Positions 1-64,000 of a stretch of DNA of 64,000 nucleotides are shown here, one piece after another. The notes under the pieces were generated by a model. That model ran no database searches. It saw nothing but the letters and a program-made list of their open reading frames with translations, and was not told the origin of the DNA. The stretch is from Sulfuritalea sp. (GTDB lineage: Bacteria; Pseudomonadota; Gammaproteobacteria; Burkholderiales; Rhodocyclaceae). The translations under genes were made by a program, and so were the position numbers. Every line of letters begins with the position of its first letter. Within the stretch, counting starts at the first letter, position 1. The DNA is taken from positions 1-64,000 of the forward strand of contig JAUSCI010000032.1 of assembly GCA_030651305.1 (NCBI GenBank), in the 5' to 3' direction.

Positions 1-85
1 GACCGCTGACAAACTGGTCAATGATTTCTTTCGGGATAGTCGGCAGCGCCGCTGCCGGTTTCTTCTTGCTCGTCTTGCTTGGCAT
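1..85 (-). CDS. IS256-family (mutator-type) transposase, N-terminus only
   Basis: Twenty-eight codons are visible before the window edge. The reading begins MPSKTSKKKPAAALP and continues with a TIPKEIIDQFVSG stretch. This is the typical basic, Lys/Pro-rich start of IS256/mutator DDE transposases, just ahead of their conserved N-terminal helix. An AAAGGAG ribosome site at about 91-97 lies five bases upstream of the ATG, which decides the start over a second ATG at 89 in another frame. The catalytic domain lies outside the window, so activity cannot be judged. Confidence 0.8.
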   Translation of the reverse strand, partial: MPSKTSKKKPAAALPTIPKEIIDQFVSG

Positions 86-139
86 ACATGCTCCTTTTGC
101 AACATGTTATGCCTCACACACAAAATTTCTGACAGGCTC
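1..139 (-). mobile_element. Left end of an IS256-family insertion sequence
   Basis: Reading the minus strand, the element starts near 139-140 with GAGCCTGTCAGAAATTTTGT. This has the form of the terminal inverted repeat of many IS256-family elements and precedes the transposase start by about 55 bases. The other end and any target duplication are outside the window. The boundary is placed where the interrupted zinc-ribbon reading frame stops making sense. Confidence 0.65.
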
Positions 140-257
140 CGACCGATGAGGACTCAGAAGTTGATCGTCCTTCTTTATGAACTAGGCTAGCAATCTTCCA
201 TTCATTTGAATTGCAACTGGGGCAGGACATAGAACTTCCTAACGAAGTGTTGGTCAT
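140..257 (-). pseudogene. Small zinc-ribbon protein gene truncated by the IS element
   Basis: From an ATG at 257 the minus strand encodes MTNTSLGSSMSCPSC followed by NSNEWKIASLVHKEG and a Ser/Thr-rich stretch. It then runs into the IS terminal repeat and stops a few codons later at 114. One CxxC knuckle is present and the expected second Cys pair is missing. The N-terminus resembles small proteins that start with a zinc knuckle followed by a hydrophobic strand and a Ser/Thr-rich segment. The start has only a weak ribosome site. Family assignment is tentative; the interruption is the better supported part. Confidence 0.4.
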
Positions 258-491
258 GCGCTCATTTTCCCATACCTGATCTCGGCATAGGCCGGCTTTC
301 TTCTTCCAGCTGGAGCGTCTCCACCCTGACACCGGCCGCTCAAATGCCATGCGGCTGGGATCGCCAGTGTCGGGCCTCGCTGCATTGCAGCCTTCGGCGC
401 GAGAATATCGCTAGCGCATACTGAACGGAAGCTTCTTAGGTTCGAGGGTTTCGGTGAACGGCGGCTTCCAATTTAGCCCACTGACTCTTAT

Positions 492-614
492 GGGCACCAA
501 GCTGCCTGTCAGGATTGCGAGATGCTGACGTCCGGATCAAGAATCTCCTGAATGTCGGGTCCTGGGGCTTGTAGCGGTCATTGGCGCCAACGGCCCCACC
601 GTCGCCTTTGTGGC
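492..614. repeat. Direct repeat copy 1 (about 120 bp)
   Basis: This segment recurs at 656-778 with a 164-base offset and about 85-90% identity by eye. Shared blocks include CTGAATGTCGGGTCCTGGGG and ACGGCCCCACCGTCGCCT. Neither copy carries a convincing reading frame. The surrounding 140-1107 stretch shows nothing else coding that I can support and looks like degenerate, once-repetitive DNA. Confidence 0.75.
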
Positions 615-655
615 GGGAACCGCCATTGATCATGAAACTGTCATCAGGCAGAAAT

Positions 656-778
656 GGGCACGAAGCTGCCCGTCAGTATTATGAAATGCTGACGTTCGGA
701 TCAAGAATTTCCTGAATGTCGGGTCCTGGGGGTACAGCCGTCATTGGCGCCGACGGCCCCACCGTCGCCTATGTGGTG
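656..778. repeat. Direct repeat copy 2 (about 120 bp)
   Basis: Second copy of the repeat at 492-614, same orientation. The copies differ by scattered substitutions and a short indel after the CCTGGGG block, so this is an old duplication rather than an assembly artefact. The 779-1107 DNA that follows has no supported gene. Confidence 0.75.
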
Positions 779-1107
779 TTTGCGGACCTCGAAAGCGGAT
801 TCCAACGTCATCGTGAATGACTGTTGATGGCCGGGTGCTGCCTGATGACGAATGATAGCAGCCTGGCACTCCAAGACCCATTGTTGTCATTCGGTATTCA
901 GGGAGCGGACGTTCGGCGATACGAACAAATGCGCCACGTATCTGGTCGCTTTGTCGCGGTAGTCAAGGTATCCGTCGTTGCTAACCGTGCAAGGATTATT
1001 AGACCAAGGAAATTATGGACGCTACCGCACAGACTGTGTCATGCCTGCTGTGTATTCTTTGTAGCAAGTCTAAGAAACTACTTACGGCGGTAGAGACGCA
1101 TATTGCC

Positions 1108-1341
1108 ATGAATGTCCTATTCAATAATCAGTTGCTTTACGTGATCGATTATCCAGGATTTGATGCCTTGGAGATCTTGGACAAACGCAATGGTCGGATG
1201 GGTTTGTTGCGTGGCGCAACGGCTTACCGCATTCGCGGCGAATTCAGCCAATTCCTGGCCGAGGACCACGATCAGGATGAATTCGAGGACTTCATGGATA
1301 TCTACGAGGCCGTCCTCACTCAGCCGGTATCGCGTCACTGA
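1108..1341 (+). CDS. DUF3567-type protein of unknown function
   Basis: The 77-residue product starts MNVLFNNQLLYVIDYPG. It carries an EILDKRNGR segment in the middle and ends with TQPVSRH. This pattern (a hydrophobic N-terminal strand, E-I-x-D-K-x-x-x-R, an acidic helix, then Q-P-V-x-x-H at the very end) is that of DUF3567, a small family largely restricted to betaproteobacteria. I chose the internal ATG at 1108 because residues further upstream do not fit the family. The ribosome site is weak. Function is unknown. Confidence 0.6.
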   Translation: MNVLFNNQLLYVIDYPGFDALEILDKRNGRMGLLRGATAYRIRGEFSQFLAEDHDQDEFEDFMDIYEAVLTQPVSRH

Positions 1342-1519
1342 CGTATTTCGCGGAACGTGACCGATGGCATCTCCGACTATATTGGCCGGTAGCGCAAAGT
1401 CCATCACAAACGAAATGTAACAGCGACGGACTGCTGATGGCCGAACTGAGCCAGTCAACAAAAGCCAACACGGCATTCCCGATTCCCGGATTCATCGCCG
1501 TTTCACCAGCGCCGACTTT

Positions 1520-2422
1520 CTAGGCCGAAAACAGTTCCATGAACTGCTGCCGCAGCCAGCGGTTGCCCTTGTCGTCGTGGAAGCGTTCCTGCCAGCATTG
1601 CTTGATGTCGAACGCCGGGATCGTGATCGGCAGCGGCAGCAGCTTGACGTCGTTGTGCTGCGACAACTGGCTGCCGACGCTGTGCGGCACGATGGCCACC
1701 ATGTCCGTGGTGGCGACGATGCTTGCCAGTACCAGGAAGTTCTGCATGCGCAAAGTGATGCACTGTTCCAGGCCGTGCTCGACCAGGGTGCGCTCGATGA
1801 TGCCGTGACCCCATCCGCCCGGCGTAACGATTGCATGAGATGCGGCGGCGAACTGGCGCGCCGTGATGCGTTCGCCTATGACCGGATGGCCCTTGCGCAC
1901 GACGCAGACGTAGCGGTCGCGGAACAGCCGCTGCATGAAGAAACCGGCTCCCAGGTCGGGCAGGTTGCCGATCGCCAGATCGACCTCGCCGGTCCTCAAG
2001 GCATTCTCGGCCGACTCGGGCGGCATGGGCCGGGTGTGGATGCGCACGCCGGGAGCGGTACGGTTCAAGCGCGCCAGCAGGCGCGGCAGGAAGTAGGCTT
2101 CGCCCAGGTCGGTGAGATAGATGGCGAAGCTGCGCTGCGAGGTGGCTGGGTCGAATTCCTGACTGGCACCCAGCGAGACGCGGATGCTGGCGAGCGCCTG
2201 CCGGATCGGATCGGCGATGGCCTGCGCATAGGGCGTCGGCACCATGGCATTGGCAAGGCGGACGAAGAGGCGATCTCCCGTGGCCTTGCGCATGCGTGCC
2301 AAGGCGTTGCTAACCGCCGGTTGCGACAGATCGAGGCGCTCGGCGGCGCGGCTGATGGAACTCTCCGCGAGCACCGCATCGAAGACCACCAGCAGGTTCA
2401 GATCGAATTCGGCGATATTCAT
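1520..2422 (-). CDS. LysR-family regulator, NahR/DntR-like
   Basis: The 300-residue protein has the standard layout: an N-terminal winged helix-turn-helix (about 1-65, DLNLLVVF, QPAVSNAL) and a C-terminal effector domain. Several stretches follow the salicylate-responsive NahR/DntR branch closely: TDLGEAYFLPRL, the GFF-x-x-RL-x-x-x-x-YVC-x-x-RK-x-HPV block, and WLRQQFMELF at the C-terminus. It is divergent from a salicylate-type catabolic operon, with 129 bases between the start codons. Inference: it senses salicylate or a related ortho-substituted benzoate and activates the operon at 2552. The effector is not proven by sequence. Confidence 0.88.
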   Translation of the reverse strand: MNIAEFDLNLLVVFDAVLAESSISRAAERLDLSQPAVSNALARMRKATGDRLFVRLANAMVPTPYAQAIADPIRQALASIRVSLGASQEFDPATSQRSFAIYLTDLGEAYFLPRLLARLNRTAPGVRIHTRPMPPESAENALRTGEVDLAIGNLPDLGAGFFMQRLFRDRYVCVVRKGHPVIGERITARQFAAASHAIVTPGGWGHGIIERTLVEHGLEQCITLRMQNFLVLASIVATTDMVAIVPHSVGSQLSQHNDVKLLPLPITIPAFDIKQCWQERFHDDKGNRWLRQQFMELFSA

Positions 2423-2431
2423 AGTGTGAAT
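2417..2431. promoter_or_regulatory. Candidate LysR operator (T-N11-A palindrome)
   Basis: ATTCATAGTGTGAAT is a 5-bp inverted repeat with a 5-bp spacer and fits the LysR T-N11-A rule. Its ATTCA half matches the ATTCA start of the NahR box known from nah/sal promoters. It overlaps the regulator's own start codon, so autorepression as well as divergent activation is possible. No other convincing operator is visible up to 2540. Confidence 0.35.
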
Positions 2432-2551
2432 GAAGTGTATTGATCCTATTCGCTACAAGTAGATAGTGTTTTGCTCTAGAGTGCAAGTTACGGCAAAAGT
2501 TTCGCGCCGGACGACCGGGAATAACCCGGAAAAAATGGAAGGAGGAGAACC

Positions 2552-4207
2552 ATGCTCGAAGGCTGTGTGCCCTGGCCCGCCGACCTGGCGGAGCGTTATC
2601 GCAGTCGTGGCTGGTGGGAAGGCATCACCATTCCCGAAATGCTGGCGCGCAGTGCCGCGCGGCATCCTGAAAAGACGGCCCTGGTCAGCGGCGATCTGCG
2701 CCTGCGCTACTGCGACCTCGTGGAAATGTCCGACCGGCTCGCCTGCCGCTTCATCGAGACGGGCATCCGGCCGCTCGACCGCGTGGTGGTGCAACTGCCC
2801 AACGGGCCGGAGTTCGTCCATACCTACTTTGCATTGACGCGCATCGGTGCCGTGCCCGTGACGGCCTTGCGTGCCCACCGACATACGGAAATCCGCCACT
2901 TCGTGCGCGCCTCGGGCGCCACGGCCTACGTGATCCCGGACCGCATCGGCAGCTTCGATTACCGGGCCATGGCGACGGAGGTCCTGGCCGATTTTCCCGC
3001 CTTGCGCGCCGTGTTCGTCGCCGGCGAGCCCGGAGCCGGACAGCAAGACCTGCGCGCAATGATCGCCGCGCCAATGGCGGTCGATGCGGTGCGCGCCGCG
3101 CTGGCAGAGTTTCGCCCCGATCCTGCCGAAGTCGCGACCATGCTGCTCTCGGGCGGCACGACATCCCTTTCCAAGCTGATTCCGCGCACCCATGACGATT
3201 ACGTGCTGAACGCCCGGCTCTGCGGCCGTGCCGGCGGCTTCACTGATGCCACGGTGTTCATGGCCATCCTGCCGCTCGGTCACAACTACAACCTGGCTTC
3301 CCCCGGCATGCTCGGCACCTGGTACCACGGCGGCACAGTGGTGCTGGCGCCGTCCGGGGACGCCGCCGACGTGTTTTCGCTGGTCGAGCGCGAGAAGGTG
3401 ACGGCGATCGCCGCCGTCGTGCCGCTGATCTCCAATTGGCTCAATTCGCCGGTTCCCGACGATTACGATCTGTCGTCCTTGCGGGTGATCCAGAATGGTG
3501 GCGCCCGCCTGGCCCCCGAGCTGCGCACCCGGCTGCGTGCGCGTTTCGGCTGCATGCCGCAGGAAATCTATGGCACCGCCGAGGGCCTGATCAACATGGT
3601 TCCGCTCGATGCGCCGGAGGAGATGGTGCTCAACAGTTCCGGCGCGCCGGTCTGCGAGGACGACGAAATCAAGGTGCTCGACGATGACGGCAACGAGGTG
3701 CCGGATGGCGGCATTGGCGAACTGGTGACGCGAGGTCCGTACACCATCCACGGCTACTACAACGCGCCGGAGAAGAACGCCGAGGCCTTCACGCCCGACG
3801 GTTTCTACCGCATGGGCGACATCGTGCGCAAGGAGGGCCGCTACATTTTCACCGAGGGTCGCAAGAAGGATCTGATCAACCGCGGCGGCGAGAAGATCAG
3901 TTGCGAGGAAGTCGAGAACCTGATCTTCGGTCATCCCAGGGTCAAGGCGGTCACCCTGGTGGCGATGCCCGATCCGGTGTTCGGCGAGAAGGCCTGCGCC
4001 TTCGTCATCACCAGGGATGGACAGGATCTCGAATTCGGCGAACTGATCGCCTTCCTGCGGCGGCAGAACATAGCCAGCTTCAAACTACCCGAGCGGCTGG
4101 AGGTCGTCAGCGAATTTCCTCTCAGTCCGGTCGGCAAGATTCTCAAGCGGGCCCTGCGCGAGACGATTGCCGAAAAGATGGACAAGGAACGGGCCGCGGA
4201 CACATGA
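2552..4207 (+). CDS. Salicylyl-AMP / 2,3-dihydroxybenzoyl-AMP ligase-type acid:CoA ligase
   Basis: This 551-residue ANL-superfamily adenylating enzyme opens with WWEGITIPEML, as do EntE/DhbE and salicylyl-AMP ligases such as SdgA of Streptomyces salicylate degradation. The AMP-binding P-loop (GGTTSLSKLIPRTHDDY), the YGTAEGL motif and the C-terminal catalytic lysine in PVGKILKR are all present. A strong GGAGGAG ribosome site precedes the ATG. The stop overlaps the next start (ATGA), so it is co-translated with the monooxygenase. Known: SdgA adenylates salicylate before CoA transfer. Inference: it activates salicylate or a similar aryl acid. No separate SdgB-like CoA-transfer enzyme adjoins it, so it may also do the thioesterification. 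Confidence 0.82.
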   Translation: MLEGCVPWPADLAERYRSRGWWEGITIPEMLARSAARHPEKTALVSGDLRLRYCDLVEMSDRLACRFIETGIRPLDRVVVQLPNGPEFVHTYFALTRIGAVPVTALRAHRHTEIRHFVRASGATAYVIPDRIGSFDYRAMATEVLADFPALRAVFVAGEPGAGQQDLRAMIAAPMAVDAVRAALAEFRPDPAEVATMLLSGGTTSLSKLIPRTHDDYVLNARLCGRAGGFTDATVFMAILPLGHNYNLASPGMLGTWYHGGTVVLAPSGDAADVFSLVEREKVTAIAAVVPLISNWLNSPVPDDYDLSSLRVIQNGGARLAPELRTRLRARFGCMPQEIYGTAEGLINMVPLDAPEEMVLNSSGAPVCEDDEIKVLDDDGNEVPDGGIGELVTRGPYTIHGYYNAPEKNAEAFTPDGFYRMGDIVRKEGRYIFTEGRKKDLINRGGEKISCEEVENLIFGHPRVKAVTLVAMPDPVFGEKACAFVITRDGQDLEFGELIAFLRRQNIASFKLPERLEVVSEFPLSPVGKILKRALRETIAEKMDKERAADT

Positions 4208-5352
4208 AGATCCGCATCATCGGCGGCGGCCCGGCGGGACTCTATTTCGCGGCCTTGATGAAACGGGACGATCCTGCCCATGACATCGTGGTTTACGAGC
4301 GTGGCCCGCGCGACGCGACCTGGGGCTTCGGCGTGGTCTTCTCCGACCGTGCGCTGGAATTCCTGCGCGCCGACGACGAGGATATGTACCGGCTGCTCAC
4401 GCCGCTGATGGAAACCTGGCCCAATCTCACCATCGTGCACAACGACACGCGCATTCCCATCGCCGGCAACGGCTTCGCCGCCATCGGCCGCCTGGAATTC
4501 CTGAGCCGGCTGTACGCCCATGCCGAGTCCTTGGGCGTCAAGATCGAATTCGATAGCGAGATATCCTCGCTGGACGATGCCGCGAGGCTGGGCGGCGCGG
4601 ACCTGGTGGTCGCCGCCAACGGCGCCTTTTCCTGGGTACGCAACGAGAACGAAGACAAGTTCGGCACAGAAACCGACCTGCGCCGCAACCGTTTCATCTG
4701 GTACGGCACCAGCAAGGTCTTCGACAGCCTGTCCCTGACCTTCCGCACTACCGCACACGGCGTGTTCTGCGCCCACCACTACCGCTACAGCCCACGCATG
4801 AGCACCTTTCTGGTCGAGGTTACGGACGCCACCTGGCGTCGTGCCGGGTTCGCGGACATGAGCGAGGCGGATACGATCCGTCATTGCGAGCAGGTGTTCG
4901 CCGGGGACCTCGACGGCGCGCCGATACTCTCCAACAAGTCCTTCTGGCGCCAGTTTCCGGCGATCTCGAACCGGCAGTGGAGCTTCGGCAATGTCGTGCT
5001 GATGGGCGATGCCTTGCGCACGGCGCACTTTTCGATCGGCTCCGGCACCCGCCTGGCCATGGAGGACGCCATCGCGCTGTGGAAGGCGCTGCGCGATGCG
5101 GGCAGCCTGCCGGAGGCGCTGGCGCTCTACCAGGAGCGCCGTCTGCCGCCGATGAAGAAGATCCTGGACGCGGCTAACGTCAGCATCCGCTGGTACGAGG
5201 AAATGGACGAATTGATGGCCCTGCCGGCCGTCGATTTTGCCTACAGCTACATGACGCGCACCGGACGGGTCAGCCATGCCGAGGTGCGTCGTCGCGATCC
5301 CGCACTCGCCGAAGCCTACGAGAGAAATCATGCGGATATACGGGAGGATTGA
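4204..5352 (+). CDS. Salicylyl-CoA 5-hydroxylase-type FAD monooxygenase
   Basis: The product has 382 residues. It shows an N-terminal FAD fingerprint (IIGGGPAGLYFA) and a second FAD motif (GDALRTAHFSIGSGTRLAME) near residue 265. The RNRFIWYGTSKVFD and STFLVEV stretches are characteristic of the monooxygenase half of 2-aminobenzoyl-CoA monooxygenase/reductase and of stand-alone salicylyl-CoA 5-hydroxylase (SdgC). Here the OYE-like reductase half is absent. The next operon encodes a separate, larger OYE-type protein. Predicted reaction: O2- and NAD(P)H-dependent 5-hydroxylation of an ortho-substituted benzoyl-CoA, giving gentisyl-CoA from salicylyl-CoA. 2-Aminobenzoyl-CoA is an alternative substrate. 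Confidence 0.82.
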   Translation: MKIRIIGGGPAGLYFAALMKRDDPAHDIVVYERGPRDATWGFGVVFSDRALEFLRADDEDMYRLLTPLMETWPNLTIVHNDTRIPIAGNGFAAIGRLEFLSRLYAHAESLGVKIEFDSEISSLDDAARLGGADLVVAANGAFSWVRNENEDKFGTETDLRRNRFIWYGTSKVFDSLSLTFRTTAHGVFCAHHYRYSPRMSTFLVEVTDATWRRAGFADMSEADTIRHCEQVFAGDLDGAPILSNKSFWRQFPAISNRQWSFGNVVLMGDALRTAHFSIGSGTRLAMEDAIALWKALRDAGSLPEALALYQERRLPPMKKILDAANVSIRWYEEMDELMALPAVDFAYSYMTRTGRVSHAEVRRRDPALAEAYERNHADIRED

Positions 5353-6098
5353 TGACCCGCGTGCCGCAGCCATCAACTCAATTGAGTACACCACTTCCAA
5401 TGACCTATGTTCTTGAACCGGAAGCACCCGTAACCATTCCCGTGGAGGGAATTGACGCGCTCTTTCCTGTGCGCCGAATCTACTGTGTCGGACGCAACTA
5501 TGCGGCTCATGCCAGGGAGATGGGTTTTGATCCGACCCGCGAGCCGCCCTTCTTTTTCTGCAAGCCGGCCGATGCCATCGTGGCGGTTGCCCGCGGTCAG
5601 GTCGGAGAAGTGCCGTACCCCTCGCAGACCGGTGAATTTCAGCACGAGATCGAACTGGTGGTGGCGATCGGCAGGGCGGGACGCGACATTCCGATTGAGC
5701 ATGCCAACGAGCATGTATGGGGCTACGCCGTTGGCCTGGACATGACGCGCCGCGACCTGCAGCTAAGACTGCGCGACAAAGGCCGTCCCTGGGAACTGGG
5801 CAAGGCCTTCGATCAATCGGCACCGATCGGCCCGCTGGTGCCGGCATCGCGAATCGGTCACCCGACCGCGGGCGCAATCTGGGTACAGGTCGATGGTCAG
5901 GATCGTCAGCGTAGTGACATCGTGAAGCTGATCTGGTCGGTGCCGGAGGTCATCTCCAACCTCTCAAGCTACTTCGAACTGCGACCCGGAGACCTGATCT
6001 TCACCGGCACCCCTGAAGGTGTCGGTAGCGTGCTGGTCGGCCAAACGATGTCGGGCGGCATCGACGGCCTGGGCGAACTATCGGTCAGGGTCATCTGA
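5352..6098 (+). CDS. Fumarylacetoacetate hydrolase-family hydrolase (fumarylpyruvate/maleylpyruvate hydrolase)
   Basis: This FAH-fold protein of about 248 residues shows the family core [15 protein letters not shown], the acidic metal site [10 protein letters not shown], and GLDMTRRD and FTGTPEGVG motifs. In gentisate pathways this family (NagK-like) splits fumarylpyruvate or maleylpyruvate into pyruvate and fumarate or maleate. I took the ATG at 5352, which overlaps the previous stop (TGATG) and has GGGAGG upstream. An ATG at 5400 gives a length nearer the family norm but has no ribosome site. No maleylpyruvate isomerase gene is nearby, so direct maleylpyruvate hydrolysis is possible. Confidence 0.85.
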
Positions 6099-6112
6099 CA
6101 AGGGGGAACGCA

Positions 6113-7159
6113 ATGAGCAATGAACTCGGGCGGGTGGAAGACCTGCCGGCCGACTACTACCAGAGCCTGGTGTCGATGAATACCCTGCCACTTTGGCCCT
6201 CGCTGCGTTCGATGCTGCCGCACAACATTCCGGCCCGTCGTACGCAGCCCGTGATGTGGCGCTACGCCGACCTCCGCCCCAATCTGATCCGTGCTGGGGA
6301 ATTGACCCCCATCGAGAAGGCTGAGCGCCGCGTACTCGCGCTGTGCAATCCGGGACTGGGTTTGCAGAACATGCAGGCCACTGCCTCCATCTATATCGGG
6401 ATGCAACTCATCCTGCCCGGGGAAACCGCGCCGAACCACAGGCATACGCCATCGGCTGTCCGCTTCGTGATCGAGGGGCAAGGTGGATTTACCGTGGTAT
6501 CGGGCGAGAAACTGCCGATGGAGAAAGGCGACCTGATTCTCACTCCGCCGGGCCTGTGGCACGAGCATGGTCATGAGGGCTCGGGGCCGGTGGTGTGGCT
6601 CGACGCGCTGGACCTGCCCCTGATTTACGGCATCGATGCTTCCTACTGCATCGAGGGCAAGTCGCAGACCGTGAACCGGCCGCCGGGCAAATGCAATGCG
6701 GAATTCCGTCAGAGCGGAGTCATTCCCTATCGCGCCCTGGATTCGAATTCGACGCGCTATCCCCTGCTGCGTTTTCCGTGGCGCGAGGTCAGGCAATCGT
6801 TGGCTGCACTGGCTGGCGTGACGGCGAAAGGCGAATTGGTCCACCTTGCCTACGTGAACCCGGAAACCGGTCGGGAGTGTCTGCCGACCTTGGGCTTCTC
6901 GGCAATCATGTTGCGTCCCGGCGAGGAAATTCGCCTGCCAAAGCGTTCGGCGTCCGCCGTTCTCCATGGGGTTGAAGGTGCGGGAACTGCCACAATTGAC
7001 CTGGCAGTGCACTCATTTGTGGAAGCCGACACGATTGCCGTGCCGACCCATGCGGAAGTCTCGCTGAGCAATGCGTCAGCGAAGGAGCCGGCCTGTTTGT
7101 TCATGGTCGACGACGCGCCATTGCATCGAAAACTCGGCATCTACGAAGTATTCGATTGA
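6113..7159 (+). CDS. Gentisate 1,2-dioxygenase-type cupin ring-cleavage enzyme
   Basis: The 348-residue double-cupin protein has the length of gentisate 1,2-dioxygenases. The N-terminal cupin holds the iron ligands: [15 protein letters not shown] supplies two histidines, and the third lies in the LWHEHGHEG segment. It follows the FAH hydrolase by 14 bases with AGGGGGAA upstream. Known: the family cleaves gentisate between C1 and C2 to maleylpyruvate; close relatives cleave 5-hydroxyanthranilate. With the upstream ligase and hydroxylase this completes a CoA-dependent salicylate-to-gentisate route once the thioester is hydrolysed. The thioesterase at 12365 is a candidate for that step. Confidence 0.85.
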
Positions 7160-7243
7160 GGCGGCAGCGAGTGGTGAAACTCCGCTACCGTGCGGCCAAA
7201 ATGCGCATCGATTGGCTTGACTGGCTGATGCTTTGCCCTTAAT

Positions 7244-7256
7244 GTATACAGTATCC
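7244..7256. promoter_or_regulatory. Candidate GntR (FCD) operator upstream of the OYE operon
   Basis: GTATACAGTATCC is the exact reverse complement of a 13-mer at 53358-53370 in the promoter of the GntR gene. It lies 62 bases before the GTG start at 7318, downstream of a TTGACT hexamer at 7217-7222. Two exact copies of a 13-mer in 64 kb are not expected by chance, and both sit in operon promoters. Which protein binds is inference. Confidence 0.5.
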
Positions 7257-7317
7257 AATAACTAATTCGCAATCATTTCGGCTTGCGCCGATTGCAGGAC
7301 CACAGGAGGAAAGGCAA

Positions 7318-9285
7318 GTGACAAGACCAGGCGAAGCAAAGCTCAATTACCTGTTTCAGCCGGGACGCATTGGCAAGTTCGAGGTCAAGAACCGGATCAA
7401 GTACGGCGCCTGTTGCGTCTCGAATTACAACGGCCGCGACGGCACCATCACGCCGCGCGAACTGGCGCGGGTTCGCGTCATCGCCGGCACCGGTTGCGGC
7501 CTGATCACCAACCAGGGGGCTTACCCCGATGCGCTGGGCGAGGGCAAGTCCTACTTCCGCCAGATCGCCATCCACGACGACAAGTTCCTGCCGCAGTTCG
7601 AGATGATCGCCCGTTACATCCACGATGCCGGCGCCATGGCGATGCAGCAGATCCTGCATGCCGGACGCTACGGCGGCATCGACCTCGGCTACTGCGTACA
7701 GCCCTCGGTGGTGCCGCAGACGCTGCCGCATTTCCGTCCGCCGCGCGAACTGACCAAGGACCAGATCAAGGTCGTCATCGCGCAGCACGCCGACGCGGCA
7801 AAGCGTGCAATTCGCGCCGGCTTCGACGCCACCGAGGTCACCAGTTTCATGGGCTATCTGCTGGCCAACTTCAATTCGCGCTTCACCAACCAGCGCACCG
7901 ACGAGTACGGCGGCTCGGTGGAAAACCGCGGCCGCTTCATGCGCGAACTGATCGACGCCATCAAGCAGGCCACGCCCGACAATCCGCTCTCGATACGCCT
8001 CAACGGGGCGGAACTGATGGACCGCTGGGGCGGCAACACCCAGGATGAATCCTTCGAGCTGATGCAGCAGGCCGTCGATTGCGGCGTGGACATGATCTCG
8101 GTGACGGTGGGCTGGCAGGAGGCGCCGGAATCCTCCTTCGGCCGCGACGTCGAGCCGGGCTACTGGAACTTTCTTTCCGCCAAGGCCAAGAAGATGTTTC
8201 CCGACGTGCTGGTGGCATTCGGCAATCGCCTGCCCGATCCGGCCATGGCCAACGAATGCGTACGCGACGAGGTGTTCGACTACTGGGAGGTTTGCCGGCC
8301 GCTGCTGGCCGACCCGGAAATGATTCACAAGGCCGCCGAAGATCGCATGGAGGAAGTCCGTCCCTGCATCGGCTCGCTCAACTGTCTGTCGCGCCTGTTC
8401 CGCGATCTGCCCTACACCTGCACCATGAACCCTATGCTCGGCCACGAGGTCGAGCCCGAATACCACGTCACCGAGGCCACCGAGAAGAAGCGCATCATGA
8501 TCATCGGCGCCGGCCCGGCCGGCATGGAAGCGGCCATCACCGCGCGCAAGCGCGGCCACACGGTGACGGTATTCGACAAGGCCGACAAGATCGGCGGCGC
8601 GCTCGGTGCCTATGCCGCCAACGACTTGGCCCGTCCCGCCGACCTGCAAAGCGTCATCGACTACTACGGCGTGATGGCCAAAAAACTCGGTGTCGAAGTG
8701 CGCCTCAACACCGAGGCCAACGCCAAGTTCATGCGCAGCGTTCTGCACGAGTACGACGTCTGCATCGTCGCCGCCGGATCGCGCACCGACATGGCGGTGT
8801 TCCAGTACCTCGAAGGCGCCGAACTTCTGGTCGATGCGCTGGATGTGGCGCACGGCCGGATGAAGACCGGCAAGCGCGTGGTGATGATCGGTGGTGGCAT
8901 GATCGGCCTGACCATTTCCGAATTCCTCGCCAAGGCCGGGCACGAAGTCACGGTGGTCGAGAAAGAGAAACGCATCGGCGGCGACATCATGCCGACCTTC
9001 AAGTGGCGGCATACCGCCTGGGTCGATGAGTTGGGTATTCAGACCATAACCCTGGCGCAACTGGTCAAGGTCACCAAAGAAGGCGCAACGGTAAGAACGC
9101 CCAAGGGCGAGCAGTTCATCCCCTGCGACAGCGTGATCGTGTCCAGCCCGCGCAAGGCCAACCATGACTTGTTCTACGAGTTCCAGTGGATGGTCGACGA
9201 GTTGCACGGCGGCGGTGACGCCACTGTGCCGCGCGGCCTCGATCAGGCCATCCAGGAAGGCTATCGCCTCGGCGTCAGGATTTGA
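7318..9285 (+). CDS. OYE/2,4-dienoyl-CoA reductase-like FMN-FeS-FAD oxidoreductase with a modified FeS motif
   Basis: The 655-residue protein has the three-part layout of dienoyl-CoA reductase (FadH), trimethylamine dehydrogenase and enoate reductase. There is an FMN TIM barrel (about 1-340; FTNQRTDEYGGSVENRGRF), an FeS motif (350-368), and two Rossmann domains for FAD and NAD(P)H (IIGAGPAGMEAA near 394; MIGGGMIGLTISEFLA near 524). The FeS motif reads CxxSxxCx11C, so the second of four cysteine ligands is Ser353. The start is GTG at 7318 with AGGAGGAAAGG upstream. It heads a seven-gene operon with an aryl-CoA ligase and a Rid protein. Inference: it reduces a cyclic dienoyl- or amino-aryl-CoA. 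The substrate is unknown. Confidence 0.85.
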   Translation: MTRPGEAKLNYLFQPGRIGKFEVKNRIKYGACCVSNYNGRDGTITPRELARVRVIAGTGCGLITNQGAYPDALGEGKSYFRQIAIHDDKFLPQFEMIARYIHDAGAMAMQQILHAGRYGGIDLGYCVQPSVVPQTLPHFRPPRELTKDQIKVVIAQHADAAKRAIRAGFDATEVTSFMGYLLANFNSRFTNQRTDEYGGSVENRGRFMRELIDAIKQATPDNPLSIRLNGAELMDRWGGNTQDESFELMQQAVDCGVDMISVTVGWQEAPESSFGRDVEPGYWNFLSAKAKKMFPDVLVAFGNRLPDPAMANECVRDEVFDYWEVCRPLLADPEMIHKAAEDRMEEVRPCIGSLNCLSRLFRDLPYTCTMNPMLGHEVEPEYHVTEATEKKRIMIIGAGPAGMEAAITARKRGHTVTVFDKADKIGGALGAYAANDLARPADLQSVIDYYGVMAKKLGVEVRLNTEANAKFMRSVLHEYDVCIVAAGSRTDMAVFQYLEGAELLVDALDVAHGRMKTGKRVVMIGGGMIGLTISEFLAKAGHEVTVVEKEKRIGGDIMPTFKWRHTAWVDELGIQTITLAQLVKVTKEGATVRTPKGEQFIPCDSVIVSSPRKANHDLFYEFQWMVDELHGGGDATVPRGLDQAIQEGYRLGVRI

Positions 9286-9327
9286 GCTGGTAGCCCCCGC
9301 TTGCCGACGCATTTAAGGAGTGATGGT

Positions 9328-10956
9328 ATGACCTATAGCGCCCATATCGATACTTTTACCCGCGACAACCTGCCGCCGCGGGAACAGCAGCCCGAGTTTC
9401 TGTTCGACCTGCCGGAGCTCAAGTTTCCCGAGCGACTCAACTGTGCCTGGCCCTTGCTCGACCAGCACGTTGCGGAAGGGCGCGGCGAACGCGTCTGCAT
9501 CCAGGCGCCAAACCTGCGCTGGACTTACGCCGACCTGCAGGAGCGTGCCAACCGCATCGCCAATTTGCTGGTGAAGGATCTCGGCCTGGTGCCGGGCAAC
9601 CGCGTGCTGCTGCGCGCGCCCAACAATCCGATGATGGCAGCCTGCTGGTTCGCGGTGATGAAGGCGGGGGGCGTCGCGGTGGCGACCATGCCGCTGCTGC
9701 GCGCCAAGGAACTCAAGCACGTGATCACCAAGGCGCGCGTGACGCATGCGCTTTGCGACCTGCGTTTGGCCGGGGAACTGAAACTCGCCGCGGCGGAATG
9801 CGCTGATCTGCGGCACATCCGCTATTTCAACGACATCTCAGCGGACGGACTCGACGCGGCGATGGCGAAGCATTCCGCAAGTTTCGACAACGTCGACACG
9901 GCGCGCGATGATACCTGCCTGCTGGCCTTCACCTCCGGCACCACCGGGCAGCCCAAGGCCACCATGCATTTTCATCGCGATGTCATGGCGTCCTGCGTTT
10001 GCTGGCCGCCGCATGTCCTGCGCGCGGTGGCGGACGATATCTTCATGGGCACGCCGCCACTGGCGTTTACCTTCGGCCTCGGCGGGCTGCTGCTGTTCCC
10101 GCTCAGCATCGGGGCGTCGACGGTATTGCTGGAGCAGGGCGCACCCCAGGATCTGGTTGATGCGATTGCGAAATACAAGGCCACCGTGCTGTTTACCGCG
10201 CCCACTTCTTATCGCGCCATCGCGCCGATTGCCGGGCCGCTGCGCAACAGCAGTTTGCGCAAGTGCGTGTCGGCCGGTGAAGCCTTGCCGGCGGCGACAC
10301 GAGCCTTGTGGAAAGAGGCAACGGGCATCGAGATGATCGACGGCATCGGCGCCACCGAACTGATGCACATCTTCATCTCAGCCGACGAGGCGCATGCGCT
10401 TCCCGGCGCCACCGGTACCGTGGTTCCCGGCTATGTCGCCTGCGTAATGGACGACAACGGCAAGCCGACGCCCGTCGGCGAGGTCGGCAATCTGGCGGTC
10501 AAGGGTCCGACCGGTTGCCGCTACCTGGCCGATGATCGCCAGGCCAAGTATGTCAAGGATGGCTGGAACTACACCGGCGATGCTTATTCGCTCGATGCCG
10601 AAGGCTACTTTCATTACCACTCCCGCACTGATGACATGATCATCTCTGCGGGTTACAACATCGCCGGGCCCGAAGTCGAGGATGCCCTGCTGCGGCACCC
10701 CAAGGTCGCCGAATGCGGCGTCGTCGGCACGGCCGACGAGGAGCGCGGCCAGATCGTCAAGGCCATCGTCGTCCTGCGTCCCGGCAATGAGCCGACGCCC
10801 GCGGTGGCGAAGGAGTTGCAGGATTTCGTCAAGCAGAGCATCGCTCCCTACAAGTATCCGCGAAGCATAGAGTTCGTCACCGCGTTGCCGCGTACCGAAA
10901 CCGGCAAGCTGCAACGCTTCAGGCTGCGTCAGACCAATCGAGGAGATCATCAATGA
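9328..10956 (+). CDS. Benzoate/2-aminobenzoate-CoA ligase-family protein
   Basis: This 542-residue ANL ligase belongs to the benzoate-CoA ligase branch by its FTSGTTGQPKATMHFHRD P-loop, IDGIGATELMHIF, YTGDAYSLDAEGYFHYHSR, and the C-terminal LPRTETGKLQRF lysine motif. The IGATELMHIF stretch is typical of benzoate, 2-aminobenzoate and 4-hydroxybenzoate ligases. The start ATG at 9328 has AAGGAG eight bases upstream. The stop overlaps the Rid start (ATGA). Ligases of this type sit beside Rid proteins in 2-aminobenzoate (abm) gene sets, which favours 2-aminobenzoate. Benzoate or salicylate cannot be excluded. Confidence 0.85.
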   Translation: MTYSAHIDTFTRDNLPPREQQPEFLFDLPELKFPERLNCAWPLLDQHVAEGRGERVCIQAPNLRWTYADLQERANRIANLLVKDLGLVPGNRVLLRAPNNPMMAACWFAVMKAGGVAVATMPLLRAKELKHVITKARVTHALCDLRLAGELKLAAAECADLRHIRYFNDISADGLDAAMAKHSASFDNVDTARDDTCLLAFTSGTTGQPKATMHFHRDVMASCVCWPPHVLRAVADDIFMGTPPLAFTFGLGGLLLFPLSIGASTVLLEQGAPQDLVDAIAKYKATVLFTAPTSYRAIAPIAGPLRNSSLRKCVSAGEALPAATRALWKEATGIEMIDGIGATELMHIFISADEAHALPGATGTVVPGYVACVMDDNGKPTPVGEVGNLAVKGPTGCRYLADDRQAKYVKDGWNYTGDAYSLDAEGYFHYHSRTDDMIISAGYNIAGPEVEDALLRHPKVAECGVVGTADEERGQIVKAIVVLRPGNEPTPAVAKELQDFVKQSIAPYKYPRSIEFVTALPRTETGKLQRFRLRQTNRGDHQ

Positions 10957-11351
10957 AGAAATTGCGGCCACCGGACTGGATGGAGGCCAAGGGTTATAGC
11001 CACGGCCTGGTCGCCCCGCGCGGGCAACTGGTATTTGTCGCCGGGCAGGTCGGATGGGACGGGCAGCGCAAGTTTCACGCTGACGACCTGGTCGGTCAGG
11101 CGGCGCAGGCGCTGAAGAACATCGTGGCGATTCTGGCGGAGGCCGGCGCGCGCCCGGAGCATATCGTGCGCATGACCTGGTACCTCGGCGACAAGGACGA
11201 GTATGACGTATCGCAAAAGGAACTGGGCCGTGTTTTCCGCGAAATCATCGGCACCTATAACGCAGTGATGACGGCGGTGCAGGTCGGCGGCTTCGTCGAG
11301 GAAGGCGCCAAGGTCGAAATTGAGGTTACGGCGGTGATTCCGGACGCATGA
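10953..11351 (+). CDS. RidA/YjgF-family protein
   Basis: This 132-residue member of the Rid family contains VFVAGQVGWDGQ, QAAQALKNIVAILAEAG and the closing VEIEVTAVIP strand. The arginine that archetypal RidA uses for imine hydrolysis (in P-A-R) aligns with methionine in YNAVMTAVQV. It therefore belongs to a divergent Rid subgroup rather than classical RidA, and deaminase activity should not be assumed. It is translationally coupled to both neighbours by ATGA overlaps. Its position after an aryl-CoA ligase suggests it handles an enamine, imine or enoyl-CoA-derived intermediate of that pathway. Confidence 0.85.
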   Translation: MKKLRPPDWMEAKGYSHGLVAPRGQLVFVAGQVGWDGQRKFHADDLVGQAAQALKNIVAILAEAGARPEHIVRMTWYLGDKDEYDVSQKELGRVFREIIGTYNAVMTAVQVGGFVEEGAKVEIEVTAVIPDA

Positions 11352-11734
11352 GGCTGGACGAGTCGACCTGGCGGCAAGTGCTTGCGGTATTGCCTGCCGC
11401 TTGCGGCAAGGTCAGTGACGCCCTGGCGGTGGCTTTTGTCGATGCCGACGATTTTGCGTCGAAGAGCGGCTCGGCGTGGCTATGGTGGCCGGACAGCGGC
11501 CAGCAGAGCGGACGTTGCGACTTCGATGGCGGCTTTCCGCCTGAGTGGGGCATGCTGCTGGTGATGAGCGAGTCCGCGCTCGATACCTTGTGCGTTGAGG
11601 GTGACGCATGCCTGGCGGGCCTCGTGCGCCGGGTGCAGATCAGGCCTTTCCTGTTGCAGCAGATGGACATTCTGGAAGCCGCCGGCCTCGACGATTTCAT
11701 CGAGTCGCTTGAACTTGCCACGCCCAAACATTGA
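11348..11734 (+). CDS. Small protein of unknown function, paralogue A
   Basis: The 128-residue product starts at the ATG overlapping the Rid stop. I do not recognise a named family. The C-terminal half (WGMLLVMSESALDTL to DILEAAGLDDFIESLEL) resembles that of the next gene product, which has LLVADEEAMATMF to AQLQDAGYEDFLDSLGL at the same spacing. The two therefore look like diverged tandem paralogues. The general shape is faintly reminiscent of SCP2-like folds, but that is weak. Its place inside the ligase/OYE operon suggests an accessory role in that pathway. Confidence 0.75.
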   Translation: MRLDESTWRQVLAVLPAACGKVSDALAVAFVDADDFASKSGSAWLWWPDSGQQSGRCDFDGGFPPEWGMLLVMSESALDTLCVEGDACLAGLVRRVQIRPFLLQQMDILEAAGLDDFIESLELATPKH

Positions 11735-12198
11735 TGACGACAGCCGCGGATCAAACATTCGGCGAGTTAGCTCCATGGCAGCGCATGCTGGACCGCTATC
11801 GCGAGTTGTTCGTCGAAATGCAGCAGGGCTCGCGCATCGGCTTCGTTTCACGCGAGGCCTCGGGCATTCTTCCCGGCAAGCGGCTGGAAGGCGTGCAAGT
11901 CGCGACAGAAGTATCAATGCTGGTATGGCAACTGGAAAGCGCCGGCATGTCGGCGCATATCGAGCGTTTCGCCGGCATGTCCTCGACCAAAGTGGATCTG
12001 TTGCTGGTGGCGGACGAGGAGGCCATGGCGACCATGTTTGACCAGATGGAGGGCGACATGCCGACAGCCATCAAGCGCCTGATCCGGCGCGGTCGCATGA
12101 TGTTCTTCGTATTCAGGAACAAGGCCCAGTTGCAGGATGCCGGCTACGAGGACTTTCTCGATTCGCTCGGGCTGGCTTTCCTTGGAGCCTGCCGATGA
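11734..12198 (+). CDS. Small protein of unknown function, paralogue B
   Basis: This is a protein of about 154 residues. The ATG at 11734 overlaps the upstream TGA, so I prefer it over the TTG one codon earlier. The N-terminal part (WQRMLDRYRELFVEMQQG) is probably helical. The C-terminal part resembles the preceding gene product, including the GYEDFLDSLGL motif near the end. There is no signal peptide or membrane segment. It is co-translated with the following zinc-ribbon gene. Function unknown. Confidence 0.75.
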   Translation: MTTAADQTFGELAPWQRMLDRYRELFVEMQQGSRIGFVSREASGILPGKRLEGVQVATEVSMLVWQLESAGMSAHIERFAGMSSTKVDLLLVADEEAMATMFDQMEGDMPTAIKRLIRRGRMMFFVFRNKAQLQDAGYEDFLDSLGLAFLGACR

Positions 12199-12389
12199 TC
12201 TTCACCAATCCGCGTGGTGCGCCGGAACTGGCTTGCGATGAATGCGGCTGCCGCTGGGTCGACCGCACCAACGGCAACCACTGCTATGAATGCGGCAACG
12301 AAATTACGGCCGATTCAATCGCCGAATTTCAGCGCGCCCTGCTGGAGTTTGCTGCGAACGGTCTTCAGCCGGGCCGCACCACCAGGTAA
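12195..12389 (+). CDS. Small zinc-ribbon protein
   Basis: The 64-residue protein has two CxxC knuckles: CDECGCRWVDR near residue 14 and CYECG near residue 31. Together they form a compact zinc or FeS-binding site of rubredoxin/zinc-ribbon type. The ATG overlaps the previous stop. It is the last gene of the 7318-12389 operon, and its 3' end overlaps the convergent thioesterase gene by 25 bases. It could be an electron-transfer or metal-binding accessory of the OYE-type enzyme; no family name is certain. Confidence 0.7.
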   Translation: MIFTNPRGAPELACDECGCRWVDRTNGNHCYECGNEITADSIAEFQRALLEFAANGLQPGRTTR

Positions 12390-12793
12390 CGTTCCAGCCG
12401 GGTTCGCATATCGTCCGGAAACGGCACGGAACGCCCGGTTTTCAGCGAGGCCAGTACGATGGTCAGTGTGGCTTGAACGCGGGTCTCGCCAGCGTACTTT
12501 GCGGTCACGTTCAGTTCCAGCGAACTTGTGCCAATTCGTTTGATCGACAGCGACAGGCGCAACATTTCGCCGACCTTGCTCGGCGAAAGAAACCGGCAGA
12601 CGATGCTGCCCATCGGCACCCCCATGCCCTGCTCGACATGGAATTTCGCGAAGTCGATGCCGAGGCCCTGATTGAACCAGTCTTCGACCAGTTCGTTGAA
12701 AAGCACAAAATACTGGGGATAGAAAACAATGCCGGCTGGATCGCAATGATGGAAACGAATCAGCTTGTCGCATTCGAAAGGGGCTGCGGCCAC
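12365..12793 (-). CDS. 4-Hydroxybenzoyl-CoA thioesterase-type acyl-CoA thioesterase
   Basis: The 142-residue hot-dog-fold protein carries the 4HBT active-site signature FHHCDPAGIVFYPQYF, with the catalytic aspartate in HCDPAG. Start is GTG at 12793 with a good GGAGGA site eight bases upstream. Members of this group hydrolyse aryl-CoA thioesters. In this setting gentisyl-CoA, or a stalled aminoaryl-CoA, is the likely substrate, which would link the 2552 and 7318 operons. It is convergent with the zinc-ribbon gene and separated from trpB2 by a terminator. Confidence 0.85.
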   Translation of the reverse strand: MAAAPFECDKLIRFHHCDPAGIVFYPQYFVLFNELVEDWFNQGLGIDFAKFHVEQGMGVPMGSIVCRFLSPSKVGEMLRLSLSIKRIGTSSLELNVTAKYAGETRVQATLTIVLASLKTGRSVPFPDDMRTRLERYLVVRPG

Positions 12794-12827
12794 GGCGATA
12801 TCCTCCGGCAGAACAGTCAGTGGTTTA

Positions 12828-12866
12828 CGAAAAAAAGGAAGGAGGAGAGCATGCTCTCCTCCTTCC
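12828..12866 (-). terminator. Rho-independent terminator after trpB2
   Basis: 12837-12866 is a perfect 30-bp palindrome (15-bp arms rich in GGA/TCC). On the minus strand it is followed by a run of seven T residues. It lies 26 bases beyond the trpB2 stop, in the right place and orientation to end that transcript before the thioesterase gene. Confidence 0.85.
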
Positions 12867-12892
12867 GAGTGTAACGCTATTTCGTTTGTGAA

Positions 12893-14275
12893 CTAAGCAG
12901 CTTTCGGCGGCCAGTCGACCTGCGGCAGATTCTTCAGCGATGCCTGAATGGCCTCGGCCGGATATTCGAAGTCCGAGAGCTTGCCGGCGAAATAATCCTC
13001 GTAAGCGCTCATGTCGAAATGGCCGTGGCCCGAAAGATTGAAGAACAGCGTCTTCGGCTCGCCGCTGGCCTTGCAGCGCAGCGCTTCGTCGATACAGGCA
13101 CGAATGCCGTGGGCCGATTCAGGCGCCGGGATGATGCCCTCGGCCCGCGCGAACATCACGCCAGCTTCGAAGGTGGCGGTCTGATGCACGGCCACCGCTT
13201 CGATCAGTTTCTCGTGATAGAGCTGCGAAATCAGCGGCGAATCGCCGTGGTAGCGCAGGCCGCCGGCATGGATGCCGGGGGGCATGAAGTCATGGCCCAA
13301 GGTGTACATCTTCATTATCGGCGTGTAGCCGGAGGCGTCGCCGTAGTCATAGGCATACACGCCCTTGGTCAGCGTCGGGCAGGAGGCCGGCTCGACCGCG
13401 ACAAAGCGGATCTTCTGCGCGCGCTTGTCGCCCGCTGCCGCATCGGCGAGGAAGGGGAAGCTGACGCCGGCGAAATTGCAACCGCCGCCGCAGGGGGCGA
13501 AGATCATGTCCGGATATTCACCGAATTTCTCGAACTGCTTCTTGGCTTCGAGACCGATCACGGTCTGGTGCAGCAGCACGTGGTTGAGCACCGAACCCAG
13601 CGCGTACTTGCTGCCCGGATTCGTCACCACGGCTTCAATGGCTTCGGAAATCGCAAAGCCGAGGCTGCCCGGGTTGTCCGGATCGGTAGCCAGGAGGTCG
13701 CGACCGGTCTTGGTCCGATTGGACGGGCTGGCAACCACATCGCCGCCCCAGGTCTGCATCATCAGGCGACGGTAGGGCTTCTGGTTGTAGCTTATCTTGA
13801 CCATGAAAATTTCGACCGGCAGACCGAATATCTGGCCGGCGAAGGCCAGCGATGAACCCCACTGTCCGGCGCCGGTTTCGGTCACCAGACGCTTGGTGCC
13901 GGCGATCTTGTTCAGATAGGCCTGCGGCACGGCCGAATTCGGCTTGTGCGAACCGGCGGGAGAAACGCCTTCGTACTTGTAGAAAATCTTGGCCGGCGTG
14001 CCCAGCATCTTCTCCAGCCTTTCGGCGCGGCATAGCGGGCTCGGACGCCACAGCGCGTAGATCTTGCGCACTTCTTCGGGAATCGCGATCCAGCGCTCGG
14101 CAGACATCTCCTGCTCCAGCACCGGGCCGGGGAAGATCGCCAGCATCTTGTCCGGCGTCACGGGATTGCCGTCCGGCCCCAGGGGCGGGAAAGGCGGATT
14201 CTTGAGATCGGCGGCGATGTTGTACCAGTGAGTCGGGATTTCGCTTTCGTCAAGCACGATGCGGGTCTGGCTCAT
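12893..14275 (-). CDS. trpB2: TrpB2-type tryptophan synthase beta chain
   Basis: The 460-residue PLP enzyme is longer than classical TrpB and shows the TrpB2 N-terminal region ([12 protein letters not shown]). The PLP lysine is in [19 protein letters not shown]. The phosphate-binding loop reads CGGGCNFAG, where the family normally has GGGSN, so the serine is replaced by cysteine. AGGAGA lies upstream of the ATG. It is monocistronic, with its own terminator. Known: TrpB2 condenses indole with serine without TrpA. In this island it may scavenge indole into tryptophan. A GntR-box-like sequence lies in its promoter region. Confidence 0.9.
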
Positions 14276-14404
14276 GTCTTGTCTCCTCGATAGTTATTTT
14301 GGGCTGCTCAGGCAACACTGAATACTACTTCTCAATCCTGGATCAGTGACGACTCGAAGACGGATTCAGGTTTTCATTCGTCTTCTGCGGAAACGTCTAA
14401 TACC

Positions 14405-14424
14405 GGATACGGTACACTGTATGC
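14405..14424. promoter_or_regulatory. Possible GntR box between trpB2 and xdhC
   Basis: GGATACGGTACACTGTATGC contains GGATAC exactly and a GTACACTGTATGC segment matching 10 of 13 positions of the GGATACTGTATAC sequence found upstream of the GntR gene and the OYE operon. It lies 130 bases before trpB2 and 117 bases before xdhC, so it could serve either divergent unit. The remaining 14276-14540 DNA shows no gene. Confidence 0.3.
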
Positions 14425-14540
14425 AAACTAACCGCGTGATGTCAATCTCTTTGATATGGTTTTTTCAGCCTTCTGATTCCTCCGGCTTCCGTTTCCTGAA
14501 GTAGTACAGTTGGCGCTGGCCTTAGAAACCGAAAGCAAAC

Positions 14541-14864
14541 GTGCAGACAGACACCGAGTCTCTTTTTGAAACCCTGTGCAGATGGCGGGCAGAAGGCAAG
14601 TCAGCGGCGCTCGCTACCGTGGTCAGCACCTGGGGTTCCTCGCCGCGCCCCGAGGGCAGCCACCTTGCGGTCGATGAAGCCGGACACTTTGTCGGATCCG
14701 TCTCCGGCGGTTGTATCGAGGGTGCCGTGATCGATGCCGCCGCACAGGTCATGGCCTCTGGCCGCCCGCAACTGCTGGAGTTCGGCGTCAGTGACGAGCA
14801 GGCCTGGCAGGTCGGGCTTGCCTGCGGTGGCCGTGTGCAGGTATTCGTGGAGCCAGTCGAATGA
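14541..14864 (+). CDS. XdhC/CoxI-family protein, N-terminal half
   Basis: The 107-residue protein contains the XdhC N-terminal domain only: ATVVSTWGSSPRPEGS, GSVSGGCIEGAV and VGLACGG. XdhC proteins hold the molybdenum cofactor, protect it and promote its sulfuration before insertion into xanthine-dehydrogenase-family enzymes. The Rossmann half is encoded by the next gene with an ATGA overlap, so XdhC is split. Start is GTG at 14541. It opens a six-gene maturation operon that would serve the molybdenum hydroxylase at 38601-42358. Confidence 0.85.
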   Translation: MQTDTESLFETLCRWRAEGKSAALATVVSTWGSSPRPEGSHLAVDEAGHFVGSVSGGCIEGAVIDAAAQVMASGRPQLLEFGVSDEQAWQVGLACGGRVQVFVEPVE

Positions 14865-15568
14865 AGCCTGCGGTTTTGACGAGGATTGTCGAGGCGCAGA
14901 ACCGGCGTCGTGCGCTCGTCGCCGTTACACGCCTCGGCGATGGCGAGCAGTGCCTGGTCGATGCCGAAACCATTAACGGTGAATTGGCGCTATCGCCGGC
15001 GCAGATAACCGAGGCCAGAGATCTCCTGAATTCGGGGCGCAGCGCATTGCTATCCAGCGCGCTTTCCGGCGCAGAAGGCTTGTTTGCCCGCGCCTATGTG
15101 CCTTCGCCGCGTCTGCTGATTGTCGGCGCCGTGCATATCGCCCAAGCGCTGGCGCCGATGGCCGCCGCCGCCGGTTTCGAGGTCGTGGTGATCGATCCGC
15201 GTGGCGCTTTCGCCACGGCTGAGCGATTTCCCGGCGTGGCATTGAGCGATGAATGGCCGGACGAAACGCTGGCACGTCTGGGTCTGGACGAAGCGACGGC
15301 ACTTGTGGCCTTGTCCCATGATCCGAAGCTGGATGATCCGGCCCTTGAACTGGCGCTGCCCAGCCCGGTGTTTTACATCGGCGCGCTGGGCAGTCGGCGG
15401 ACCCACGAAAAGCGGCTGGAGCGACTCCGTGCGGCCGGCCTGGCAGAACTGACAGGACGCATCCATTCGCCGATCGGCCTCGATCTGGGCGGCCGCTCGC
15501 CCGCGGAAATTGCGGTGGCCATTCTTGCCGAGGTCATCCAGGTCCGCTATCGCGGCGAGCGCACGTGA
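14861..15568 (+). CDS. xdhC: XdhC-family protein, Rossmann C-terminal half
   Basis: This 235-residue protein contains the XdhC C-terminal Rossmann domain (LLIVGAVHIAQALAPMA, VVIDPRGAFA) and YIGALGSRRTHEKRLERL. The tail HSPIGLDLGGRSPAEIAVAI is diagnostic of XdhC. Normally this is fused to the short domain encoded just upstream. The stop overlaps the next GTG start. It is predicted to act with the cysteine desulfurase at 17181 in making the sulfurated cofactor. Confidence 0.88.
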   Translation: MKPAVLTRIVEAQNRRRALVAVTRLGDGEQCLVDAETINGELALSPAQITEARDLLNSGRSALLSSALSGAEGLFARAYVPSPRLLIVGAVHIAQALAPMAAAAGFEVVVIDPRGAFATAERFPGVALSDEWPDETLARLGLDEATALVALSHDPKLDDPALELALPSPVFYIGALGSRRTHEKRLERLRAAGLAELTGRIHSPIGLDLGGRSPAEIAVAILAEVIQVRYRGERT

Positions 15569-17184
15569 TTTTTGGCGAATTTCCCCTGGCGCAATGCGAA
15601 GGGCTGCTGCTGGCCCACAGCCTGCGTCTGCCGGACCAGATCATGAAGAAAGGCCGCCGTCTCACCAGCGCCGACTTTCCGATGCTCTCGGCGGCGGGCA
15701 TCACGCGGGTGCATGGCGCTCGGCTGGAGCCCGGCGATGTCGATGAAAACGCGGCTGCCGGCTCCGTCGCGGAGGCCTTGAGCGGAGCAGGTATCGGGGT
15801 ACGCGCGGCGCATGCCGGCCGCTGCAATCTTTTCGCAACAGGGCGCGGCCTGATGACGGTTGAGCCCGACCTCATCAATCGCATCAACCGGATCGACGAG
15901 TCGGTCACGGTCGCCACCCTGCCATCGCTGTCGGCGGTCAGGGGCGGCGCCGTCGTCGCCACGGTGAAGATCATTCCGCTGGCCGTCGGCCGCACGCTGG
16001 TCGCTGCCTGCGTTGCACAGGCAGGGCAGGGCGCTGCCCTGAGTGTGCTGCCCTTCCAGCCGCAACGCGCGGCCCTCATCGTCACCGAACAGCCCGGCGA
16101 CCCGCAACGAAATTACATCGCTGCAGTGAACAGCAGTCGCCGCCGTCTGGCCGATCTAGGCAGTCATCTTGGCCTGGTGCAGCGCTGCGGGCATCGTACC
16201 GAGGCAGTTATGGCTGCGCTGCGGGAGGCGATTGCGGCTGGCTGCTCAATGATACTGATCGCCGGCACCACGGTGCCCAAAGACCGGGCGGATACCGTTC
16301 CCGCCGGCATCGTCGCGGCGGGAGGCGAGATTGTTCATTTCGGCATGCCGGTGGAGCCCGGCAACATGCTGTTATTCGCACGCATTGGTTCGGTACCCGT
16401 CATCATCCTGCCGGGCTGCGCCCGCTCGCGGCGAAGCAATGGCCTCGACTGGGTGTTGCAGCGGATGCTGGCGGGGTTGCCGATGGCGGCCGAACAGATC
16501 ATGGCCATGGGCGTCGGCGGCCTGATCCGCAGCCCTCTGGAAGCCGATGATGACGAGAAGGCTTCCGAGACGGAACCGGTCAGGGCGCCCGTCGGTCGTC
16601 GGGTCGCGGCGCTGATACTGGCGGCCGGCAGCAGTCGGCGCATGGGTAACGGCAACAAGTTGCTGCAGGAAGCAGGCGGCGTGCCGTTGGTGCGGCGCGT
16701 GGCAAATGCGGCGCTGGCTTCGCGCTGCACCTCGGTGCTGGTGGTCACCGGCTTTGCGGCAGAGGAAGTGCAAACCTGTCTGGCCGGTCTGGAGGTGAAT
16801 TTCGCGCACAACCCGGAGTACGAAACCGGCATGGCGTCGTCGCTGCGCAGTGGACTCGCCGCCCTGCCGGCCGATGTCGACGCGGCCGTGGTGCTGCTGG
16901 CCGACATGCCCTGGATAGACGGCGGTCATGTCGATCGCCTGCTCGCCGCCTTCGATCCGGAGCAGCCGAAAATCGTCGCCCCGGTCAAGGACGGTCGACG
17001 CGGCAACCCGATACTCTGGCCGCGTTGCTTCTTCGCCGAAATGAAGGCGGTGGAAGGCGATGTCGGCGCTCGCGATGTGTTGCGCCGACATGCGGAGCAG
17101 ATCGAATGTGTCGCGTTCGATGACGATGCGATTTTCGCTGATGTCGATACGCCGGAAGCACTGACCGGATTGGCGGTGAGATGA
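15565..17184 (+). CDS. MoeA/MogA-like molybdopterin-binding domain fused to MocA-type cytidylyltransferase
   Basis: The fusion has 539 residues. The N-terminal part (about 1-335) has a molybdopterin-binding fold (DFPMLSAAGITRVHGARL; ILIAGTTVPKD). The C-terminal part (about 345-539) is an NTP transferase with the signature LILAAGSSRRMGNGNKLL and the acidic LADMPW motif, as in MocA. Known: MocA transfers CMP to Mo-molybdopterin, giving the MCD cofactor used by molybdenum hydroxylases. This fusion type is usually found beside xdhC and xanthine-dehydrogenase-family genes. GTG start, overlapping the xdhC stop. Confidence 0.88.
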   Translation: MIFGEFPLAQCEGLLLAHSLRLPDQIMKKGRRLTSADFPMLSAAGITRVHGARLEPGDVDENAAAGSVAEALSGAGIGVRAAHAGRCNLFATGRGLMTVEPDLINRINRIDESVTVATLPSLSAVRGGAVVATVKIIPLAVGRTLVAACVAQAGQGAALSVLPFQPQRAALIVTEQPGDPQRNYIAAVNSSRRRLADLGSHLGLVQRCGHRTEAVMAALREAIAAGCSMILIAGTTVPKDRADTVPAGIVAAGGEIVHFGMPVEPGNMLLFARIGSVPVIILPGCARSRRSNGLDWVLQRMLAGLPMAAEQIMAMGVGGLIRSPLEADDDEKASETEPVRAPVGRRVAALILAAGSSRRMGNGNKLLQEAGGVPLVRRVANAALASRCTSVLVVTGFAAEEVQTCLAGLEVNFAHNPEYETGMASSLRSGLAALPADVDAAVVLLADMPWIDGGHVDRLLAAFDPEQPKIVAPVKDGRRGNPILWPRCFFAEMKAVEGDVGARDVLRRHAEQIECVAFDDDAIFADVDTPEALTGLAVR

Positions 17185-18395
17185 ACTCGAAGGCTGCTCC
17201 TCTTCGCGACGAGTTTCCGCTGCTGGCGGCGGCACCCGAATTGCGTTACCTGGACAGCGCCGCCACCGCGCAGATTCACCGGTCGGCGCTGGACGCCGTG
17301 GTGCGCCATGAAACCACCCGCCGCGCCAATGTGTTGCGCGGCACTTACCGCCTCGCCGAAGCCGCGGACATCGCCTACGCGCAGGCGCGGCAAACGGCAG
17401 CGCGCTTCCTCAATGCCGGTTCGACCGATGAAATCATCTTCACCTCGGGCGCCACGGCTTCGCTCAACCTGGTCGCCCACGCCTTCGGCAACACGCTCAA
17501 GGCCGGCGATCGCGTGCTGATTTCGCTCGCCGAGCATCACAGCAACTTCGTTCCCTGGCAGATGCTGCGCGAACGGACGGGCATCGAGCTCAACTTCATT
17601 CCCGTCACGTCCGGCGGCGAACTCGACCTGGTTGCGCTGCCGCGCCTGATCGACGCGAGGACAAGACTCGTCGCCGTGACCCAGTGTTCCAATGTCACCG
17701 GCGCCTGGACCGACGTGGCGGCAATTGTCGCCGCTGCGCGCGAGGTCGGCGCCAGGGTGCTGCTCGACGGCGCGCAAGGCGTACAGCATGGGCCGCAGGA
17801 CGTGCAGGCGTTGGGCGTGGATTTCTATGCCTTCTCCGGCCACAAGTGTTTCGGCCCCGGCGGCGTCGGCGTGCTGTGGGGCAGGGGGGAACTGCTGGCA
17901 AAGTTGCCGCCGTTCCTCACCGGCGGCGGCATGATAGCCTCGGTTACGCCGCAGGCGACCACCTGGGCCTTGCCGCCCCAGCGTTTCGAAGCGGGGACGC
18001 CGCCCATCGCGCAGGCCGTCGGGCTGGCCGCTGCGCTGGACTGGATGATGACACTTGACTGGCAGCAGATACATGCCCGCGAAAGCCGTCTGTGCGAACT
18101 GTTGATCGAGGGCCTGCAGCGTATCCCGACCTTGCGGCTGCTTGGCCCTGCGCCGTCGGCGGCCCGTGCGCCGATCGTCTCCTTCGAGATTTCCGGCCTG
18201 CATCCGCATGATATCTGCCAGGTGCTCGATGCGCACCAGTTGGCGCTGCGCGGCGGCCACCATTGCGCCCAGCCGCTGCTGGCGGCGCTCGGGGTGGAGG
18301 CGTGCACGCGAGCAAGCATCGCGCTCTACAACGACGAGTCCGATGTCCTGGCCCTGCTGGATGGGCTGACTTTCGCGCTGAAGGAATTGAGATGA
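17181..18395 (+). CDS. SufS/CsdA-type cysteine desulfurase
   Basis: The 404-residue class V PLP enzyme shows AEHHSNFVPW, the PLP lysine in FSGHKCFGPGGVGVLWG, and the active-site cysteine loop GGHHCAQP near the C-terminus, as in SufS. It overlaps the upstream maturation gene by an ATGA and the SufU-like gene downstream. In Rhodobacter a NifS-type desulfurase loads sulfur onto XdhC-bound molybdenum cofactor. A dedicated desulfurase in this operon fits that role, with FeS supply for the hydroxylase as the alternative. Confidence 0.88.
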   Translation: MNSKAAPLRDEFPLLAAAPELRYLDSAATAQIHRSALDAVVRHETTRRANVLRGTYRLAEAADIAYAQARQTAARFLNAGSTDEIIFTSGATASLNLVAHAFGNTLKAGDRVLISLAEHHSNFVPWQMLRERTGIELNFIPVTSGGELDLVALPRLIDARTRLVAVTQCSNVTGAWTDVAAIVAAAREVGARVLLDGAQGVQHGPQDVQALGVDFYAFSGHKCFGPGGVGVLWGRGELLAKLPPFLTGGGMIASVTPQATTWALPPQRFEAGTPPIAQAVGLAAALDWMMTLDWQQIHARESRLCELLIEGLQRIPTLRLLGPAPSAARAPIVSFEISGLHPHDICQVLDAHQLALRGGHHCAQPLLAALGVEACTRASIALYNDESDVLALLDGLTFALKELR

Positions 18396-18835
18396 ATGAA
18401 GGCAATTCACTCTATCAAGATGCCATCAAGCAGTTTGCCCGGGCCGCCCACGGCCACGGGCAACTGGCGGCGGCCACGGGCGAGGCGAAGCTGGACAATC
18501 CGCTATGCGGTGACCGCGTCCGCATGCAGGTCGCTGTGGCGTCAGGATGCGTTACGGCGATCGCCCATGAAACCAGGGGCTGCCTGCTGTGCCGTGCTGC
18601 CGCTTCGGTGATCGGCCTGCAAGCTGTCGGGCATGATGCGAACGGCATTAAGGCCGTTGCCCATGACCTGGAAAGCATACTGCATGAAGGTGGCCCGGTA
18701 GCGCCCGGCTGGCCGGAGCTTTCCATGTTCGGGCCGGCACGCGGCTACCCGAGCCGACACGGATGCGTTCTGCTGCCTTTTCGCGCCTTGCTTGCCGCAA
18801 TGGCAGAAAGCGAGATGAAACATGTTCAAGGATAA
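18392..18835 (+). CDS. SufU/IscU-like sulfur acceptor or FeS scaffold
   Basis: This 147-residue protein has the three scaffold cysteines in NPLCGDRV, GCLLCRAAASV and SRHGCVLLPFRAL, as in SufU/IscU. Start is the ATG overlapping the desulfurase stop. As in Firmicutes sufSU, the desulfurase and its acceptor are adjacent, which is less usual in betaproteobacteria where IscS/IscU predominate. Role here: accept sulfur from the upstream enzyme for cofactor or cluster assembly. Confidence 0.82.
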   Translation: MNEGNSLYQDAIKQFARAAHGHGQLAAATGEAKLDNPLCGDRVRMQVAVASGCVTAIAHETRGCLLCRAAASVIGLQAVGHDANGIKAVAHDLESILHEGGPVAPGWPELSMFGPARGYPSRHGCVLLPFRALLAAMAESEMKHVQG

Positions 18836-19388
18836 GGAACTGGTGCATACACGGCAGATTACCTGCCGCGCCTTCCGGCTGGAGAATGGATTTTTGCAGA
18901 TCGAAGCCACGGTGACCGACGAAAAGGGCCAGGAAGTACCTTTTCGTTCTCGCCCGCCGGTGCGGGTCGGGGAATTCATGCACCACATGTCCCTGTCGCT
19001 GACGATCGATAACGACTATGTGGTGCAGGACGTCAAGGCCGACACCCTTGCAGCGCCCTGGGCGCTGTGCGGTGGCACTGACGCCGCCTACCGCCGCTTG
19101 ATCGGACTGCGCATCGGCGCGGGCTTTTCCCAAAAAGTGAAGGAACTCCTGGGCGGAACCCAGGGCTGCACCCATGTCACCGAACTGGTCATGCAGGCTG
19201 CCAACACCTACATGCAGGCCTCATGGCCGGACCGGATCGCGCGGCAGATGCTGATCGATCCCGACCCGCGACGCTGGCCTGAAAAGAACACGCTGGCCTT
19301 CGTCGATAAGTGTCATGCGTGGCGCCAGGATGGCGATACCCTGCTGCGGGAATACCCCGAATTGGCGTCCCCGAAGAAACAGGCCTGA
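18822..19388 (+). CDS. DUF2889 protein
   Basis: The 188-residue protein has the DUF2889 pattern. It shows LVHTRQITCRAFRLENGF at the start, SLTIDNDYVVQDVKADT in the middle, then LIGLRIGAGFSQKVKELLGG followed by TQGCTHVTELVMQAA. It overlaps the SufU-like gene by 14 bases and ends the operon. DUF2889 proteins are often found with aromatic or CoA-ester catabolic genes but their function is unknown. The conserved GCTH pair could bind metal. Confidence 0.82.
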   Translation: MFKDKELVHTRQITCRAFRLENGFLQIEATVTDEKGQEVPFRSRPPVRVGEFMHHMSLSLTIDNDYVVQDVKADTLAAPWALCGGTDAAYRRLIGLRIGAGFSQKVKELLGGTQGCTHVTELVMQAANTYMQASWPDRIARQMLIDPDPRRWPEKNTLAFVDKCHAWRQDGDTLLREYPELASPKKQA

Positions 19389-19729
19389 CTAAAGTCCGCT
19401 TCCATGAATGCGAAACTCATAAGCTATCGGTGGTGATTTCCCGCCATGGCGACCTTGATTTTGAGCGCGCAACTCCAAATTGTCAGGATCGAGTGGCGGT
19501 TGTGAGAGAAAACCGTTATTTGCAGATACTCAGGCAAGCGAAAGGGCTTGAGGGAATGCCGGCAATGCCAAGCTGTCCTTTAAGCAGATAGAATTGGCTT
19601 GCGTTTCAAATGACTATCTGGCCTGGTTTGTAGTGCATGACGGTCCTCGTTTCCAGCAGACTGGACGCGCAGTGCTGTAGATTCCAGATAAGGTGAATAG
19701 TTCGACAACCGGAATGACTCCATCTCATC
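19389..19729. other. Intergenic stretch without a supported gene
   Basis: No reading frame here has family resemblance or a ribosome site. The short frames present are in poor codon context. It separates the maturation operon from the lytic transglycosylase gene, whose 5' end may be degraded. Confidence 0.6.
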
Positions 19730-20239
19730 TTGTTCCCTGACCTCCCGCCTTCTTCGCCGCCCGATGTAGCTGTCGCGACGCTCAGCACGCCGCTGAAGCG
19801 GAACGCCCTGATTCCCGGAGTCAGTACTGCTCCCACGCTGGAATGCTTCATCAACGAAGCAAGAACACACAGCATCGATCCGTATGTGCTCCTTGCCGTG
19901 ATGAAAACAGAGGGCGGGCGTCCGGGCGAACTTGCCTTGAACAGGAATGGCACGGTCGATCTCGGACCGATGAGCGTAAATACAGTTTGGTTGCCGACTC
20001 TTGCCAAGCACTACCGAACAACCGAACCCGAACTCAGGGATCGCCTCGCCTCCGACGGTTGTGCCAATGTGGCCGCCGGCGCGCTGATTCTCAAACGCAA
20101 GATTCAGAGCAATGGCGGACTGTGGGAAGGCGTCGCCAATTACCATTCACGCAATCCGGCCAGACAAGGACGCTATTTGATGCGGGTCCATGCCAGCCTG
20201 GGTCAAATTATCGCCCGGTTCAGGGCGAAGACTCGCTGA
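19730..20239 (+). CDS. Lytic transglycosylase (VirB1/IagB-like SLT domain), possibly 5'-truncated
   Basis: About 169 residues carry the SLT core: catalytic Glu in VLLAVMKTEGG, NRNGTVDLGPMSVN, TVWLPTL, and VAAGALILKRKI with VANYHSRNPARQGRY. This is the compact type used to open peptidoglycan for secretion or conjugation machines. The frame is open only back to a TGA at 19715, leaving a TTG at 19730 as the only start. No signal peptide is visible, although such enzymes normally have one. The 5' end may therefore be lost or frameshifted. Confidence 0.72.
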   Translation: MFPDLPPSSPPDVAVATLSTPLKRNALIPGVSTAPTLECFINEARTHSIDPYVLLAVMKTEGGRPGELALNRNGTVDLGPMSVNTVWLPTLAKHYRTTEPELRDRLASDGCANVAAGALILKRKIQSNGGLWEGVANYHSRNPARQGRYLMRVHASLGQIIARFRAKTR

Positions 20240-20331
20240 CACTGATCACGGGCGGAACTGGCCGTCACTTGTCGGACCCGGCGACGTGCCGCCACTCACC
20301 TCCTGCCAGCATCGAACTTGAGGAAAGCAGC

Positions 20332-20538
20332 ATGCCCTACGTAAACATCAAGATTACGCGCGAAGGCGGCGTTACGGCAGAGCAAAAGGCGCGCCTGATA
20401 TCAGGGGTTACCGACCTTCTGCGCGAGGTATTGAACAAGAACCCCGCTACGACAATCGTCGTGATCGATGAAGTCGAGACCGACAACTGGGGGATCGGTG
20501 GCGAAAGCGTGTCCGTGAGGCGTCGTCGCGGCCAGTAG
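20332..20538 (+). CDS. 4-Oxalocrotonate tautomerase-family protein
   Basis: The 68-residue protein starts MPYVNIKITREGG, so processing exposes the catalytic Pro1 of the tautomerase family. It contains the KNPATTIVVIDEVETDNWG stretch typical of short 4-OT members. GAGGAAAG lies upstream of the ATG. In meta-cleavage pathways it interconverts enol and keto acids; many relatives stand alone with unknown substrates. No catechol meta-cleavage gene is in the window. Confidence 0.88.
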   Translation: MPYVNIKITREGGVTAEQKARLISGVTDLLREVLNKNPATTIVVIDEVETDNWGIGGESVSVRRRRGQ

Positions 20539-20584
20539 CGTGACGATCCAAGCTGGCGGTGGTTGCTTGGGCTCCTTGAATCGC

Positions 20585-21121
20585 ATGGTACTGATCAGAA
20601 TGCTGGAGCCGGATTTGGGTGCGACGTTGGCAATCATCAACGAAGCCGCCCGGGCTTATCGCGGGGTGATTCCGGCCGACAGGTGGCACGAGCCCTATAT
20701 GTCGCCGGATGAACTGGAAAAGGAGATTGCGGACGGCGTCATCTGCTGGGTCGCGGAGGAAGACGGACGTTTGTTGGGAGTGATGGGGATTCAGGACAAG
20801 GGAGAAGTTGCTTTGGTACGCCATGCCTACGTCATGCCGACCGTTCGGAGGAAGGGTGTGGGGACAAGGCTCCTGCGCCATGTCGAGGGCCTCGCGGCGA
20901 AGCCCGTCTTGATTGGTACCTGGGCTGACGCATCCTGGGCCATCTGGGCCATCTATTTCTATAGGCGAAACGGATTTACACTGGTTCCGAAGAGGCACAA
21001 GGACACTCTCCTCCGAAGATACTGGTCAATCCCCGCGAGACAGGTCGAAACATCGGTTGTGCTGGCCGATGCACGATGGGCGAAAGCCCAGCAGCGCACT
21101 TCGGTGGTCGGCAGTCCTTGA
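20585..21121 (+). CDS. GNAT-family N-acetyltransferase
   Basis: About 178 residues from the ATG at 20585. The acetyl-CoA-binding motif is VMPTVRRKGVGTRLLRHVE, and a C-terminal IYFYRRNGFTLV strand is typical of GNAT enzymes. The conserved INEAARAYRGVIPADRWHEP region suggests a widespread but uncharacterised subgroup. A GTG at 20540 is an alternative start but adds residues outside the family pattern. Substrate unknown. Confidence 0.82.
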   Translation: MVLIRMLEPDLGATLAIINEAARAYRGVIPADRWHEPYMSPDELEKEIADGVICWVAEEDGRLLGVMGIQDKGEVALVRHAYVMPTVRRKGVGTRLLRHVEGLAAKPVLIGTWADASWAIWAIYFYRRNGFTLVPKRHKDTLLRRYWSIPARQVETSVVLADARWAKAQQRTSVVGSP

Positions 21122-21237
21122 TTGATCGGGGAGCGGCCAATGGGTCGTTCGATGGCCGCTATGTAAACCTCTGGATGCCGGCCATTGGCGGACCTCAATT
21201 GAATAGGCGCGCCAATGGGGGCTACACTCTTGCCACC

Positions 21238-21588
21238 ATGCTCTATTACGCTGTCAAGGTCATCATCTCCGCCCTGCTCATCGTCGCCATCTCGGAAATT
21301 GCGAAGCGATCTACGGGCTTTGCGGCGTTGATTGCATCGATTCCCCTTACCTCATTGCTTGCCTTCATTTGGCTCCACGTTGAGGGCGCGCCGCCGGAGA
21401 GGATTGCCGAACTGTCCAGCCAGATATTTTGGCTTGTCATTCCTTCGCTGCTTCTGTTCTTGCTGCTGCCGTTGCTGTTGAAATATGGAATGAGCTTCTG
21501 GGCCAGCCTTGGGATTTCAATAGCAGCGACAGTCGCTTGCTACATCGCGCTGCTTCCTCTGCTACGTCGTATGGGCGTCAGCTTGTAA
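21238..21588 (+). CDS. DUF3147-type inner-membrane protein
   Basis: The 116-residue protein has four hydrophobic segments (about 5-22, 27-46, 60-85, 90-110). Its N-terminus, MLYYAVKVIISALLIVAISE followed by IAKRS, is characteristic of DUF3147. There is no charged or catalytic signature. Degenerate repetitive-looking DNA lies upstream, between 21122 and 21237. Function unknown. Confidence 0.75.
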   Translation: MLYYAVKVIISALLIVAISEIAKRSTGFAALIASIPLTSLLAFIWLHVEGAPPERIAELSSQIFWLVIPSLLLFLLLPLLLKYGMSFWASLGISIAATVACYIALLPLLRRMGVSL

Positions 21589-21720
21589 GTATCGCTCTTG
21601 GACGCTGGGTAAGGTTTGCATTCAGTACGCGTTCGATTTCCTTGCCGACAAGCAGACAGAGCCAAGCCACAGTTGACGACCCAACCGAGGCCGGTCGCCG
21701 CGATCCAGCTTGCTGGCCGC

Positions 21721-23733
21721 TTACTTCGTCCGGCTGAAATCCGGTGGGCGTTTTTCCTTGAATGCGGTAATCCCTTCTCGGGCGCCTTCGGTGCAGGCCG
21801 AATTGCCGAAGGCCAAATAGCCTGTTTCCAGCGCGGCAGCAAAGCTCAGTGCGGCGGCAGCCTCACGGATGGCCTGCTCGATGATGTCGATGCACTCGCG
21901 GCTGAGTATCTGCCCGTTTGCGGCTTTGGCTTCGATGACATCGATGGTGACCGTAACGGGTTCATCGCCAATCGGCGTGATCCGTCCAGACAGTTCGCCT
22001 ACCCGCGCTACCGCCATGCTGATCAGCGATGAATAATCCTCGGCCAGTCCATCGACCACGCCGAGTTCATGGGCGCGGGATGCCTTCAGGCGTTCGGCCT
22101 GGCGCAGCATGGCGTTGAAGGTTGTTGCGGCATGCGGCCAGCGACGATAGGGCACGACCATGGCGCCGATGCCCGGCACGATGCCCAGGGTCACTTCGGG
22201 AAGTTGCAGCCATGCGCGCCTCTGCGCCACGATGCCGTGGCAGCGCATCGCCAGTTCGAGGCCGCCGCCCAGCGCCATGCCGTTCAGCGCAGCGACCACC
22301 GGTTTTTTCATCTGGTCCAGATGCACCAGCAGGCGGGAGCAGTCGCGTGCATACTTTGCCGAGGCCGGCGCATTGCCCAGCAGATCGACGAAGCGGCCGA
22401 TGTCGGCGCCGGCGCAGAAGGCGCGCGTGCCATAGCCGGTGAGGACGAAGCCGGTCACCTTCGGGTCCTTTTCGTGGCGGCGGATGACCGAGAGGATTTC
22501 GTCCGTCATCTCGTCATGCAATGCATTGAGGGCTTCAGGCCGGCGCAGGGTGATGACCTTCACGCCGTCGATGTCATCGACCAGGATGTGCCGCAGAAAG
22601 CCCTGGTAGGCATCGAAGGGTCGCTTGGGCATGGGCATGCCGGGGCGCTCCTCGCGCAGGCGCATCAGCGCGCGGCCGCTGGTCGGTTCGCCCAGGGTGC
22701 GCATCAGGTCGAGCGGACCATTCTTGAATCCGAGTGCGAGCCGGCAGCCCAGATCGAGGTCGGCCGCATCGCCGATCTCGCGGTCGACGATGTCCACGCT
22801 CTGCGAGAACAGGATGCCGAGCAGGCGCTCGCGCACGGCCTCAACCGTGGGCTCCAGCACCGGGACGCGCTTGCCGGGCGGCACCGTGACCCAGGTGTCC
22901 ACCGAGCGAAATATCGAAGCCGGGCGATAGTGTTCGCCTTCCATTTCGGCCTGCAGCGTGTTGGTTTCGGTGATGATCGGATTGCCGCGCGCCAGGTTGA
23001 GCACGAAGAAGGGGCCGGCATGCACGAACTCGGCGGCGACGCTGTCGACTTCGGCGGCGGTGGCGCGGTCGAGCAGCATGGCGGATTCGTTGCACCAGTT
23101 GTCGAAAATGCGGTCGAGCATGAAGCAGGCAACATCGGCGGTTACCAGCGGCACCTTGCCGGTCATGCAGAACACCCAGCGCAGATATTCCACGACGTCG
23201 GCATCGGCCTTGTTCCAGCGGATGACTTCAACCGCCGGATTGCGCCACGCCGGGGCAAAGAAATGGGTCACCGTGGCCCGCGCAGGGTATTTCAGCTGCG
23301 AGAAAATCTGCGCCGCCGGCAAGGAACTGGTGTTGGACGTGATCAAGGCGTCGGGCCGGATCACCGCCTCGATCTGGGCAAAAATCTTGCGCTTGAGCGC
23401 CAGGTTTTCCGTGGCGGCTTCAATCACCCAGTCGCAGCCGGCGATGTCGGCATAGTCGAGCGTGCCGACCAGGTTCGAGGTCACTGCCGCCGCATCGCTT
23501 TCGCTCATCTTTCCCTTGGCCACGGCTTTTTTCGAATAGTCCTGGAAGCGCTGCAAGGCGCTGTCCACGGCCTTCTGTGAAACATCGACGAGATACATTT
23601 TCAGACCCGGCAGCGCGGTCTTGAGGTAATAGCCGATGTCGGGGCCGATGGTGCCGGCGCCGATCACCGCGACGGCGCGGGGCATGGCGCGAGTTGGAGT
23701 GGCAAGCAGAGGATTGGCGAAGGATGTGGTCAT
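21721..23733 (-). CDS. 3-Hydroxyacyl-CoA dehydrogenase/enoyl-CoA hydratase fusion
   Basis: About 670 residues. The N-terminal dehydrogenase (VIGAGTIGPDIGYYLK, SNTSSLPAAQ) is followed by a C-terminal crotonase domain (ALNGMALGGGLELAMRCH oxyanion loop; LPEVTLGIVPG). This is the reverse order of FadB. A hydratase/dehydrogenase fusion is one of the indoleacetate-induced proteins of the A. evansii iaa set. Here it would hydrate and oxidise 2-aminocinnamoyl-CoA to the 3-oxoacyl-CoA cleaved by the thiolase at 51310. I chose the ATG at 23733 because the longer GTG start at 23793 falls inside a terminator hairpin. Confidence 0.88.
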   Translation of the reverse strand: MTTSFANPLLATPTRAMPRAVAVIGAGTIGPDIGYYLKTALPGLKMYLVDVSQKAVDSALQRFQDYSKKAVAKGKMSESDAAAVTSNLVGTLDYADIAGCDWVIEAATENLALKRKIFAQIEAVIRPDALITSNTSSLPAAQIFSQLKYPARATVTHFFAPAWRNPAVEVIRWNKADADVVEYLRWVFCMTGKVPLVTADVACFMLDRIFDNWCNESAMLLDRATAAEVDSVAAEFVHAGPFFVLNLARGNPIITETNTLQAEMEGEHYRPASIFRSVDTWVTVPPGKRVPVLEPTVEAVRERLLGILFSQSVDIVDREIGDAADLDLGCRLALGFKNGPLDLMRTLGEPTSGRALMRLREERPGMPMPKRPFDAYQGFLRHILVDDIDGVKVITLRRPEALNALHDEMTDEILSVIRRHEKDPKVTGFVLTGYGTRAFCAGADIGRFVDLLGNAPASAKYARDCSRLLVHLDQMKKPVVAALNGMALGGGLELAMRCHGIVAQRRAWLQLPEVTLGIVPGIGAMVVPYRRWPHAATTFNAMLRQAERLKASRAHELGVVDGLAEDYSSLISMAVARVGELSGRITPIGDEPVTVTIDVIEAKAANGQILSRECIDIIEQAIREAAAALSFAAALETGYLAFGNSACTEGAREGITAFKEKRPPDFSRTK

Positions 23734-23790
23734 GGCGGGATCCCGTGTGTGTATGCGTTGTGCTGGCAAGCCGATTGCGTGACCTGCCGG

Positions 23791-23820
23791 CACGGGTCTG
23801 CCCTGTCGGGCAGATCCGTG
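23791..23820 (-). terminator. Stem-loop after isocitrate dehydrogenase
   Basis: Two 13-base arms (CACGGGTCTGCCC and GGGCAGATCCGTG) pair at 12 of 13 positions around a four-base loop. The hairpin lies 12 bases beyond the isocitrate dehydrogenase stop on the minus strand. There is no long T-run, so termination may be partial. Confidence 0.55.
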
Positions 23821-23831
23821 CTGCCTTGCCG

Positions 23832-26069
23832 TCAGCTTCGCGCGGCGTCGATTATCGCGTTGAAGCTTGCGCTCGGCCGCATGACCGCCAGCACCTTGGT
23901 CTGGTCGGGCATGTAGTAGCCGCCGATATCCACCGGCTTGCCCTGCAAGGACTTCAACTCGTCGGCGATCTTCTGCTCGTTGTCGGCCAGCGCTTTCGCC
24001 ATGGGCGCGAAATGCGCCTTGAGTTGCGGATCCTCATTCTGTTCGGCAAGCGCCTGCGCCCAGTACAGCGCCAGATATAACTGGCTACCGCGGTTATCGA
24101 TCTCGCCGGTGCGAATCGACGGACCTTTTCTGTTGTCGAGAAGCTTGCCCGTGGCATCGTCCAGTGCCTTGGCCAGAATCTTCGCCTTGTTGTTTCCGGT
24201 CTTGATGGCGAGATCTTCCAGCGACACGCCCAGGGCGAGGAATTCGCCGAGCGAATCCCAGCGCAGGTGATTCTCTTCCACGAGTTGCTTGACATGCTTG
24301 GGCGCCGAGCCGCCAGCGCCGGTTTCATACATGCCGCCACCGGCCATCAGCGGCACGATGGAGAGCATCTTGGCGCTGGTGCCCAGTTCCATGATCGGGA
24401 ACAGGTCGGTCAGGTAGTCGCGCAGGATGTTGCCGGTCACCGAAATGGTGTCGAGGCCGCGGACCACGCGCTCCAGTGTGTAACGCATGGCGCGAACCTG
24501 CGACATGATCTGGATGTCGAGGCCGGTGGTGTCGTGGTCCTTGAGATAGGTATGGACCTTCTTGATCAGTTCGGCTTCATGCGGACGGTAGGGATCGAGC
24601 CAGAATACGGCCGGCGTGTTCGAGTTGCGGGCGCGGGTTACGGCGAGCTTGACCCAGTCGCGGATGGCCGCGTCCTTGGCCTGGCACATGCGCCAGATGT
24701 CGCCCTGCTCGACGTTTTCCTCCAGCAGTACTTCGCCGCTGGCGATGTCGGTGATCCGGGTTGCGCCGTCTTCCGGGATTTCGAAGGTGTTTTCGTGCGA
24801 GCCGTATTCCTCGGCCTGCTGCGCCATCAGGCCGACGTTGGGCACCGAGCCCATGGTCACCGGATCGAATGCGCCATTGGTCTTGCAGAAGTTGATCATT
24901 TCCTGATAGATGCGGGCGAACGTGGACTCGGGCATGACCGCCTTGGTGTCCTTCGGACGACCGTCGGCGCCCCACATCTTGCCGCCGATGCGGATCATGG
25001 CTGGCATCGAGGCGTCCACGATCACGTCGCTGGGCGAGTGGAAGTTGGTGATGCCCTTGGCTGAATCGACCATGGCCAGTTCCGGCCTGTGCTCGTGGCA
25101 GGCGTGCAGATCGCGGACGATTTCCTCGCGCTGGGCATCGGGGAGTTTGGCGATCTTGGCGTACAGATCGGCCATGCCGTTATTGACATTCACGCCGAGT
25201 TCCGCAAACAGTTTGTCGTGCTTGGCGAAAGCATCCTTGTAGAACACCTTGACGCAATGGCCGAAGACGATGGGGTGCGAGACCTTCATCATCGTTGCCT
25301 TGACGTGCAGCGAGAACATCACGCCGGATTTGCGGGCGTCTTCCAGTTGCTCTTCGTAGAAGTCGCAGAGGGCCTTCTTGCTCATGAACATGCTGTCGAT
25401 GATCTCGCCCTGGAGCAGCGAAACTTTCGGTCGCAGCACAATGGTCTTTCCGCTCCTGGTAACCAGTTCCAGCCTGACATCGCGAGCCTTGTCCAGCGCC
25501 ATCGATTTTTCATTGTGGTAGAAATCGCCGCTGTGCATGGTGGAGACGTGGGTACGCGAAGCCTGGCTCCACTCGCCCATCGAGTGCGGGTTCTTGCGTG
25601 CATAACGCTTGACAGCGGGCGCCGCGCGACGATCGGAGTTGCCTTCGCGCAGCACCGGATTGACTGAACTGCCGATGCACTTGGCGTAGCGGGCGCGAAT
25701 TGCCTTTTCCTCATCGGTCTTCGGCTCTTCCGGAAAGTCAGGAAGCTTGTAGCCTTTCGCTTGCAGTTCCTTCACGCAGGCGATCAGTTGCGGCTGGGAG
25801 GCGCTGATGTTCGGCAGTTTGATGATGTTGGTATCGGGATCCTGGGTCAGACGTCCGAGTTCGGCCAGAGTGTCGGGCACCTTTTGTTGGTCGCTGAGGT
25901 AATCGGAAAATGCGGCCAAAACTCTAGCCGCCACCGAGATGTCGCTGCCGACGACGTCGACTCCGGCCGGAGCCGCGAAGGCCTGGATGATGGGCATAAA
26001 GGAGTACGTCGCCAGCAGTGGCGCCTCATCGGTAAGCGTGTAGATGATTTTTAGTTTCTTCGCAGCCAT
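23832..26069 (-). CDS. icd: NADP-dependent isocitrate dehydrogenase, monomeric type
   Basis: At about 745 residues this is the large monomeric isocitrate dehydrogenase. It shows [16 protein letters not shown] at the N-terminus, [20 protein letters not shown], and [19 protein letters not shown]. It converts isocitrate to 2-oxoglutarate in the TCA cycle. I prefer the ATG at 26069: AAAGGA sits six bases upstream of it but directly abuts the ATG at 26075. It is a housekeeping enzyme embedded in the catabolic region, with its own promoter region and terminator. Confidence 0.95.
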
Positions 26070-26096
26070 TGTCATTCCTTTGCGTTTGGTGGGTTA

Positions 26097-26108
26097 TCTT
26101 ATATAAGA
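26097..26108. promoter_or_regulatory. 12-bp palindrome upstream of isocitrate dehydrogenase
   Basis: TCTTATATAAGA is a perfect palindrome 28 bases before the isocitrate dehydrogenase start. It could be a repressor operator for this TCA-cycle gene. The binding protein is unknown, and AT-rich promoter sequence is an alternative explanation. Confidence 0.35.
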
Positions 26109-26254
26109 CGTATTTTATTCGACTACGCCGATCATTTCAGCGTTCGCGCAACCGATCCGGCGCTTTGTGAGTTTTTCAAGCAATTTCAAGACCATGGGTC
26201 CGACAGAGCCCAGGTTCAAATCGTCGCTCAGCCGACAGAACTCTGTCGCAAAAG

Positions 26255-26686
26255 CTAGTGACCGATGCGGATATGCTCCCGTCGATTCGCTTCCGAAACG
26301 AATTCTTCCAGTTCGGGATCCATTGCATTGCGCGACGAGACAATCCCGATCGGTTTTCCGTTTTCGACTACCGGCGTGTGGCGAAAGCCATTTTCCTGCA
26401 TCATCACTAGTGCGTATCCGTAAGACGTGCCGGGACCGACTGTCCTCGGCTCGGCAGTCATTACCGCGGCCAGCTGGGTGGTACGCGCATCCAGTCCGCG
26501 CGCGATAACCCGAAACAATGCATCGCGTTCGGTAAAGATTCCTACCAGGCGTTCCTGGTCCACGACCATCGCAGCCCCTATCTTCTGCTTGGCCATCAGT
26601 TCAGCAGCTTTGCTGACGGAGGTCTCGGGCGACAAGGACAGGGCGTCCTTCCGGTCCATAACCTCCCTAACCAACAAATCAAACAT
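26255..26686 (-). CDS. CBS-domain pair protein
   Basis: The 143-residue protein consists of two CBS domains: VREVMDRKDALSLSPETSV with IFTERDALFRVIARG, then VMTAEPRTVGP with HTPVVENGKPIGIVSSRN. No other domain is attached. Such proteins bind adenine nucleotides and act as energy or redox sensors. AGGAGAGGGA precedes the ATG at 26686. A near-consensus FNR site upstream predicts induction under oxygen limitation. It lies downstream of nnrS on the same strand. Confidence 0.85.
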   Translation of the reverse strand: MFDLLVREVMDRKDALSLSPETSVSKAAELMAKQKIGAAMVVDQERLVGIFTERDALFRVIARGLDARTTQLAAVMTAEPRTVGPGTSYGYALVMMQENGFRHTPVVENGKPIGIVSSRNAMDPELEEFVSEANRREHIRIGH

Positions 26687-26747
26687 GAGTTCCCTCTCCT
26701 GAGACTTCAAACCTGCGCCATTTACTCCTGGCAGGATTGTCTCGGCG

Positions 26748-26788
26748 ATGGTAAGGGCTGTGGGCCAAATGATATTGACAATGATCAA
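26748..26788 (-). promoter_or_regulatory. FNR/Anr-type promoter of the CBS gene
   Basis: 26775-26788 reads TTGAC-AATG-ATCAA, nine of ten conserved bases of the FNR box. Thirty-one bases downstream on the minus strand (26748-26753) is a TACCAT -10-like hexamer. That distance is right for a class II FNR promoter with the box at -41.5. The predicted start would be near 26740, about 55 bases before the ATG. Confidence 0.55.
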
Positions 26789-26895
26789 ACATACGTTGCA
26801 CTGGGCAGGTTGCCAAACACGAGTCGATTACAGGAACCGAATTCCCGTGGAATGGGTGGCAAGCCGGGCTTTTGCGTCAGCCCCGAAAGCCAGGG

Positions 26896-28140
26896 CTAGC
26901 GTGGCGCACTCGGGGTCACCAGTGCCTTCCAGAACGCCATGAAATAGAGCGCGAAAGCGGCCGCCCAAAAGCAGGCGGCGAGCGCGACTACCGCGTTGCC
27001 CAGACCAAGGACGGTAGCCGCCAGACGAATAAGGGCAGCAGTGAACATCAGTCCATAGGCGATCAGCATGGCGCGCGGCACCACCAGTGGGCGGCCGGTG
27101 TGGCGCAGGCTGACGCGGGTCATCAGCCCCAGCATCATCATTCCCAGGCTGCCTACCGTGAAGGCGTGTACCCAGGCGATTTCGGGAACGATGCCGGTCA
27201 ATTCGGCAATGGCCTTGAGTACAAAGGCGACAAGCAGCCAGCCGAAGCCGAGGTGCATGACCAGTATCAGCGGCACGTCGGCCACGCGCCAGCCTTTCCA
27301 GCGGGCGGTGCGCCAGCCATGTACCAGTGCGCAGGCCAGCGCCGCAGCGCCGACCCATCCCGCCGGCGCTGCGGCAAGTTCCAGCACGGCGAGGAGGAGT
27401 ACAAAACCGATGGCGGCAATTTCCAGTTTCATGTTGAATGGCGCCTGGTCGCCACGACCTTTTTCACGCAGGGCGTTGCCGGTGAAAATCGGCGCGAGCA
27501 CGCCGCCCTTCAGGACATACAGGACGATTACGGCATACAGCGCAAGGCGCAGTGCTTGCCACACTTGCGTGTAGTTGGTCGTCAGAACGCCATGGTGATA
27601 AATCAGGTTGGCGGCGAATAGCGCAAGCAGCACGGGCAGCAGCAGCAGGTAAAGCCGGTTGCTCGCGCGCAGCAACTGTGGCGTGACCATGAGGAATACG
27701 ATGGGGAAGAGCGCGCAATCGATCACCGGCGCCACCAGCGACGGCAGCCAGGGGGCGGCCCAGAACGCCATGCGCCCGGCCAGCCACAGCGCAACCAGAA
27801 GAACCAGGCGGGATCCGCAGATTTCCTCGGTTCCCGCCCAGCTCGGCAGCGCTGTCAGCACAATGCCGGTGATGATCGCCGCCGAGAAGCCGAAAATGAA
27901 CTCGTGGCCATGCTGGAATTGCAGCGGCACATCAGCCGCGGGCAGGTTCCAGAGTCCCAGATACGCTCCCAGCCAGGCGATGACCAGCAGCGGTGCATAG
28001 AGCGCTCCCAGGAAATAGAAGGGCCTGAAGGCGCTGGACCAGAGAGGGGTGCTATGCAATGGCTTCAAACGGATTTCGCGTCCTTCGTGGATTCCTTCTA
28101 CGATGCTATCACCGACAATGGACTCCCGGAATTGCTGCAC
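26896..28140 (-). CDS. nnrS: NnrS family haem-copper membrane protein
   Basis: The 414-residue protein has about twelve hydrophobic segments. It carries the NnrS motifs FRPFYFLGALYAPL, HGHEFIFGFSAAIITG and WVHAFTVGSLGMMMLG, rich in putative haem/copper-binding histidines. NnrS proteins are linked to nitric oxide tolerance and denitrification. The open frame begins at a GTG (28140) overlapping the iorB end. A TTG at 28068 with AAGGA upstream would give a start nearer the family N-terminus. It supports a denitrifying host. Confidence 0.85.
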   Translation of the reverse strand: MQQFRESIVGDSIVEGIHEGREIRLKPLHSTPLWSSAFRPFYFLGALYAPLLVIAWLGAYLGLWNLPAADVPLQFQHGHEFIFGFSAAIITGIVLTALPSWAGTEEICGSRLVLLVALWLAGRMAFWAAPWLPSLVAPVIDCALFPIVFLMVTPQLLRASNRLYLLLLPVLLALFAANLIYHHGVLTTNYTQVWQALRLALYAVIVLYVLKGGVLAPIFTGNALREKGRGDQAPFNMKLEIAAIGFVLLLAVLELAAAPAGWVGAAALACALVHGWRTARWKGWRVADVPLILVMHLGFGWLLVAFVLKAIAELTGIVPEIAWVHAFTVGSLGMMMLGLMTRVSLRHTGRPLVVPRAMLIAYGLMFTAALIRLAATVLGLGNAVVALAACFWAAAFALYFMAFWKALVTPSAPR

Positions 28141-28700
28141 AGCGCACGACCCTGTTCCAGTGCGGCAAGATTGACAGCCAGTTGCGCCGGTCCGCTCAAG
28201 GCCTCGATGGCTTCGCGGACCTCGTCATAGGTAAACGGAAAGTGCTCCCGGCTGGCGCCGAACCCCAGCAGAACCAGATTGGTCACCATCGGATGGTTCA
28301 TCCGCAGTGCCACGGCAGCGGCATCGCAGGCATGAACGATCACTCCCATTTCGTCGAGCAGGCCGGCTACGCGAGGGTCCGGAAATGCCGTTTGATCCGG
28401 CGCGTTGACCACGCACAGGGCGCCGCTGCCGTTCTGCTGCGAGCGGAGATAGGGCAGATTGCGATGAGCTTCCATGCAATCGAGCGCGAACAGCAGGTCG
28501 GCGTCGCCTTCGCCTACCAGCGGGCTGTCGAACTCGCCTATTTTCATGTGGGTCATCACCGAACCGCCGCGCTGGGACATGCCGAATGTTTGCGAGCCAG
28601 AAACCCGAAGGTTCTTGAGACGGGCCATTTCGGTAAAGACCCTGGCGGTGAAGAGCACGCCCTGTCCGCCAATGCCGGCGATGATTGCCTGGGATTTCAT
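28098..28700 (-). CDS. iorB: 2-Oxoacid (indolepyruvate) oxidoreductase, IorB-type gamma subunit
   Basis: The 200-residue protein has the IorB/2-oxoacid:ferredoxin oxidoreductase gamma fold with AGIGGQGVLFTARVFTEMA and the SGSQTFGMSQRGGSVMTHM motif. The ATG at 28700 overlaps the stop of the large IorA fusion, so the two are co-translated and form one complex. It binds CoA in this enzyme family. The 3' end overlaps the open frame of nnrS. Confidence 0.88.
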   Translation of the reverse strand: MKSQAIIAGIGGQGVLFTARVFTEMARLKNLRVSGSQTFGMSQRGGSVMTHMKIGEFDSPLVGEGDADLLFALDCMEAHRNLPYLRSQQNGSGALCVVNAPDQTAFPDPRVAGLLDEMGVIVHACDAAAVALRMNHPMVTNLVLLGFGASREHFPFTYDEVREAIEALSGPAQLAVNLAALEQGRALCSNSGSPLSVIAS

Positions 28701-31700
28701 GTCAGTGCCTCCATCGCTTGGGTTGCCCGTGGCCGTATGGCGCCCTGTGCGCAAATCTGGATGCACATGCCGCAATCGATGCAGGTATGCCGGTCGATGC
28801 TGACCAGGCCATCGGACCCTTTCTTCAGTGACGGGCACTCGAACCAGGTGGTGCAATAGCCGCAGGTAATGCAGACGCCGGTCTGCGGCATGCTGATGGC
28901 GCCGCGCGGACATTCCGCGGCACAGATACGACAGCCGGTGCACTTGCCGATGTCAATCCGGTAGGCGCCGTCGACTTGTGTGATGGCGGCGCTCGGGCAG
29001 ACATTGACGCAGATGTCGCAGTGGGTGCAGACGCCGCAATGGAAGCAGCGCTCGCCGGCCTCTGCCGCGGCTTCGGTGGAACCCAACCCGAAATTGACTT
29101 CGTCGAAGTTCCAGATCGAATCGTTCGGCGCGCGATGCCGGAGTTCCGCGCGCGGCTTCGTGCGGAAGAACTGCCGCTTGATGGCTTGCGGACCCGGTAC
29201 CGATGACTGCTGGCTGGCGCGTAGCGACGGACTGGCGGTACCCTTGCGGTAGGCAATGCTGGTGGCGATACCGGGGCCGGCGGCAAGTTGCAGCGCCACC
29301 CGGTCGAGCGTCGCGCCGCCGAGCCGTTCGTGGATCGCCAATGCGGCCCGCTTGCCGGCATTGACGGCGCCGACCACGGTGCCCGAGCCCATGCTGGAGG
29401 CATCGCCGCCGGCGAAGATGCGCGGCTGGCGGGTGCGGCCCCAGGCGTCGATCACCAGCCTGCCGTTCTCGGCAAGATCCTGTTGGCTCATGCTGGTCAG
29501 GTAGCCGAGGTCGGCGTCGCCGCCGATGCAGATCAGGACGCTGTCGGCCTCGCTGGTTTCGGTCGCGAAGACCTCCCCCTCCTTGGTGGTCTTGGGTTTC
29601 GGCGCGGCGAGGTCGCGCAACAACAGTTTGAGCCTGCTCGTCGTGCCGGCCTCGAAACCGGCCGGCACCACCGCATGATGAAACACGATGCCTTCGTCAC
29701 GGGCAGTGCCGACTTCCTCGGGGATGGCCAGCAGCACGTCGTAGTAGACGTCGACCGTCGCACCCTTGCGCCGCGCCGTGCGGGCGGCGTCGATCGCCGT
29801 GTTGCCACCGCCGACTATTGCCACGCGGGCACCCAGTTCCGGAGCCCGGCCGGCGCGCACCTGGTACAGATAGTCGAGTCCGCTGAGAACACCGGCGCGG
29901 TTCTCGCCGGCGAGCTTCAACTGTCTTTGCCGCCAGGCGCCGGTCGCCAGATACACGGCGTCGAAGCGGTCCAGTGCCGACCACGGCATGTCCTTGCCGA
30001 GGCGAACCCCGGTGTGCAGCGTGACGCCGAGTGCGGCAAATACTTCAAGTTCCCGTTGCAGCACATTGGCCGGCAGGCGGTATTCGGTGATCGCCCAGCG
30101 CAGCATGCCGCCGATTTCCGGCAGCGCTTCGTAAATCTCGACGGCATAGCCGAGGCGGGCCAGGTGGTAGGCGGCCGCCAGCCCCGAGGGGCCGCCGCCG
30201 ACCACGGCTACGGTCTTGCCCAGCGCCGGCGCCCGGGTGGCAAAGCCGGCAGCGGAATGGCCGCGGTCGCCGGCCATGCGTTCGATGGCGTTGATCGACA
30301 GTGCACCGTCGTAGGCTCCCCGGTTGCACTTGCTTTCGCAGGGATGCGGACAGACGCGGCCCAGGGTCGACGGGAAGGGATGCTCTTCGTACAGCATCCG
30401 CGCTGCGTCCGTCCAGTTGTCCGCAGCGGCGAGCGTCATCAGCCGTTCGATGTCGTTGCCGGCCGGACAGGCCTCGGCACACGGTGACAACCGGTCCTGG
30501 TGGCGCGGCATCCATTGCGGGTCGAGCACCGCGATAGCATCGGGTGAGCGTGGCCGCTCGCCGTGGTGTACTTCCACGGGCAGGGCAATTCTCTTCGAGC
30601 CCAGCCCCTTCATTTGCGTGACGCAGTCATAGCGGGCGAGGACCACGGCGATGCCGCCATCCACGGCGCGGCTGTGGTCCAGCGCATCGAGCAGGATGCG
30701 CTGGAAGGTGGCCAGGTCATGGGGGTCGGCTTGTTCCAGGTAGCTGATGCCGCAGCCTCTGATCAGGGTCTCGAGCTGGACAATGCCTCCGGCATGGCCG
30801 TCGGCGGTCTTGCCGCATTCCGGGGTCGGCTGCATACCGGTCATGCCGGTGGTGCCGTTGTCCAGTACCAGAAGGACGAAGCGTGCGCCGTTGTAGACCG
30901 CATTTTCCAGTCCGGCGGCGCCGGAATGGAAAAAGGTGCCGTCGCCGATGGTGGCGAAAATCGGCGGCGACTTTCCGTCCTGGGCGTAGGCATGGTAGAA
31001 GCCCGATGCCATGGAGATGGAAGCGCCCATGTCGTGCACGGTGTCGACCGAGCCCTGGTTCATGCCCAGCGTATAGCAGCCGATGTCGCCGGGAAAGATG
31101 GCGTCCGGAAACGTCCTCCGCAGCGCGTAGAAGATGGAGCGGTGGCCGCAGCCGGGACAACAGGTCGGAATGCGGATCGGCAGTTGAAGTCCGGCCACGG
31201 CATCGAGCATGCGGTTGGCCGGGCGCTGGTTGACCGCCAGCCCCGCCTCGCGCGCGGCCGCCACCAGCAGCTTTTCGATGACGCCCGGTGTGAGTTCTCC
31301 CTCGGACGGAATGTGCCCCGTGAGTCGGCCCCATACCGGGATCGACAGCCTTATCTGCAGTTCGACCGCGGCGTCGGTTTCCTCGAACACGATGAGGCGC
31401 TCGCAGCGGCGGGCAAAATCATCGACCAGGGCGCGCGGCAGTGGATAAGCAGTGGCTATTTTCAGGACGGGCAACTGGTCGGCCAGTCCGAGGGCGGGCA
31501 GCAGGTCCTTGAGATAGGCGTAACTGACGCCTGCCGCAACAATGCCCAGCGGCGCGAGCGCCTTTGTCGCGCCCGGCGGGAAGGACGCATGATTTCCGGG
31601 CCAGGTTTCGAATTCCTTTTCAATCGCCGCCAGCTTCTGGTTCAGTTGCAGGTGCAACAGCCTTCTGGCGCGTGGCGTCGCTGCCCAGCGGCGCGGATTC

Positions 31701-32287
31701 TTCTCGAAGCCAGCGCTTCGAAACGGCGCGTCCACCGGCTTGCATTCGATCGATTGTTCCGTGTGGCAGACACGCACCGTGGGCCTCAGCATCACGGGGA
31801 TCTGATGGCGCTCCGAAAGGGCGAAGGCAAGCGCCACCATGTCTTTGGCTTCGCGCGGACTGGAGGGGTCGAGCGCGGGAATTTTCGAGAACAGGCCGAA
31901 CAGGCGCGAGTCCTGCTCGGTCTGCGACGAGTGCAATCCGGGATCATCGGCCACGATCAGCACCAGGCCGCCCGCGACGCCGATATAGGCCGCGGAAAGC
32001 GCCGGATCGGCCGCCACGTTGAGTCCCACCTGCTTCATCGCCACGGCGGCGCGCTTGCCCGAATAGGCGGCGGCAAGGGCGGTCTCCAGCGCCACCTTTT
32101 CATTGGTGGACCATTCGACATAGATATTGAGCCCAAGCTCCTTCTTGAACTCGACCACGGCCGGCAGTATTTCGGAACTCGGCGTTCCCGGATAGGCGGT
32201 CATGAACTGGCAACCGGCTTCCACCAGCCCCCTGGATATGGCCTCGTTGCCGAGCAGAATTCTATGATTTGTTGTTTTCATGTCCAT
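28697..32287 (-). CDS. iorA: IorA-type 2-oxoacid oxidoreductase with inserted GltD-like NAD(P)H module and ferredoxin tail
   Basis: The protein has 1196 residues in three modules. Residues 1-560 form IorA: TAYPGTPSSEIL, PGCGHRSIFYAL near 378, and the ThDP-Mg motif GDGTFFHSG near 448 followed by DNGTTGMTG. Residues 600-1000 are a glutamate-synthase-small-subunit-like FeS/FAD/NAD(P)H module: CAEACPAGN, HPCESKCNRG, VVGGGPSGLAAAYHLARLG near 695 and IVGGGNTAIDAA near 824. Residues 1080-1185 hold four ferredoxin-type Cys groups. Ordinary IorA joins the first and last parts directly. Predicted: arylpyruvate + CoA oxidation to aryl-acetyl-CoA with electrons passed to NAD(P)+. AGGAGGAG precedes the ATG at 32287. 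Confidence 0.85.
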   Translation of the reverse strand: MDMKTTNHRILLGNEAISRGLVEAGCQFMTAYPGTPSSEILPAVVEFKKELGLNIYVEWSTNEKVALETALAAAYSGKRAAVAMKQVGLNVAADPALSAAYIGVAGGLVLIVADDPGLHSSQTEQDSRLFGLFSKIPALDPSSPREAKDMVALAFALSERHQIPVMLRPTVRVCHTEQSIECKPVDAPFRSAGFEKNPRRWAATPRARRLLHLQLNQKLAAIEKEFETWPGNHASFPPGATKALAPLGIVAAGVSYAYLKDLLPALGLADQLPVLKIATAYPLPRALVDDFARRCERLIVFEETDAAVELQIRLSIPVWGRLTGHIPSEGELTPGVIEKLLVAAAREAGLAVNQRPANRMLDAVAGLQLPIRIPTCCPGCGHRSIFYALRRTFPDAIFPGDIGCYTLGMNQGSVDTVHDMGASISMASGFYHAYAQDGKSPPIFATIGDGTFFHSGAAGLENAVYNGARFVLLVLDNGTTGMTGMQPTPECGKTADGHAGGIVQLETLIRGCGISYLEQADPHDLATFQRILLDALDHSRAVDGGIAVVLARYDCVTQMKGLGSKRIALPVEVHHGERPRSPDAIAVLDPQWMPRHQDRLSPCAEACPAGNDIERLMTLAAADNWTDAARMLYEEHPFPSTLGRVCPHPCESKCNRGAYDGALSINAIERMAGDRGHSAAGFATRAPALGKTVAVVGGGPSGLAAAYHLARLGYAVEIYEALPEIGGMLRWAITEYRLPANVLQRELEVFAALGVTLHTGVRLGKDMPWSALDRFDAVYLATGAWRQRQLKLAGENRAGVLSGLDYLYQVRAGRAPELGARVAIVGGGNTAIDAARTARRKGATVDVYYDVLLAIPEEVGTARDEGIVFHHAVVPAGFEAGTTSRLKLLLRDLAAPKPKTTKEGEVFATETSEADSVLICIGGDADLGYLTSMSQQDLAENGRLVIDAWGRTRQPRIFAGGDASSMGSGTVVGAVNAGKRAALAIHERLGGATLDRVALQLAAGPGIATSIAYRKGTASPSLRASQQSSVPGPQAIKRQFFRTKPRAELRHRAPNDSIWNFDEVNFGLGSTEAAAEAGERCFHCGVCTHCDICVNVCPSAAITQVDGAYRIDIGKCTGCRICAAECPRGAISMPQTGVCITCGYCTTWFECPSLKKGSDGLVSIDRHTCIDCGMCIQICAQGAIRPRATQAMEALT

Positions 32288-32305
32288 TTCGTGTCTCCTC
32301 CTGAT

Positions 32306-35300
32306 TCAGGCAGATTCGCTGGCGAAGTTCGCCAGGAGTTCCATCTGTTTTGCCCTGGCCTGGACCATGGACCGATGCTTGATCGGACCATAGCCGCGGA
32401 TGCTTTCCGGTACGCTGGCGAGTTCGATCGCAGCCGCCAGCCGTTTGGGTTCCAGCTTCTTCAGCAGGATGTCCACAGTCGCCTCATAGTCAGCGACGAG
32501 CTGCCGCTCCTGCTTGCGTTCGGCGCTGCGGCCGAAGGGATCGAACATCGTCCCGCGCAGGAATTTGAAGGTGGCGAGAAGTCTCATGGCCGGCAGCAAC
32601 CACGGACCGCAGCGGCTCTTCTTCGGCTCGTCGCCCGGTTCGGCGCCGCGGCTCCAGGGCAGGGTGACATGGAAGTTCAGCCGGTAGTCGCCCTCGAAGC
32701 CCGCCGCCAGCGCGCGCTGGAATTCCGGATCGACGAACAGCCGCGCCACTTCGTATTCGTCCTTGCAGGCCAGCAGCTTGAAGTAGTAACGCGCCACGGC
32801 CTCCGTCAGCGCCGTACCACCAGCGCCGACTCTTGCTTCGCGCTGTCTCACCTGTTCGACCAGGGCGACGTAGCGCCGGGCATAGGCCGCATCTTGATAG
32901 GCGGTCAGGGTGTCGCGGCGGCGTTCGATCATTTCGTCGAGATTGGCGGACAGCTTGCGTGACGGCGCGCTGCTTTCTCCGGCGGTGACCAGCTCTTCGA
33001 CACCACGCGGATCGACGGCCGTGCGTCGGCCCCAGGAGAAGGCGCGGCGATTCTGCTCGACCGTCGCGCCGTTCAGCTCGATCGCGCGCAGCAGGGCCGC
33101 CGATGACAGCGGTATCAGGCCGCGCTGGAAGGCATAGCCGAGCATGAAGATGTTGGTCGCGATCGAATTTCCCATCAGCCGCTCAGCCAGCCTGCCGGCG
33201 TCGATGAACGTGGCCGCGCCGGCACCGACGGCATCGACCACCGCCTGTTCCATGGCGCCTTCCGGGAAGGCCAGATCCGGATTGCGCACGAACTCGCCGG
33301 TGATTGCCTGCCCGGTGTTGACGATGGCCCGGGTCAGGCCGGCGGCGGTCTTGGAGAGGGCGTCATCGCTGACGGTAACGACAATGTCGCAGCCGAGCAG
33401 GAGCATGGCTTCGCCCGTGGCGATACGTGTCGAATGCAACTGGCTCTGGCGATCGGCAAGCCGCACATGCGACATCACGGCGCCGCCTTTTTGTGCCAGG
33501 CCCGTCATGTCGAGCACGGTGACGCCTTTGCCTTCGAGGTGTGCGGCCATGCCCAGCAGGGCGCCGATGGTCACCACGCCGGTGCCGCCGACGCCGGCGA
33601 CGAGGATGCCGTAGGGTTCGCTCAGCTTGACGGGCGCGGGCTCCGGCAGGTCGGCGAACCCGGCGGCAGCGGACTCGAGTGCGCGACCGCGGCGCACTGC
33701 GCCGCCGTGCACGGTGACGATGCTCGGGCAGAAGCCGGCGACGCAGGAGTAGTCCTTGTTGCAGGAATGCTGATCGATGGCGCGCTTGCGGCCGAATTCC
33801 GTTTCGACCGGAATCACCGCCAGGCAGTTGGACTTGACGCTGCAGTCACCGCAACCTTCACAGACCATTTCGTTGATGAAGACGCGGACGGCCGGGTCCG
33901 GGAACAGGCCGCGCTTGCGTCGGCGACGCTTCTCGGCGGCGCAGGTCTGGTCATAGATCAGGGCGGTGACGCCGGGAGTTTCACGCAGTTCGCGTTGTGT
34001 GGCGTCAAGCTCGTCGCGGTGGCGAATCCGGACGCCGGGCGCGAAGTCGGTGACCCCTGCGTATTTTTCCGGCTCGTCGGACATCACGACGATGCGCTTG
34101 ACATCTTCCGCCGCCAGTTGCCGCGTGAGCTGCGGCACGGTCAGCGTGCCGTCCAGCGGCTGGCCGCCGGTCATGGCGACGGCGTCGTTGTAGAGCAGCT
34201 TGTAAGTGATGTTGATCTTTCCAGCGACGGCTGCGCGTATGGCCAGCAAGCCGGAATGGAAGTAGGTGCCGTCACCCAGGTTGGCGAATATGTGCTGCGT
34301 TCCGCTGTGTCCCGAAACGCCGAGCCACGCCGCACCTTCGCCGCCCATCTGGGAAATGGTGACCGTGTTGCGGCCCATCGAGACGGCCATCAGATGGCAG
34401 CCGACGCCGCCCAGCGCGCAGCTGCCTTCGGGCACCTTGGTCGATTGGTTGTGCGGGCAGCCCGGGCAGAAATAGGGCATGCGCAACAGGGTGGATTTTG
34501 GCCTGGTCAGGGCGGCGGCCTTTTCGTCGAGGAAGGCGATGTGCGCCGCGATGCGCTTCGAGTTGTGGAAGCGGCCGATGCGCGCGGCGATGGCGCGGGC
34601 GACGACGGCGGGCGTCAGTTCGGCAGTGGGCGGCAGCAGCCAGCGGTGCAGCGGCACCGGCCATTCGCCGGTTTCGTCGAACTTGCCGACCACGCGTGGG
34701 CGCACGTCTTCGCGCCAGTTGTAGAGCATTTCCTTCAGCTGGTATTCGATGATCTGGCGTTTCTCCTCGACCACCAGGATTTCCTCCAGGCCTTCGGCGA
34801 AATGACGCACCGACTCGGCCTCCAGCGGCCAGGGCATGCCCACCTTGAACAGGCGCAGGCCCATGTCGGCGGCGTAGGCTTGGTCGATGCCCAGATCGTC
34901 GAGCGCCTGACGCACGTCGAGATAGGCGCGGCCGCAGGCGATGATGCCGAGGCGCGGGCGCGGACTGTCGAAAATGATCCGGTTCAGCCGGTTGGCACGG
35001 GCATAGGCGATCGCGGCGTAGACCTTGAACTCCATCAAACGGTGTTCCTGTGCCAGTGGCGGATCGGGCCAGCGGATATGCACGCCGTCCGGGGGCAAGT
35101 GGAAATCGTCGGGGATGACTATCTGCAGACGTTCGGGGTCGAGCTCGACCGTGGCCGAACTCTCTGCGGTATCGGAGGTAACCTTCATCGCCATCCAGCA
35201 GCCGGAATAGCGCGACATAGCCCAGCCGTGGAGGCCGAAGTCGAGATACTCCTGCAGATCGGCGGGCGCCAGCACCGGAATGCCGCAGGCGGAAAACATG

Positions 35301-35782
35301 TGTTCGCTCTGGTGCGCGATGGCCGACGAGCGCGCCGACGGATCGTCGCCGGCGATCACCAGTACGCCGCCATGTTTCGCCGTGCCGGCATGGTTGGCAT
35401 GCTTGAACACATCGCCGCAGCGGTCGACGCCGGGCCCCTTGCCGTACCACATCGCGAAGATGCCATCGAACCTGGGCTGCGGGAAAAGATGGAGCTGCTG
35501 CGTGCCCCATACCGCGGTTGCCGCGATGTCTTCGTTGATGCCTGGCTGGAAACTTATGTCCTGCGCCTTGAGGAATGGTCCGGCAGCGTGCAGCGCGGTG
35601 TCCAGGCCGCCGAGGGGCGAGCCGCGATAGCCGGAGATGTAGCCGGCGGTATGCAGGCCGGCGTGGCGGTCCCTGGCATGTTGCAGTAGCGGCAGGCGAG
35701 CCAGGGCCTGCATGCCGGTGAGGAAGACGCGACCGCGTTCGAGCCGGTACTTGTCTTCGAGTGAAACATTTGCGAGATTCAT
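32306..35782 (-). CDS. Single-chain indolepyruvate ferredoxin oxidoreductase family protein
   Basis: From the ATG at 35782 the product is about 1158 residues, the size of the proteobacterial fused-chain indolepyruvate/2-oxoacid oxidoreductases. Features in order: YISGYRGSPLGGLD, FCPGCPHNQST, the ThDP motif NLGDGTYFHSGLLAIR, CEGCGDCSVKSNC cysteines, and a gamma-type domain beginning LVAGVGGTGVVTIGALL. It would decarboxylate arylpyruvates to acyl-CoA. It is 18 bases upstream of the IorA fusion on the same strand, so two different oxidoreductases of this class share one transcript. Confidence 0.88.
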   Translation of the reverse strand: MNLANVSLEDKYRLERGRVFLTGMQALARLPLLQHARDRHAGLHTAGYISGYRGSPLGGLDTALHAAGPFLKAQDISFQPGINEDIAATAVWGTQQLHLFPQPRFDGIFAMWYGKGPGVDRCGDVFKHANHAGTAKHGGVLVIAGDDPSARSSAIAHQSEHMFSACGIPVLAPADLQEYLDFGLHGWAMSRYSGCWMAMKVTSDTAESSATVELDPERLQIVIPDDFHLPPDGVHIRWPDPPLAQEHRLMEFKVYAAIAYARANRLNRIIFDSPRPRLGIIACGRAYLDVRQALDDLGIDQAYAADMGLRLFKVGMPWPLEAESVRHFAEGLEEILVVEEKRQIIEYQLKEMLYNWREDVRPRVVGKFDETGEWPVPLHRWLLPPTAELTPAVVARAIAARIGRFHNSKRIAAHIAFLDEKAAALTRPKSTLLRMPYFCPGCPHNQSTKVPEGSCALGGVGCHLMAVSMGRNTVTISQMGGEGAAWLGVSGHSGTQHIFANLGDGTYFHSGLLAIRAAVAGKINITYKLLYNDAVAMTGGQPLDGTLTVPQLTRQLAAEDVKRIVVMSDEPEKYAGVTDFAPGVRIRHRDELDATQRELRETPGVTALIYDQTCAAEKRRRRKRGLFPDPAVRVFINEMVCEGCGDCSVKSNCLAVIPVETEFGRKRAIDQHSCNKDYSCVAGFCPSIVTVHGGAVRRGRALESAAAGFADLPEPAPVKLSEPYGILVAGVGGTGVVTIGALLGMAAHLEGKGVTVLDMTGLAQKGGAVMSHVRLADRQSQLHSTRIATGEAMLLLGCDIVVTVSDDALSKTAAGLTRAIVNTGQAITGEFVRNPDLAFPEGAMEQAVVDAVGAGAATFIDAGRLAERLMGNSIATNIFMLGYAFQRGLIPLSSAALLRAIELNGATVEQNRRAFSWGRRTAVDPRGVEELVTAGESSAPSRKLSANLDEMIERRRDTLTAYQDAAYARRYVALVEQVRQREARVGAGGTALTEAVARYYFKLLACKDEYEVARLFVDPEFQRALAAGFEGDYRLNFHVTLPWSRGAEPGDEPKKSRCGPWLLPAMRLLATFKFLRGTMFDPFGRSAERKQERQLVADYEATVDILLKKLEPKRLAAAIELASVPESIRGYGPIKHRSMVQARAKQMELLANFASESA

Positions 35783-35898
35783 TTTGCATTCCCCTGTGCT
35801 GGTTCGCGCAGCTTGCTGCGCCATCCGTCACATGTGCGACCCGTGCGGGATCGCCACGTTCAACGCTCCGGGCGTTAGAGGGCGTGTCGGGAACTGTG

Positions 35899-35918
35899 CG
35901 TGGTGGTGCACCACCACG
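35899..35918. promoter_or_regulatory. Perfect 20-bp palindrome
   Basis: CGTGGTGGTGCACCACCACG is fully self-complementary and lies 117 bases before the oxidoreductase start at 35782. It may be an operator for a dimeric regulator; a short RNA hairpin is the alternative. Confidence 0.45.
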
Positions 35919-35993
35919 TTCTGTAGCGTGTAGAGATCCTGTGGGAAGGTGTCATGAGCGAAGCGCCATTGGCCTTGCGTGACGATTTGGGTG

Positions 35994-36050
35994 ATGGCCG
36001 CGCAGGCCGGGCTCGTGGGCCGAGTATCGAATCGTGGCCTGCGCGGCCAT
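35994..36050 (-). terminator. Stem-loop terminator after the binding-protein gene
   Basis: 15-bp perfect arms (ATGGCCGCGCAGGCC and its complement) are separated by 27 bases, starting six bases beyond the binding-protein stop on the minus strand. No T-run follows, so this is either a Rho-assisted terminator or an mRNA-stabilising end that separates the iaa operon from the oxidoreductase genes. Confidence 0.55.
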
Positions 36051-36055
36051 GGCTG

Positions 36056-37207
36056 TCAGTCCTTGACCAGCGAGAACTTGCCATCCTTGACGGTCATCAG
36101 CACGCGACCGCGGTGGTCGAAGCCGGAGTGATCCTTTGCGGTCATGGTGATGACGCCTTGCGAGGCCAGCAGTTCCTTGGTGCCCTCCAGTGCGTCGCGC
36201 AGCGCCGCGCGGAATTCCACGGTACCCGGCTTGGCCTTCTTCGCGGCCTCCGGGATTGCGCGCACCAGCAGCAGGCCGGCGTCGTAGGTGCCGGCGGCGA
36301 AGATCGGCGGGCTGGAACCGAACTGCTTCTCGTAGGCGGTGACCATTTCGAGGGTGACCTTCTTGGTGGCAAAGCTGTCAGGTATTTCGCTGGGCACGGC
36401 CAGGAGGGGGCCGACTATCAGCGCTCCCTCGACCTTTTTGCCGCCGATCTTGATGAAGGCACCCGAGGCCGCGCCATGAGTCTGGAAGATGGAACCCTTG
36501 TAGCCGGAGTCGACCAGTTGCGAATGCGGCAGAGCAGCGTCAGCGGCAACGCCGGCGACGAACATGGCATCGGGCTTGGCGGCTATCAGCTTGAGCGCCT
36601 GTGCGACTACGCTGGTGTCCTGCTGGTTGTAGCGCTCGTTGGCGACGATCTTGATGCCGGCCTTTTCCGCCATCGGGGCGAAAGTCTTGTACCAGTTTTC
36701 GCCGTAGGGATCGTTGCGACCGATGAAGCCGACGGTCTTGACGCCACGCTTGGTCATGGCGGCGACGATGCCTTCGCTGATCACGTCATCGTTGGGGTGA
36801 GTCTTGAATGCCCAGCGCCTCTTTTCGTCCATCGGCAGCACGATGGCCGAGGTGCCTACCGGCGCCAGCATGGGAGTTTGTCCCTCCGCCGCGAACTGCA
36901 GCACGCCCATCGAGTTGCCCGAGCCGGAGGGGCCGATCAGGGCGTCGATCTTGTGTTCGCCAAGCAGCTTCTTGGTGAGTTGCACGCTTTGTGTCGGATC
37001 GCTGGCGTCATCGAAGACCAGGTACTCGACAGTGTAGTCGCCAATCTTTTTCGGCAACAGCGCAACGGCATTTTTCTGCGGCATGCCGACGAACGCTATC
37101 GGCCCCGTCGATGATGCGATCACGCCGATCTTCACTTGCGCCTGCACCGACATGGATACGGCCAGTGCCAGCCCTGACAGGGCCATTAGAAACTTGTTTG
37201 CCTTCAT
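36056..37207 (-). CDS. Periplasmic substrate-binding protein of a branched-chain-amino-acid-type ABC transporter
   Basis: The 383-residue protein has a signal peptide (KANKFLMALSGLALAVSM, probable cleavage after VQA near residue 23). It is followed by the type I periplasmic-binding fold (VKIGVIASSTGPIAFVG, GPSGSGNSMGV). AGGAGGAGACACC precedes the ATG. No permease or ATPase gene is in the window. A periplasmic binding protein is one of the reported indoleacetate-induced proteins in A. evansii, so indoleacetate or a related aryl acid is the likely ligand. Confidence 0.88.
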   Translation of the reverse strand: MKANKFLMALSGLALAVSMSVQAQVKIGVIASSTGPIAFVGMPQKNAVALLPKKIGDYTVEYLVFDDASDPTQSVQLTKKLLGEHKIDALIGPSGSGNSMGVLQFAAEGQTPMLAPVGTSAIVLPMDEKRRWAFKTHPNDDVISEGIVAAMTKRGVKTVGFIGRNDPYGENWYKTFAPMAEKAGIKIVANERYNQQDTSVVAQALKLIAAKPDAMFVAGVAADAALPHSQLVDSGYKGSIFQTHGAASGAFIKIGGKKVEGALIVGPLLAVPSEIPDSFATKKVTLEMVTAYEKQFGSSPPIFAAGTYDAGLLLVRAIPEAAKKAKPGTVEFRAALRDALEGTKELLASQGVITMTAKDHSGFDHRGRVLMTVKDGKFSLVKD

Positions 37208-37271
37208 GGTGTCTCCTCCTTGATTGATGATGATCAAAAAACCGTTCGCCGCATGAGATGGATAGCGTGTC

Positions 37272-38465
37272 TCAACCGGCGATGATGTTCTTCTCGTGCA
37301 GTGTTGCACAATCCATTGCCGTGAATCCAGCTTCTTTCAATATTGTCATGGTGTCCTGCCCGTACTTGGAGGGAAAGCGCAACTCGGTCGCGACGCCCGG
37401 AACATCCACCGCCATCGGCTGCATGCGTACCTTCCTGCCGTCGGGTGTGCGCGTGGCCGTGAGTCGGCTGCTGACGGCCGGCAGTTCGCGCACCGCAGGG
37501 ATGTCGAGAATGGGCGCATGGGGGATGGTCGCCTTGCGGAACTCGGTGGCAATTGCGGCCGTGGTGTGCTGCCGGGTCACCGTCGCCATGTCGCGGTGGA
37601 TAGCCTCGCGCTCCTGGTGGCGGCCTTCGTTGGTGATGCGCACCGTGTTGGCTACCGGCGCGAAGTACGGGATCTCGGTCAATCGCCGCCACTGCACGTC
37701 GCTGCCGATCGCCATGTAGATGAAACCATCTGAAGTGGGGTAAACGTTGGTGGGAATGAACTTGCGATGCTCGTTGCCGCAACGGGTGATTTCCGACGGG
37801 TCGCAGTCGAAGTCGAGCAGCGGCAGGGTGGTGATCAGCCAGGAGGCTGCTGCCTGCAGCATCGATACATCGATACGGCTGCCCTTGCCGGTTTCGGCGC
37901 GCTCCAGCAGCGCCATCATCACGTTGGCGTAAACTTCGTCGCCGGCCTTGAGGTCGATCAGCGGTACGCCGGACAGTGTCGGCGGTCCGTCCGTCGGGCC
38001 GGTCAGTTCCATGTAGCCCGCCATCGCCTGGATCACCGGGTCATAGCCCGGCGCATCGGGATATTCGGGCCCCATGGCCGAGATGCCGGCCCAGATCAGG
38101 TCCGGTTTGACGGCAGAAAGACTTTCGTAGTCTATGCCCAGTTGTTTGTAGCGCTTGGGCACCGTATTGCAGCAGAAGACGTCCACGTCGAGCTCAACGA
38201 TAAGCCGTTTCAGCAAATCCTGGCCTTGTGGGTCCTTCAGGTTGATGGCGATGGCTTCCTTGCCGACGTTCGGTGCGATGAAGTAGGTACGCCGGTCGTC
38301 ATCGACCACCTTGCCGCCGATGTAGCGGTTCGGGTCGCCGGGTAGCCCTTCGCCGCTGGGCGTCGACTCGATGCGGATCACGCGCCAGCCGAGTTGGGCA
38401 AAACGCAGCGTCGCGTAGGGAAGCGACAATGCCTGTTCCATCGATAGGACGGTGCGGCGCTTCAC
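37272..38465 (-). CDS. iaaL: Class III (CaiB/BaiF) CoA transferase, IaaL-like
   Basis: The product has 397 residues from a GTG at 38465 ([20 protein letters not shown]). A TTG two codons earlier is also possible. Class III features include [11 protein letters not shown] and the catalytic Asp region [14 protein letters not shown]. In A. aromaticum IaaL was characterised as a CoA transferase acting on phenylsuccinate-type acids with aryl-acetyl-CoA donors. Here it would make (2-aminophenyl)succinyl-CoA, the substrate of the B12 mutase. Assignment to IaaL rests on cluster content as well as family. Confidence 0.82.
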
Positions 38466-38478
38466 GAGCAAGACCTTT

Positions 38479-38583
38479 TAGCCACAGAGGACACAGAGGG
38501 CACAGAGAAAAGCAGGAACAGGAAGGCTTGCTGCCTTACGCGCGCTTTTGCCTCCTCTGTGATCTCTGTGTCCTCTGTGGCTA
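38479..38583. repeat. Palindromic mini-element with CACAGAGG repeats (copy 1)
   Basis: Arms built from TAGCCACAGAGGACACAGAG and its near-complement (ending TCCTCTGTGGCTA) flank a 50-base centre. The whole 105-bp element fills the gap between the molybdenum-hydroxylase large-subunit gene and the CoA-transferase gene. A related element is at 44007-44083. It would form a long hairpin in the operon mRNA. Confidence 0.8.
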
Positions 38584-38600
38584 GAAGTGTGGTTTTCATG

Positions 38601-41015
38601 CTATTCGGCCTTCCACGGCGTCCAGTACCGCTTCGGCGTCTGGCCGTGGAGGGCGCGGTAGACTTTTTCCGGCGTGAAAGGCAGTTCGAACATGCGTACC
38701 CCGGTGGCATTGCATATGGCGTTGGCGGTGGCGGCAGCGACGCAGATCGCCGGGGCCTCGCCGACACCCTTGGCGCCTTGAGGCCCTTCGCCGTCCATCG
38801 ATTCGATGAACGCGATGTCCATTTCCGGAATCTCGGGCGCCGTTACCAGCTTGTAGTCGCGGAAATTCGGGTTCTGCATGACGCCGTTTTCGATCAGCAG
38901 TTCTTCTGTCAGCGCATAGCCCTGGCCCATGACTACGCCGCCTTCGATCTGTCCCTCGATGCCCAGGCGGTTCAGAACCCGGCCGACATCGTGCGCGCCG
39001 GTGACCCTGGTCATCCTGACGCGACCGGTGTCGGTATCCACTTCGACTTCCACCACCTGGGTGCCCCAGGCGTAGGCGGCGGAGACGTCGCCCTTGAAGC
39101 CCTTGTCCTGATGCACGCTGGGCGGCTCGTAGTAGAAGGTGGTCATCACCAGTTCGGCCTTGTCCTGGAAGTGCAGGTTGCGCAGCAGCTTGGAGAGTTC
39201 GATCACGACTTCGCCGCTGGCGGCCTTGATGACGAAGCCACCGCGAAGATCCAGATCGCTCTCGGCGCACTCGAACTTTTTCGCGGCGACGGCGAGAATT
39301 TTGGCCTTGGCCTTCTTCGCCGCGCCGATCGCCGAGTTGCCGGCGATGAAGGTGGTGCGGCTGGCATGCACGCCGACGTCCCACGGCGTGATGGCGGTGT
39401 CATTGTTGACCACTGTTATGGCCGAGATGGGCAGCCCGAGTTCCTCGCAGACCAGTTGCGAAAGTACGGTCTCCGAACCCTGGCCGATTTCTGAAGCGCC
39501 GGTAATGAGTGTCACGTTGGCGAAGTCGTCCATCTTGAGGATGGTGCCGCAGCCATCCGATGGATAGATCTTGGCGCCACCGCCGACGTGCAGCATGGAC
39601 GCCATGCCGATGCCGCGCTTGATGTTGCCCGGCTTGTCGCGGTTGGCCTTGTTTTCCTGGACCTTGCGCGAGTAATCGCTGCGCTGTGCCGCCGTGGTCA
39701 GGCAGTCCTTGAAGCCGCAGCTCTTGAAGCTCATGCCCTGGCCGGTGATTTCTCCCGCGTCCTGGGCGTTTTTCATGCGAAATTCGAGGGGATCCATGCC
39801 GATCTTTTCGGCCAGCATGTCCATGTGCTGCTCGATGGCGAAGGTCGCCTGCAGGTTGCCATAGCCGCGGAAGGACCCGGCGTAGGGATTGTTGGTATAG
39901 ACCGCTGCCGTGTGATAGTCGCAGTTCGGCACACGGTAGAGCGAGGAGAAGGTCTGCATCATGACGAACGGCGTGGTGGCGCCCCAGGAGGTGTAGGCGC
40001 CGTTGTCGTGCAGCGTATGCACCTGGCGGAAAGTCAGGGTGCCGTCCTTTTTGCAGCCCGAGCGCAGCGTCAGCAGCACCGGCTGGCGCGTCGGCGAGGC
40101 GAGGAACTCCTCTTCGCGGGTGAACAGCATTTTCACCGGGCGCTTGGCGGTGCGGGCGAGATACAGGCAGATCACCTCGAAGGGATAGATGTCGAGCTTG
40201 GAGCCGAAGCCGCCGCCGATCGGCGGCTGGATGATGCGGATGCGCGCCGGATCGATGTTGAGGTATTCGGCAAACTCGCGCTTGTGCAGGAAGGGCACCT
40301 GGGTGTTCGAGTACATCAGCAGGTTTCCCGAGGCGTCGAACTCGGCGATCATGCCGGAGACGCCCATGCAGCAATGGGTGACGTAGTGCAGGCGGAAGGT
40401 ATCCTCGATCACCACGTCGGATTCGGCCTCGCCCTGCACCACGTCGCCGTGCGCGTAGTCGAAGGTCATGGCGACGTTGTCCGGCTTGCCCTTGTGGGCG
40501 ATGGTCGTACCCTGCTTCAAATGCTCGTGGCTGCCGTCGGCGCCATGCGGCTCGGGGTGTATCAGGGCCGCGCCGGGCTTGATCGCGTCCTCCGGGTTGG
40601 AGATGACCGGCAGGTCCTCGTAGACCACCTTGATCAGCTTGAGTGCGGCTTCGGCAATCTCTTCGGTCTCGGCGGCCACCGCGGCGATCTCGTCGCGTTC
40701 GCTGCGAACGCGGCCGACCTTCAGGGGAAAGTGGTCGCGGGCGACACCGATCGGGCGCTGATCGGGAACGTCGACGGCGGTTATGACCACATGCACGCCG
40801 GAAAGCGCCCTGGCCGCGGAAACGTCGATCGACTTGATCAGGGCATGAATGCGTTCGGAGCGCAGGATCTTGCCGTGCAACTGGCCCGACAGGTTGATGT
40901 CGTGGATGTAGCGCGTCTTGCCGCTGGCTTTCTCCGGGGCATCCATTTTTCGGATGCGCTTGCCGATCAGCGTGTCGGGCTCGATTATTCTGGTTTTCTT
41001 TTCTGCAACGCTCAT
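38601..41015 (-). CDS. Xanthine-dehydrogenase-family molybdenum hydroxylase, large (Mo) subunit
   Basis: The 804-residue subunit carries the Mo-pterin motifs GGGFGSK and GSFRGYGNLQ, and the catalytic glutamate in GAKGVGEAP near the C-terminus. It follows the FeS and FAD subunit genes in order FAD-FeS-Mo. Known: the A. evansii iaa cluster contains such an enzyme, proposed to hydroxylate indoleacetate to 2-oxo-indoleacetate using water. Inference: same reaction here, with the cofactor matured by the 14541-19388 operon. The substrate cannot be read from sequence; related enzymes act on other N-heterocycles or aromatic thioesters. Confidence 0.88.
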   Translation of the reverse strand: MSVAEKKTRIIEPDTLIGKRIRKMDAPEKASGKTRYIHDINLSGQLHGKILRSERIHALIKSIDVSAARALSGVHVVITAVDVPDQRPIGVARDHFPLKVGRVRSERDEIAAVAAETEEIAEAALKLIKVVYEDLPVISNPEDAIKPGAALIHPEPHGADGSHEHLKQGTTIAHKGKPDNVAMTFDYAHGDVVQGEAESDVVIEDTFRLHYVTHCCMGVSGMIAEFDASGNLLMYSNTQVPFLHKREFAEYLNIDPARIRIIQPPIGGGFGSKLDIYPFEVICLYLARTAKRPVKMLFTREEEFLASPTRQPVLLTLRSGCKKDGTLTFRQVHTLHDNGAYTSWGATTPFVMMQTFSSLYRVPNCDYHTAAVYTNNPYAGSFRGYGNLQATFAIEQHMDMLAEKIGMDPLEFRMKNAQDAGEITGQGMSFKSCGFKDCLTTAAQRSDYSRKVQENKANRDKPGNIKRGIGMASMLHVGGGAKIYPSDGCGTILKMDDFANVTLITGASEIGQGSETVLSQLVCEELGLPISAITVVNNDTAITPWDVGVHASRTTFIAGNSAIGAAKKAKAKILAVAAKKFECAESDLDLRGGFVIKAASGEVVIELSKLLRNLHFQDKAELVMTTFYYEPPSVHQDKGFKGDVSAAYAWGTQVVEVEVDTDTGRVRMTRVTGAHDVGRVLNRLGIEGQIEGGVVMGQGYALTEELLIENGVMQNPNFRDYKLVTAPEIPEMDIAFIESMDGEGPQGAKGVGEAPAICVAAATANAICNATGVRMFELPFTPEKVYRALHGQTPKRYWTPWKAE

Positions 41016-41034
41016 GGCGATGTTCCTTAAGTCC

Positions 41035-41491
<457 letters not shown>

Positions 41492-41508
<17 letters not shown>

Positions 41509-42358
41509 GGCTGAGTAGTCTCCGGGTGATGTTATGGATCATTTCCTTGCGGTACCAGGCGCTGGCGCGTACGTCGTCGATCGGCTTGACCTCGTCCTTG
41601 GCGACATTGGCCACTTTCGCTATGGTGGCCTCATCGAGACGCTGTCCTTCCAGTGCCTTCTCGGTCCGCGGAGCCCGTACCGGTGTCGGCGCGACCGCGC
41701 CGAACGCCACTCTGACGTTGGACAGTATGCCTTCCTTGAGCGTTCCGGCGATGCCGATGGAAATCTTCGATATGTCCAGTGCCGGTCGGGTACCGAGCTT
41801 GTGGAAACGCGCGACGTGGTTTTCCGGGGGCAGCGGAATGCGTACGCAGGTAACAAGTTCGCATAGCGAGCGGCGCGTCTTTCCCGGACCGATGAAGAAG
41901 GTCGACAGCGGCATGCTGTGACGGTAGAGCTCGGCCTCCGGCATCGACGCCAGTTCCACCGAAGCATCGAGCACCAGCAGGGGAATCAGCGTGTCGCCGG
42001 CCGGGGAAGCATTGCATATGTTGCCGCCGATGGTGGCGGCATTGCGGATCTGGTCGCTGGCAAACTGGTCACAGGCCTCGACCAGCACCGGCAGATGCTG
42101 CTTCACCAGTGCGTTGTTCATGATCTCGGTAATGGTGGTCAATGCGCCGATGCGGATTTCGTCGCCTTCCAGCGTGATGCCTGCCAGTTCAGAAACGTGT
42201 CGGATGTTCATCAGCGTTTGCTTGATCTTGACCCTGCCGGCCTGGCTTTGCGGCGTCAGATCGGTGCCGCCGGCAAGGATCGTGACGTCGCCGTCCTTGA
42301 GGCATTCGACCGCCTGGTCGAGGTTGGTGGGGGCGAAGTAGTGCTTGAGTTCACTCAT
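41492..42358 (-). CDS. Molybdenum hydroxylase, FAD subunit
   Basis: The 288-residue protein of the CO-dehydrogenase/xanthine-dehydrogenase FAD-subunit family has FAD-binding motifs ILAGGTDL and IRNAATIGGNICNASPAGD. It passes electrons to NAD+ or another acceptor. There is no extra FeS insertion of the 4-hydroxybenzoyl-CoA reductase type. It sits 14 bases downstream of the mutase large-subunit gene. Confidence 0.92.
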
Positions 42359-42372
42359 TGCTTTACAACCTC

Positions 42373-43989
42373 TCAGAAGCGTATCGGTTCCCGGTAGCGA
42401 CCGAATACATTGACAAGCTCTTTAGTCATTTCGCCGACGCTGGCGTAGGCCTTGACTGCCTCGACCAGGGCCGGCATGACGTTGCGGCCGGATGCCGCAT
42501 CGCCACGCAGGCGGATCAGCGCTCCGCTCACCTTGGCGTTGTCGCGCTCGGCGCGGATGCGCTGGAGACCTTGAATCTGCACGCGCGCATCTTCCTCGTT
42601 GTAGTCGTGGAACTCGACCGGATGGTCTTCCTCCTGCTCGTTGCGATAGCAGTTGACCCCCACCTTGGGGAATGCGCCGGAATCGATCTTGCGCTGCATC
42701 TGGTAGGCCTGTGCCGAAACCTTGGCCTGGATGCTGCCTTCCGACACCATCTTGACGATGCCTCCCTGGGCATCGGTTTCGGCCATGATCTCCTCCATCT
42801 TGTGGCGCATCTCGTTGGTCATGGTCTCGACGTAGAAGGAGCCGGCCAGCGGGTCGACGGTTTCGGTGAGGCCCATTTCCTCGATCAGCAGCTGCATGGT
42901 GCGCAGGGAGATGCGTGCCGAATATTCTGTGGGGATGGTGTAGGCCTCGTCATAGGAGCACAGCGCCATGGTTTGCGTGCCGGACAGCGCCGAGATCAGC
43001 GCGTAATAGGCGCCGCGCACGATGTTGAGTTCCGGTTGCTCGAAGGTCAGGCCGCCGCCGCCGCCGCCGGCAATCATGCGCAGCCACATCGAACCCGGTT
43101 TTTCGGCGCCGTACTGCTCCTTCATGATCTTGGCCCACAGGCCGCGACCGGCGCGGAACTTGCACACCTGTTCGAAGATGTTGCCGAAGATGTTGAAGTT
43201 GTACGAGAGCCGCCCGGCGAATTCGTCCACCGGCAGGCCGCGCCGGATGGCATCGTCGGCATAGGCTTTGGCAATGCAGAAGGCATAGGCCATTTCCTGT
43301 GCCGGGGTCGCTCCCGATTCGCGGATGTGGTAGCCGCAGACCGACACCGGGCTGTACTTGGGGGCATGCATGGCGCAGTACTCGATGGTGTCGCCGACCA
43401 GGCGGATCGACGGCTCCACCGGAAAGATCCATGTACCGCGACCGATGAATTCCTTGAGGATGTCGTTCTGCGCCGTGCCGCGCAATTCCTTGATGTCGTA
43501 GCCGCGCTTTTCCGCCATTGCCAGGTACATCGCGATCAGGATCGCCGCCGCACCGTTGATGGTCAGCGAGACGGTGATCTTCTTCAGGTCGATGCCGTCG
43601 AAGGCGATCTCGAAGTCGCGCAGGGTGTCGATCGACATGCCGACGCGGCCGATTTCGCCTTCGGCCAGCGGGTCGTCGGAATCGAGTCCGATCTGCGTCG
43701 GCAGGTCGAAGGCGACGTTGAGACCGGTCTGGCCGTTGGCGATCAGGTACTTGAAGCGCTGGTTGGTGTCGGCCGGATTGCCGAAGCCGGCGTACTGGCG
43801 CATGGTCCACGGCTGCTTGCGGTACATCTCGCGGTGGATGCCGCGGGTGAAGGGATACTGACCCGGTTCGCCGACCATTTCCATGCCGCCGCTGGCAGCG
43901 ACGTCTGCCGCGGTGTACAGCGGCTTGACTTCGATGCCCGACTCGTTGAATTTCGGCTGCAGCAGCGCGCTCTTGGTCCGGTCGTTCAT
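42373..43989 (-). CDS. Coenzyme B12-dependent acyl-CoA mutase, large subunit
   Basis: The 538-residue protein has the methylmalonyl-CoA mutase TIM-barrel domain (YPFTRGIHREMY, WTMRQYAGFG, NVAFDLPTQIGLDSDDP) and no B12-binding domain, which is a separate gene. Where methylmalonyl-CoA mutase has a substrate tyrosine in GPYATMY, this protein has GIHREMY, so the substrate differs. In the iaa scheme it rearranges (2-aminophenyl)succinyl-CoA to (2-aminobenzyl)malonyl-CoA. AGAGG precedes the ATG. A palindromic element sits between it and the small subunit. Confidence 0.9.
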   Translation of the reverse strand: MNDRTKSALLQPKFNESGIEVKPLYTAADVAASGGMEMVGEPGQYPFTRGIHREMYRKQPWTMRQYAGFGNPADTNQRFKYLIANGQTGLNVAFDLPTQIGLDSDDPLAEGEIGRVGMSIDTLRDFEIAFDGIDLKKITVSLTINGAAAILIAMYLAMAEKRGYDIKELRGTAQNDILKEFIGRGTWIFPVEPSIRLVGDTIEYCAMHAPKYSPVSVCGYHIRESGATPAQEMAYAFCIAKAYADDAIRRGLPVDEFAGRLSYNFNIFGNIFEQVCKFRAGRGLWAKIMKEQYGAEKPGSMWLRMIAGGGGGGLTFEQPELNIVRGAYYALISALSGTQTMALCSYDEAYTIPTEYSARISLRTMQLLIEEMGLTETVDPLAGSFYVETMTNEMRHKMEEIMAETDAQGGIVKMVSEGSIQAKVSAQAYQMQRKIDSGAFPKVGVNCYRNEQEEDHPVEFHDYNEEDARVQIQGLQRIRAERDNAKVSGALIRLRGDAASGRNVMPALVEAVKAYASVGEMTKELVNVFGRYREPIRF

Positions 43990-44006
43990 TGCGAAAACCT
44001 CTTTTT

Positions 44007-44083
44007 GCCACAGAGGACACAGAGGACACAGAGACTACAAGTCACCAGGTTTTTCTCTGTGACCTCTGTGTCCTCTGTGGCTA
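44007..44083. repeat. Palindromic mini-element with CACAGAGG repeats (copy 2)
   Basis: GCCACAGAGGACACAGAGG and its near-complement, ending TCCTCTGTGGCTA, flank a short centre. The element occupies the gap between the genes for the two mutase subunits. It is a relative of 38479-38583 with a shorter loop. Confidence 0.8.
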
Positions 44084-44101
44084 AGCTTTGGGTTTGGAAG
44101 T

Positions 44102-44503
44102 TCATTTGACTTCCTTCCGGATGTAGTCGCAGATGGCGTCAAGTTTCGAGCCGGAAGGAAAAATGCCCTTGAAGCCGAGTTCGCGCAGCGCATCGTGATC
44201 CTGCGCCGGCAGATTGCCGCCGATCACCCAGAGCTTGTCGTTCAGGCCACTGGCTTCGAGCAATGGCTTCAGCTTGCGGCAGAAGGGCAGGTGGGACCCG
44301 GCCATGCTCGACAGGGAAATAACGTCGACGTCCTCTTCCAGGGCGATGCGCGCGATCTGTTCCGGCGTCTGGCGCAGGCCGGTGTAGATCACTTCGAAGC
44401 CGGCATCCATCATCGCTCGCGCGACGACCTTGGCGCCCTGATCGTGACCGTCAAGCCCGGGTTTGCCGAGCAGGATTTTGATCCTGCGTTGTGATGCCGT
44501 CAT
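44102..44503 (-). CDS. B12-binding small subunit of the acyl-CoA mutase
   Basis: The 133-residue protein is a free-standing cobalamin-binding domain with the base-off motif DGHDQGAK preceded by KPGL, giving DxHxxG, and later SLSSMAG and GGNLPAQD. It pairs with the large subunit encoded 113 bases downstream. The ATG overlaps the acyl-CoA dehydrogenase stop by four bases. Confidence 0.93.
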   Translation of the reverse strand: MTASQRRIKILLGKPGLDGHDQGAKVVARAMMDAGFEVIYTGLRQTPEQIARIALEEDVDVISLSSMAGSHLPFCRKLKPLLEASGLNDKLWVIGGNLPAQDHDALRELGFKGIFPSGSKLDAICDYIRKEVK

Positions 44504-45633
44504 GACGATACTTCCTTGGCAATGATGAGTTTGAGTATTTCGCTGGTGCCGCCACCGATCAGGGTGAAGCGGACGTCGCGCAGGTAGCGCTGGACCGGAT
44601 ATTCCATGGCGTAGCCGTAGGAGGCGAAGACTCGCGCGGCCTTGTCGCAGACCGTGGCGGCGGTTTCGGTGGCAAACAGCTTGGCCATCGCGGCTTCCTT
44701 GTGGTAGGGCTTCCCCGCGTCGCGACGCCAGGCCGCGTAATACACCAGGTGATCGGCAGCTTCGAGTTCGGTGGCCATCTCGGCCAGCTTCATCTGGATC
44801 GCCTGGTAGCGGTTGATCGTCTTGCCGAACTGCTTGCGTTCGCCGGCATAGCGCACCGCTTCGGCCAGCGCTGCGCGCGCCACGCCGAGGCCCATGGCGC
44901 CGGTGATGATGCGGATCTCGCCCAGCGTTTTGCGCAGGTGGCCCTCGCCGTCGCCTTCCTCATGCGACAGGCGGTGGCTGTCGGGCACGAAGCATTCGTC
45001 GAAGGCCACTTCGGAAGTCGGCAGCGCCCACACCCCCATCTTGTGGATTTCGCGGCCGACGGTGATGCCTTTGAAGCTGCGCTCGACAAGGAAGATGGTC
45101 AGCTTTTTCTCCTCGCCCGCTTTGGCGAAGACCGTGAAGAAATCGGCCACTGGTGCCGAGGTGATCCAGGTCTTTTGGCCGTTGATGACGTAGCCGCCGT
45201 CGACCTTCTTCGCCGTGGTGGCGATGGAATCGAGGTCGGAGCCGGCATTCGGTTCGGTCATGCAGATCGCGCCGATCTTCTCGCCGCGCAGCGCCGGCTT
45301 GAACAGGCGCTCGATGATGTCTTCATTGCCCAGCAGGTGCAGAAATTTGGTGCCCATCAGCGATTGCATGGCCACGGCGCCCGCGAGCGACATCGAGCCG
45401 CGCGCAATTTCCTGCAGGGCCAGGCAGAACTCGGTCAGCGCCGTACCGCTACCGCCGACTTCTTCGGGATAGCGCATGCCGAAAAATCCGAGGTCGGCCA
45501 GCTCCTGGAACAGGGCGCGCGGGTATTGCTTCGCTTCGTCGAGTGCAGCGGCCTGCGGAGCGATGCGCTCGTCGCAGAAGCGGGCAAAAGTGTCGCGGAT
45601 CTGCTGCTGGTCTTGGGTGAGTTCGAAATTCAT
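44500..45633 (-). CDS. iaaF: Acyl-CoA dehydrogenase, likely benzylmalonyl-CoA dehydrogenase (IaaF-like)
   Basis: The 377-residue ACAD shows ICMTEPNAGSDLDSI, NGQKTWITSA, ERKQFGKTINRYQ and the C-terminal GGGTSEIL. The catalytic-base glutamate of MCAD-type enzymes (YEGT) is Gly361 here. The alternative position used by isovaleryl-CoA dehydrogenase, directly before the conserved Arg241, is Ile240. IaaF of A. aromaticum oxidises and decarboxylates benzylmalonyl-CoA, with loss of the carboxylate replacing proton abstraction, so absence of both bases fits. The product would be 2-aminocinnamoyl-CoA. The ATG at 45633 lies beside inverted repeats. Confidence 0.85.
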   Translation of the reverse strand: MNFELTQDQQQIRDTFARFCDERIAPQAAALDEAKQYPRALFQELADLGFFGMRYPEEVGGSGTALTEFCLALQEIARGSMSLAGAVAMQSLMGTKFLHLLGNEDIIERLFKPALRGEKIGAICMTEPNAGSDLDSIATTAKKVDGGYVINGQKTWITSAPVADFFTVFAKAGEEKKLTIFLVERSFKGITVGREIHKMGVWALPTSEVAFDECFVPDSHRLSHEEGDGEGHLRKTLGEIRIITGAMGLGVARAALAEAVRYAGERKQFGKTINRYQAIQMKLAEMATELEAADHLVYYAAWRRDAGKPYHKEAAMAKLFATETAATVCDKAARVFASYGYAMEYPVQRYLRDVRFTLIGGGTSEILKLIIAKEVSS

Positions 45634-45660
45634 GGCTGGCGTGACTTTCGCGCGGCGGCC

Positions 45661-45754
45661 GGGGTGTCGGGTGTCCGATTCCCTCCATGTCCTCAGGGCC
45701 GAAAAAGCGCCGGCCCTTCCCCTTTACTTGCGGGAATCGGACACCCGACACCCC
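45661..45754. repeat. Inverted repeat with perfect 23-bp arms
   Basis: The arm 45661-45683 (beginning GGGGTGTCGGGTGTCC) is exactly complementary to 45732-45754. The 48-base centre includes a GGGCCG/CGGCCC stem. It fills the spacer just upstream of the acyl-CoA dehydrogenase start. Confidence 0.9.
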
Positions 45755-45805
45755 GGGCGAGATACGTTGGTGCCTTGCAACCGAAAACCTGCGACGGCGC
45801 GTCCG

Positions 45806-45913
45806 GATCGGGCCGGTAGGGCACTCTGTTCCGCGCAAGTAAAGGAGGAGGAGTTGGCCGAAGGCCGACGACGGGGGACATGGAGCGGAGCAGAGTGCCC
45901 TGTCGGCCCGATC
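45806..45913. repeat. Inverted repeat with imperfect 29-bp arms
   Basis: 45806-45834 (beginning GATCGGGCCGGTAGGGCACT) pairs with 45885-45913 at about 25 of 29 positions. A third pair, CCTTTACTTGCG at 45721-45732 with 45834-45845, links it to the neighbouring repeat. Together they occupy most of the 319-base gap 45634-45952, which has no gene. Confidence 0.85.
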
Positions 45914-45952
45914 TTGCGCTGACCTTTGGAATCGAGGGTTTCATTTCAGCAT

Positions 45953-47632
45953 TCACTCGCTGTACCCGTAGTCGCGCTTCGCCGCTTCCCTGGTGATCAC
46001 GCCGTTGCGAATCTCCTCCGCCAGTAGCTTGCGGTCACGCTTCTTCGGATCGCCGTAGCCGCCACCGCCGCTGGCGACCTGATGGTAGGTGGTACCCATC
46101 GGCACGCCGGTGATCAGGTCCTTGTTCTTCGGCACCACGGTTTGCCCGTTGGGGTACTGCAGGCGGATGAAGTTGAGTCCGCCCTGACCGCCGCCGAAGA
46201 GCCCGAAGGCCGGCTCGAAATCTCCGTCGCCGAAGGTCACCAGTTGCGTGTCATCGGAGCCAATGGTGAAAATCGTTTCGACGCCGAGTCCGCCGCGCCA
46301 CTGGCCGGCGCCGGCGGAGTCGGTCAGCAGTTCGTGCTTGATCAGCGTATGCGGCGTCTGCTGCTCGAACATTTCGTAGTCCTGGTCGAGCACGCCGCCC
46401 GAGGCGTCGATCATGCCGATGTGGTCGTAGCCGTCGGTGCCGAGCATGGCGCCGGAACCGCCTTTCAAGCCCATGAAGCCGATGTCGACGTACTTCTCGT
46501 TGTTCTTCGGATCGAGGCCGGTGGTCAGCGAGGCCAGCAGGTTGTTCCAGCCGGCCGTGACGCGGTCGGGCATCACCGGGGCCAGCGCGCGCTGGATGGC
46601 GTCGGCGTTGGGCGGACAGAGGTGGTTGCCGAAAGTGGTGGCCTTCGGGTAGGCGGCATTGAGAATGGTGCCGCTCGGGATGATGATTTCGATCGGCTGC
46701 ACCATGCCCTCGTTGTGCGGGATGTCGGGGTTCACCATCTGCAGCAGGGTCAGGATGGTGGCCGAGGCGCTCGATGTGAAGGTGCCGTTCACGAAGCCGT
46801 TGGTCTGCGGGTCGGTGCGCGAATAGTCGAACTTGATGCTCTTGTCCTTGACCTCGATGTCCACGCGGATGGTGTATTTCGAGCCGACGAAACGGCCGTC
46901 GTAATAGACATAGCCTTCGCCAGAGTAGTTGCCGTTGGGGATCTTGGCGATCTCGGCTTCCATCATCTTGCGCGTGGCCTCGAACAGGGCCTGCTTGTGC
47001 GCCTCGTAACTGGCCACGCCGTACTTCTTCAGCAGTTCCAGCAGGCGCCGCTCGCCGACCGTGCACGCGCCCATTTCGGCCTTCATGTCGTGCTGCACGA
47101 TGTCGAGGCGGACGTTGGCGAAGATCAGGCCCCACACGTCCTTGCGCAGCTTACCGCGCTCGACCACCTTGACCGGCGGGATGCGCAGGGCTTCCTGCCA
47201 GACTTCAACGGCGTTCGGGTTGTAGCCGCCGGCGACGTTGCCGCCGATGTCGGCCTGGTGGCCCTTGACCGCCGTCCAGGCCACCAGCTTGTCTTCGAAG
47301 AATACCGGCTTGAAGGCGGCTACGTCGTTGTTCTGGTTGCCCAGGCTGAAGACGTCGTTGTGGAAGATCACGTCGCCCGGATAGATTTCGTCGCCGAAAA
47401 ATTCCTTGATGTACTTGCACACCGGAGCCAGCGAGAAGGCCAGGATCGGCAGGTTTTCGGTCTGTTCCAGCATGTTGCCGTCGGCGTCGTATAGGCCGGT
47501 GACATAGTCCTTGGCCTCGCAGAGGATGGGCGAGCGCGTGGTCTGCTCCATCGAGATGCTCATCTCGTCGGTGATCGACTTGAAGGTCCGCGCATAAACC
47601 GACAGCAGGATGGGATCGATCTTGGTGCTCAT
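45953..47632 (-). CDS. Hydantoinase B/oxoprolinase-family subunit
   Basis: The 559-residue HyuB-family protein contains MSISMEQTTRSPILCEAKDY at the N-terminus, VIFHNDVFSLGNQNNDV and GGVLDQDYEMFEQQTPH. It pairs with HyuA, whose stop it overlaps by four bases. Known: such pairs hydrolyse cyclic amides with ATP, and a hydantoinase-like enzyme is proposed to open the ring of 2-oxo-indoleacetate to (2-aminophenyl)succinate. The acetone/acetophenone carboxylase type is less likely because no third small subunit adjoins. Confidence 0.88.
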   Translation of the reverse strand: MSTKIDPILLSVYARTFKSITDEMSISMEQTTRSPILCEAKDYVTGLYDADGNMLEQTENLPILAFSLAPVCKYIKEFFGDEIYPGDVIFHNDVFSLGNQNNDVAAFKPVFFEDKLVAWTAVKGHQADIGGNVAGGYNPNAVEVWQEALRIPPVKVVERGKLRKDVWGLIFANVRLDIVQHDMKAEMGACTVGERRLLELLKKYGVASYEAHKQALFEATRKMMEAEIAKIPNGNYSGEGYVYYDGRFVGSKYTIRVDIEVKDKSIKFDYSRTDPQTNGFVNGTFTSSASATILTLLQMVNPDIPHNEGMVQPIEIIIPSGTILNAAYPKATTFGNHLCPPNADAIQRALAPVMPDRVTAGWNNLLASLTTGLDPKNNEKYVDIGFMGLKGGSGAMLGTDGYDHIGMIDASGGVLDQDYEMFEQQTPHTLIKHELLTDSAGAGQWRGGLGVETIFTIGSDDTQLVTFGDGDFEPAFGLFGGGQGGLNFIRLQYPNGQTVVPKNKDLITGVPMGTTYHQVASGGGGYGDPKKRDRKLLAEEIRNGVITREAAKRDYGYSE

Positions 47633-49755
47633 GCCAGGGCCTCCTCTTGTTGCTTGAAGCAGGTCGCGGCCAGATCCTCGCGGCCTTTTTGCCAGATGAC
47701 GAAGGAACCCAGGGCGTCGACCGCGCAGTCGTAGGAATCGCTGACGAAGATGGCCGTGGTCTCCTGTTCGATCATGGCCGGGCCGGTGATGCGGTTGCCG
47801 TAATGCATCTTGTGGCCGTCGTAGACCGGGGTTTCGCGGAAGGTCTTGGTCTCCGGGATGTACATGCTGCGCTTGCCTTTCAACGCGCCCGAAGCATCCG
47901 CGCCGGCCCAGGCTTCCTGGCGATAGGTCGGCTTGTCGGTGATGCCGATGGCCTGGACGCGGACGTTGATGATTTCGATCGGTGTCTTCTCGGCCTCCAG
48001 CGAATAGCCGTAGAGCCGGTTGTGCTCGGCGTTGAAGGCGCTGGCGATGGCTATGGTGTCGCGGCTGTCGATCAACTCGCGCGGTACGCTGAAAGAGACC
48101 TCGTGGTACTGCTTGATGTAGCGGCAGTCGAACTTTACGTCATGGCGGCGGCGCTCCTCCGTGATGCGTTCCTCGACCAGCTGCCGCGTGCCGTCCGCCG
48201 ACATTTCGTCGATCATGGCAGTGAGTCGCGGCCAGTCGATGGCTTCCAGACGGGAGACGAAGGTGCGCACGAAGTCGTGCTTGAGCTCGCTCATCAGCAT
48301 GCCGAAGGCGCACAGCACGGAGGATTCGCGCGGCACGATCTGCAGCGGGATTTCGAGTTCGCTGCAGATCAGGCAGGAATGGATCGGACCGGCGCCGCCG
48401 GCGGGAATGAAGGGAAATTCGCGCGGATCGAAGCCGCGCTTGATGGTGACTTCGCGCACGCCCTGGGCCATGTTGTTGCAGGCGACGCGGTACATGCCTG
48501 CGGCGGCTTCCTCGACCGACAGCCCCATCGGTTTGGCGATGTGTTCTTCGATCGCCACGCGCGCCGCTGCCGCGTCGAGCTTCATCTTGCCGCCGGCGAA
48601 GAAGCCGGGGTCGAGATAGCCCAGCACCACGTTGGCATCGGTGGTGGCCGGCAGCTTGCCGCCCTTGCTGTAGCAGGCCGGCCCGGGATCGGCACCGGCG
48701 CTCTGCGGCCCCATGCGCAGCATGCCGCCCTGGTCGAGCCAGCCGATCGAGCCGCCGCCGGCGCCGATGGTGTGGATGTCGAGCATGGGCAGGGCAATCT
48801 TGTGGCGGGCGATTTCGCCGTCGTTCTTGATCATCGGGCTGTCCACCGCCACTGAGGCCTCGAAGCTGGTGCCGCCCATGTCGGTCGTGATGCACTTGTT
48901 CTGGCCATGCGGGCGGACGTAGAACAGGCCGGCGCCGGGTCCTCCTGCCGGGCCCGAGAGCAGTGTCAGGGCAGCCTTTTCGCGCGCCAGTTGCGGTGTG
49001 ATGACACCGCCGTTGGATTGCATGATAAGCAGCAGACCCTTGAAGCCGATGCCTTTGAGCCGGCCGACCAGCTGGTCGAGGTAATGGTTCAGTTTCGGCC
49101 CGACGTAGGAATTCAGTGCGGTAGTGCTGACGCGCTCGTAGAAACGGATCGACGGCAGCAGGTCGGTGGAGACCGACAAATACGCACCGGGCATTTCCTT
49201 CTTCACCAGTTCGGCTGCGGCCCGTTCGTGGGCCGGGTTGGCAAAGGAATTCATGAAACAGATCGAGACCGCCGAAACATTTTCCTGCTTGAACAGATCG
49301 ATGGCCTGTCTGATCTGCGCCAGGTCGAGCGGCGCGGTCTCCACGCCGTTACGATCGAGGCGCCCGCTGATGCCGGCGCGCAGATAGCGCGGCACCAGGG
49401 GTTTGACGTTGGTATAGCGGTTGTTGTACTGCTCCTCGCGTATGCCGCGGCGCATTTCCAGCGCATCGCGCACGCCTTCGGTGGTCAGCAGCGCGCATTT
49501 GGCGCCGTTGCTGGTGAGCGTGGCATTGGTGGTGACCGTGGTGCCATGCACGATGGTGTCGATGGTCGGTGCGAAGGCTTCCAGCGTCAGGGGCGGGTTC
49601 ATGCTGGTGGCAATATCGGTCAATCCGTTAACTACGGCGATGGACGGATCGGACGGGGTCGACAGCGTCTTGTAGATTGCCGGCTCGGCATCTTCGCGGG
49701 TCACCACGAAGTCGGTGAAGGTACCGCCGACGTCGATTCCGATCTTAAGTGCCAT
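47629..49755 (-). CDS. Hydantoinase A/oxoprolinase-family subunit
   Basis: The 708-residue HyuA-family protein has the ATPase-type N-terminus KIGIDVGGTFTDFVV, then HGTTVTTNATLTSNGAKCAL and the LLSGPAGGPGAG loop. DMGGTSFEASV and GAGGGSIGWLDQGG motifs follow. It is the ATP-binding partner of the preceding HyuB product. The gene follows the CoA ligase by 32 bases. Predicted role: ATP-dependent lactam hydrolysis of the oxidised indole ring. Confidence 0.88.
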   Translation of the reverse strand: MALKIGIDVGGTFTDFVVTREDAEPAIYKTLSTPSDPSIAVVNGLTDIATSMNPPLTLEAFAPTIDTIVHGTTVTTNATLTSNGAKCALLTTEGVRDALEMRRGIREEQYNNRYTNVKPLVPRYLRAGISGRLDRNGVETAPLDLAQIRQAIDLFKQENVSAVSICFMNSFANPAHERAAAELVKKEMPGAYLSVSTDLLPSIRFYERVSTTALNSYVGPKLNHYLDQLVGRLKGIGFKGLLLIMQSNGGVITPQLAREKAALTLLSGPAGGPGAGLFYVRPHGQNKCITTDMGGTSFEASVAVDSPMIKNDGEIARHKIALPMLDIHTIGAGGGSIGWLDQGGMLRMGPQSAGADPGPACYSKGGKLPATTDANVVLGYLDPGFFAGGKMKLDAAAARVAIEEHIAKPMGLSVEEAAAGMYRVACNNMAQGVREVTIKRGFDPREFPFIPAGGAGPIHSCLICSELEIPLQIVPRESSVLCAFGMLMSELKHDFVRTFVSRLEAIDWPRLTAMIDEMSADGTRQLVEERITEERRRHDVKFDCRYIKQYHEVSFSVPRELIDSRDTIAIASAFNAEHNRLYGYSLEAEKTPIEIINVRVQAIGITDKPTYRQEAWAGADASGALKGKRSMYIPETKTFRETPVYDGHKMHYGNRITGPAMIEQETTAIFVSDSYDCAVDALGSFVIWQKGREDLAATCFKQQEEALA

Positions 49756-49787
49756 GGGATCTGCTCCGTTCTTGCATTCGTTGGCGA

Positions 49788-51305
49788 TCAGGCAGTACGG
49801 GCGACCATCTGCCGCACGTCTTCCTTGCGTATCTTGCCCAGCGCGGTCTTCGGCAGTTGTTCGACGACGATGACCTCCTTGGGGTGCTTGTAGCGGGCAA
49901 TGCGTCCGTCCAGGAGCTTGAGCACCTGCTCGCCGGTTAGCCGGCAGTCCGGCTTCGGCACCACGACGGCGACCACGATCTCGCCCCAGCGTGCGTCGGG
50001 CCGGCCGATCACCGAGGCCTCCGCGATGTCGGGGGATTCGATCAGCAGGTTCTCGATTTCAGCCGGATAGATGTTCTCGCCGCCGGAGATGATCATGTCC
50101 TTGCTGCGACCGTCCACGTAGAGGTAGCCCTCTTCGTCCTGATGGCCCATGTCTCCGCTGTGAAACCAGCCGTCGATCAGGGTCGCGGCGGTAGCCTGCG
50201 GCGCATTCCAGTAGCCGGTCATGACGTTGTCGCCGTGCACCAGAATCTCGCCGGTAGTCCCGCGTGAAACCTCGCTGCCGCGTTCATCGACAATCCGCAG
50301 CCGACAGTGGGCCGCCGCCTTGCCCGTCGAGCCGGCCTTGCGCTGCGCATCCGCAGCTTTCTGATACACCGCGATTGGACAGGTTTCGGTGGAGCCGTAC
50401 ACCTGCACCAGGGGCACACCCTTGGCATGCACGGCGTGGATCACATGCATCGGCACGATGGTCGATCCGGTAGTGATCATGCGCAGGCTGGAAAAGTCGG
50501 CGCTGGCCCAACGCCGATGCGCCATCATCATGTCGAGTTGCGCCGGCACCAGCACGGTCAGCGTGATGCCGTCGCGCTCGATGGCGTCGAAGGTGGCATC
50601 GGGATCGAACTTGGGATGCAGCACCACCGTGCAGCCGGCCTGAAGTGCGGGCGTGGTCTGGTTGTTGAGCCCGCCGACATGGAACAGGGGCAGGGTGGTG
50701 AGGATCACGTCGTCGCCCGTCAGTTCGTGCATGTCGGCGCTGTTGGCGGCATTGCAGTCGATCGCGCGCTGGGTCAGCACCACGCCCTTGGGCTTGCCGG
50801 TGGATCCCGAGGTGTAGCAGATCAGCAGCGGCGTATCGGGACCGACCTGCGCGTCACGCGGCGCCGGGCCCCCGGCGCGGCCGCAGAACTCCGGCCAGCC
50901 GATCCAGCCCGCGCCGACGGACCCGAAGCCGACCAGCGCGGTCGCAACCAGTGCGTCGCGGAAGACGTCGATCTGGGCGACATATTGCGGCTCGACGAAG
51001 AACAGCGCCGGCGGGCAGTCTTCCAGCATCTGGCGGTGCTCGGGGCCGGCCAGGCGCCAGTTGAGCGGCATGAACATGGCGCCGAGGCGGGCGCTGGCGA
51101 ACAGCAGGGCGAGCATTTCCGGGCTGTTGAGACCGAGGTAGGCGACGCAGTCGCCGCGCTTTACGCCAGACGCGGCAAGGGCCGACGCGAGCAACTCGAC
51201 CAGGGCCGCAAGCGCCGCGCAGGAAACATCCCGACCGGGAAAACGAATCGCCGTCTTGTCGGGGGTCAGCGCGGCATTGCGCTCGATCCAGTCGGCTATG
51301 CTCAT
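49788..51305 (-). CDS. iaaB: Aryl-acetate CoA ligase, IaaB-like
   Basis: About 505 residues from the ATG at 51305 (MSIADWIERNAALTPDKTAI). The P-loop ICYTSGSTGKPKGVVLTQ, VYGSTETCP, the hinge DGRSKDMIISGGENIYP, and the catalytic lysine in KTALGKIRKEDV are present. In A. aromaticum the ligase of this cluster (IaaB) was characterised as an indoleacetate-CoA ligase. Here it lies between thiolase and HyuA genes, as expected. It would supply indoleacetyl-CoA, the donor for IaaL. Confidence 0.82.
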   Translation of the reverse strand: MSIADWIERNAALTPDKTAIRFPGRDVSCAALAALVELLASALAASGVKRGDCVAYLGLNSPEMLALLFASARLGAMFMPLNWRLAGPEHRQMLEDCPPALFFVEPQYVAQIDVFRDALVATALVGFGSVGAGWIGWPEFCGRAGGPAPRDAQVGPDTPLLICYTSGSTGKPKGVVLTQRAIDCNAANSADMHELTGDDVILTTLPLFHVGGLNNQTTPALQAGCTVVLHPKFDPDATFDAIERDGITLTVLVPAQLDMMMAHRRWASADFSSLRMITTGSTIVPMHVIHAVHAKGVPLVQVYGSTETCPIAVYQKAADAQRKAGSTGKAAAHCRLRIVDERGSEVSRGTTGEILVHGDNVMTGYWNAPQATAATLIDGWFHSGDMGHQDEEGYLYVDGRSKDMIISGGENIYPAEIENLLIESPDIAEASVIGRPDARWGEIVVAVVVPKPDCRLTGEQVLKLLDGRIARYKHPKEVIVVEQLPKTALGKIRKEDVRQMVARTA

Positions 51306-51309
51306 GTCG

Positions 51310-52518
51310 CTACTTCGCGTCGCACACTTCCAGCACCACCGACATCGCGGTATCACCCGCGGCGCAGCCGGTGAACAGGCCTAAGCCGCCACCGCGCAGG
51401 GCCAGTTCCTCGATCAGTTCGATGATGGCGCGGGTACCCATCGGTGCTTGCGGATGTCCCCATACCAGCGAGCAGCCATAGTTGTTCATGGTCTTGAGGT
51501 CGCAGCCGGTCTGTTTGGCGAAGAAAAGGTCATTTACCGCGAATGGGTTATGCGTCTTTATCGCCGTCATTTGCGCGATGCTGCGATCCGCCTGCTTCAG
51601 CGCGGACTGCGCCGCCGGCAGCATGGCCTCGGGCATGTAGGCCAGCGCTACGCGGGCCAAACCAAAACCATGCAGGCGCACGGCGATTTTCGGATTGCTG
51701 GAGAGTTCCCGCGCCTTGTCCGGCGTGGTGACGACTATTGCCGCGTTACCGTCGGCCGGATGCGTCTGGGCGCCGAAGGTAACCGTGCCGCCGGGCATGA
51801 CCGGCTTCAGCTTCGCCAGTCCTTCGGGCGTCGACTGCGACACGCCCTCGTCGCCGGCCATCGTGCTGGCGGTCTTCTTGAAGTTGGCTGCGGGCACGTC
51901 GAAGGGCAGGCTCATGAAGCGCTTGAGGAAGGCGGAATCGTTTTCCAGCGATTGCCGGTACTGTTCTTCGCGCCGCAGCACCAGTTCGTGTTGCTCCGCC
52001 ATGCCGATGCCATGCTTGGCGGCAACGTTCTCGGCGGTTTGCAGCATCGTATGGCCGCCCAGGGGATCGCAGCCGAAGTTGTCCATCACCCAGTCCTCTG
52101 CCGCGCCGGTGCCACCCGGGCCGCGCGGATTGGGGTAGTAGAGGTGCGGCCCGTTGGAGGTGCGGTCGCAATTGATCGCAAGCGCGGTCGTCGCCATGCC
52201 GGTTTCGATTTCCTGCGTGGCGGCGAGCAGCGTGCGCACTCCCGTGGCGCAGGCTTGCATCAGTGTCGGGCCGCCGGCCTGGGTGGCGCCGATCATTCCG
52301 GTGAGCCAGGGCAGGCCGTAAAAGGAATGCTTTTGCGGCACCGAGAAACCCAGCGCTCCGTAGTCGAAGGCCGCCGGATCAATCTTGCGTTTGGCCAATT
52401 CCAGTCGCGCCACATGCGCGGCAAACTCTATGCTGTGCAGGTTGGCAAAGCTGCCCTGCCAGCGGGCAAAGGGCGTACTCCAATAGGCGCCGTAGGGAAT
52501 TTCTGCTTTGTAGGTCAT
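51310..52518 (-). CDS. Thiolase (3-oxoacyl-CoA thiolase)
   Basis: About 402 residues. The acyl-accepting cysteine is in LMQACATGVRTL, the histidine in VWGHPQAPMGTR and the second cysteine in FTGCAAGDTAM. The YGCSLVWGHP block diverges from the usual NPxGGAxALGHP, so this is an unusual thiolase subgroup. It would cleave 2-aminobenzoylacetyl-CoA to 2-aminobenzoyl-CoA and acetyl-CoA. I chose the ATG at 52518 rather than one 13 codons upstream because MTYKAEIPYGAYWS looks like a natural N-terminus. Confidence 0.85.
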   Translation of the reverse strand: MTYKAEIPYGAYWSTPFARWQGSFANLHSIEFAAHVARLELAKRKIDPAAFDYGALGFSVPQKHSFYGLPWLTGMIGATQAGGPTLMQACATGVRTLLAATQEIETGMATTALAINCDRTSNGPHLYYPNPRGPGGTGAAEDWVMDNFGCDPLGGHTMLQTAENVAAKHGIGMAEQHELVLRREEQYRQSLENDSAFLKRFMSLPFDVPAANFKKTASTMAGDEGVSQSTPEGLAKLKPVMPGGTVTFGAQTHPADGNAAIVVTTPDKARELSSNPKIAVRLHGFGLARVALAYMPEAMLPAAQSALKQADRSIAQMTAIKTHNPFAVNDLFFAKQTGCDLKTMNNYGCSLVWGHPQAPMGTRAIIELIEELALRGGGLGLFTGCAAGDTAMSVVLEVCDAK

Positions 52519-52607
52519 TTGATGTCTCTTAGTGTGTGTCGTCCGCTTGTCGGGCATGAATCTGCCTGTTGCCGGATGCTTGACCGCAAGGGCGGCCTTC
52601 CCCTTCT

Positions 52608-53315
52608 CTATGGGGCCGAGCTGCTTTTTTCTGCCTCTTTTTCCTTGTCGATCTGTTCTATTACGACAATAAGAAAGTGCTTGGCCGCTTCCAGGTGCTT
52701 GTGCATCGCTTGGGCGGCAGCCGCCACATCGCGTTTCTTGAACGCGGCATGAATGTTTTTCATTCCCGTCAGCGCCGTTTTCCTTGCGGCCGGGTCACCG
52801 AGTGTCAGGACACGCAGGAAGCGAACGTGACCGACGTACTGGTCGAGTAGTTTCGACATTCTCCGATTGGGCACCAGGGCGCGCCAAGCGTTGTGGAAGC
52901 GGACGTTGGCTTCGAGGAATGAGCGAAAGTCACCGCTTCTTTCCGCGGCAACCGCGTCCTCGATGGCGGACGACATGCTCACCAGGTCGGCGGCGCTGCT
53001 GACTTCGGCGACCGCACTGCTTACGGCGGCCGGTTCCAGCAGAAAGCGAAGCTGGTAGATCTCCTCGATGTCGGCGTCGGTCAGTTCCGGCACGACGAAG
53101 CCCCGTCCCTCGACGGCAATCATTCCTTCGCTTTCGAGGCGGGCCAGCGCCTCGCGCACGGGGGTGCGCGAAACGCCGAGTTGCGCCGCCAGGCTGACCT
53201 CCTGCAAGCGCTCGCCAGGGCGAATCTGGTGGTTGCCGATGTTGTCGCGCAACTGGTTATAGACGCGATCAGCCAGGCCGGCTGGTCTGTCGAGGGGCTT
53301 GATGGAAGTGTTCAT
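52608..53315 (-). CDS. GntR-family regulator, FCD subfamily
   Basis: The 235-residue protein has an N-terminal winged helix (VYNQLRDNIGNHQIRPGERL, LGVSRTPVREALARLESEG) and an all-helical FCD ligand domain. It is the first gene of the long iaa-type operon, and a GntR regulator is part of the reported iaa set. The 13-mer GGATACTGTATAC covers the -10 region of its promoter and recurs at 7244. Expected behaviour: repressor released by an aryl-acetate or its CoA ester. The effector is not known from sequence. Confidence 0.9.
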   Translation of the reverse strand: MNTSIKPLDRPAGLADRVYNQLRDNIGNHQIRPGERLQEVSLAAQLGVSRTPVREALARLESEGMIAVEGRGFVVPELTDADIEEIYQLRFLLEPAAVSSAVAEVSSAADLVSMSSAIEDAVAAERSGDFRSFLEANVRFHNAWRALVPNRRMSKLLDQYVGHVRFLRVLTLGDPAARKTALTGMKNIHAAFKKRDVAAAAQAMHKHLEAAKHFLIVVIEQIDKEKEAEKSSSAP

Positions 53316-53357
53316 GGCAGAATCGAATGCGCTATTGCGCTCGCGTCATGGAATACG

Positions 53358-53391
53358 GGATACTGTATACGCAGTACATTGGGAGTGTCAA
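53358..53391 (-). promoter_or_regulatory. Promoter of the iaa-type operon with overlapping GntR operator
   Basis: On the minus strand a perfect TTGACA (53386-53391) and TATACA (53364-53369) are 16 bases apart. GGATACTGTATAC (plus strand 53358-53370) covers the -10 region, where a bound repressor would block RNA polymerase. The site is also only 42 bases from the divergent meaB start. Confidence 0.6.
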
Positions 53392-53411
53392 TAGACGCGG
53401 GTGTCGAATAG

Positions 53412-54494
53412 ATGAGTCTTTCGCTCGATGAATTGGCGGTCGGGATCGCAGCCGGAGAGCGCCCGGCTCTGGCGCGGGCGCTTTCACTCGCCGAACGTGA
53501 CGCGACTTCTGCGTCCGGTCTCCTTGCCCGCCTTGCAGATAGATTGGGCCGGGCCCGTGTGATCGGAATCACCGGACCACCGGGTGCGGGAAAATCCACC
53601 CTCGTTGGCGTCATGCTGCGACAGTTTTTGCAGAGGGGACATCGCGTGGCGGTGCTGGCCGTGGATCCGTCCAGTCCGGTGACGGGCGGAGCCCTGCTGG
53701 GGGATCGATTCCGCATAGGGGAGTCCGCCGGCGACGACCGTTCGTTCATCCGATCGACCGCCACCCGCGGCAGCCTCGGCGGTCTGACTACCGCCGCCCG
53801 GCAAATGGTTCAATTGATGGATGCGGCGGGATTCGATCTGATCATGGTCGAAACGGTTGGCACCGGCCAGTCCGAGATAGATATCGCGCGACTGGCCGAC
53901 ATGGTGCTGGTGGTATTTCCACCAGGTCTTGGCGACGAGTTGCAGGCGATCAAGGCTGGCATCCTGGAACTGGCGGACCTGCTGGTCGTCACCAAGAGCG
54001 ACACCGTGGGGGCGAACCTCGCTTGTCAGGCCTTGCGTACGGTGGCGCCGTTGTGGCGCAACGCACCGCCCATCCATCCGGTCAGCGCCTTGACCGGCGA
54101 CGGCATTGCCGCTCTCGCCGATGCCGTTCTTGCGTTGGCCAAAACTTCACCGCAACTGGCGCCGCCGGCCAGGCGCGCGCCTGAATCAACGAGCCGTTCG
54201 CTGGCGGACAGCTTTCAGACTATGTGTCACGAACTGGACCTTCGCCTGGCCTTCAATCCGGCTGCCGGGGTGTCGATGCACCTATTGGATGCTGAACACG
54301 ATTCACAGGCCTCCGGCTTGCAGGTCATCGTCAGCGTCCGGCCCGACGGTAATCTGTTTCAACTCGGCGCCGTGGCGGGGGCAATGATTGTCCTGGCTTC
54401 GGAAATGAACCTGAGATGCATCGTCGGCGATCTGGACATGACCGGCGGGCGGATGCAACTGCTGCTGGAGCGGGCCCATCAGGAGCGCTTGTGA
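53412..54494 (+). CDS. meaB: MeaB/ArgK-type GTPase, mutase chaperone
   Basis: The 360-residue G3E GTPase has the P-loop GITGPPGAGKSTLVG (residues 52-66), LAVDPSSPVTGGALLGDR, the switch motif IMVETVGTGQSE and VTKSD for guanine binding. MeaB proteins load and protect adenosylcobalamin in acyl-CoA mutases. Its divergent position to the operon holding the split mutase suggests dedication to that enzyme. The C-terminal 90 residues (RLAFNPAAGVSMHLLD onward) extend past the usual GTPase core and look unlike the standard MeaB dimerisation arm. Confidence 0.88.
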   Translation: MSLSLDELAVGIAAGERPALARALSLAERDATSASGLLARLADRLGRARVIGITGPPGAGKSTLVGVMLRQFLQRGHRVAVLAVDPSSPVTGGALLGDRFRIGESAGDDRSFIRSTATRGSLGGLTTAARQMVQLMDAAGFDLIMVETVGTGQSEIDIARLADMVLVVFPPGLGDELQAIKAGILELADLLVVTKSDTVGANLACQALRTVAPLWRNAPPIHPVSALTGDGIAALADAVLALAKTSPQLAPPARRAPESTSRSLADSFQTMCHELDLRLAFNPAAGVSMHLLDAEHDSQASGLQVIVSVRPDGNLFQLGAVAGAMIVLASEMNLRCIVGDLDMTGGRMQLLLERAHQERL

Positions 54495-54600
54495 ATATGC
54501 CTGACGTCGCCGTAGTGCCAGCGCCGACTATTGAAAGTGGTGCGTCACGTTAACGTCATGTCACCAGCCACACGCTGACACGGTTTCAACAGTAATCAGA

Positions 54601-56469
54601 TTACGGCTTCGCAGGGCACTTCGACTTGATGAACTCAAACATTGGGCGGAAGACATCGAAGCAGGCGGCATCCAGCGTGGGCACGACCTCTTTGGCAAAA
54701 GCTGTTTTCTCGCCGTCCGATTTGAAAACAATCTTGCTGCCGCCGACGCAGGGCTCCAGCTGGTAATAACTCGCCGTGGCCGCTTGTCCGTAGAACAGAT
54801 GTTCAATTTCACAGAACGAATCGCCACCGAATGTCTCGTTGGTGGTGGTATTTCGGATGACCTGTTTCTGGATATCTGCATGGGATGACACCGGCAGCAT
54901 GATGGCGTAGGACTCTCCCGACGCCCATTGCTTGATCATTCCTCTCAACGGATCGCTTTCGATGACAGTGCCGTTGAGCCCGTTCCACTGATCGTAAGCC
55001 TTGTCGAAATCAAATAGGGCAAAAATCGGCAGACCACCCATTTCCTTGTGAATCCGGGCATCTGTCAGTAGCTGGTTGATATAAGTGCAACTGAACGCGT
55101 AAAAAGGAATAAACGGCATCTCCACTTCATACAGCCTGTACCAAGCCTCCTTGAGGATGATGGGGTCGGTAGTGCCCTCAGTGAAAAGAACCGGCTTGTT
55201 CTCGATCTGGATGGCGTTGATGATGCTGAGCAGTTGCTCCTGCTCCGAATATCTGATCAAGTCTGCGCTGAGTTTCTTGATGGCGACCGATTTGGGAAGG
55301 TCGAAGCAATTGACGCAATCGTCTTTGATGTCGAAAAATTTAATTTTCTTCCGGTCATGTGGAATCAGGGTCACCGCGCTGTGGCTGCTCATCAGCACAT
55401 GGCTATTCTTGGCGCCAGCATCGGTAATTTCGAACACCTGTCGCAAAAAATCGAACTGCCATTCGGGGTGGAGGAACGAGTCAGGTTCGTCGAGCAGAGT
55501 GAGGCAGTTACGATCTTTGAATAGCTCGACGATGGAATAGATGTAGACCGACTGGAACTGGCCGTCGCTGAAATGGGCGATGGTGGCGTCGAGGCCGCTG
55601 GCCAGCGTGAGCGGGATGGAAATGTCCGCCAGCATGCCCAAGGTTTTCAGGTTGTCGAACTGGCGGAATAATTCCTGGGCGCTCAGGTCGGCGAATTCCT
55701 GCTGAACCTTGGCGATGTCAAAGTACAGGATGTAGCGTTTATCAGTGGCAAAGTATCCCTCGGAGCGCACCGTGCTGCCGGTAGCCGGGCTGATGCAGTT
55801 GGACAGCCGGTCGAGAAACGTTTTGGTAATGCCTTCCGGTTTCCAATAGCGATCGGCATCCAGGTCTTCGATGTCGAAACGCGCATCGCTGGCGTAGCCG
55901 GGGCGCTGAAGTTCCAGCTTTACCTCCGGCGCCACAGTGCTGATGCCGAGCTTCCCCAGGATAAACAGTCGGGCCTTGCTGTCTGGCTTCTGCATGAGCA
56001 ACACCGCCAGCAGCAGGGCTTTGTATTCCGGGCCGATGCCGATAAAGCGGCGGCTCTCATCGAAGTCGGCTTTCTTGATGCGCTTGCCGAAATTCGTTTC
56101 ATACTTTTCCACCAGCCCGGCCACGGTGTCGTTGTGGCCGGAATAATAGATCAGCACATTGTCTGGCAGCAGGGTCTGGCCGATGGTGGCGCGCGTCTTG
56201 CCATTGATGCTGAACTTCCCCGCGCTCCAGGCTATCTCTGTTTCCTTGCCGCCAATTTCATACTTGATGGCGTACTCGAAACCGGCGTCGGACTTCTCTT
56301 TGTCGTATTCGTAGATGTGGCGAAATATCTCGATCAGCGCCTCAAACAGATTCGACTTGCCGCTTCCGTTCTTGCCGACAAAAACATCGATGAAGCTCGC
56401 ACCGTCGAAACCCAGCGTGAAATTCTTGAGATTTTTGTATTGGCTGACAAAGACGGATTTCAGGCGCAT
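54601..56469 (-). CDS. AAA/ABC-type ATPase with C-terminal TOPRIM-like domain (OLD-like)
   Basis: The product has 622 residues. Walker A is GKNGSGKSN (33-41), a degenerate ABC signature reads FSDGQFQSV, and Walker B is CLTLLDEPDSFLHPE followed by an H-loop in MSSHSAVTL. The C-terminal part has TOPRIM-like acidic residues: Glu431 in FTEGTTDP and Asp487/Asp489 in ALFDFDKA. This architecture is that of OLD-family and Gabija GajA-like nucleases. It begins nine bases after hsdS and ends the restriction operon. Inference: an accessory anti-phage effector. No partner helicase gene follows it. Confidence 0.82.
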   Translation of the reverse strand: MRLKSVFVSQYKNLKNFTLGFDGASFIDVFVGKNGSGKSNLFEALIEIFRHIYEYDKEKSDAGFEYAIKYEIGGKETEIAWSAGKFSINGKTRATIGQTLLPDNVLIYYSGHNDTVAGLVEKYETNFGKRIKKADFDESRRFIGIGPEYKALLLAVLLMQKPDSKARLFILGKLGISTVAPEVKLELQRPGYASDARFDIEDLDADRYWKPEGITKTFLDRLSNCISPATGSTVRSEGYFATDKRYILYFDIAKVQQEFADLSAQELFRQFDNLKTLGMLADISIPLTLASGLDATIAHFSDGQFQSVYIYSIVELFKDRNCLTLLDEPDSFLHPEWQFDFLRQVFEITDAGAKNSHVLMSSHSAVTLIPHDRKKIKFFDIKDDCVNCFDLPKSVAIKKLSADLIRYSEQEQLLSIINAIQIENKPVLFTEGTTDPIILKEAWYRLYEVEMPFIPFYAFSCTYINQLLTDARIHKEMGGLPIFALFDFDKAYDQWNGLNGTVIESDPLRGMIKQWASGESYAIMLPVSSHADIQKQVIRNTTTNETFGGDSFCEIEHLFYGQAATASYYQLEPCVGGSKIVFKSDGEKTAFAKEVVPTLDAACFDVFRPMFEFIKSKCPAKP

Positions 56470-56478
56470 GGCGCTCGC

Positions 56479-58182
56479 TCACGCCGGCGCCATCAAAGCA
56501 TCGAGCAATTCGGTTTGCTTGTCGGTGGCGGCATCGATCTGGTGTTCCAGCGTGTCGCATAGCGCCATGAGCTGGTCGATTTTGGCGACGATACGGTGAT
56601 GTTCTGGGAGTGGAGGGAGAGGAATGATCATTTCTCCAACATCGCCCAATCTGAAGCTGTTCTTAATGCCACGCTGCGGAGCGTCAAATTGAACTTTTGC
56701 CAAAGGTGATCTCATGAGTTCAGGGAAATATCTGCTCCGGCAGATTGGCATCAGACGGAGCAGGCATGTGTGCTGGTTTATATAGGCGTCACCGAAATTC
56801 GACGGGATTAAGGCGAGATTTCCGACATCACCAGTTATTGAAATCAAAAGGTCATTTTCTTCGAGCTTGGTTCTTGACCCCTCTCCAGTTACAGGCGGGG
56901 CGACATACCTTATGGTGTCCATGCGCAACTGATAACTTCCTCGCGACAGATTTCCCATAGTTACAAAAATTGCACCTGAATCTGAGTAGTAGGCTGCCCA
57001 GTCACGGGAACCCGATGTAATCAACTGGGACACATCCCAAACACGACACCATTCCCAGCCCGGTGGAAGCACAAACGGCATTTCCGCCGTCTTGATCTTC
57101 GGCAGCGGCTTGGGCGCCTTGATCTTGCCCCCGTTTACCAACCGTTTTTTCTCCGCCTCGATTTCTTTCAGCAATTGGCTAGCAGGTGGATCGTTAGGGT
57201 TCTGCGGGACCAGTTTGCCCATCACGGCGAGTTGCAAGACAGCTTTGCGCAGCTCGATGACATTTTCTTTCACTGCATAGAGATCGCCGAAATGCCGGGA
57301 TATGAACTGCCAAGCGTCGGCGACGCTGTCGGCTGCTTGTGCATCCAACAATTGCTTGAGCGCAGCGGTGTGCACGCTGCGGCGTTTCTGCTCGCGCTCG
57401 GCGCGTAGCCTTTCCAGTTCGTCACAGCGTGCCATGAGCCGGTCAATTCTTGCGACGATACGGTGTTGCTCGGGAAGCGGAGGAAGCGGAATGGATATTG
57501 CCCCAAGCGCTTTGCTCGACATATTGGATATGCCAACTCCTTTACGGTGCTGAGCTATCTCCCCGGTTGCGTTCAACTTTTCAAAAAATCGATAAGCAAA
57601 ATACGGATCAATACTGCCAAAAAGTCGCGCACGATGGATATGGTTCTGAAAGCAGACCTCTGTCTCGAAATTCCATACAGCAGCTCTACCGGCTTCGCCT
57701 CCCTCGCATATCAGAAGATCATCTTTCTTGACTGTGCACTTTTCTAGCTCTTCCTCTCTAATCAACATCTGGCGAACGCTCCCAAGCTCGAAGCTCCCCC
57801 AGTAGAGATTGGAGGTTGTTATGTAGTCGCGTGGCAATCCAGTATTCCGCCCCTTATCAAGAGTCTTGCCGGAATTGTGCTGTGCAATTTCTCCGAATCG
57901 AACCCACTCCCATCCCGTTGGAATGTCATACAGTATTTCCTTCGCGGCGATCTCTGGCAGCGGTTTGGGCGCATTGATTTTGCCTTCCTTCACCAGCCGC
58001 TTTTTCTCCGCTGCTATCTCCTTCAGCAACTGGCTGGCGGGTGGATCGCGTGGGTCTTGCGGCACCAGCTTGCCCTGCATCGCCAGCGTGAGGATCAGTT
58101 CGCGCAGTTTCTTGATGCCGTCGGGTGCGGCAAAGGCAGTGTCGAAGTGTTGTTCCAGCATCTCACGGGTAGCGCTATTCAT
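56479..58182 (-). CDS. hsdS: Type I restriction specificity subunit HsdS
   Basis: The 567-residue protein has two target-recognition domains, each followed by a conserved helical spacer. The protein contains an internal duplication: GKLVPQDPRDPPASQLLKEI near residue 37 and GKLVPQNPNDPPASQLLKEI near residue 330. The spacers include LPEQHRIVARIDRLMARCDE and LPEHHRIVAKIDQLMALCDT. It determines the bipartite recognition site. The ATG overlaps the DUF1016 stop by four bases. Confidence 0.93.
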   Translation of the reverse strand: MNSATREMLEQHFDTAFAAPDGIKKLRELILTLAMQGKLVPQDPRDPPASQLLKEIAAEKKRLVKEGKINAPKPLPEIAAKEILYDIPTGWEWVRFGEIAQHNSGKTLDKGRNTGLPRDYITTSNLYWGSFELGSVRQMLIREEELEKCTVKKDDLLICEGGEAGRAAVWNFETEVCFQNHIHRARLFGSIDPYFAYRFFEKLNATGEIAQHRKGVGISNMSSKALGAISIPLPPLPEQHRIVARIDRLMARCDELERLRAEREQKRRSVHTAALKQLLDAQAADSVADAWQFISRHFGDLYAVKENVIELRKAVLQLAVMGKLVPQNPNDPPASQLLKEIEAEKKRLVNGGKIKAPKPLPKIKTAEMPFVLPPGWEWCRVWDVSQLITSGSRDWAAYYSDSGAIFVTMGNLSRGSYQLRMDTIRYVAPPVTGEGSRTKLEENDLLISITGDVGNLALIPSNFGDAYINQHTCLLRLMPICRSRYFPELMRSPLAKVQFDAPQRGIKNSFRLGDVGEMIIPLPPLPEHHRIVAKIDQLMALCDTLEHQIDAATDKQTELLDALMAPA

Positions 58183-59258
58183 GCGGTGGGCTCTGCTGGC
58201 GGGTTCGCCGCTTCTTCGATTTGCCGCGCGTCATCGATCATCGCGCGTTCGCGCTCGATTTCCTGGCGCAGTTCTTCTTCACTCGGCAGGATCAGCCGGT
58301 ATTTGCTGGCAAACAGTTGCTCGCTTTCATGCAGCACGGAGTAGCGCACCACCGAGTGATCCTTGTGTTCGCATAGCAAGATGCCTACGGTCGGGTTGTC
58401 GTCCGGGCCGCGTTTGAGGTTGTCGTACATGCGCACGTACATGTCCATCTGTCCGATGTCCTGATGCGTCAGCTCGCTGGTTTTGAGGTCGATGAGCACG
58501 AAGCACTTGAGCAGGTAGTTGTAGAACACCAGGTCGATGTAGAAATCCTTGCTTTCCGTGCTGATGCGTTGCTGGCGGGCGACGAAGGCAAAGCCCTTGC
58601 CCAGCTCCAGCAGGAAGGCCTGCAATTTGTCCATCAAGGCCTGCTCTAGCGTGGATTCCAGCAGCTTGCCGCTACCCGGCAGACCGAGAAATTCCAGCAT
58701 CACCGGATCGCGCACGAATTCACGCGGCGCTTGTTTCAGGTCTTGAATATTGGCATCCGCCTCGGCAACGACAGCGCCCTTTTCTTCGCTCAACAGCAGC
58801 CGCTCGTAGTACAAGGTGCCGATCTGGCGGTCGAGCGCGCGGGAGCTCCAATTCTGTGTGGCCGCCTCGTTCATGTACCACTGCCGGGCGGCTTCGTTCT
58901 CCACGCGCAACAGAGTGCGGTAGTGAGTCCAGCTCAATTCGCGACGCACTGCGTCGCGAATTGGAAAAGCCAGATAAAAGCCGCGCATGTGCCGCAAATT
59001 GGTGGCATCGAAGCCCTTGCCGAACTCGCCGGTCAATGAGTCCGCCAGGCTGGGCAGCAGCTTCTTGCCGTAGGCGGCGCGCGCCTCGCCCTGCTGCTCG
59101 AACTCGACGATGTGCCGGCCGATTTCCCAGCAGGTTTGCACCTGCACCATATCCACGGCGCGCAGGGCTTGCTGGCGGCCTTGTCGAATCAGGCCGCGCA
59201 GGGCATCCAACAAACCCGATGGGGCCGTGTTATCCGCACTGACTATCTTGCTGCTCAT
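58179..59258 (-). CDS. DUF1016/YhcG-type PD-(D/E)XK nuclease-domain protein
   Basis: The product has 359 residues. The N-terminal DUF1016 helical domain (QTCWEIGRHIVEFEQQGEAR, YGKKLLPSLADSL) precedes a C-terminal PD-(D/E)XK fold. The nuclease core is FYIDLVFYNYLLKCFVLIDL with the K in DLKT. Proteins of this type are frequent passengers in type I restriction loci. It is joined to hsdM and hsdS by four-base overlaps, so it is made in step with them. Role unknown, presumably nuclease-related defence. Confidence 0.88.
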   Translation of the reverse strand: MSSKIVSADNTAPSGLLDALRGLIRQGRQQALRAVDMVQVQTCWEIGRHIVEFEQQGEARAAYGKKLLPSLADSLTGEFGKGFDATNLRHMRGFYLAFPIRDAVRRELSWTHYRTLLRVENEAARQWYMNEAATQNWSSRALDRQIGTLYYERLLLSEEKGAVVAEADANIQDLKQAPREFVRDPVMLEFLGLPGSGKLLESTLEQALMDKLQAFLLELGKGFAFVARQQRISTESKDFYIDLVFYNYLLKCFVLIDLKTSELTHQDIGQMDMYVRMYDNLKRGPDDNPTVGILLCEHKDHSVVRYSVLHESEQLFASKYRLILPSEEELRQEIERERAMIDDARQIEEAANPPAEPTA

Positions 59259-60721
59259 GCCTTGCCACCCAGCGCCTGCATCAATTCGGCCTTGAGGGCG
59301 TTTTGCGCGAGGGTGAGTTGCCGGACGATTTCCTGATACTCCTGCATCAGCTCGCCTGGGTCGCGATGGTTCACGGCCACTTCATGCGGATTCTTGCAGT
59401 CGAGGTTGTAGTTCCGCGCGGCAATGTCCTTGGCCGATATCTTCCAGGCGTGCTGGCTGGCCTTGCGCCCCTTGCGCGTGGCGCCGCCCCACCACTTCTT
59501 CTCCAGACCGAACTCGTCGATGGTGAGCGGCTTGGAGCGGGAGTAGGACTTGTAGCCATCCGGGTAGGGATGCTCGAAGAACCAGATATCCTGCGTCGGT
59601 CCGCCCTTTTCAAAGAACAGCAGGTTGGTGGCAATGCTGGTGTAGGGCGCGAAAACACCCTTGGGCAAACGCACGATGGTATGCAGGTTGAACTCTTCCA
59701 GCAGCTCGCGCTTGAGGTTGGTTTTGGTGCCTTCGCCAAACAGAAAGCCATCGGGCAACACCACGGCGGCGCGGCCGGTGTCGTGCTTGAGCAGATGCAT
59801 GATCAGCGCCATGAACAGGTCGGCGGTTTCGCGCGTCTGGTACTTGCGCGGAAAATTGTTCTCGATGCCGTCTTCTTCCATGCCGCCGAAAGGCGGATTG
59901 GTGATGATGATGTCGACCCGGTCTTTGGGGCCGTAGTCCTTGAGCGGACGGCTCAGGGTGTTGTCGTGGCGGATGTTGCTGGGCACATCGATGCCGTGCA
60001 GCATCATGTTGGTCATGGCTAGCATGTGCGGTAGCGGCTTTTTCTCCACGCCGTGGATGCTGGCTTGCAGGGTGTTGCGATCGTCGTTGTTTTTCACCTG
60101 ACGGGTGAGGTGTTCGATGGTGCAGGTGAGAAAGCCGCCGGTGCCGCAGGCCGGGTCGAGCAGGCTTTCGCCCAGTTGCGGGTTGAGAATATCGACCATG
60201 AACTGGGTGACGGCACGCGGGGTGTAGTACTCGCCCGCGTTGCCGGCGGATTGCAGGTCGGCAAGAATTTTTTCGTAGATGTCGTTGAACAGGTGGCGGT
60301 CGGACGACGAGTTGAAGTCGACATCGCCCTCGATGGTGTTGATCACCTGGCGCAGCAGGTGGCCGGACTTCATGTAGTTGTAGGCATCCTCGAACACCTC
60401 GCCCACCACTCTGCCGCGCGGCGATACACCCGCCTTGGTGGCCAGTTGCTTGAGCGAGGGAAACAGCTCGTTGTTGACGAACAAAATCAAATCTTCGCCA
60501 GTGTCACCTTCGGGATTTTTTGCCCACTCGGACCAGCGGAAGCGTCTTGGTAATGGGGATTTGTAGCCGGAAATGGTGACCTGCCATTCCTGTTCCTTGT
60601 CGTCGAAGATTTTCAGGAACAACAGCCAGACGATCTGGCTGATGCGCTGGGCGTCGCCATCGACGCCGACATCCTTGCGCATGATGTCCTGAATGGTTTT
60701 GATGAGCGTGGCTATCGGCAT
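59255..60721 (-). CDS. hsdM: Type I restriction DNA methyltransferase HsdM
   Basis: The 488-residue adenine methyltransferase has the SAM-binding motif DPACGTGGFL and the catalytic NPPFGG motif, after an N-terminal HsdM helical domain (IWLLFLKIFDDKEQEW-like region). It methylates the host site and, with HsdS, forms the core of the complex. It is separated from hsdR by 27 bases. Confidence 0.95.
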   Translation of the reverse strand: MPIATLIKTIQDIMRKDVGVDGDAQRISQIVWLLFLKIFDDKEQEWQVTISGYKSPLPRRFRWSEWAKNPEGDTGEDLILFVNNELFPSLKQLATKAGVSPRGRVVGEVFEDAYNYMKSGHLLRQVINTIEGDVDFNSSSDRHLFNDIYEKILADLQSAGNAGEYYTPRAVTQFMVDILNPQLGESLLDPACGTGGFLTCTIEHLTRQVKNNDDRNTLQASIHGVEKKPLPHMLAMTNMMLHGIDVPSNIRHDNTLSRPLKDYGPKDRVDIIITNPPFGGMEEDGIENNFPRKYQTRETADLFMALIMHLLKHDTGRAAVVLPDGFLFGEGTKTNLKRELLEEFNLHTIVRLPKGVFAPYTSIATNLLFFEKGGPTQDIWFFEHPYPDGYKSYSRSKPLTIDEFGLEKKWWGGATRKGRKASQHAWKISAKDIAARNYNLDCKNPHEVAVNHRDPGELMQEYQEIVRQLTLAQNALKAELMQALGGKA

Positions 60722-60748
60722 GGCTTGCTTGACTCCGGTACGTGTCTG

Positions 60749-63136
60749 TTAGGCGCTATAGAGCGCCTGCTCAAGTTCTTGCAGGGCGCGATGGTACTGA
60801 TCCAGCCCACCAAAGCTGCGGATGATTTCGATGGGTGTGCCGAACTGGGTGAAGGGCGCAATGGTGAGAATCTGCGTTTCCTCAATCGGCCCGACGCCTT
60901 CGTCGGCGTATTTGTCCAGCAAGGCTTCGAGCACCCGGCGAGCCTGTTCGCCATAGCGAGTGAAGTAGTCGCGTTTCCTGACCTGCTCGGCCCGTTCCCT
61001 GCGGGTCAGCGGCGGCTTGTCCCAGGCAACGTGACAGACGAGATCGAAGGGATCGAATTCCTTACCCGATGGGCGCCCAACCTCGTCCGCCAAGGCTTCG
61101 AAGAAGATGCCTTCGTTGGCAAGTTCATCGATGACGGCCTGCTTTTTGTCGGCGCTGCTCCAGCGGCGCAGAAAATCATCCAGCGAGGCGAATTCCCTGG
61201 CCAGCGCTTTGCGGGTGTAGTCCTTGAGCGATTCGGTAATCAGCTTGCCGCTGGCGTCGAAATACTGCACGCGCTCTGATGCCACTTTGACTTCGACGTT
61301 GGCCACGACATAGCGGCGCACACCGGAGCCTTCTTCACCTTGGCCGGGTTCGGCCACACCCGTCCATTCGGAGTTTTCACCCACCGCCGGATAGGCGGCG
61401 CCGTCGACAGGATTTTCGTCGTCGACTTCATCGGGCGGCACCGGTGAGTCTTCCGGGTGCTTGGGCTCGTAGATTTGTACCGGGTCACCATCGAAATCCG
61501 GGTCGGCAAAAAGCTCGGTGGCCTTCTTGAAATCGATGATGGTGAAGTAGTACTTGTCGTAGTCCTCGTTGATGCGGGTGCCGCGCCCGATGATCTGTTT
61601 GAATTCGGTCATGGACTGGATGCGCTGGTCCAGCACGATGAGTTTGCAAGTCTGCGCATCCACACCGGTGCTCATCAGCTTGGAGGTGGTGGCGATGACC
61701 GGGTATCGACTCTCGGGGAAGATGAAATTATCGAGCTCGGCCTTGCCTTCTTCATTGTCGCCGGTGATGCGCATGACGTACTTGCCGTTTTGCGCGACCA
61801 GATCGCCGTTTTCGTTAACCAGCGCCTGCCGCATACGCTCGGCGTGATCGATGTTGTCGCAGAAAACAATGGTCTTGTCGAAGCGGTTGGTCTGCTTCAG
61901 AAATTCGCTGATCTTTTTGGCGACAAGCTCGGTTCGTTTTTCCAGCACCAGCGTCTTGTCGAAATCCTTCTGGTTGTAGATGCGGTCTTCGATCTCGTTG
62001 CCGTATTTATCCACCATGCCCTTGTCGGGGCGCCAACCGGCGAGGTCTTTGTCCAGATCGATACGCACCACCTTGTAGGGGGCGAGAAAGCCGTCGTCGA
62101 TGCCTTGCCGCAGTGAGTAAGTGTAGATCGGCTCGCCGAAGTAGTCGATGTTGGAAACCTCCTTGGTTTCCTTCGGCGTGGCGGTGAGGCCGATTTGCGT
62201 GGCTGACGAGAAATATTCGAGGATTTCGCGCCAGGCCGAATCGGCAGCGGCACTGCCGCGATGACACTCATCGATCACGATCAGATCAAAGAAGTCGCGG
62301 CTGAACTGCTTGTAGATGTTGCGCTCTTCTTCCGAACCGGTGACAGCCTGATAGAGCGACAAATAGATTTCGTAGGACTTGTTGGCCTGGCGCTTCTGAA
62401 TCTTGGTCATGGCCGAGCCGAAGGGCTTGAAGTCGTTGGTCATGGTCTGATCGACCAGGATATTGCGGTCGGCGAGGAACAGGATGCGCTTCTTGGCTTT
62501 GGCCTTCCACAAGCGCCAGATGATCTGAAACGCGGTGTAGGTCTTGCCGGTGCCGGTGGCCATGACCAGCAAGATACGGTTCTGCCCTCGGACGATGGCT
62601 TCAATCGTTCTGTTGATGGCGAGGAGTTGGTAGTAGCGTGGCGTTTTGTTGCTGCCGTCGCTGTAGTAGTCCTGGGTAACCAGTTCGCTTTGCGCGTTGT
62701 TCAGGCCAAGGTGCGTAGCCCACCATTGCCAGAGAGTGTCGGCATTGGGGAATTCGTGCAGACCGAGTTCGCGCTCGATGACACCATCGGTGGCAATTTT
62801 GTTGTGGAACAGGAAGCCGTCGCCGTTGCTGCTGAACACGAAAGGCACCTGAAGCATTTCCGCGTACCCCAAGCCCTGTTGCATACCATCGCCCAGGGAG
62901 TGGTTGGCATCCTTCGCCTCAATAACGGCGATGGGCATGTTGGGCTTGTAGAACAGAACGTAGTCGGCGCGCTTGTGCTGCGCGCGGGTGTGCAGCTTGC
63001 CGCGAACGATGATGCGGCCCTTGGTCAGCGGGAATTCTTCGCGTATTTGGGTAGCGATATCCCAGCCGGCTTGCTCAAGTGCCGGTGTAATGAATTTGGT
63101 GCAGATGTCGCGCTCGGAGAGCGATTTCTTGTTCAT
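60749..63136 (-). CDS. hsdR: Type I restriction endonuclease HsdR
   Basis: The 795-residue protein starts with a nuclease domain ([20 protein letters not shown], the E-x-K of the PD-ExK site). A superfamily 2 translocase follows: [32 protein letters not shown] and [11 protein letters not shown]-terminal helical region (EELEQAL-like end) binds the methylase core. First gene of the five-gene restriction operon. Confidence 0.93.
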
Positions 63137-63280
63137 TATTTGAGCTTGGCGATTCCCTGTCCGATAAGCTGGGGCACATTGGCCCCGATGGCTCCCGATA
63201 ACTCGCCCGTGAGTGTACAGTATCGTCCGTCATAATCCACGGTAAACCACGGATCGAGCAGCACAATCGAGGACCTATCC

Positions 63281-63409
63281 ATGACCCGCGACTACCCTGC
63301 CCGCGATTTCTTCCGGCAAATGCCGAATGTCTTTCTGGCGCGTCACCTCGCCCCGCGCGAAGTGTTGCAGTACTTCGACTTCCGGGCCGGAGAACGTCGA
63401 AATCGTTGA
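63281..63409 (+). pseudogene. N-terminal remnant of a small conserved gene, fused to a higB tail
   Basis: From an ATG with GAGGA upstream, 42 codons encode MTRDYPARDFFRQMP, then NVFLARHLAP, then a stop. The pattern of an aromatic/Arg-rich start, RQMPN-x-x-LAR and an acidic-aromatic F-D-F resembles the first 35 residues of a small protein family of about 90 residues common in defence neighbourhoods. The rest of that family is missing. From about 63385 the DNA instead encodes, in another frame, the end of a HigB toxin. This points to a deletion joining two genes. Confidence 0.5.
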
Positions 63410-63419
63410 CTACCACTGA
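63384..63419 (+). pseudogene. C-terminal remnant of a HigB-type toxin
   Basis: The frame ending at TGA 63417-63419 reads GPENVEIVDYH, the characteristic C-terminus of HigB/RelE-family toxins encoded just before higA. Everything upstream of it is replaced by another gene's start. The toxin is therefore lost. Confidence 0.55.
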
Positions 63420-63429
63420 GAGGTACGAC

Positions 63430-63735
63430 ATGGCCACCAACAAAATGCGAGCGATCCATCCCGGTGAGATTCTCCGGGAGGAGTTTCTTGCGCCGCTCGA
63501 CATGAGCGCCAACGCCTTGGCGATGGAGTTGCATGTACCGGCGCCCAGAATCAACGACATCGTGCGCCAGCGGCGCGCCGTGACGCCTGACACCGCCTTG
63601 AGGCTGGCGCGCTACTTCAATACCACCGCACAGTTCTGGCTCAACCTGCAAAGCTCTTTCGACCTGAAGCAGGCAGAGATCGACGTCGGCCGCAAGATTG
63701 AAAAAGAGATTCATCCGATGGTGCAGGCCGCGTAG
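63430..63735 (+). CDS. higA: HigA-type antitoxin (orphan)
   Basis: The 101-residue XRE-family protein has MRAIHPGEILREEFLAPLDM and a helix-turn-helix (ANALAMELHVPAPRINDIVR) followed by LARYFNTTAQFWLNLQ. These are the features of HigA. I use the ATG at 63430 with GAGAGG upstream. Its toxin partner survives only as a C-terminal scrap ten bases upstream. It may now act as a stand-alone repressor. Confidence 0.9.
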   Translation: MATNKMRAIHPGEILREEFLAPLDMSANALAMELHVPAPRINDIVRQRRAVTPDTALRLARYFNTTAQFWLNLQSSFDLKQAEIDVGRKIEKEIHPMVQAA

Positions 63736-63837
63736 ATTTTCCTTCCAAAATGAGGGCTGCCAAGGTCGAATTGAATTCCCATAGTCGTTGAAAGTCGGCG
63801 CCGGCGACACGGCGGTCCCGGCTCTCTGCTTCACTGC

Positions 63838-64000
63838 CTATGCTTTGCCCGTTACCAGGACATCATCTTCATAGGTCAGGGTTGCAAACAGGTCGTCCAG
63901 CGTCTCTTCCCGTCGAATCAACTCAACCCGCCCATCCGCACGGAATAACAATTCCTTGGGACGCGGCTTGCCGTTGTAGTTGAAGCCCATGGCGTGACCG
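63838..64000 (-). CDS. C-terminus of a LysA-like (fold III) PLP decarboxylase, partial
   Basis: Fifty-four codons before the TAG at 63838 encode GHAMGFNYNGKPRPKELL, then a VELIRREETLDDLF stretch. Diaminopimelate decarboxylases and related fold III PLP decarboxylases end in a similar SNYNxRxRxxEVLV then VRRRET-x-x-L-F pattern. The catalytic regions are outside the window, so the substrate class is uncertain. The 63736-63837 gap shows no gene. Confidence 0.5.
   Translation of the reverse strand, partial: GHAMGFNYNGKPRPKELLFRADGRVELIRREETLDDLFATLTYEDDVLVTGKA

Follow-up and report, generated by a model that had tools for sequence, protein, structure and literature searches.

The 64,000-nucleotide stretch of DNA analysed here (the window) contains a six-gene operon that, judging from its sequence, probably encodes the missing ammonia-stripping enzyme for the last aromatic intermediate of the anaerobic auxin route, feeding the benzoate route. 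With moderate confidence, we propose that the operon converts 2-aminobenzoyl-CoA into benzoyl-CoA, an anaerobic funnel step, with an OYE-type enzyme resembling 2-naphthoyl-CoA reductase (NCR) as the reductase. Its placement in this pathway is well supported; the reaction itself is a prediction. What the analysis establishes directly is the gene content, the operator, the synteny and co-occurrence with other genes, and the homology of the proteins with their conserved residues. An earlier note on this DNA had already linked the operon to indoleacetate and 2-aminobenzoyl-CoA, and the link held on several grounds: the operator is shared, bzd, OYE and iaa genes are syntenic and co-occur in genomes, the ligase is of anthranilate type, and the closest relative of known structure is an aryl-CoA reductase. 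The operon provides one candidate enzyme for a known chemical end step of anaerobic 2-aminobenzoate and auxin degradation. The iaa pathway is described as leading to 2-aminobenzoyl-CoA (PMC9613470), and A. evansii as converting 2-aminobenzoate anaerobically to benzoyl-CoA by means of a ligase and a 2-aminobenzoyl-CoA reductase (PMC4539516). The portions of the open-access literature that were searched gave no gene assignment for the conversion of 2-aminobenzoyl-CoA to benzoyl-CoA.

Layout of the operon and its smaller proteins

Six open reading frames on the same strand make up the operon, in the order OYE-type reductase, aryl-CoA ligase, Rid-like protein, p4, p5 and zinc-ribbon protein (Table 1). 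The earlier note had counted seven; however, the frame that follows the zinc-ribbon gene encodes an opposite-strand 4HBT thioesterase, and a seventh gene was rejected. The tight packing it described was evident: genes overlap by ATGA at positions 10953, 11348 and 12195, p4 and p5 meet in a TGATG (11732-11736), and 42 bases separate the OYE and ligase genes. Three of the protein families it named were likewise recovered by Pfam (Oxidored_FMN and Pyr_redox_2 for the OYE, AMP-binding for the ligase, Ribonuc_L-PSP for the Rid), while p4, p5 and the CxxC...CxxC protein had no Pfam match above cut-off. Because gene set, order and operator recur in dozens of genomes, many of them close relatives rather than independent cases, the operon represents more than a chance arrangement.

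Table 1. Features of the window discussed in the text
Feature	Position	Strand	Basis or remark
DhbE-like salicylate-type ligase	2552..4207	+	best PDB 5wm2 salicylate-AMP ligase 518.6 bits; next 2,3-dihydroxybenzoate-AMP ligase 517.1
FAD monooxygenase, similar to N-terminal half of salicylyl-CoA 5-hydroxylase/oxidoreductase	4201..5352	+	NF006101 402 bits, positions 1-385 of 768, cut-off 1078
Putative fumarylpyruvate-hydrolase-type (FAH) protein	5349..6098	+	named by reading of ORF
Gentisate 1,2-dioxygenase-like	6113..7159	+	TIGR02272 257 bits, under cut-off 442
Operator GTATACAGTATCC, near-palindrome GTATACNGTATMC, before OYE gene	7244..7256	+	exact copy
NCR-like three-domain OYE (FMN barrel, Fe-S linker, FAD/NAD domains), proposed 2-aminobenzoyl-CoA reductase	7318..9285	+	Pfam/NCBIfam; best PDB 6qkg (NCR); best fold match NCR
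Aryl-CoA ligase, probably 2-aminobenzoate-CoA ligase	9328..10956	+	best PDB 4wv3; TIGR02262 below cut-off
Divergent member of the Rid family, with Met in place of the RidA Arg	10953..11351	+	PF01042 76 bits; alignment
p4, small protein, p5 homologue	11348..11734	+	no Pfam match; hhalign with p5
p5, small protein, weakly SCP-2-like	11734..12198 (or TTG start, 11731)	+	AlphaFold model, Foldseek
Zinc-ribbon-like protein, 64 aa, CxxCxC...CxxC	12195..12389	+	recurs near p5 in clades I and II
4HBT thioesterase, convergent	12365..12793	-	PF13279 45.5 bits
PLP enzyme, which we take to be of TrpB2 type	12893..14275	-	PF00291
Degenerate operator between TrpB2 and XdhC/MobA genes	14405..14417	.	1 mismatch to GTATACNGTATMC
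XdhC-like, second XdhC-like and MobA-like genes (molybdenum hydroxylase maturation)	14541..17184	+	PF02625 for first; second and third identified by reading; gene order kept in relatives
3-hydroxyacyl-CoA dehydrogenase/enoyl-CoA hydratase fusion	21721..23793	-	orthologues (67-76%) near OYE in four relatives (L074, L077, L092, L093)
iaa-type operon	36056..53315	-	family content; NCBIfam matches mostly below equivalog cut-offs of other enzymes
Operator GTATACAGTATCC before iaa operon	53358..53370	-	second exact copy
MeaB-type mutase chaperone, divergent from GntR gene	53412..54494	+	PF03308 257 bits

The ligase is probably a 2-aminobenzoate-CoA ligase, as suggested by its score against the anthranilate-CoA ligase 4wv3 (307.7 bits), followed by benzoate-CoA ligase (241.8 bits); against TIGR02262 it reached 357.1 bits, under the cut-off of 375.25. 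The two small proteins are homologous, as had been claimed (hhalign probability 99.2%), and Pfam and PDB searches with them returned nothing usable. For the AlphaFold model of p5 (pLDDT 86.8), the best Foldseek match, and the sole one with E < 1e-3, was SCP-2 (E 5.7e-4, TM 0.35/0.42, rmsd 7.6), a weak match over the SCP-2 entries as a whole (TM 0.31-0.45, rmsd 6-8). A search for p5 found it in 4 of 300 genomes of the order, the window's own included.

RidA uses a catalytic arginine in imine deamination. The Rid-like protein is divergent, as the earlier note had it, and carries Met in this column in 39 of 39 rows. It was therefore rejected as a canonical imine deaminase, and the suggestion that the Rid and small proteins help to remove ammonia found no support, given the loss of this arginine and the weakly SCP-2-like model of p5.

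Operator, synteny and co-occurrence

The OYE and iaa promoters share an exact 13-mer, as proposed earlier, and this shared operator ties the candidate enzyme to the auxin genes. The OYE tree splits into clade I, which includes the window protein, and clade II; the split was used without a root, the outgroups being unstable (one of them, out_L013, was placed within the ingroup at a length of 10), and four short rows (L101, L106, L107, L110) and two fragments (L111, L112) were left out. Within 2 kb upstream of the OYE gene, the 13-mer (at most one mismatch) was present in 38 of 43 testable clade I relatives and in 0 of 23 clade II members. In the window's own genome, the same pattern occurs in three places only, at the OYE, iaa and permease operons, with two matches per strand versus one per strand for a backward control pattern. 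The permease place precedes LivHM-type permease ORFs, named by reading. A chance origin was rejected because the 13-mer recurs at the same promoters in relatives; the count in the own genome was not by itself the ground. The degenerate operator of the TrpB2-XdhC/MobA region was found in the same region in 12 relatives. By sequence comparison, the 13-mer marks a conserved predicted regulon.

The iaa-type operon contains, besides a binding protein and a GntR/FCD regulator, a Mo hydroxylase (three genes), a hydantoinase-type pair, a CoA ligase, a CoA transferase, a B12 mutase (two genes), an acyl-CoA dehydrogenase and a thiolase, which together place it by family content in the iaa pathway when compared with the gene cluster reported in PMC8360864 and with a gene list from 2012. 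In four relatives (L049, L057, L063, L066) the OYE gene is flanked directly by the benzoyl-CoA reductase (bzd) cluster on one side and by the iaa operon on the other, and five more loci (L047, L051, L055, L061, L075) show this synteny in part; L049 has four bzd-type genes above NCBIfam cut-offs. Aromatoleum species also carry the candidate gene, their loci (two of them in A. evansii) having the order OYE-Rid-p4-MeaB-XdhC-MobA, preceded in 7 of 8 by an AndR-like regulator. At the A. anaerobium locus (L065), neither the operator nor an AndR-like gene was found before the OYE. The loci were collected with two short peptide patterns, a scan that cannot prove absence, and A. aromaticum, the model strain for iaa, has no record among them.

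In 199 genomes of one family, the iaa hydantoinase was present in 23 of 28 OYE carriers versus 2 of 171 non-carriers, and bzdN in 24 of 28 versus 9 of 171; p-values for this co-occurrence carry no kinship correction and are descriptive only. The exceptions comprise five of the 28 OYE carriers without the hydantoinase at 70%, two of 25 iaa carriers without OYE and the nine bzdN carriers without OYE; the hydantoinase search (E up to 1e-230) may have missed broken gene copies. The earlier note had stated that its reading would fall if the operon occurred mainly in genomes without iaa genes. This was not the pattern of clade I, where 25 of 26 genomes tested have the hydantoinase at a minimum of 75% identity, and came nearer to being true of clade II (7 of 24 genomes, at 69% or above).

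In clade II, a salicylate-type ligase lies within about 7 kb in 11 of 24 loci, overlapping the OYE gene or standing a few dozen bases before it in L082, L083 and L087. Together with the lack of the operator and the near-absence of Rid (1 of 24 loci), this suggests that the family may originally have acted on a different aryl-CoA. The enzyme could then be a general reductase of ortho-substituted benzoyl-CoAs whose first substrate was salicylyl-CoA, reductively dehydroxylated to benzoyl-CoA, with clade I later recruited to, or also accepting, 2-aminobenzoyl-CoA. We give this tentative reading somewhat less than an even chance; it is compatible with our preferred explanation. By sequence, clade II may act on salicylyl-CoA, and the window ligase of the salicylate type is closest to a salicylate-AMP ligase. 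However, the specificity of that ligase type is a prediction from sequence, the operator and synteny of clade I, window included, point to an amino compound, and 14-15 clade I loci likewise have a salicylate-type ligase plus monooxygenase upstream, so the ligase by itself does not discriminate between the clades. Members of clade II occur in Desulfosporosinus and a Peptococcaceae strain, which are strict anaerobes, in keeping with the anaerobic role of our preferred explanation. If that explanation is right, clade II would offer a candidate for anaerobic salicylate dehydroxylation.

A search of the window's own genome gave no bzdN or BcrC match above the curated cut-off (98 and 281 bits), and a four-gene benzoyl-CoA-reductase-like set was named by reading; among 26 clade I genomes tested, three (L052, L054, L105) lacked both types above cut-off. 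These gaps count against our preferred reading. Such genomes would suit a route in which the OYE bypasses benzoyl-CoA and the ATP-dependent ring reductase. Immediate succession of a bzdY-type gene by the OYE gene, seen at eight loci of clade I (L049, L055, L057, L058, L059, L061, L063, L066) and at L079 of clade II, fits this route, as does the association of Rid with clade I (32 of 46 loci). If Rid were required solely for imine hydrolysis, its presence in clade I and near-absence from clade II would be explained, an idea we rate as improbable. NCR, the nearest enzyme, does dearomatise its substrate (PMC6502838), but benzoyl-CoA is named as the product in A. evansii (PMC4539516), which carries an OYE orthologue. 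The replaced RidA arginine also speaks against a bypass, and a rough calculation of ours from heats of formation puts its requirement at about -0.45 V or lower, beyond NADH, whereas the NAD-type motif of the OYE is intact in 66 of 71 rows. We consider a bypass unlikely.

The OYE-type enzyme and its proposed reaction

By both sequence and fold, the closest solved structure to the OYE is NCR (6qkg, 377.5 bits). The 2,4-dienoyl-CoA reductase FadH is second (223.8 bits), and its entry 1ps9 was the best fold match after those of NCR. The model has a pLDDT of 71.8, with the Fe-S linker (351-384) below 50. The protein has the full-length, three-domain OYE architecture of the type III aryl-CoA reductases (NCR family), for which four cysteines are described as conserved across known members (PMC12093976). 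The window OYE has three of these [4Fe-4S] cysteines, its motif being C350-x2-S353-x2-C356-x11-C368, and the Ser353 column holds Ser in 65 of 71 aligned rows, Cys in four (Desulfosporosinus/Peptococcaceae), Ala in one and Gln in one.

NCR residues Y197, Y82, N247, T280 and G282 align with Y180, Y79, N229, T263 and G265, all conserved in every row having the column (Y180 in 71 of 71, Y79 in 68 of 68 with a letter). However, the histidine common to NCR (His284) and FadH is Gln267, again in 71 of 71 rows, and the carbonyl-binding Y320 of NCR is Asn303. Because of these two replacements and the missing Fe-S cysteine, NCR chemistry is not simply transferable. The GWH histidine and the full set of four Fe-S cysteines that mark FadH are lacking. 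The rank of FadH as second-best solved relative could mean that the OYE reduces another iaa intermediate, such as 2-aminocinnamoyl-CoA, or is a detoxifying enoyl-CoA reductase. This seems very unlikely to us: no iaa hydantoinase at 69% or above was present in 17 of the 24 genomes tested for clade II, the published steps that follow 2-aminocinnamoyl-CoA are given as beta-oxidation (PMC8360864), and the shared histidine is replaced.

For our preferred reading, we infer the substrate, hydride transfer to C2, ammonia loss, the electron donor and any helper roles of p4/p5, the zinc ribbon and Rid. Thiolysis in the iaa pathway would supply 2-aminobenzoyl-CoA, and the operon ligase would supply it from free 2-aminobenzoate. 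The FAD domain would accept electrons, with NADH as a possible donor given the intact second Rossmann motif, and relay them to FMN through an iron-sulphur cluster of atypical make-up, in which a serine accompanies three cysteines. A hydride from FMN would then reach ring carbon 2, beta to the thioester, which would stabilise the anionic intermediate. Tyr180 would protonate the amino group, ammonia would depart, and benzoyl-CoA would pass to the bzd/bcr ring reductase.

The earlier note's main alternative was an aerobic route of the abm type. In such a route, ligase, Rid and OYE would act with a monooxygenase on 2-aminobenzoyl-CoA under oxygen. Part of this stood, as ligase and Rid do recur beside abm-type genes: in 4 of 5 stretches around distant Rid genes (L119-L122), ligase, thioesterase and Rid adjoin a monooxygenase/reductase-like gene (in L119 a fused 760-aa ORF, by reading), and L074 has a gene of this kind after OYE-p5-ZnR, scoring 1296 bits (cut-off 1078). 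The OYE, however, is not the abm reductase domain. It is encoded separately rather than fused, scores 123 bits to NF006101 (positions 396-736, cut-off 1078) and is only 28-32% identical to the abm OYE half. In relatives it adjoins anaerobic bzd and iaa genes, and the window monooxygenase is paired with a gentisate-dioxygenase-like gene. We regard the aerobic route as distinctly unlikely.

Comparison with known systems

Among solved relatives, the anthranilate-CoA ligase 4wv3 is the closest to the operon ligase. The abm 2-aminobenzoyl-CoA monooxygenase/reductase (abmA/abmG, PMC12521323) shares the presumed substrate and the ligase and Rid families, but there a monooxygenase that depends on oxygen is joined to a short OYE half, which lacks FAD/NAD and Fe-S parts. 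FadH has the same domain order as the window OYE and differs in its GWH histidine. A putative 4-aminobenzoyl-CoA reductase of Desulfatiglans anilini is likewise associated with reductive deamination of an aminobenzoyl-CoA, yet it is annotated as 4-hydroxybenzoyl-CoA-reductase-type and concerns the para position (PMC7500099). NCR shares the FMN/Fe-S/FAD fold, a Tyr at the position of its proton donor, the thioester-binding residues and the aryl-CoA context. It is 32% identical to the window OYE, reads GGNEIS where the latter has an intact NAD-type GxGxxG, and reduces the ring, whereas substitution is proposed here. If this is true, NCR-like OYEs would include enzymes that remove ring substituents. 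In the literature searched, such chemistry appeared solely as a reaction of NCR with a fluorinated analogue, and this offers a published precedent: NCR defluorinates 6-F-2-naphthoyl-CoA, a hydride replacing the ring leaving group (PMC6502838).

Gene content of the OYE operon and its relatives

The window has a G+C content of 61% and comes from a 3.9 Mb genome in 82 contigs, and the closest named relatives in a pattern scan are Rhodocyclales/Sulfuritalea and similar metagenome genomes, with 95-98% identity in the OYE-type flavoprotein (OYE). The operon headed by OYE had been described as seven genes; we counted six open reading frames and found no seventh gene on the plus strand. Three junctions read ATGA and one TGATG, and 42 bases separate the OYE and ligase genes.

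Genes of the OYE operon
Feature	Position	Strand	Length
OYE-type flavoprotein	within 7318-12389	+	655 aa
AMP-binding ligase	within 7318-12389	+	542 aa
Rid-family protein	within 7318-12389	+	132 aa
p4 (small protein)	within 7318-12389	+	128 aa
p5 (small protein, p4 homologue)	within 7318-12389	+	about 154 aa
Zinc-ribbon-like protein	within 7318-12389	+	64 aa

Immediately 5' (2552-7159) lies an apparent CoA-dependent salicylate-to-gentisate operon, comprising a salicylate-type ligase, a monooxygenase resembling the N-terminal half of salicylyl-CoA 5-hydroxylase, a reading frame of the FAH type and a gentisate-dioxygenase-like gene.

Scanning 84,980 species genomes with two short peptide patterns, which gives a lower bound on locus number, returned 77 loci: 76 OYE orthologues (64-98% identity), including fragments and a few loci on the same contig, and one distant paralogue. 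The loci cover seven Aromatoleum species (two loci in A. evansii KB740), Desulfosporosinus and one Peptococcaceae strain. At L081 and L091 the module sits on contigs binned as Telmatospirillum and Acidobacteria, reflecting either horizontal transfer or misbinning. A tree of 70 loci plus the window, whose root is unsure, separates clade I, with 46 loci besides the window, from the remaining 24 loci (clade II). Because many contigs are cut, the following neighbour fractions, counted within about 7 kb of OYE, are minima. For clade I they are Rid 32/46, p4 27/46, p5 matches 31/46 (p4 and p5 cross-match), zinc ribbon 21/46, benzoate/anthranilate-type ligase 21/46 and salicylate-type ligase 15/46; for clade II, p5 23/24, zinc ribbon 21/24, salicylate-type ligase 11/24, and Rid and benzoate/anthranilate-type ligase 1/24 each. 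Given the accompanying salicylate-type ligase, clade II OYE may act on salicylyl-CoA. At L074, OYE, p5 and the zinc-ribbon gene are followed by a ligase and by a gene that passes the cut-off for the bifunctional salicylyl-CoA 5-hydroxylase/oxidoreductase family. One gene row there seems to combine an aerobic enzyme with a presumably anaerobic one.

A common operator and linkage to indoleacetate and benzoyl-CoA genes

The 13-mer that the earlier note saw in both the OYE and the indoleacetate (iaa) promoters was recovered: GTATACAGTATCC stands at 7244 and, on the opposite strand, at 53358, 5' of the GntR gene opening the iaa operon (36-53 kb, opposite strand to the OYE operon). The common 13-mer is the mark of a regulon. 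Allowing at most one mismatch to GTATACAGTATMC, the source genome holds three copies, each with none; the reversed control pattern matches once per strand, so this genome alone is not decisive. Across the 76 orthologue loci (1.2 Mb), a search allowing at most one mismatch to GTATACNGTATMC gave 64 sites, 63 of them within 250 bases 5' of a called gene start. Sorted by nearest gene, 32 belong to OYE, 10 to the GntR/iaa operon, 12 to the TrpB2/XdhC region and nine to an AndR-like regulator immediately 5' of OYE (eight loci: seven from Aromatoleum, and L064); the one left over lies at a contig end directly behind OYE (L053). The operator preceded OYE in 32/68 loci when 350 bases were searched; widened to 2 kb, the search placed it there in 38 of the 43 clade I loci that could be tested and in none of the 23 testable ones of clade II. 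These counts are non-independent, since many loci are from close relatives.

The third genomic copy (L114, G000:C43:8519-8531) is the most symmetric, a perfect palindrome except for its central base, and stands 5' of reading frames resembling LivH/LivM-type permeases. The iaa genes scanned include a binding protein and no permease; the LivH/LivM-type ones are perhaps this protein's uptake system. A degenerate operator also occurs at 14405-14417, between a TrpB2-type gene and XdhC/MobA genes (region 12893-17184), as in the same region of 12 relatives. The TrpB2-type, tryptophan-synthase-like gene apparently belongs to the regulon.

Gene order links OYE to both pathways. In four loci (L057, L063, L066 and L049, the complete genome of Candidatus Desulfobacillus denitrificans), benzoyl-CoA reductase (bzd) genes are followed by a large flavoprotein-like gene, three genes that we take to be of the bzdW, bzdX and bzdY types, and OYE, and then by GntR, thiolase, ligase, a hydantoinase pair, acyl-CoA dehydrogenase and mutase. 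Four bzd-type genes of L049 exceed their NCBIfam cut-offs; the dienoyl-CoA hydratase model stayed under its own (165 vs 292.5 bits). OYE lies behind a bzdY-type gene in eight clade I loci; L055 repeats the L049-like order with ligase and Rid added behind OYE, and L047, L051, L061 and L075 keep parts of it. Aromatoleum has OYE, Rid, p4, MeaB, XdhC and MobA, with an AndR-like regulator 5' of OYE in 7/8 loci (absent at L065) and pad genes upstream in most, assignments scanned on the related locus L064, where the AndR model gave 187 bits (cut-off 350) and PadG, PadH and PadI exceeded their cut-offs. MeaB and XdhC/MobA are of kinds that would mature both cofactor enzymes of the iaa pathway.

Among 50 named genomes picked from OYE loci (26 clade I, 24 clade II), the iaa hydantoinase (at least 69% identity) occurred in 25/26 and 7/24, respectively, the clade I exception being L074. 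A benzoyl-CoA reductase gene exceeded the cut-off in 39/50 (bzdN 22, BcrC 17; clade I 23/26, clade II 16/24). Co-occurrence of OYE with iaa genes was also counted in 199 genomes from the family of A. anaerobium, for which Fisher tests were made without kinship correction: 28 carry OYE, 25 the hydantoinase (at least 70%) and 23 both, and 24 of 33 genomes with bzdN above cut-off have OYE. Five OYE carriers without hydantoinase, two hydantoinase carriers without OYE and nine bzdN carriers without OYE count against the pathway reading. In the source genome neither bzdN nor BcrC exceeded its cut-off; a four-gene set on contig C59 (L118:6162-10525) reads like benzoyl-CoA reductase below both cut-offs (BcrC-like member, 281 bits) and is possibly another subtype.

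Rid, the ligase and an aerobic alternative

Where clade I genomes have no Rid beside OYE, it occurs elsewhere in 10/12 (missing for L053 and L063), and in 0/2 such clade II genomes tested; L065 has it beside OYE. Four of five distant Rid stretches (L119-L122) run ligase, thioesterase, Rid, adjoining a monooxygenase/reductase-like gene; the fifth (L123, contig cut) reads ligase, Rid, p4. With such neighbours, ligase and Rid look like a general 2-aminobenzoyl-CoA kit common to anaerobic and aerobic routes. An aerobic route of the abm type, the alternative raised earlier for the operon, accounts for ligase and Rid but leaves OYE unexplained. The proposal that Rid helps remove ammonia found no support, and neither did imine hydrolysis by Rid, since methionine replaces the RidA arginine in 39/39 rows. 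The p5 model (pLDDT 86.8) has a weak likeness to SCP-2.

Placement of OYE and comparison with 2-naphthoyl-CoA reductase

The iaa route ends in 2-aminobenzoyl-CoA (PMC9613470; PMC12409115, in part), and A. evansii converts 2-aminobenzoate anaerobically to benzoyl-CoA (PMC4539516, in part). The open-access literature searched yielded no gene assigned to the reductive deamination: a legend in PMC8271443 names the 2-aminobenzoyl-CoA reductase step and gives no gene there, PMC7500099 suggests a 4-hydroxybenzoyl-CoA-reductase-type enzyme for the para isomer in D. anilini, and the words aminobenz-, anthranil- and indoleacet- are absent from PMC9765128 (A. aromaticum EbN1). The OYE operon is a well-anchored candidate for this missing step, the case for OYE's placement in the pathway being strong and that for 2-aminobenzoyl-CoA as its substrate moderate. 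In an extract study, 2-aminobenzoyl-CoA reductase activity was reportedly measured with Ti(III).

The closest solved relative of OYE is 2-naphthoyl-CoA reductase (NCR), by sequence (377.5 bits vs 223.8 for FadH) and in a coarse fold check (E 3.4e-49 vs 1.1e-38; model pLDDT 71.8). According to the available part of PMC6502838, NCR takes fluoride off 6-F-2-naphthoyl-CoA, explained by hydride transfer to the fluorinated carbon. In the best-supported explanation OYE would act likewise, delivering hydride to carbon 2 of 2-aminobenzoyl-CoA so that ammonia departs; beyond OYE's assignment to the conversion to benzoyl-CoA, we infer all details of the mechanism. With residue roles from the same part of that paper and numbers counted by hand on the alignment, NCR Y197, Y82, N247, T280 and G282 correspond to OYE Y180, Y79, N229, T263 and G265, identical in all lettered rows, whereas H284 is replaced by Q267 (71/71 rows), Y320 by N303 (63/71) and V38 by C33 (63/64 letters). 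In 65/71 rows the Fe-S motif combines three cysteines with Ser353; the Firmicutes rows (Desulfosporosinus/Peptococcaceae: L094, L095, L097, L102) keep all four cysteines (4/4). Of the 71 rows, 66 retain an unbroken second Rossmann motif (GxGxxG) and all 71 have an acidic residue at the end of its strand, which suggests from sequence that NADH is the electron donor of OYE. In the alignment, NCR reads GGNEIS at this motif; NCR accepts only low-potential donors (PMC6502838, in part).
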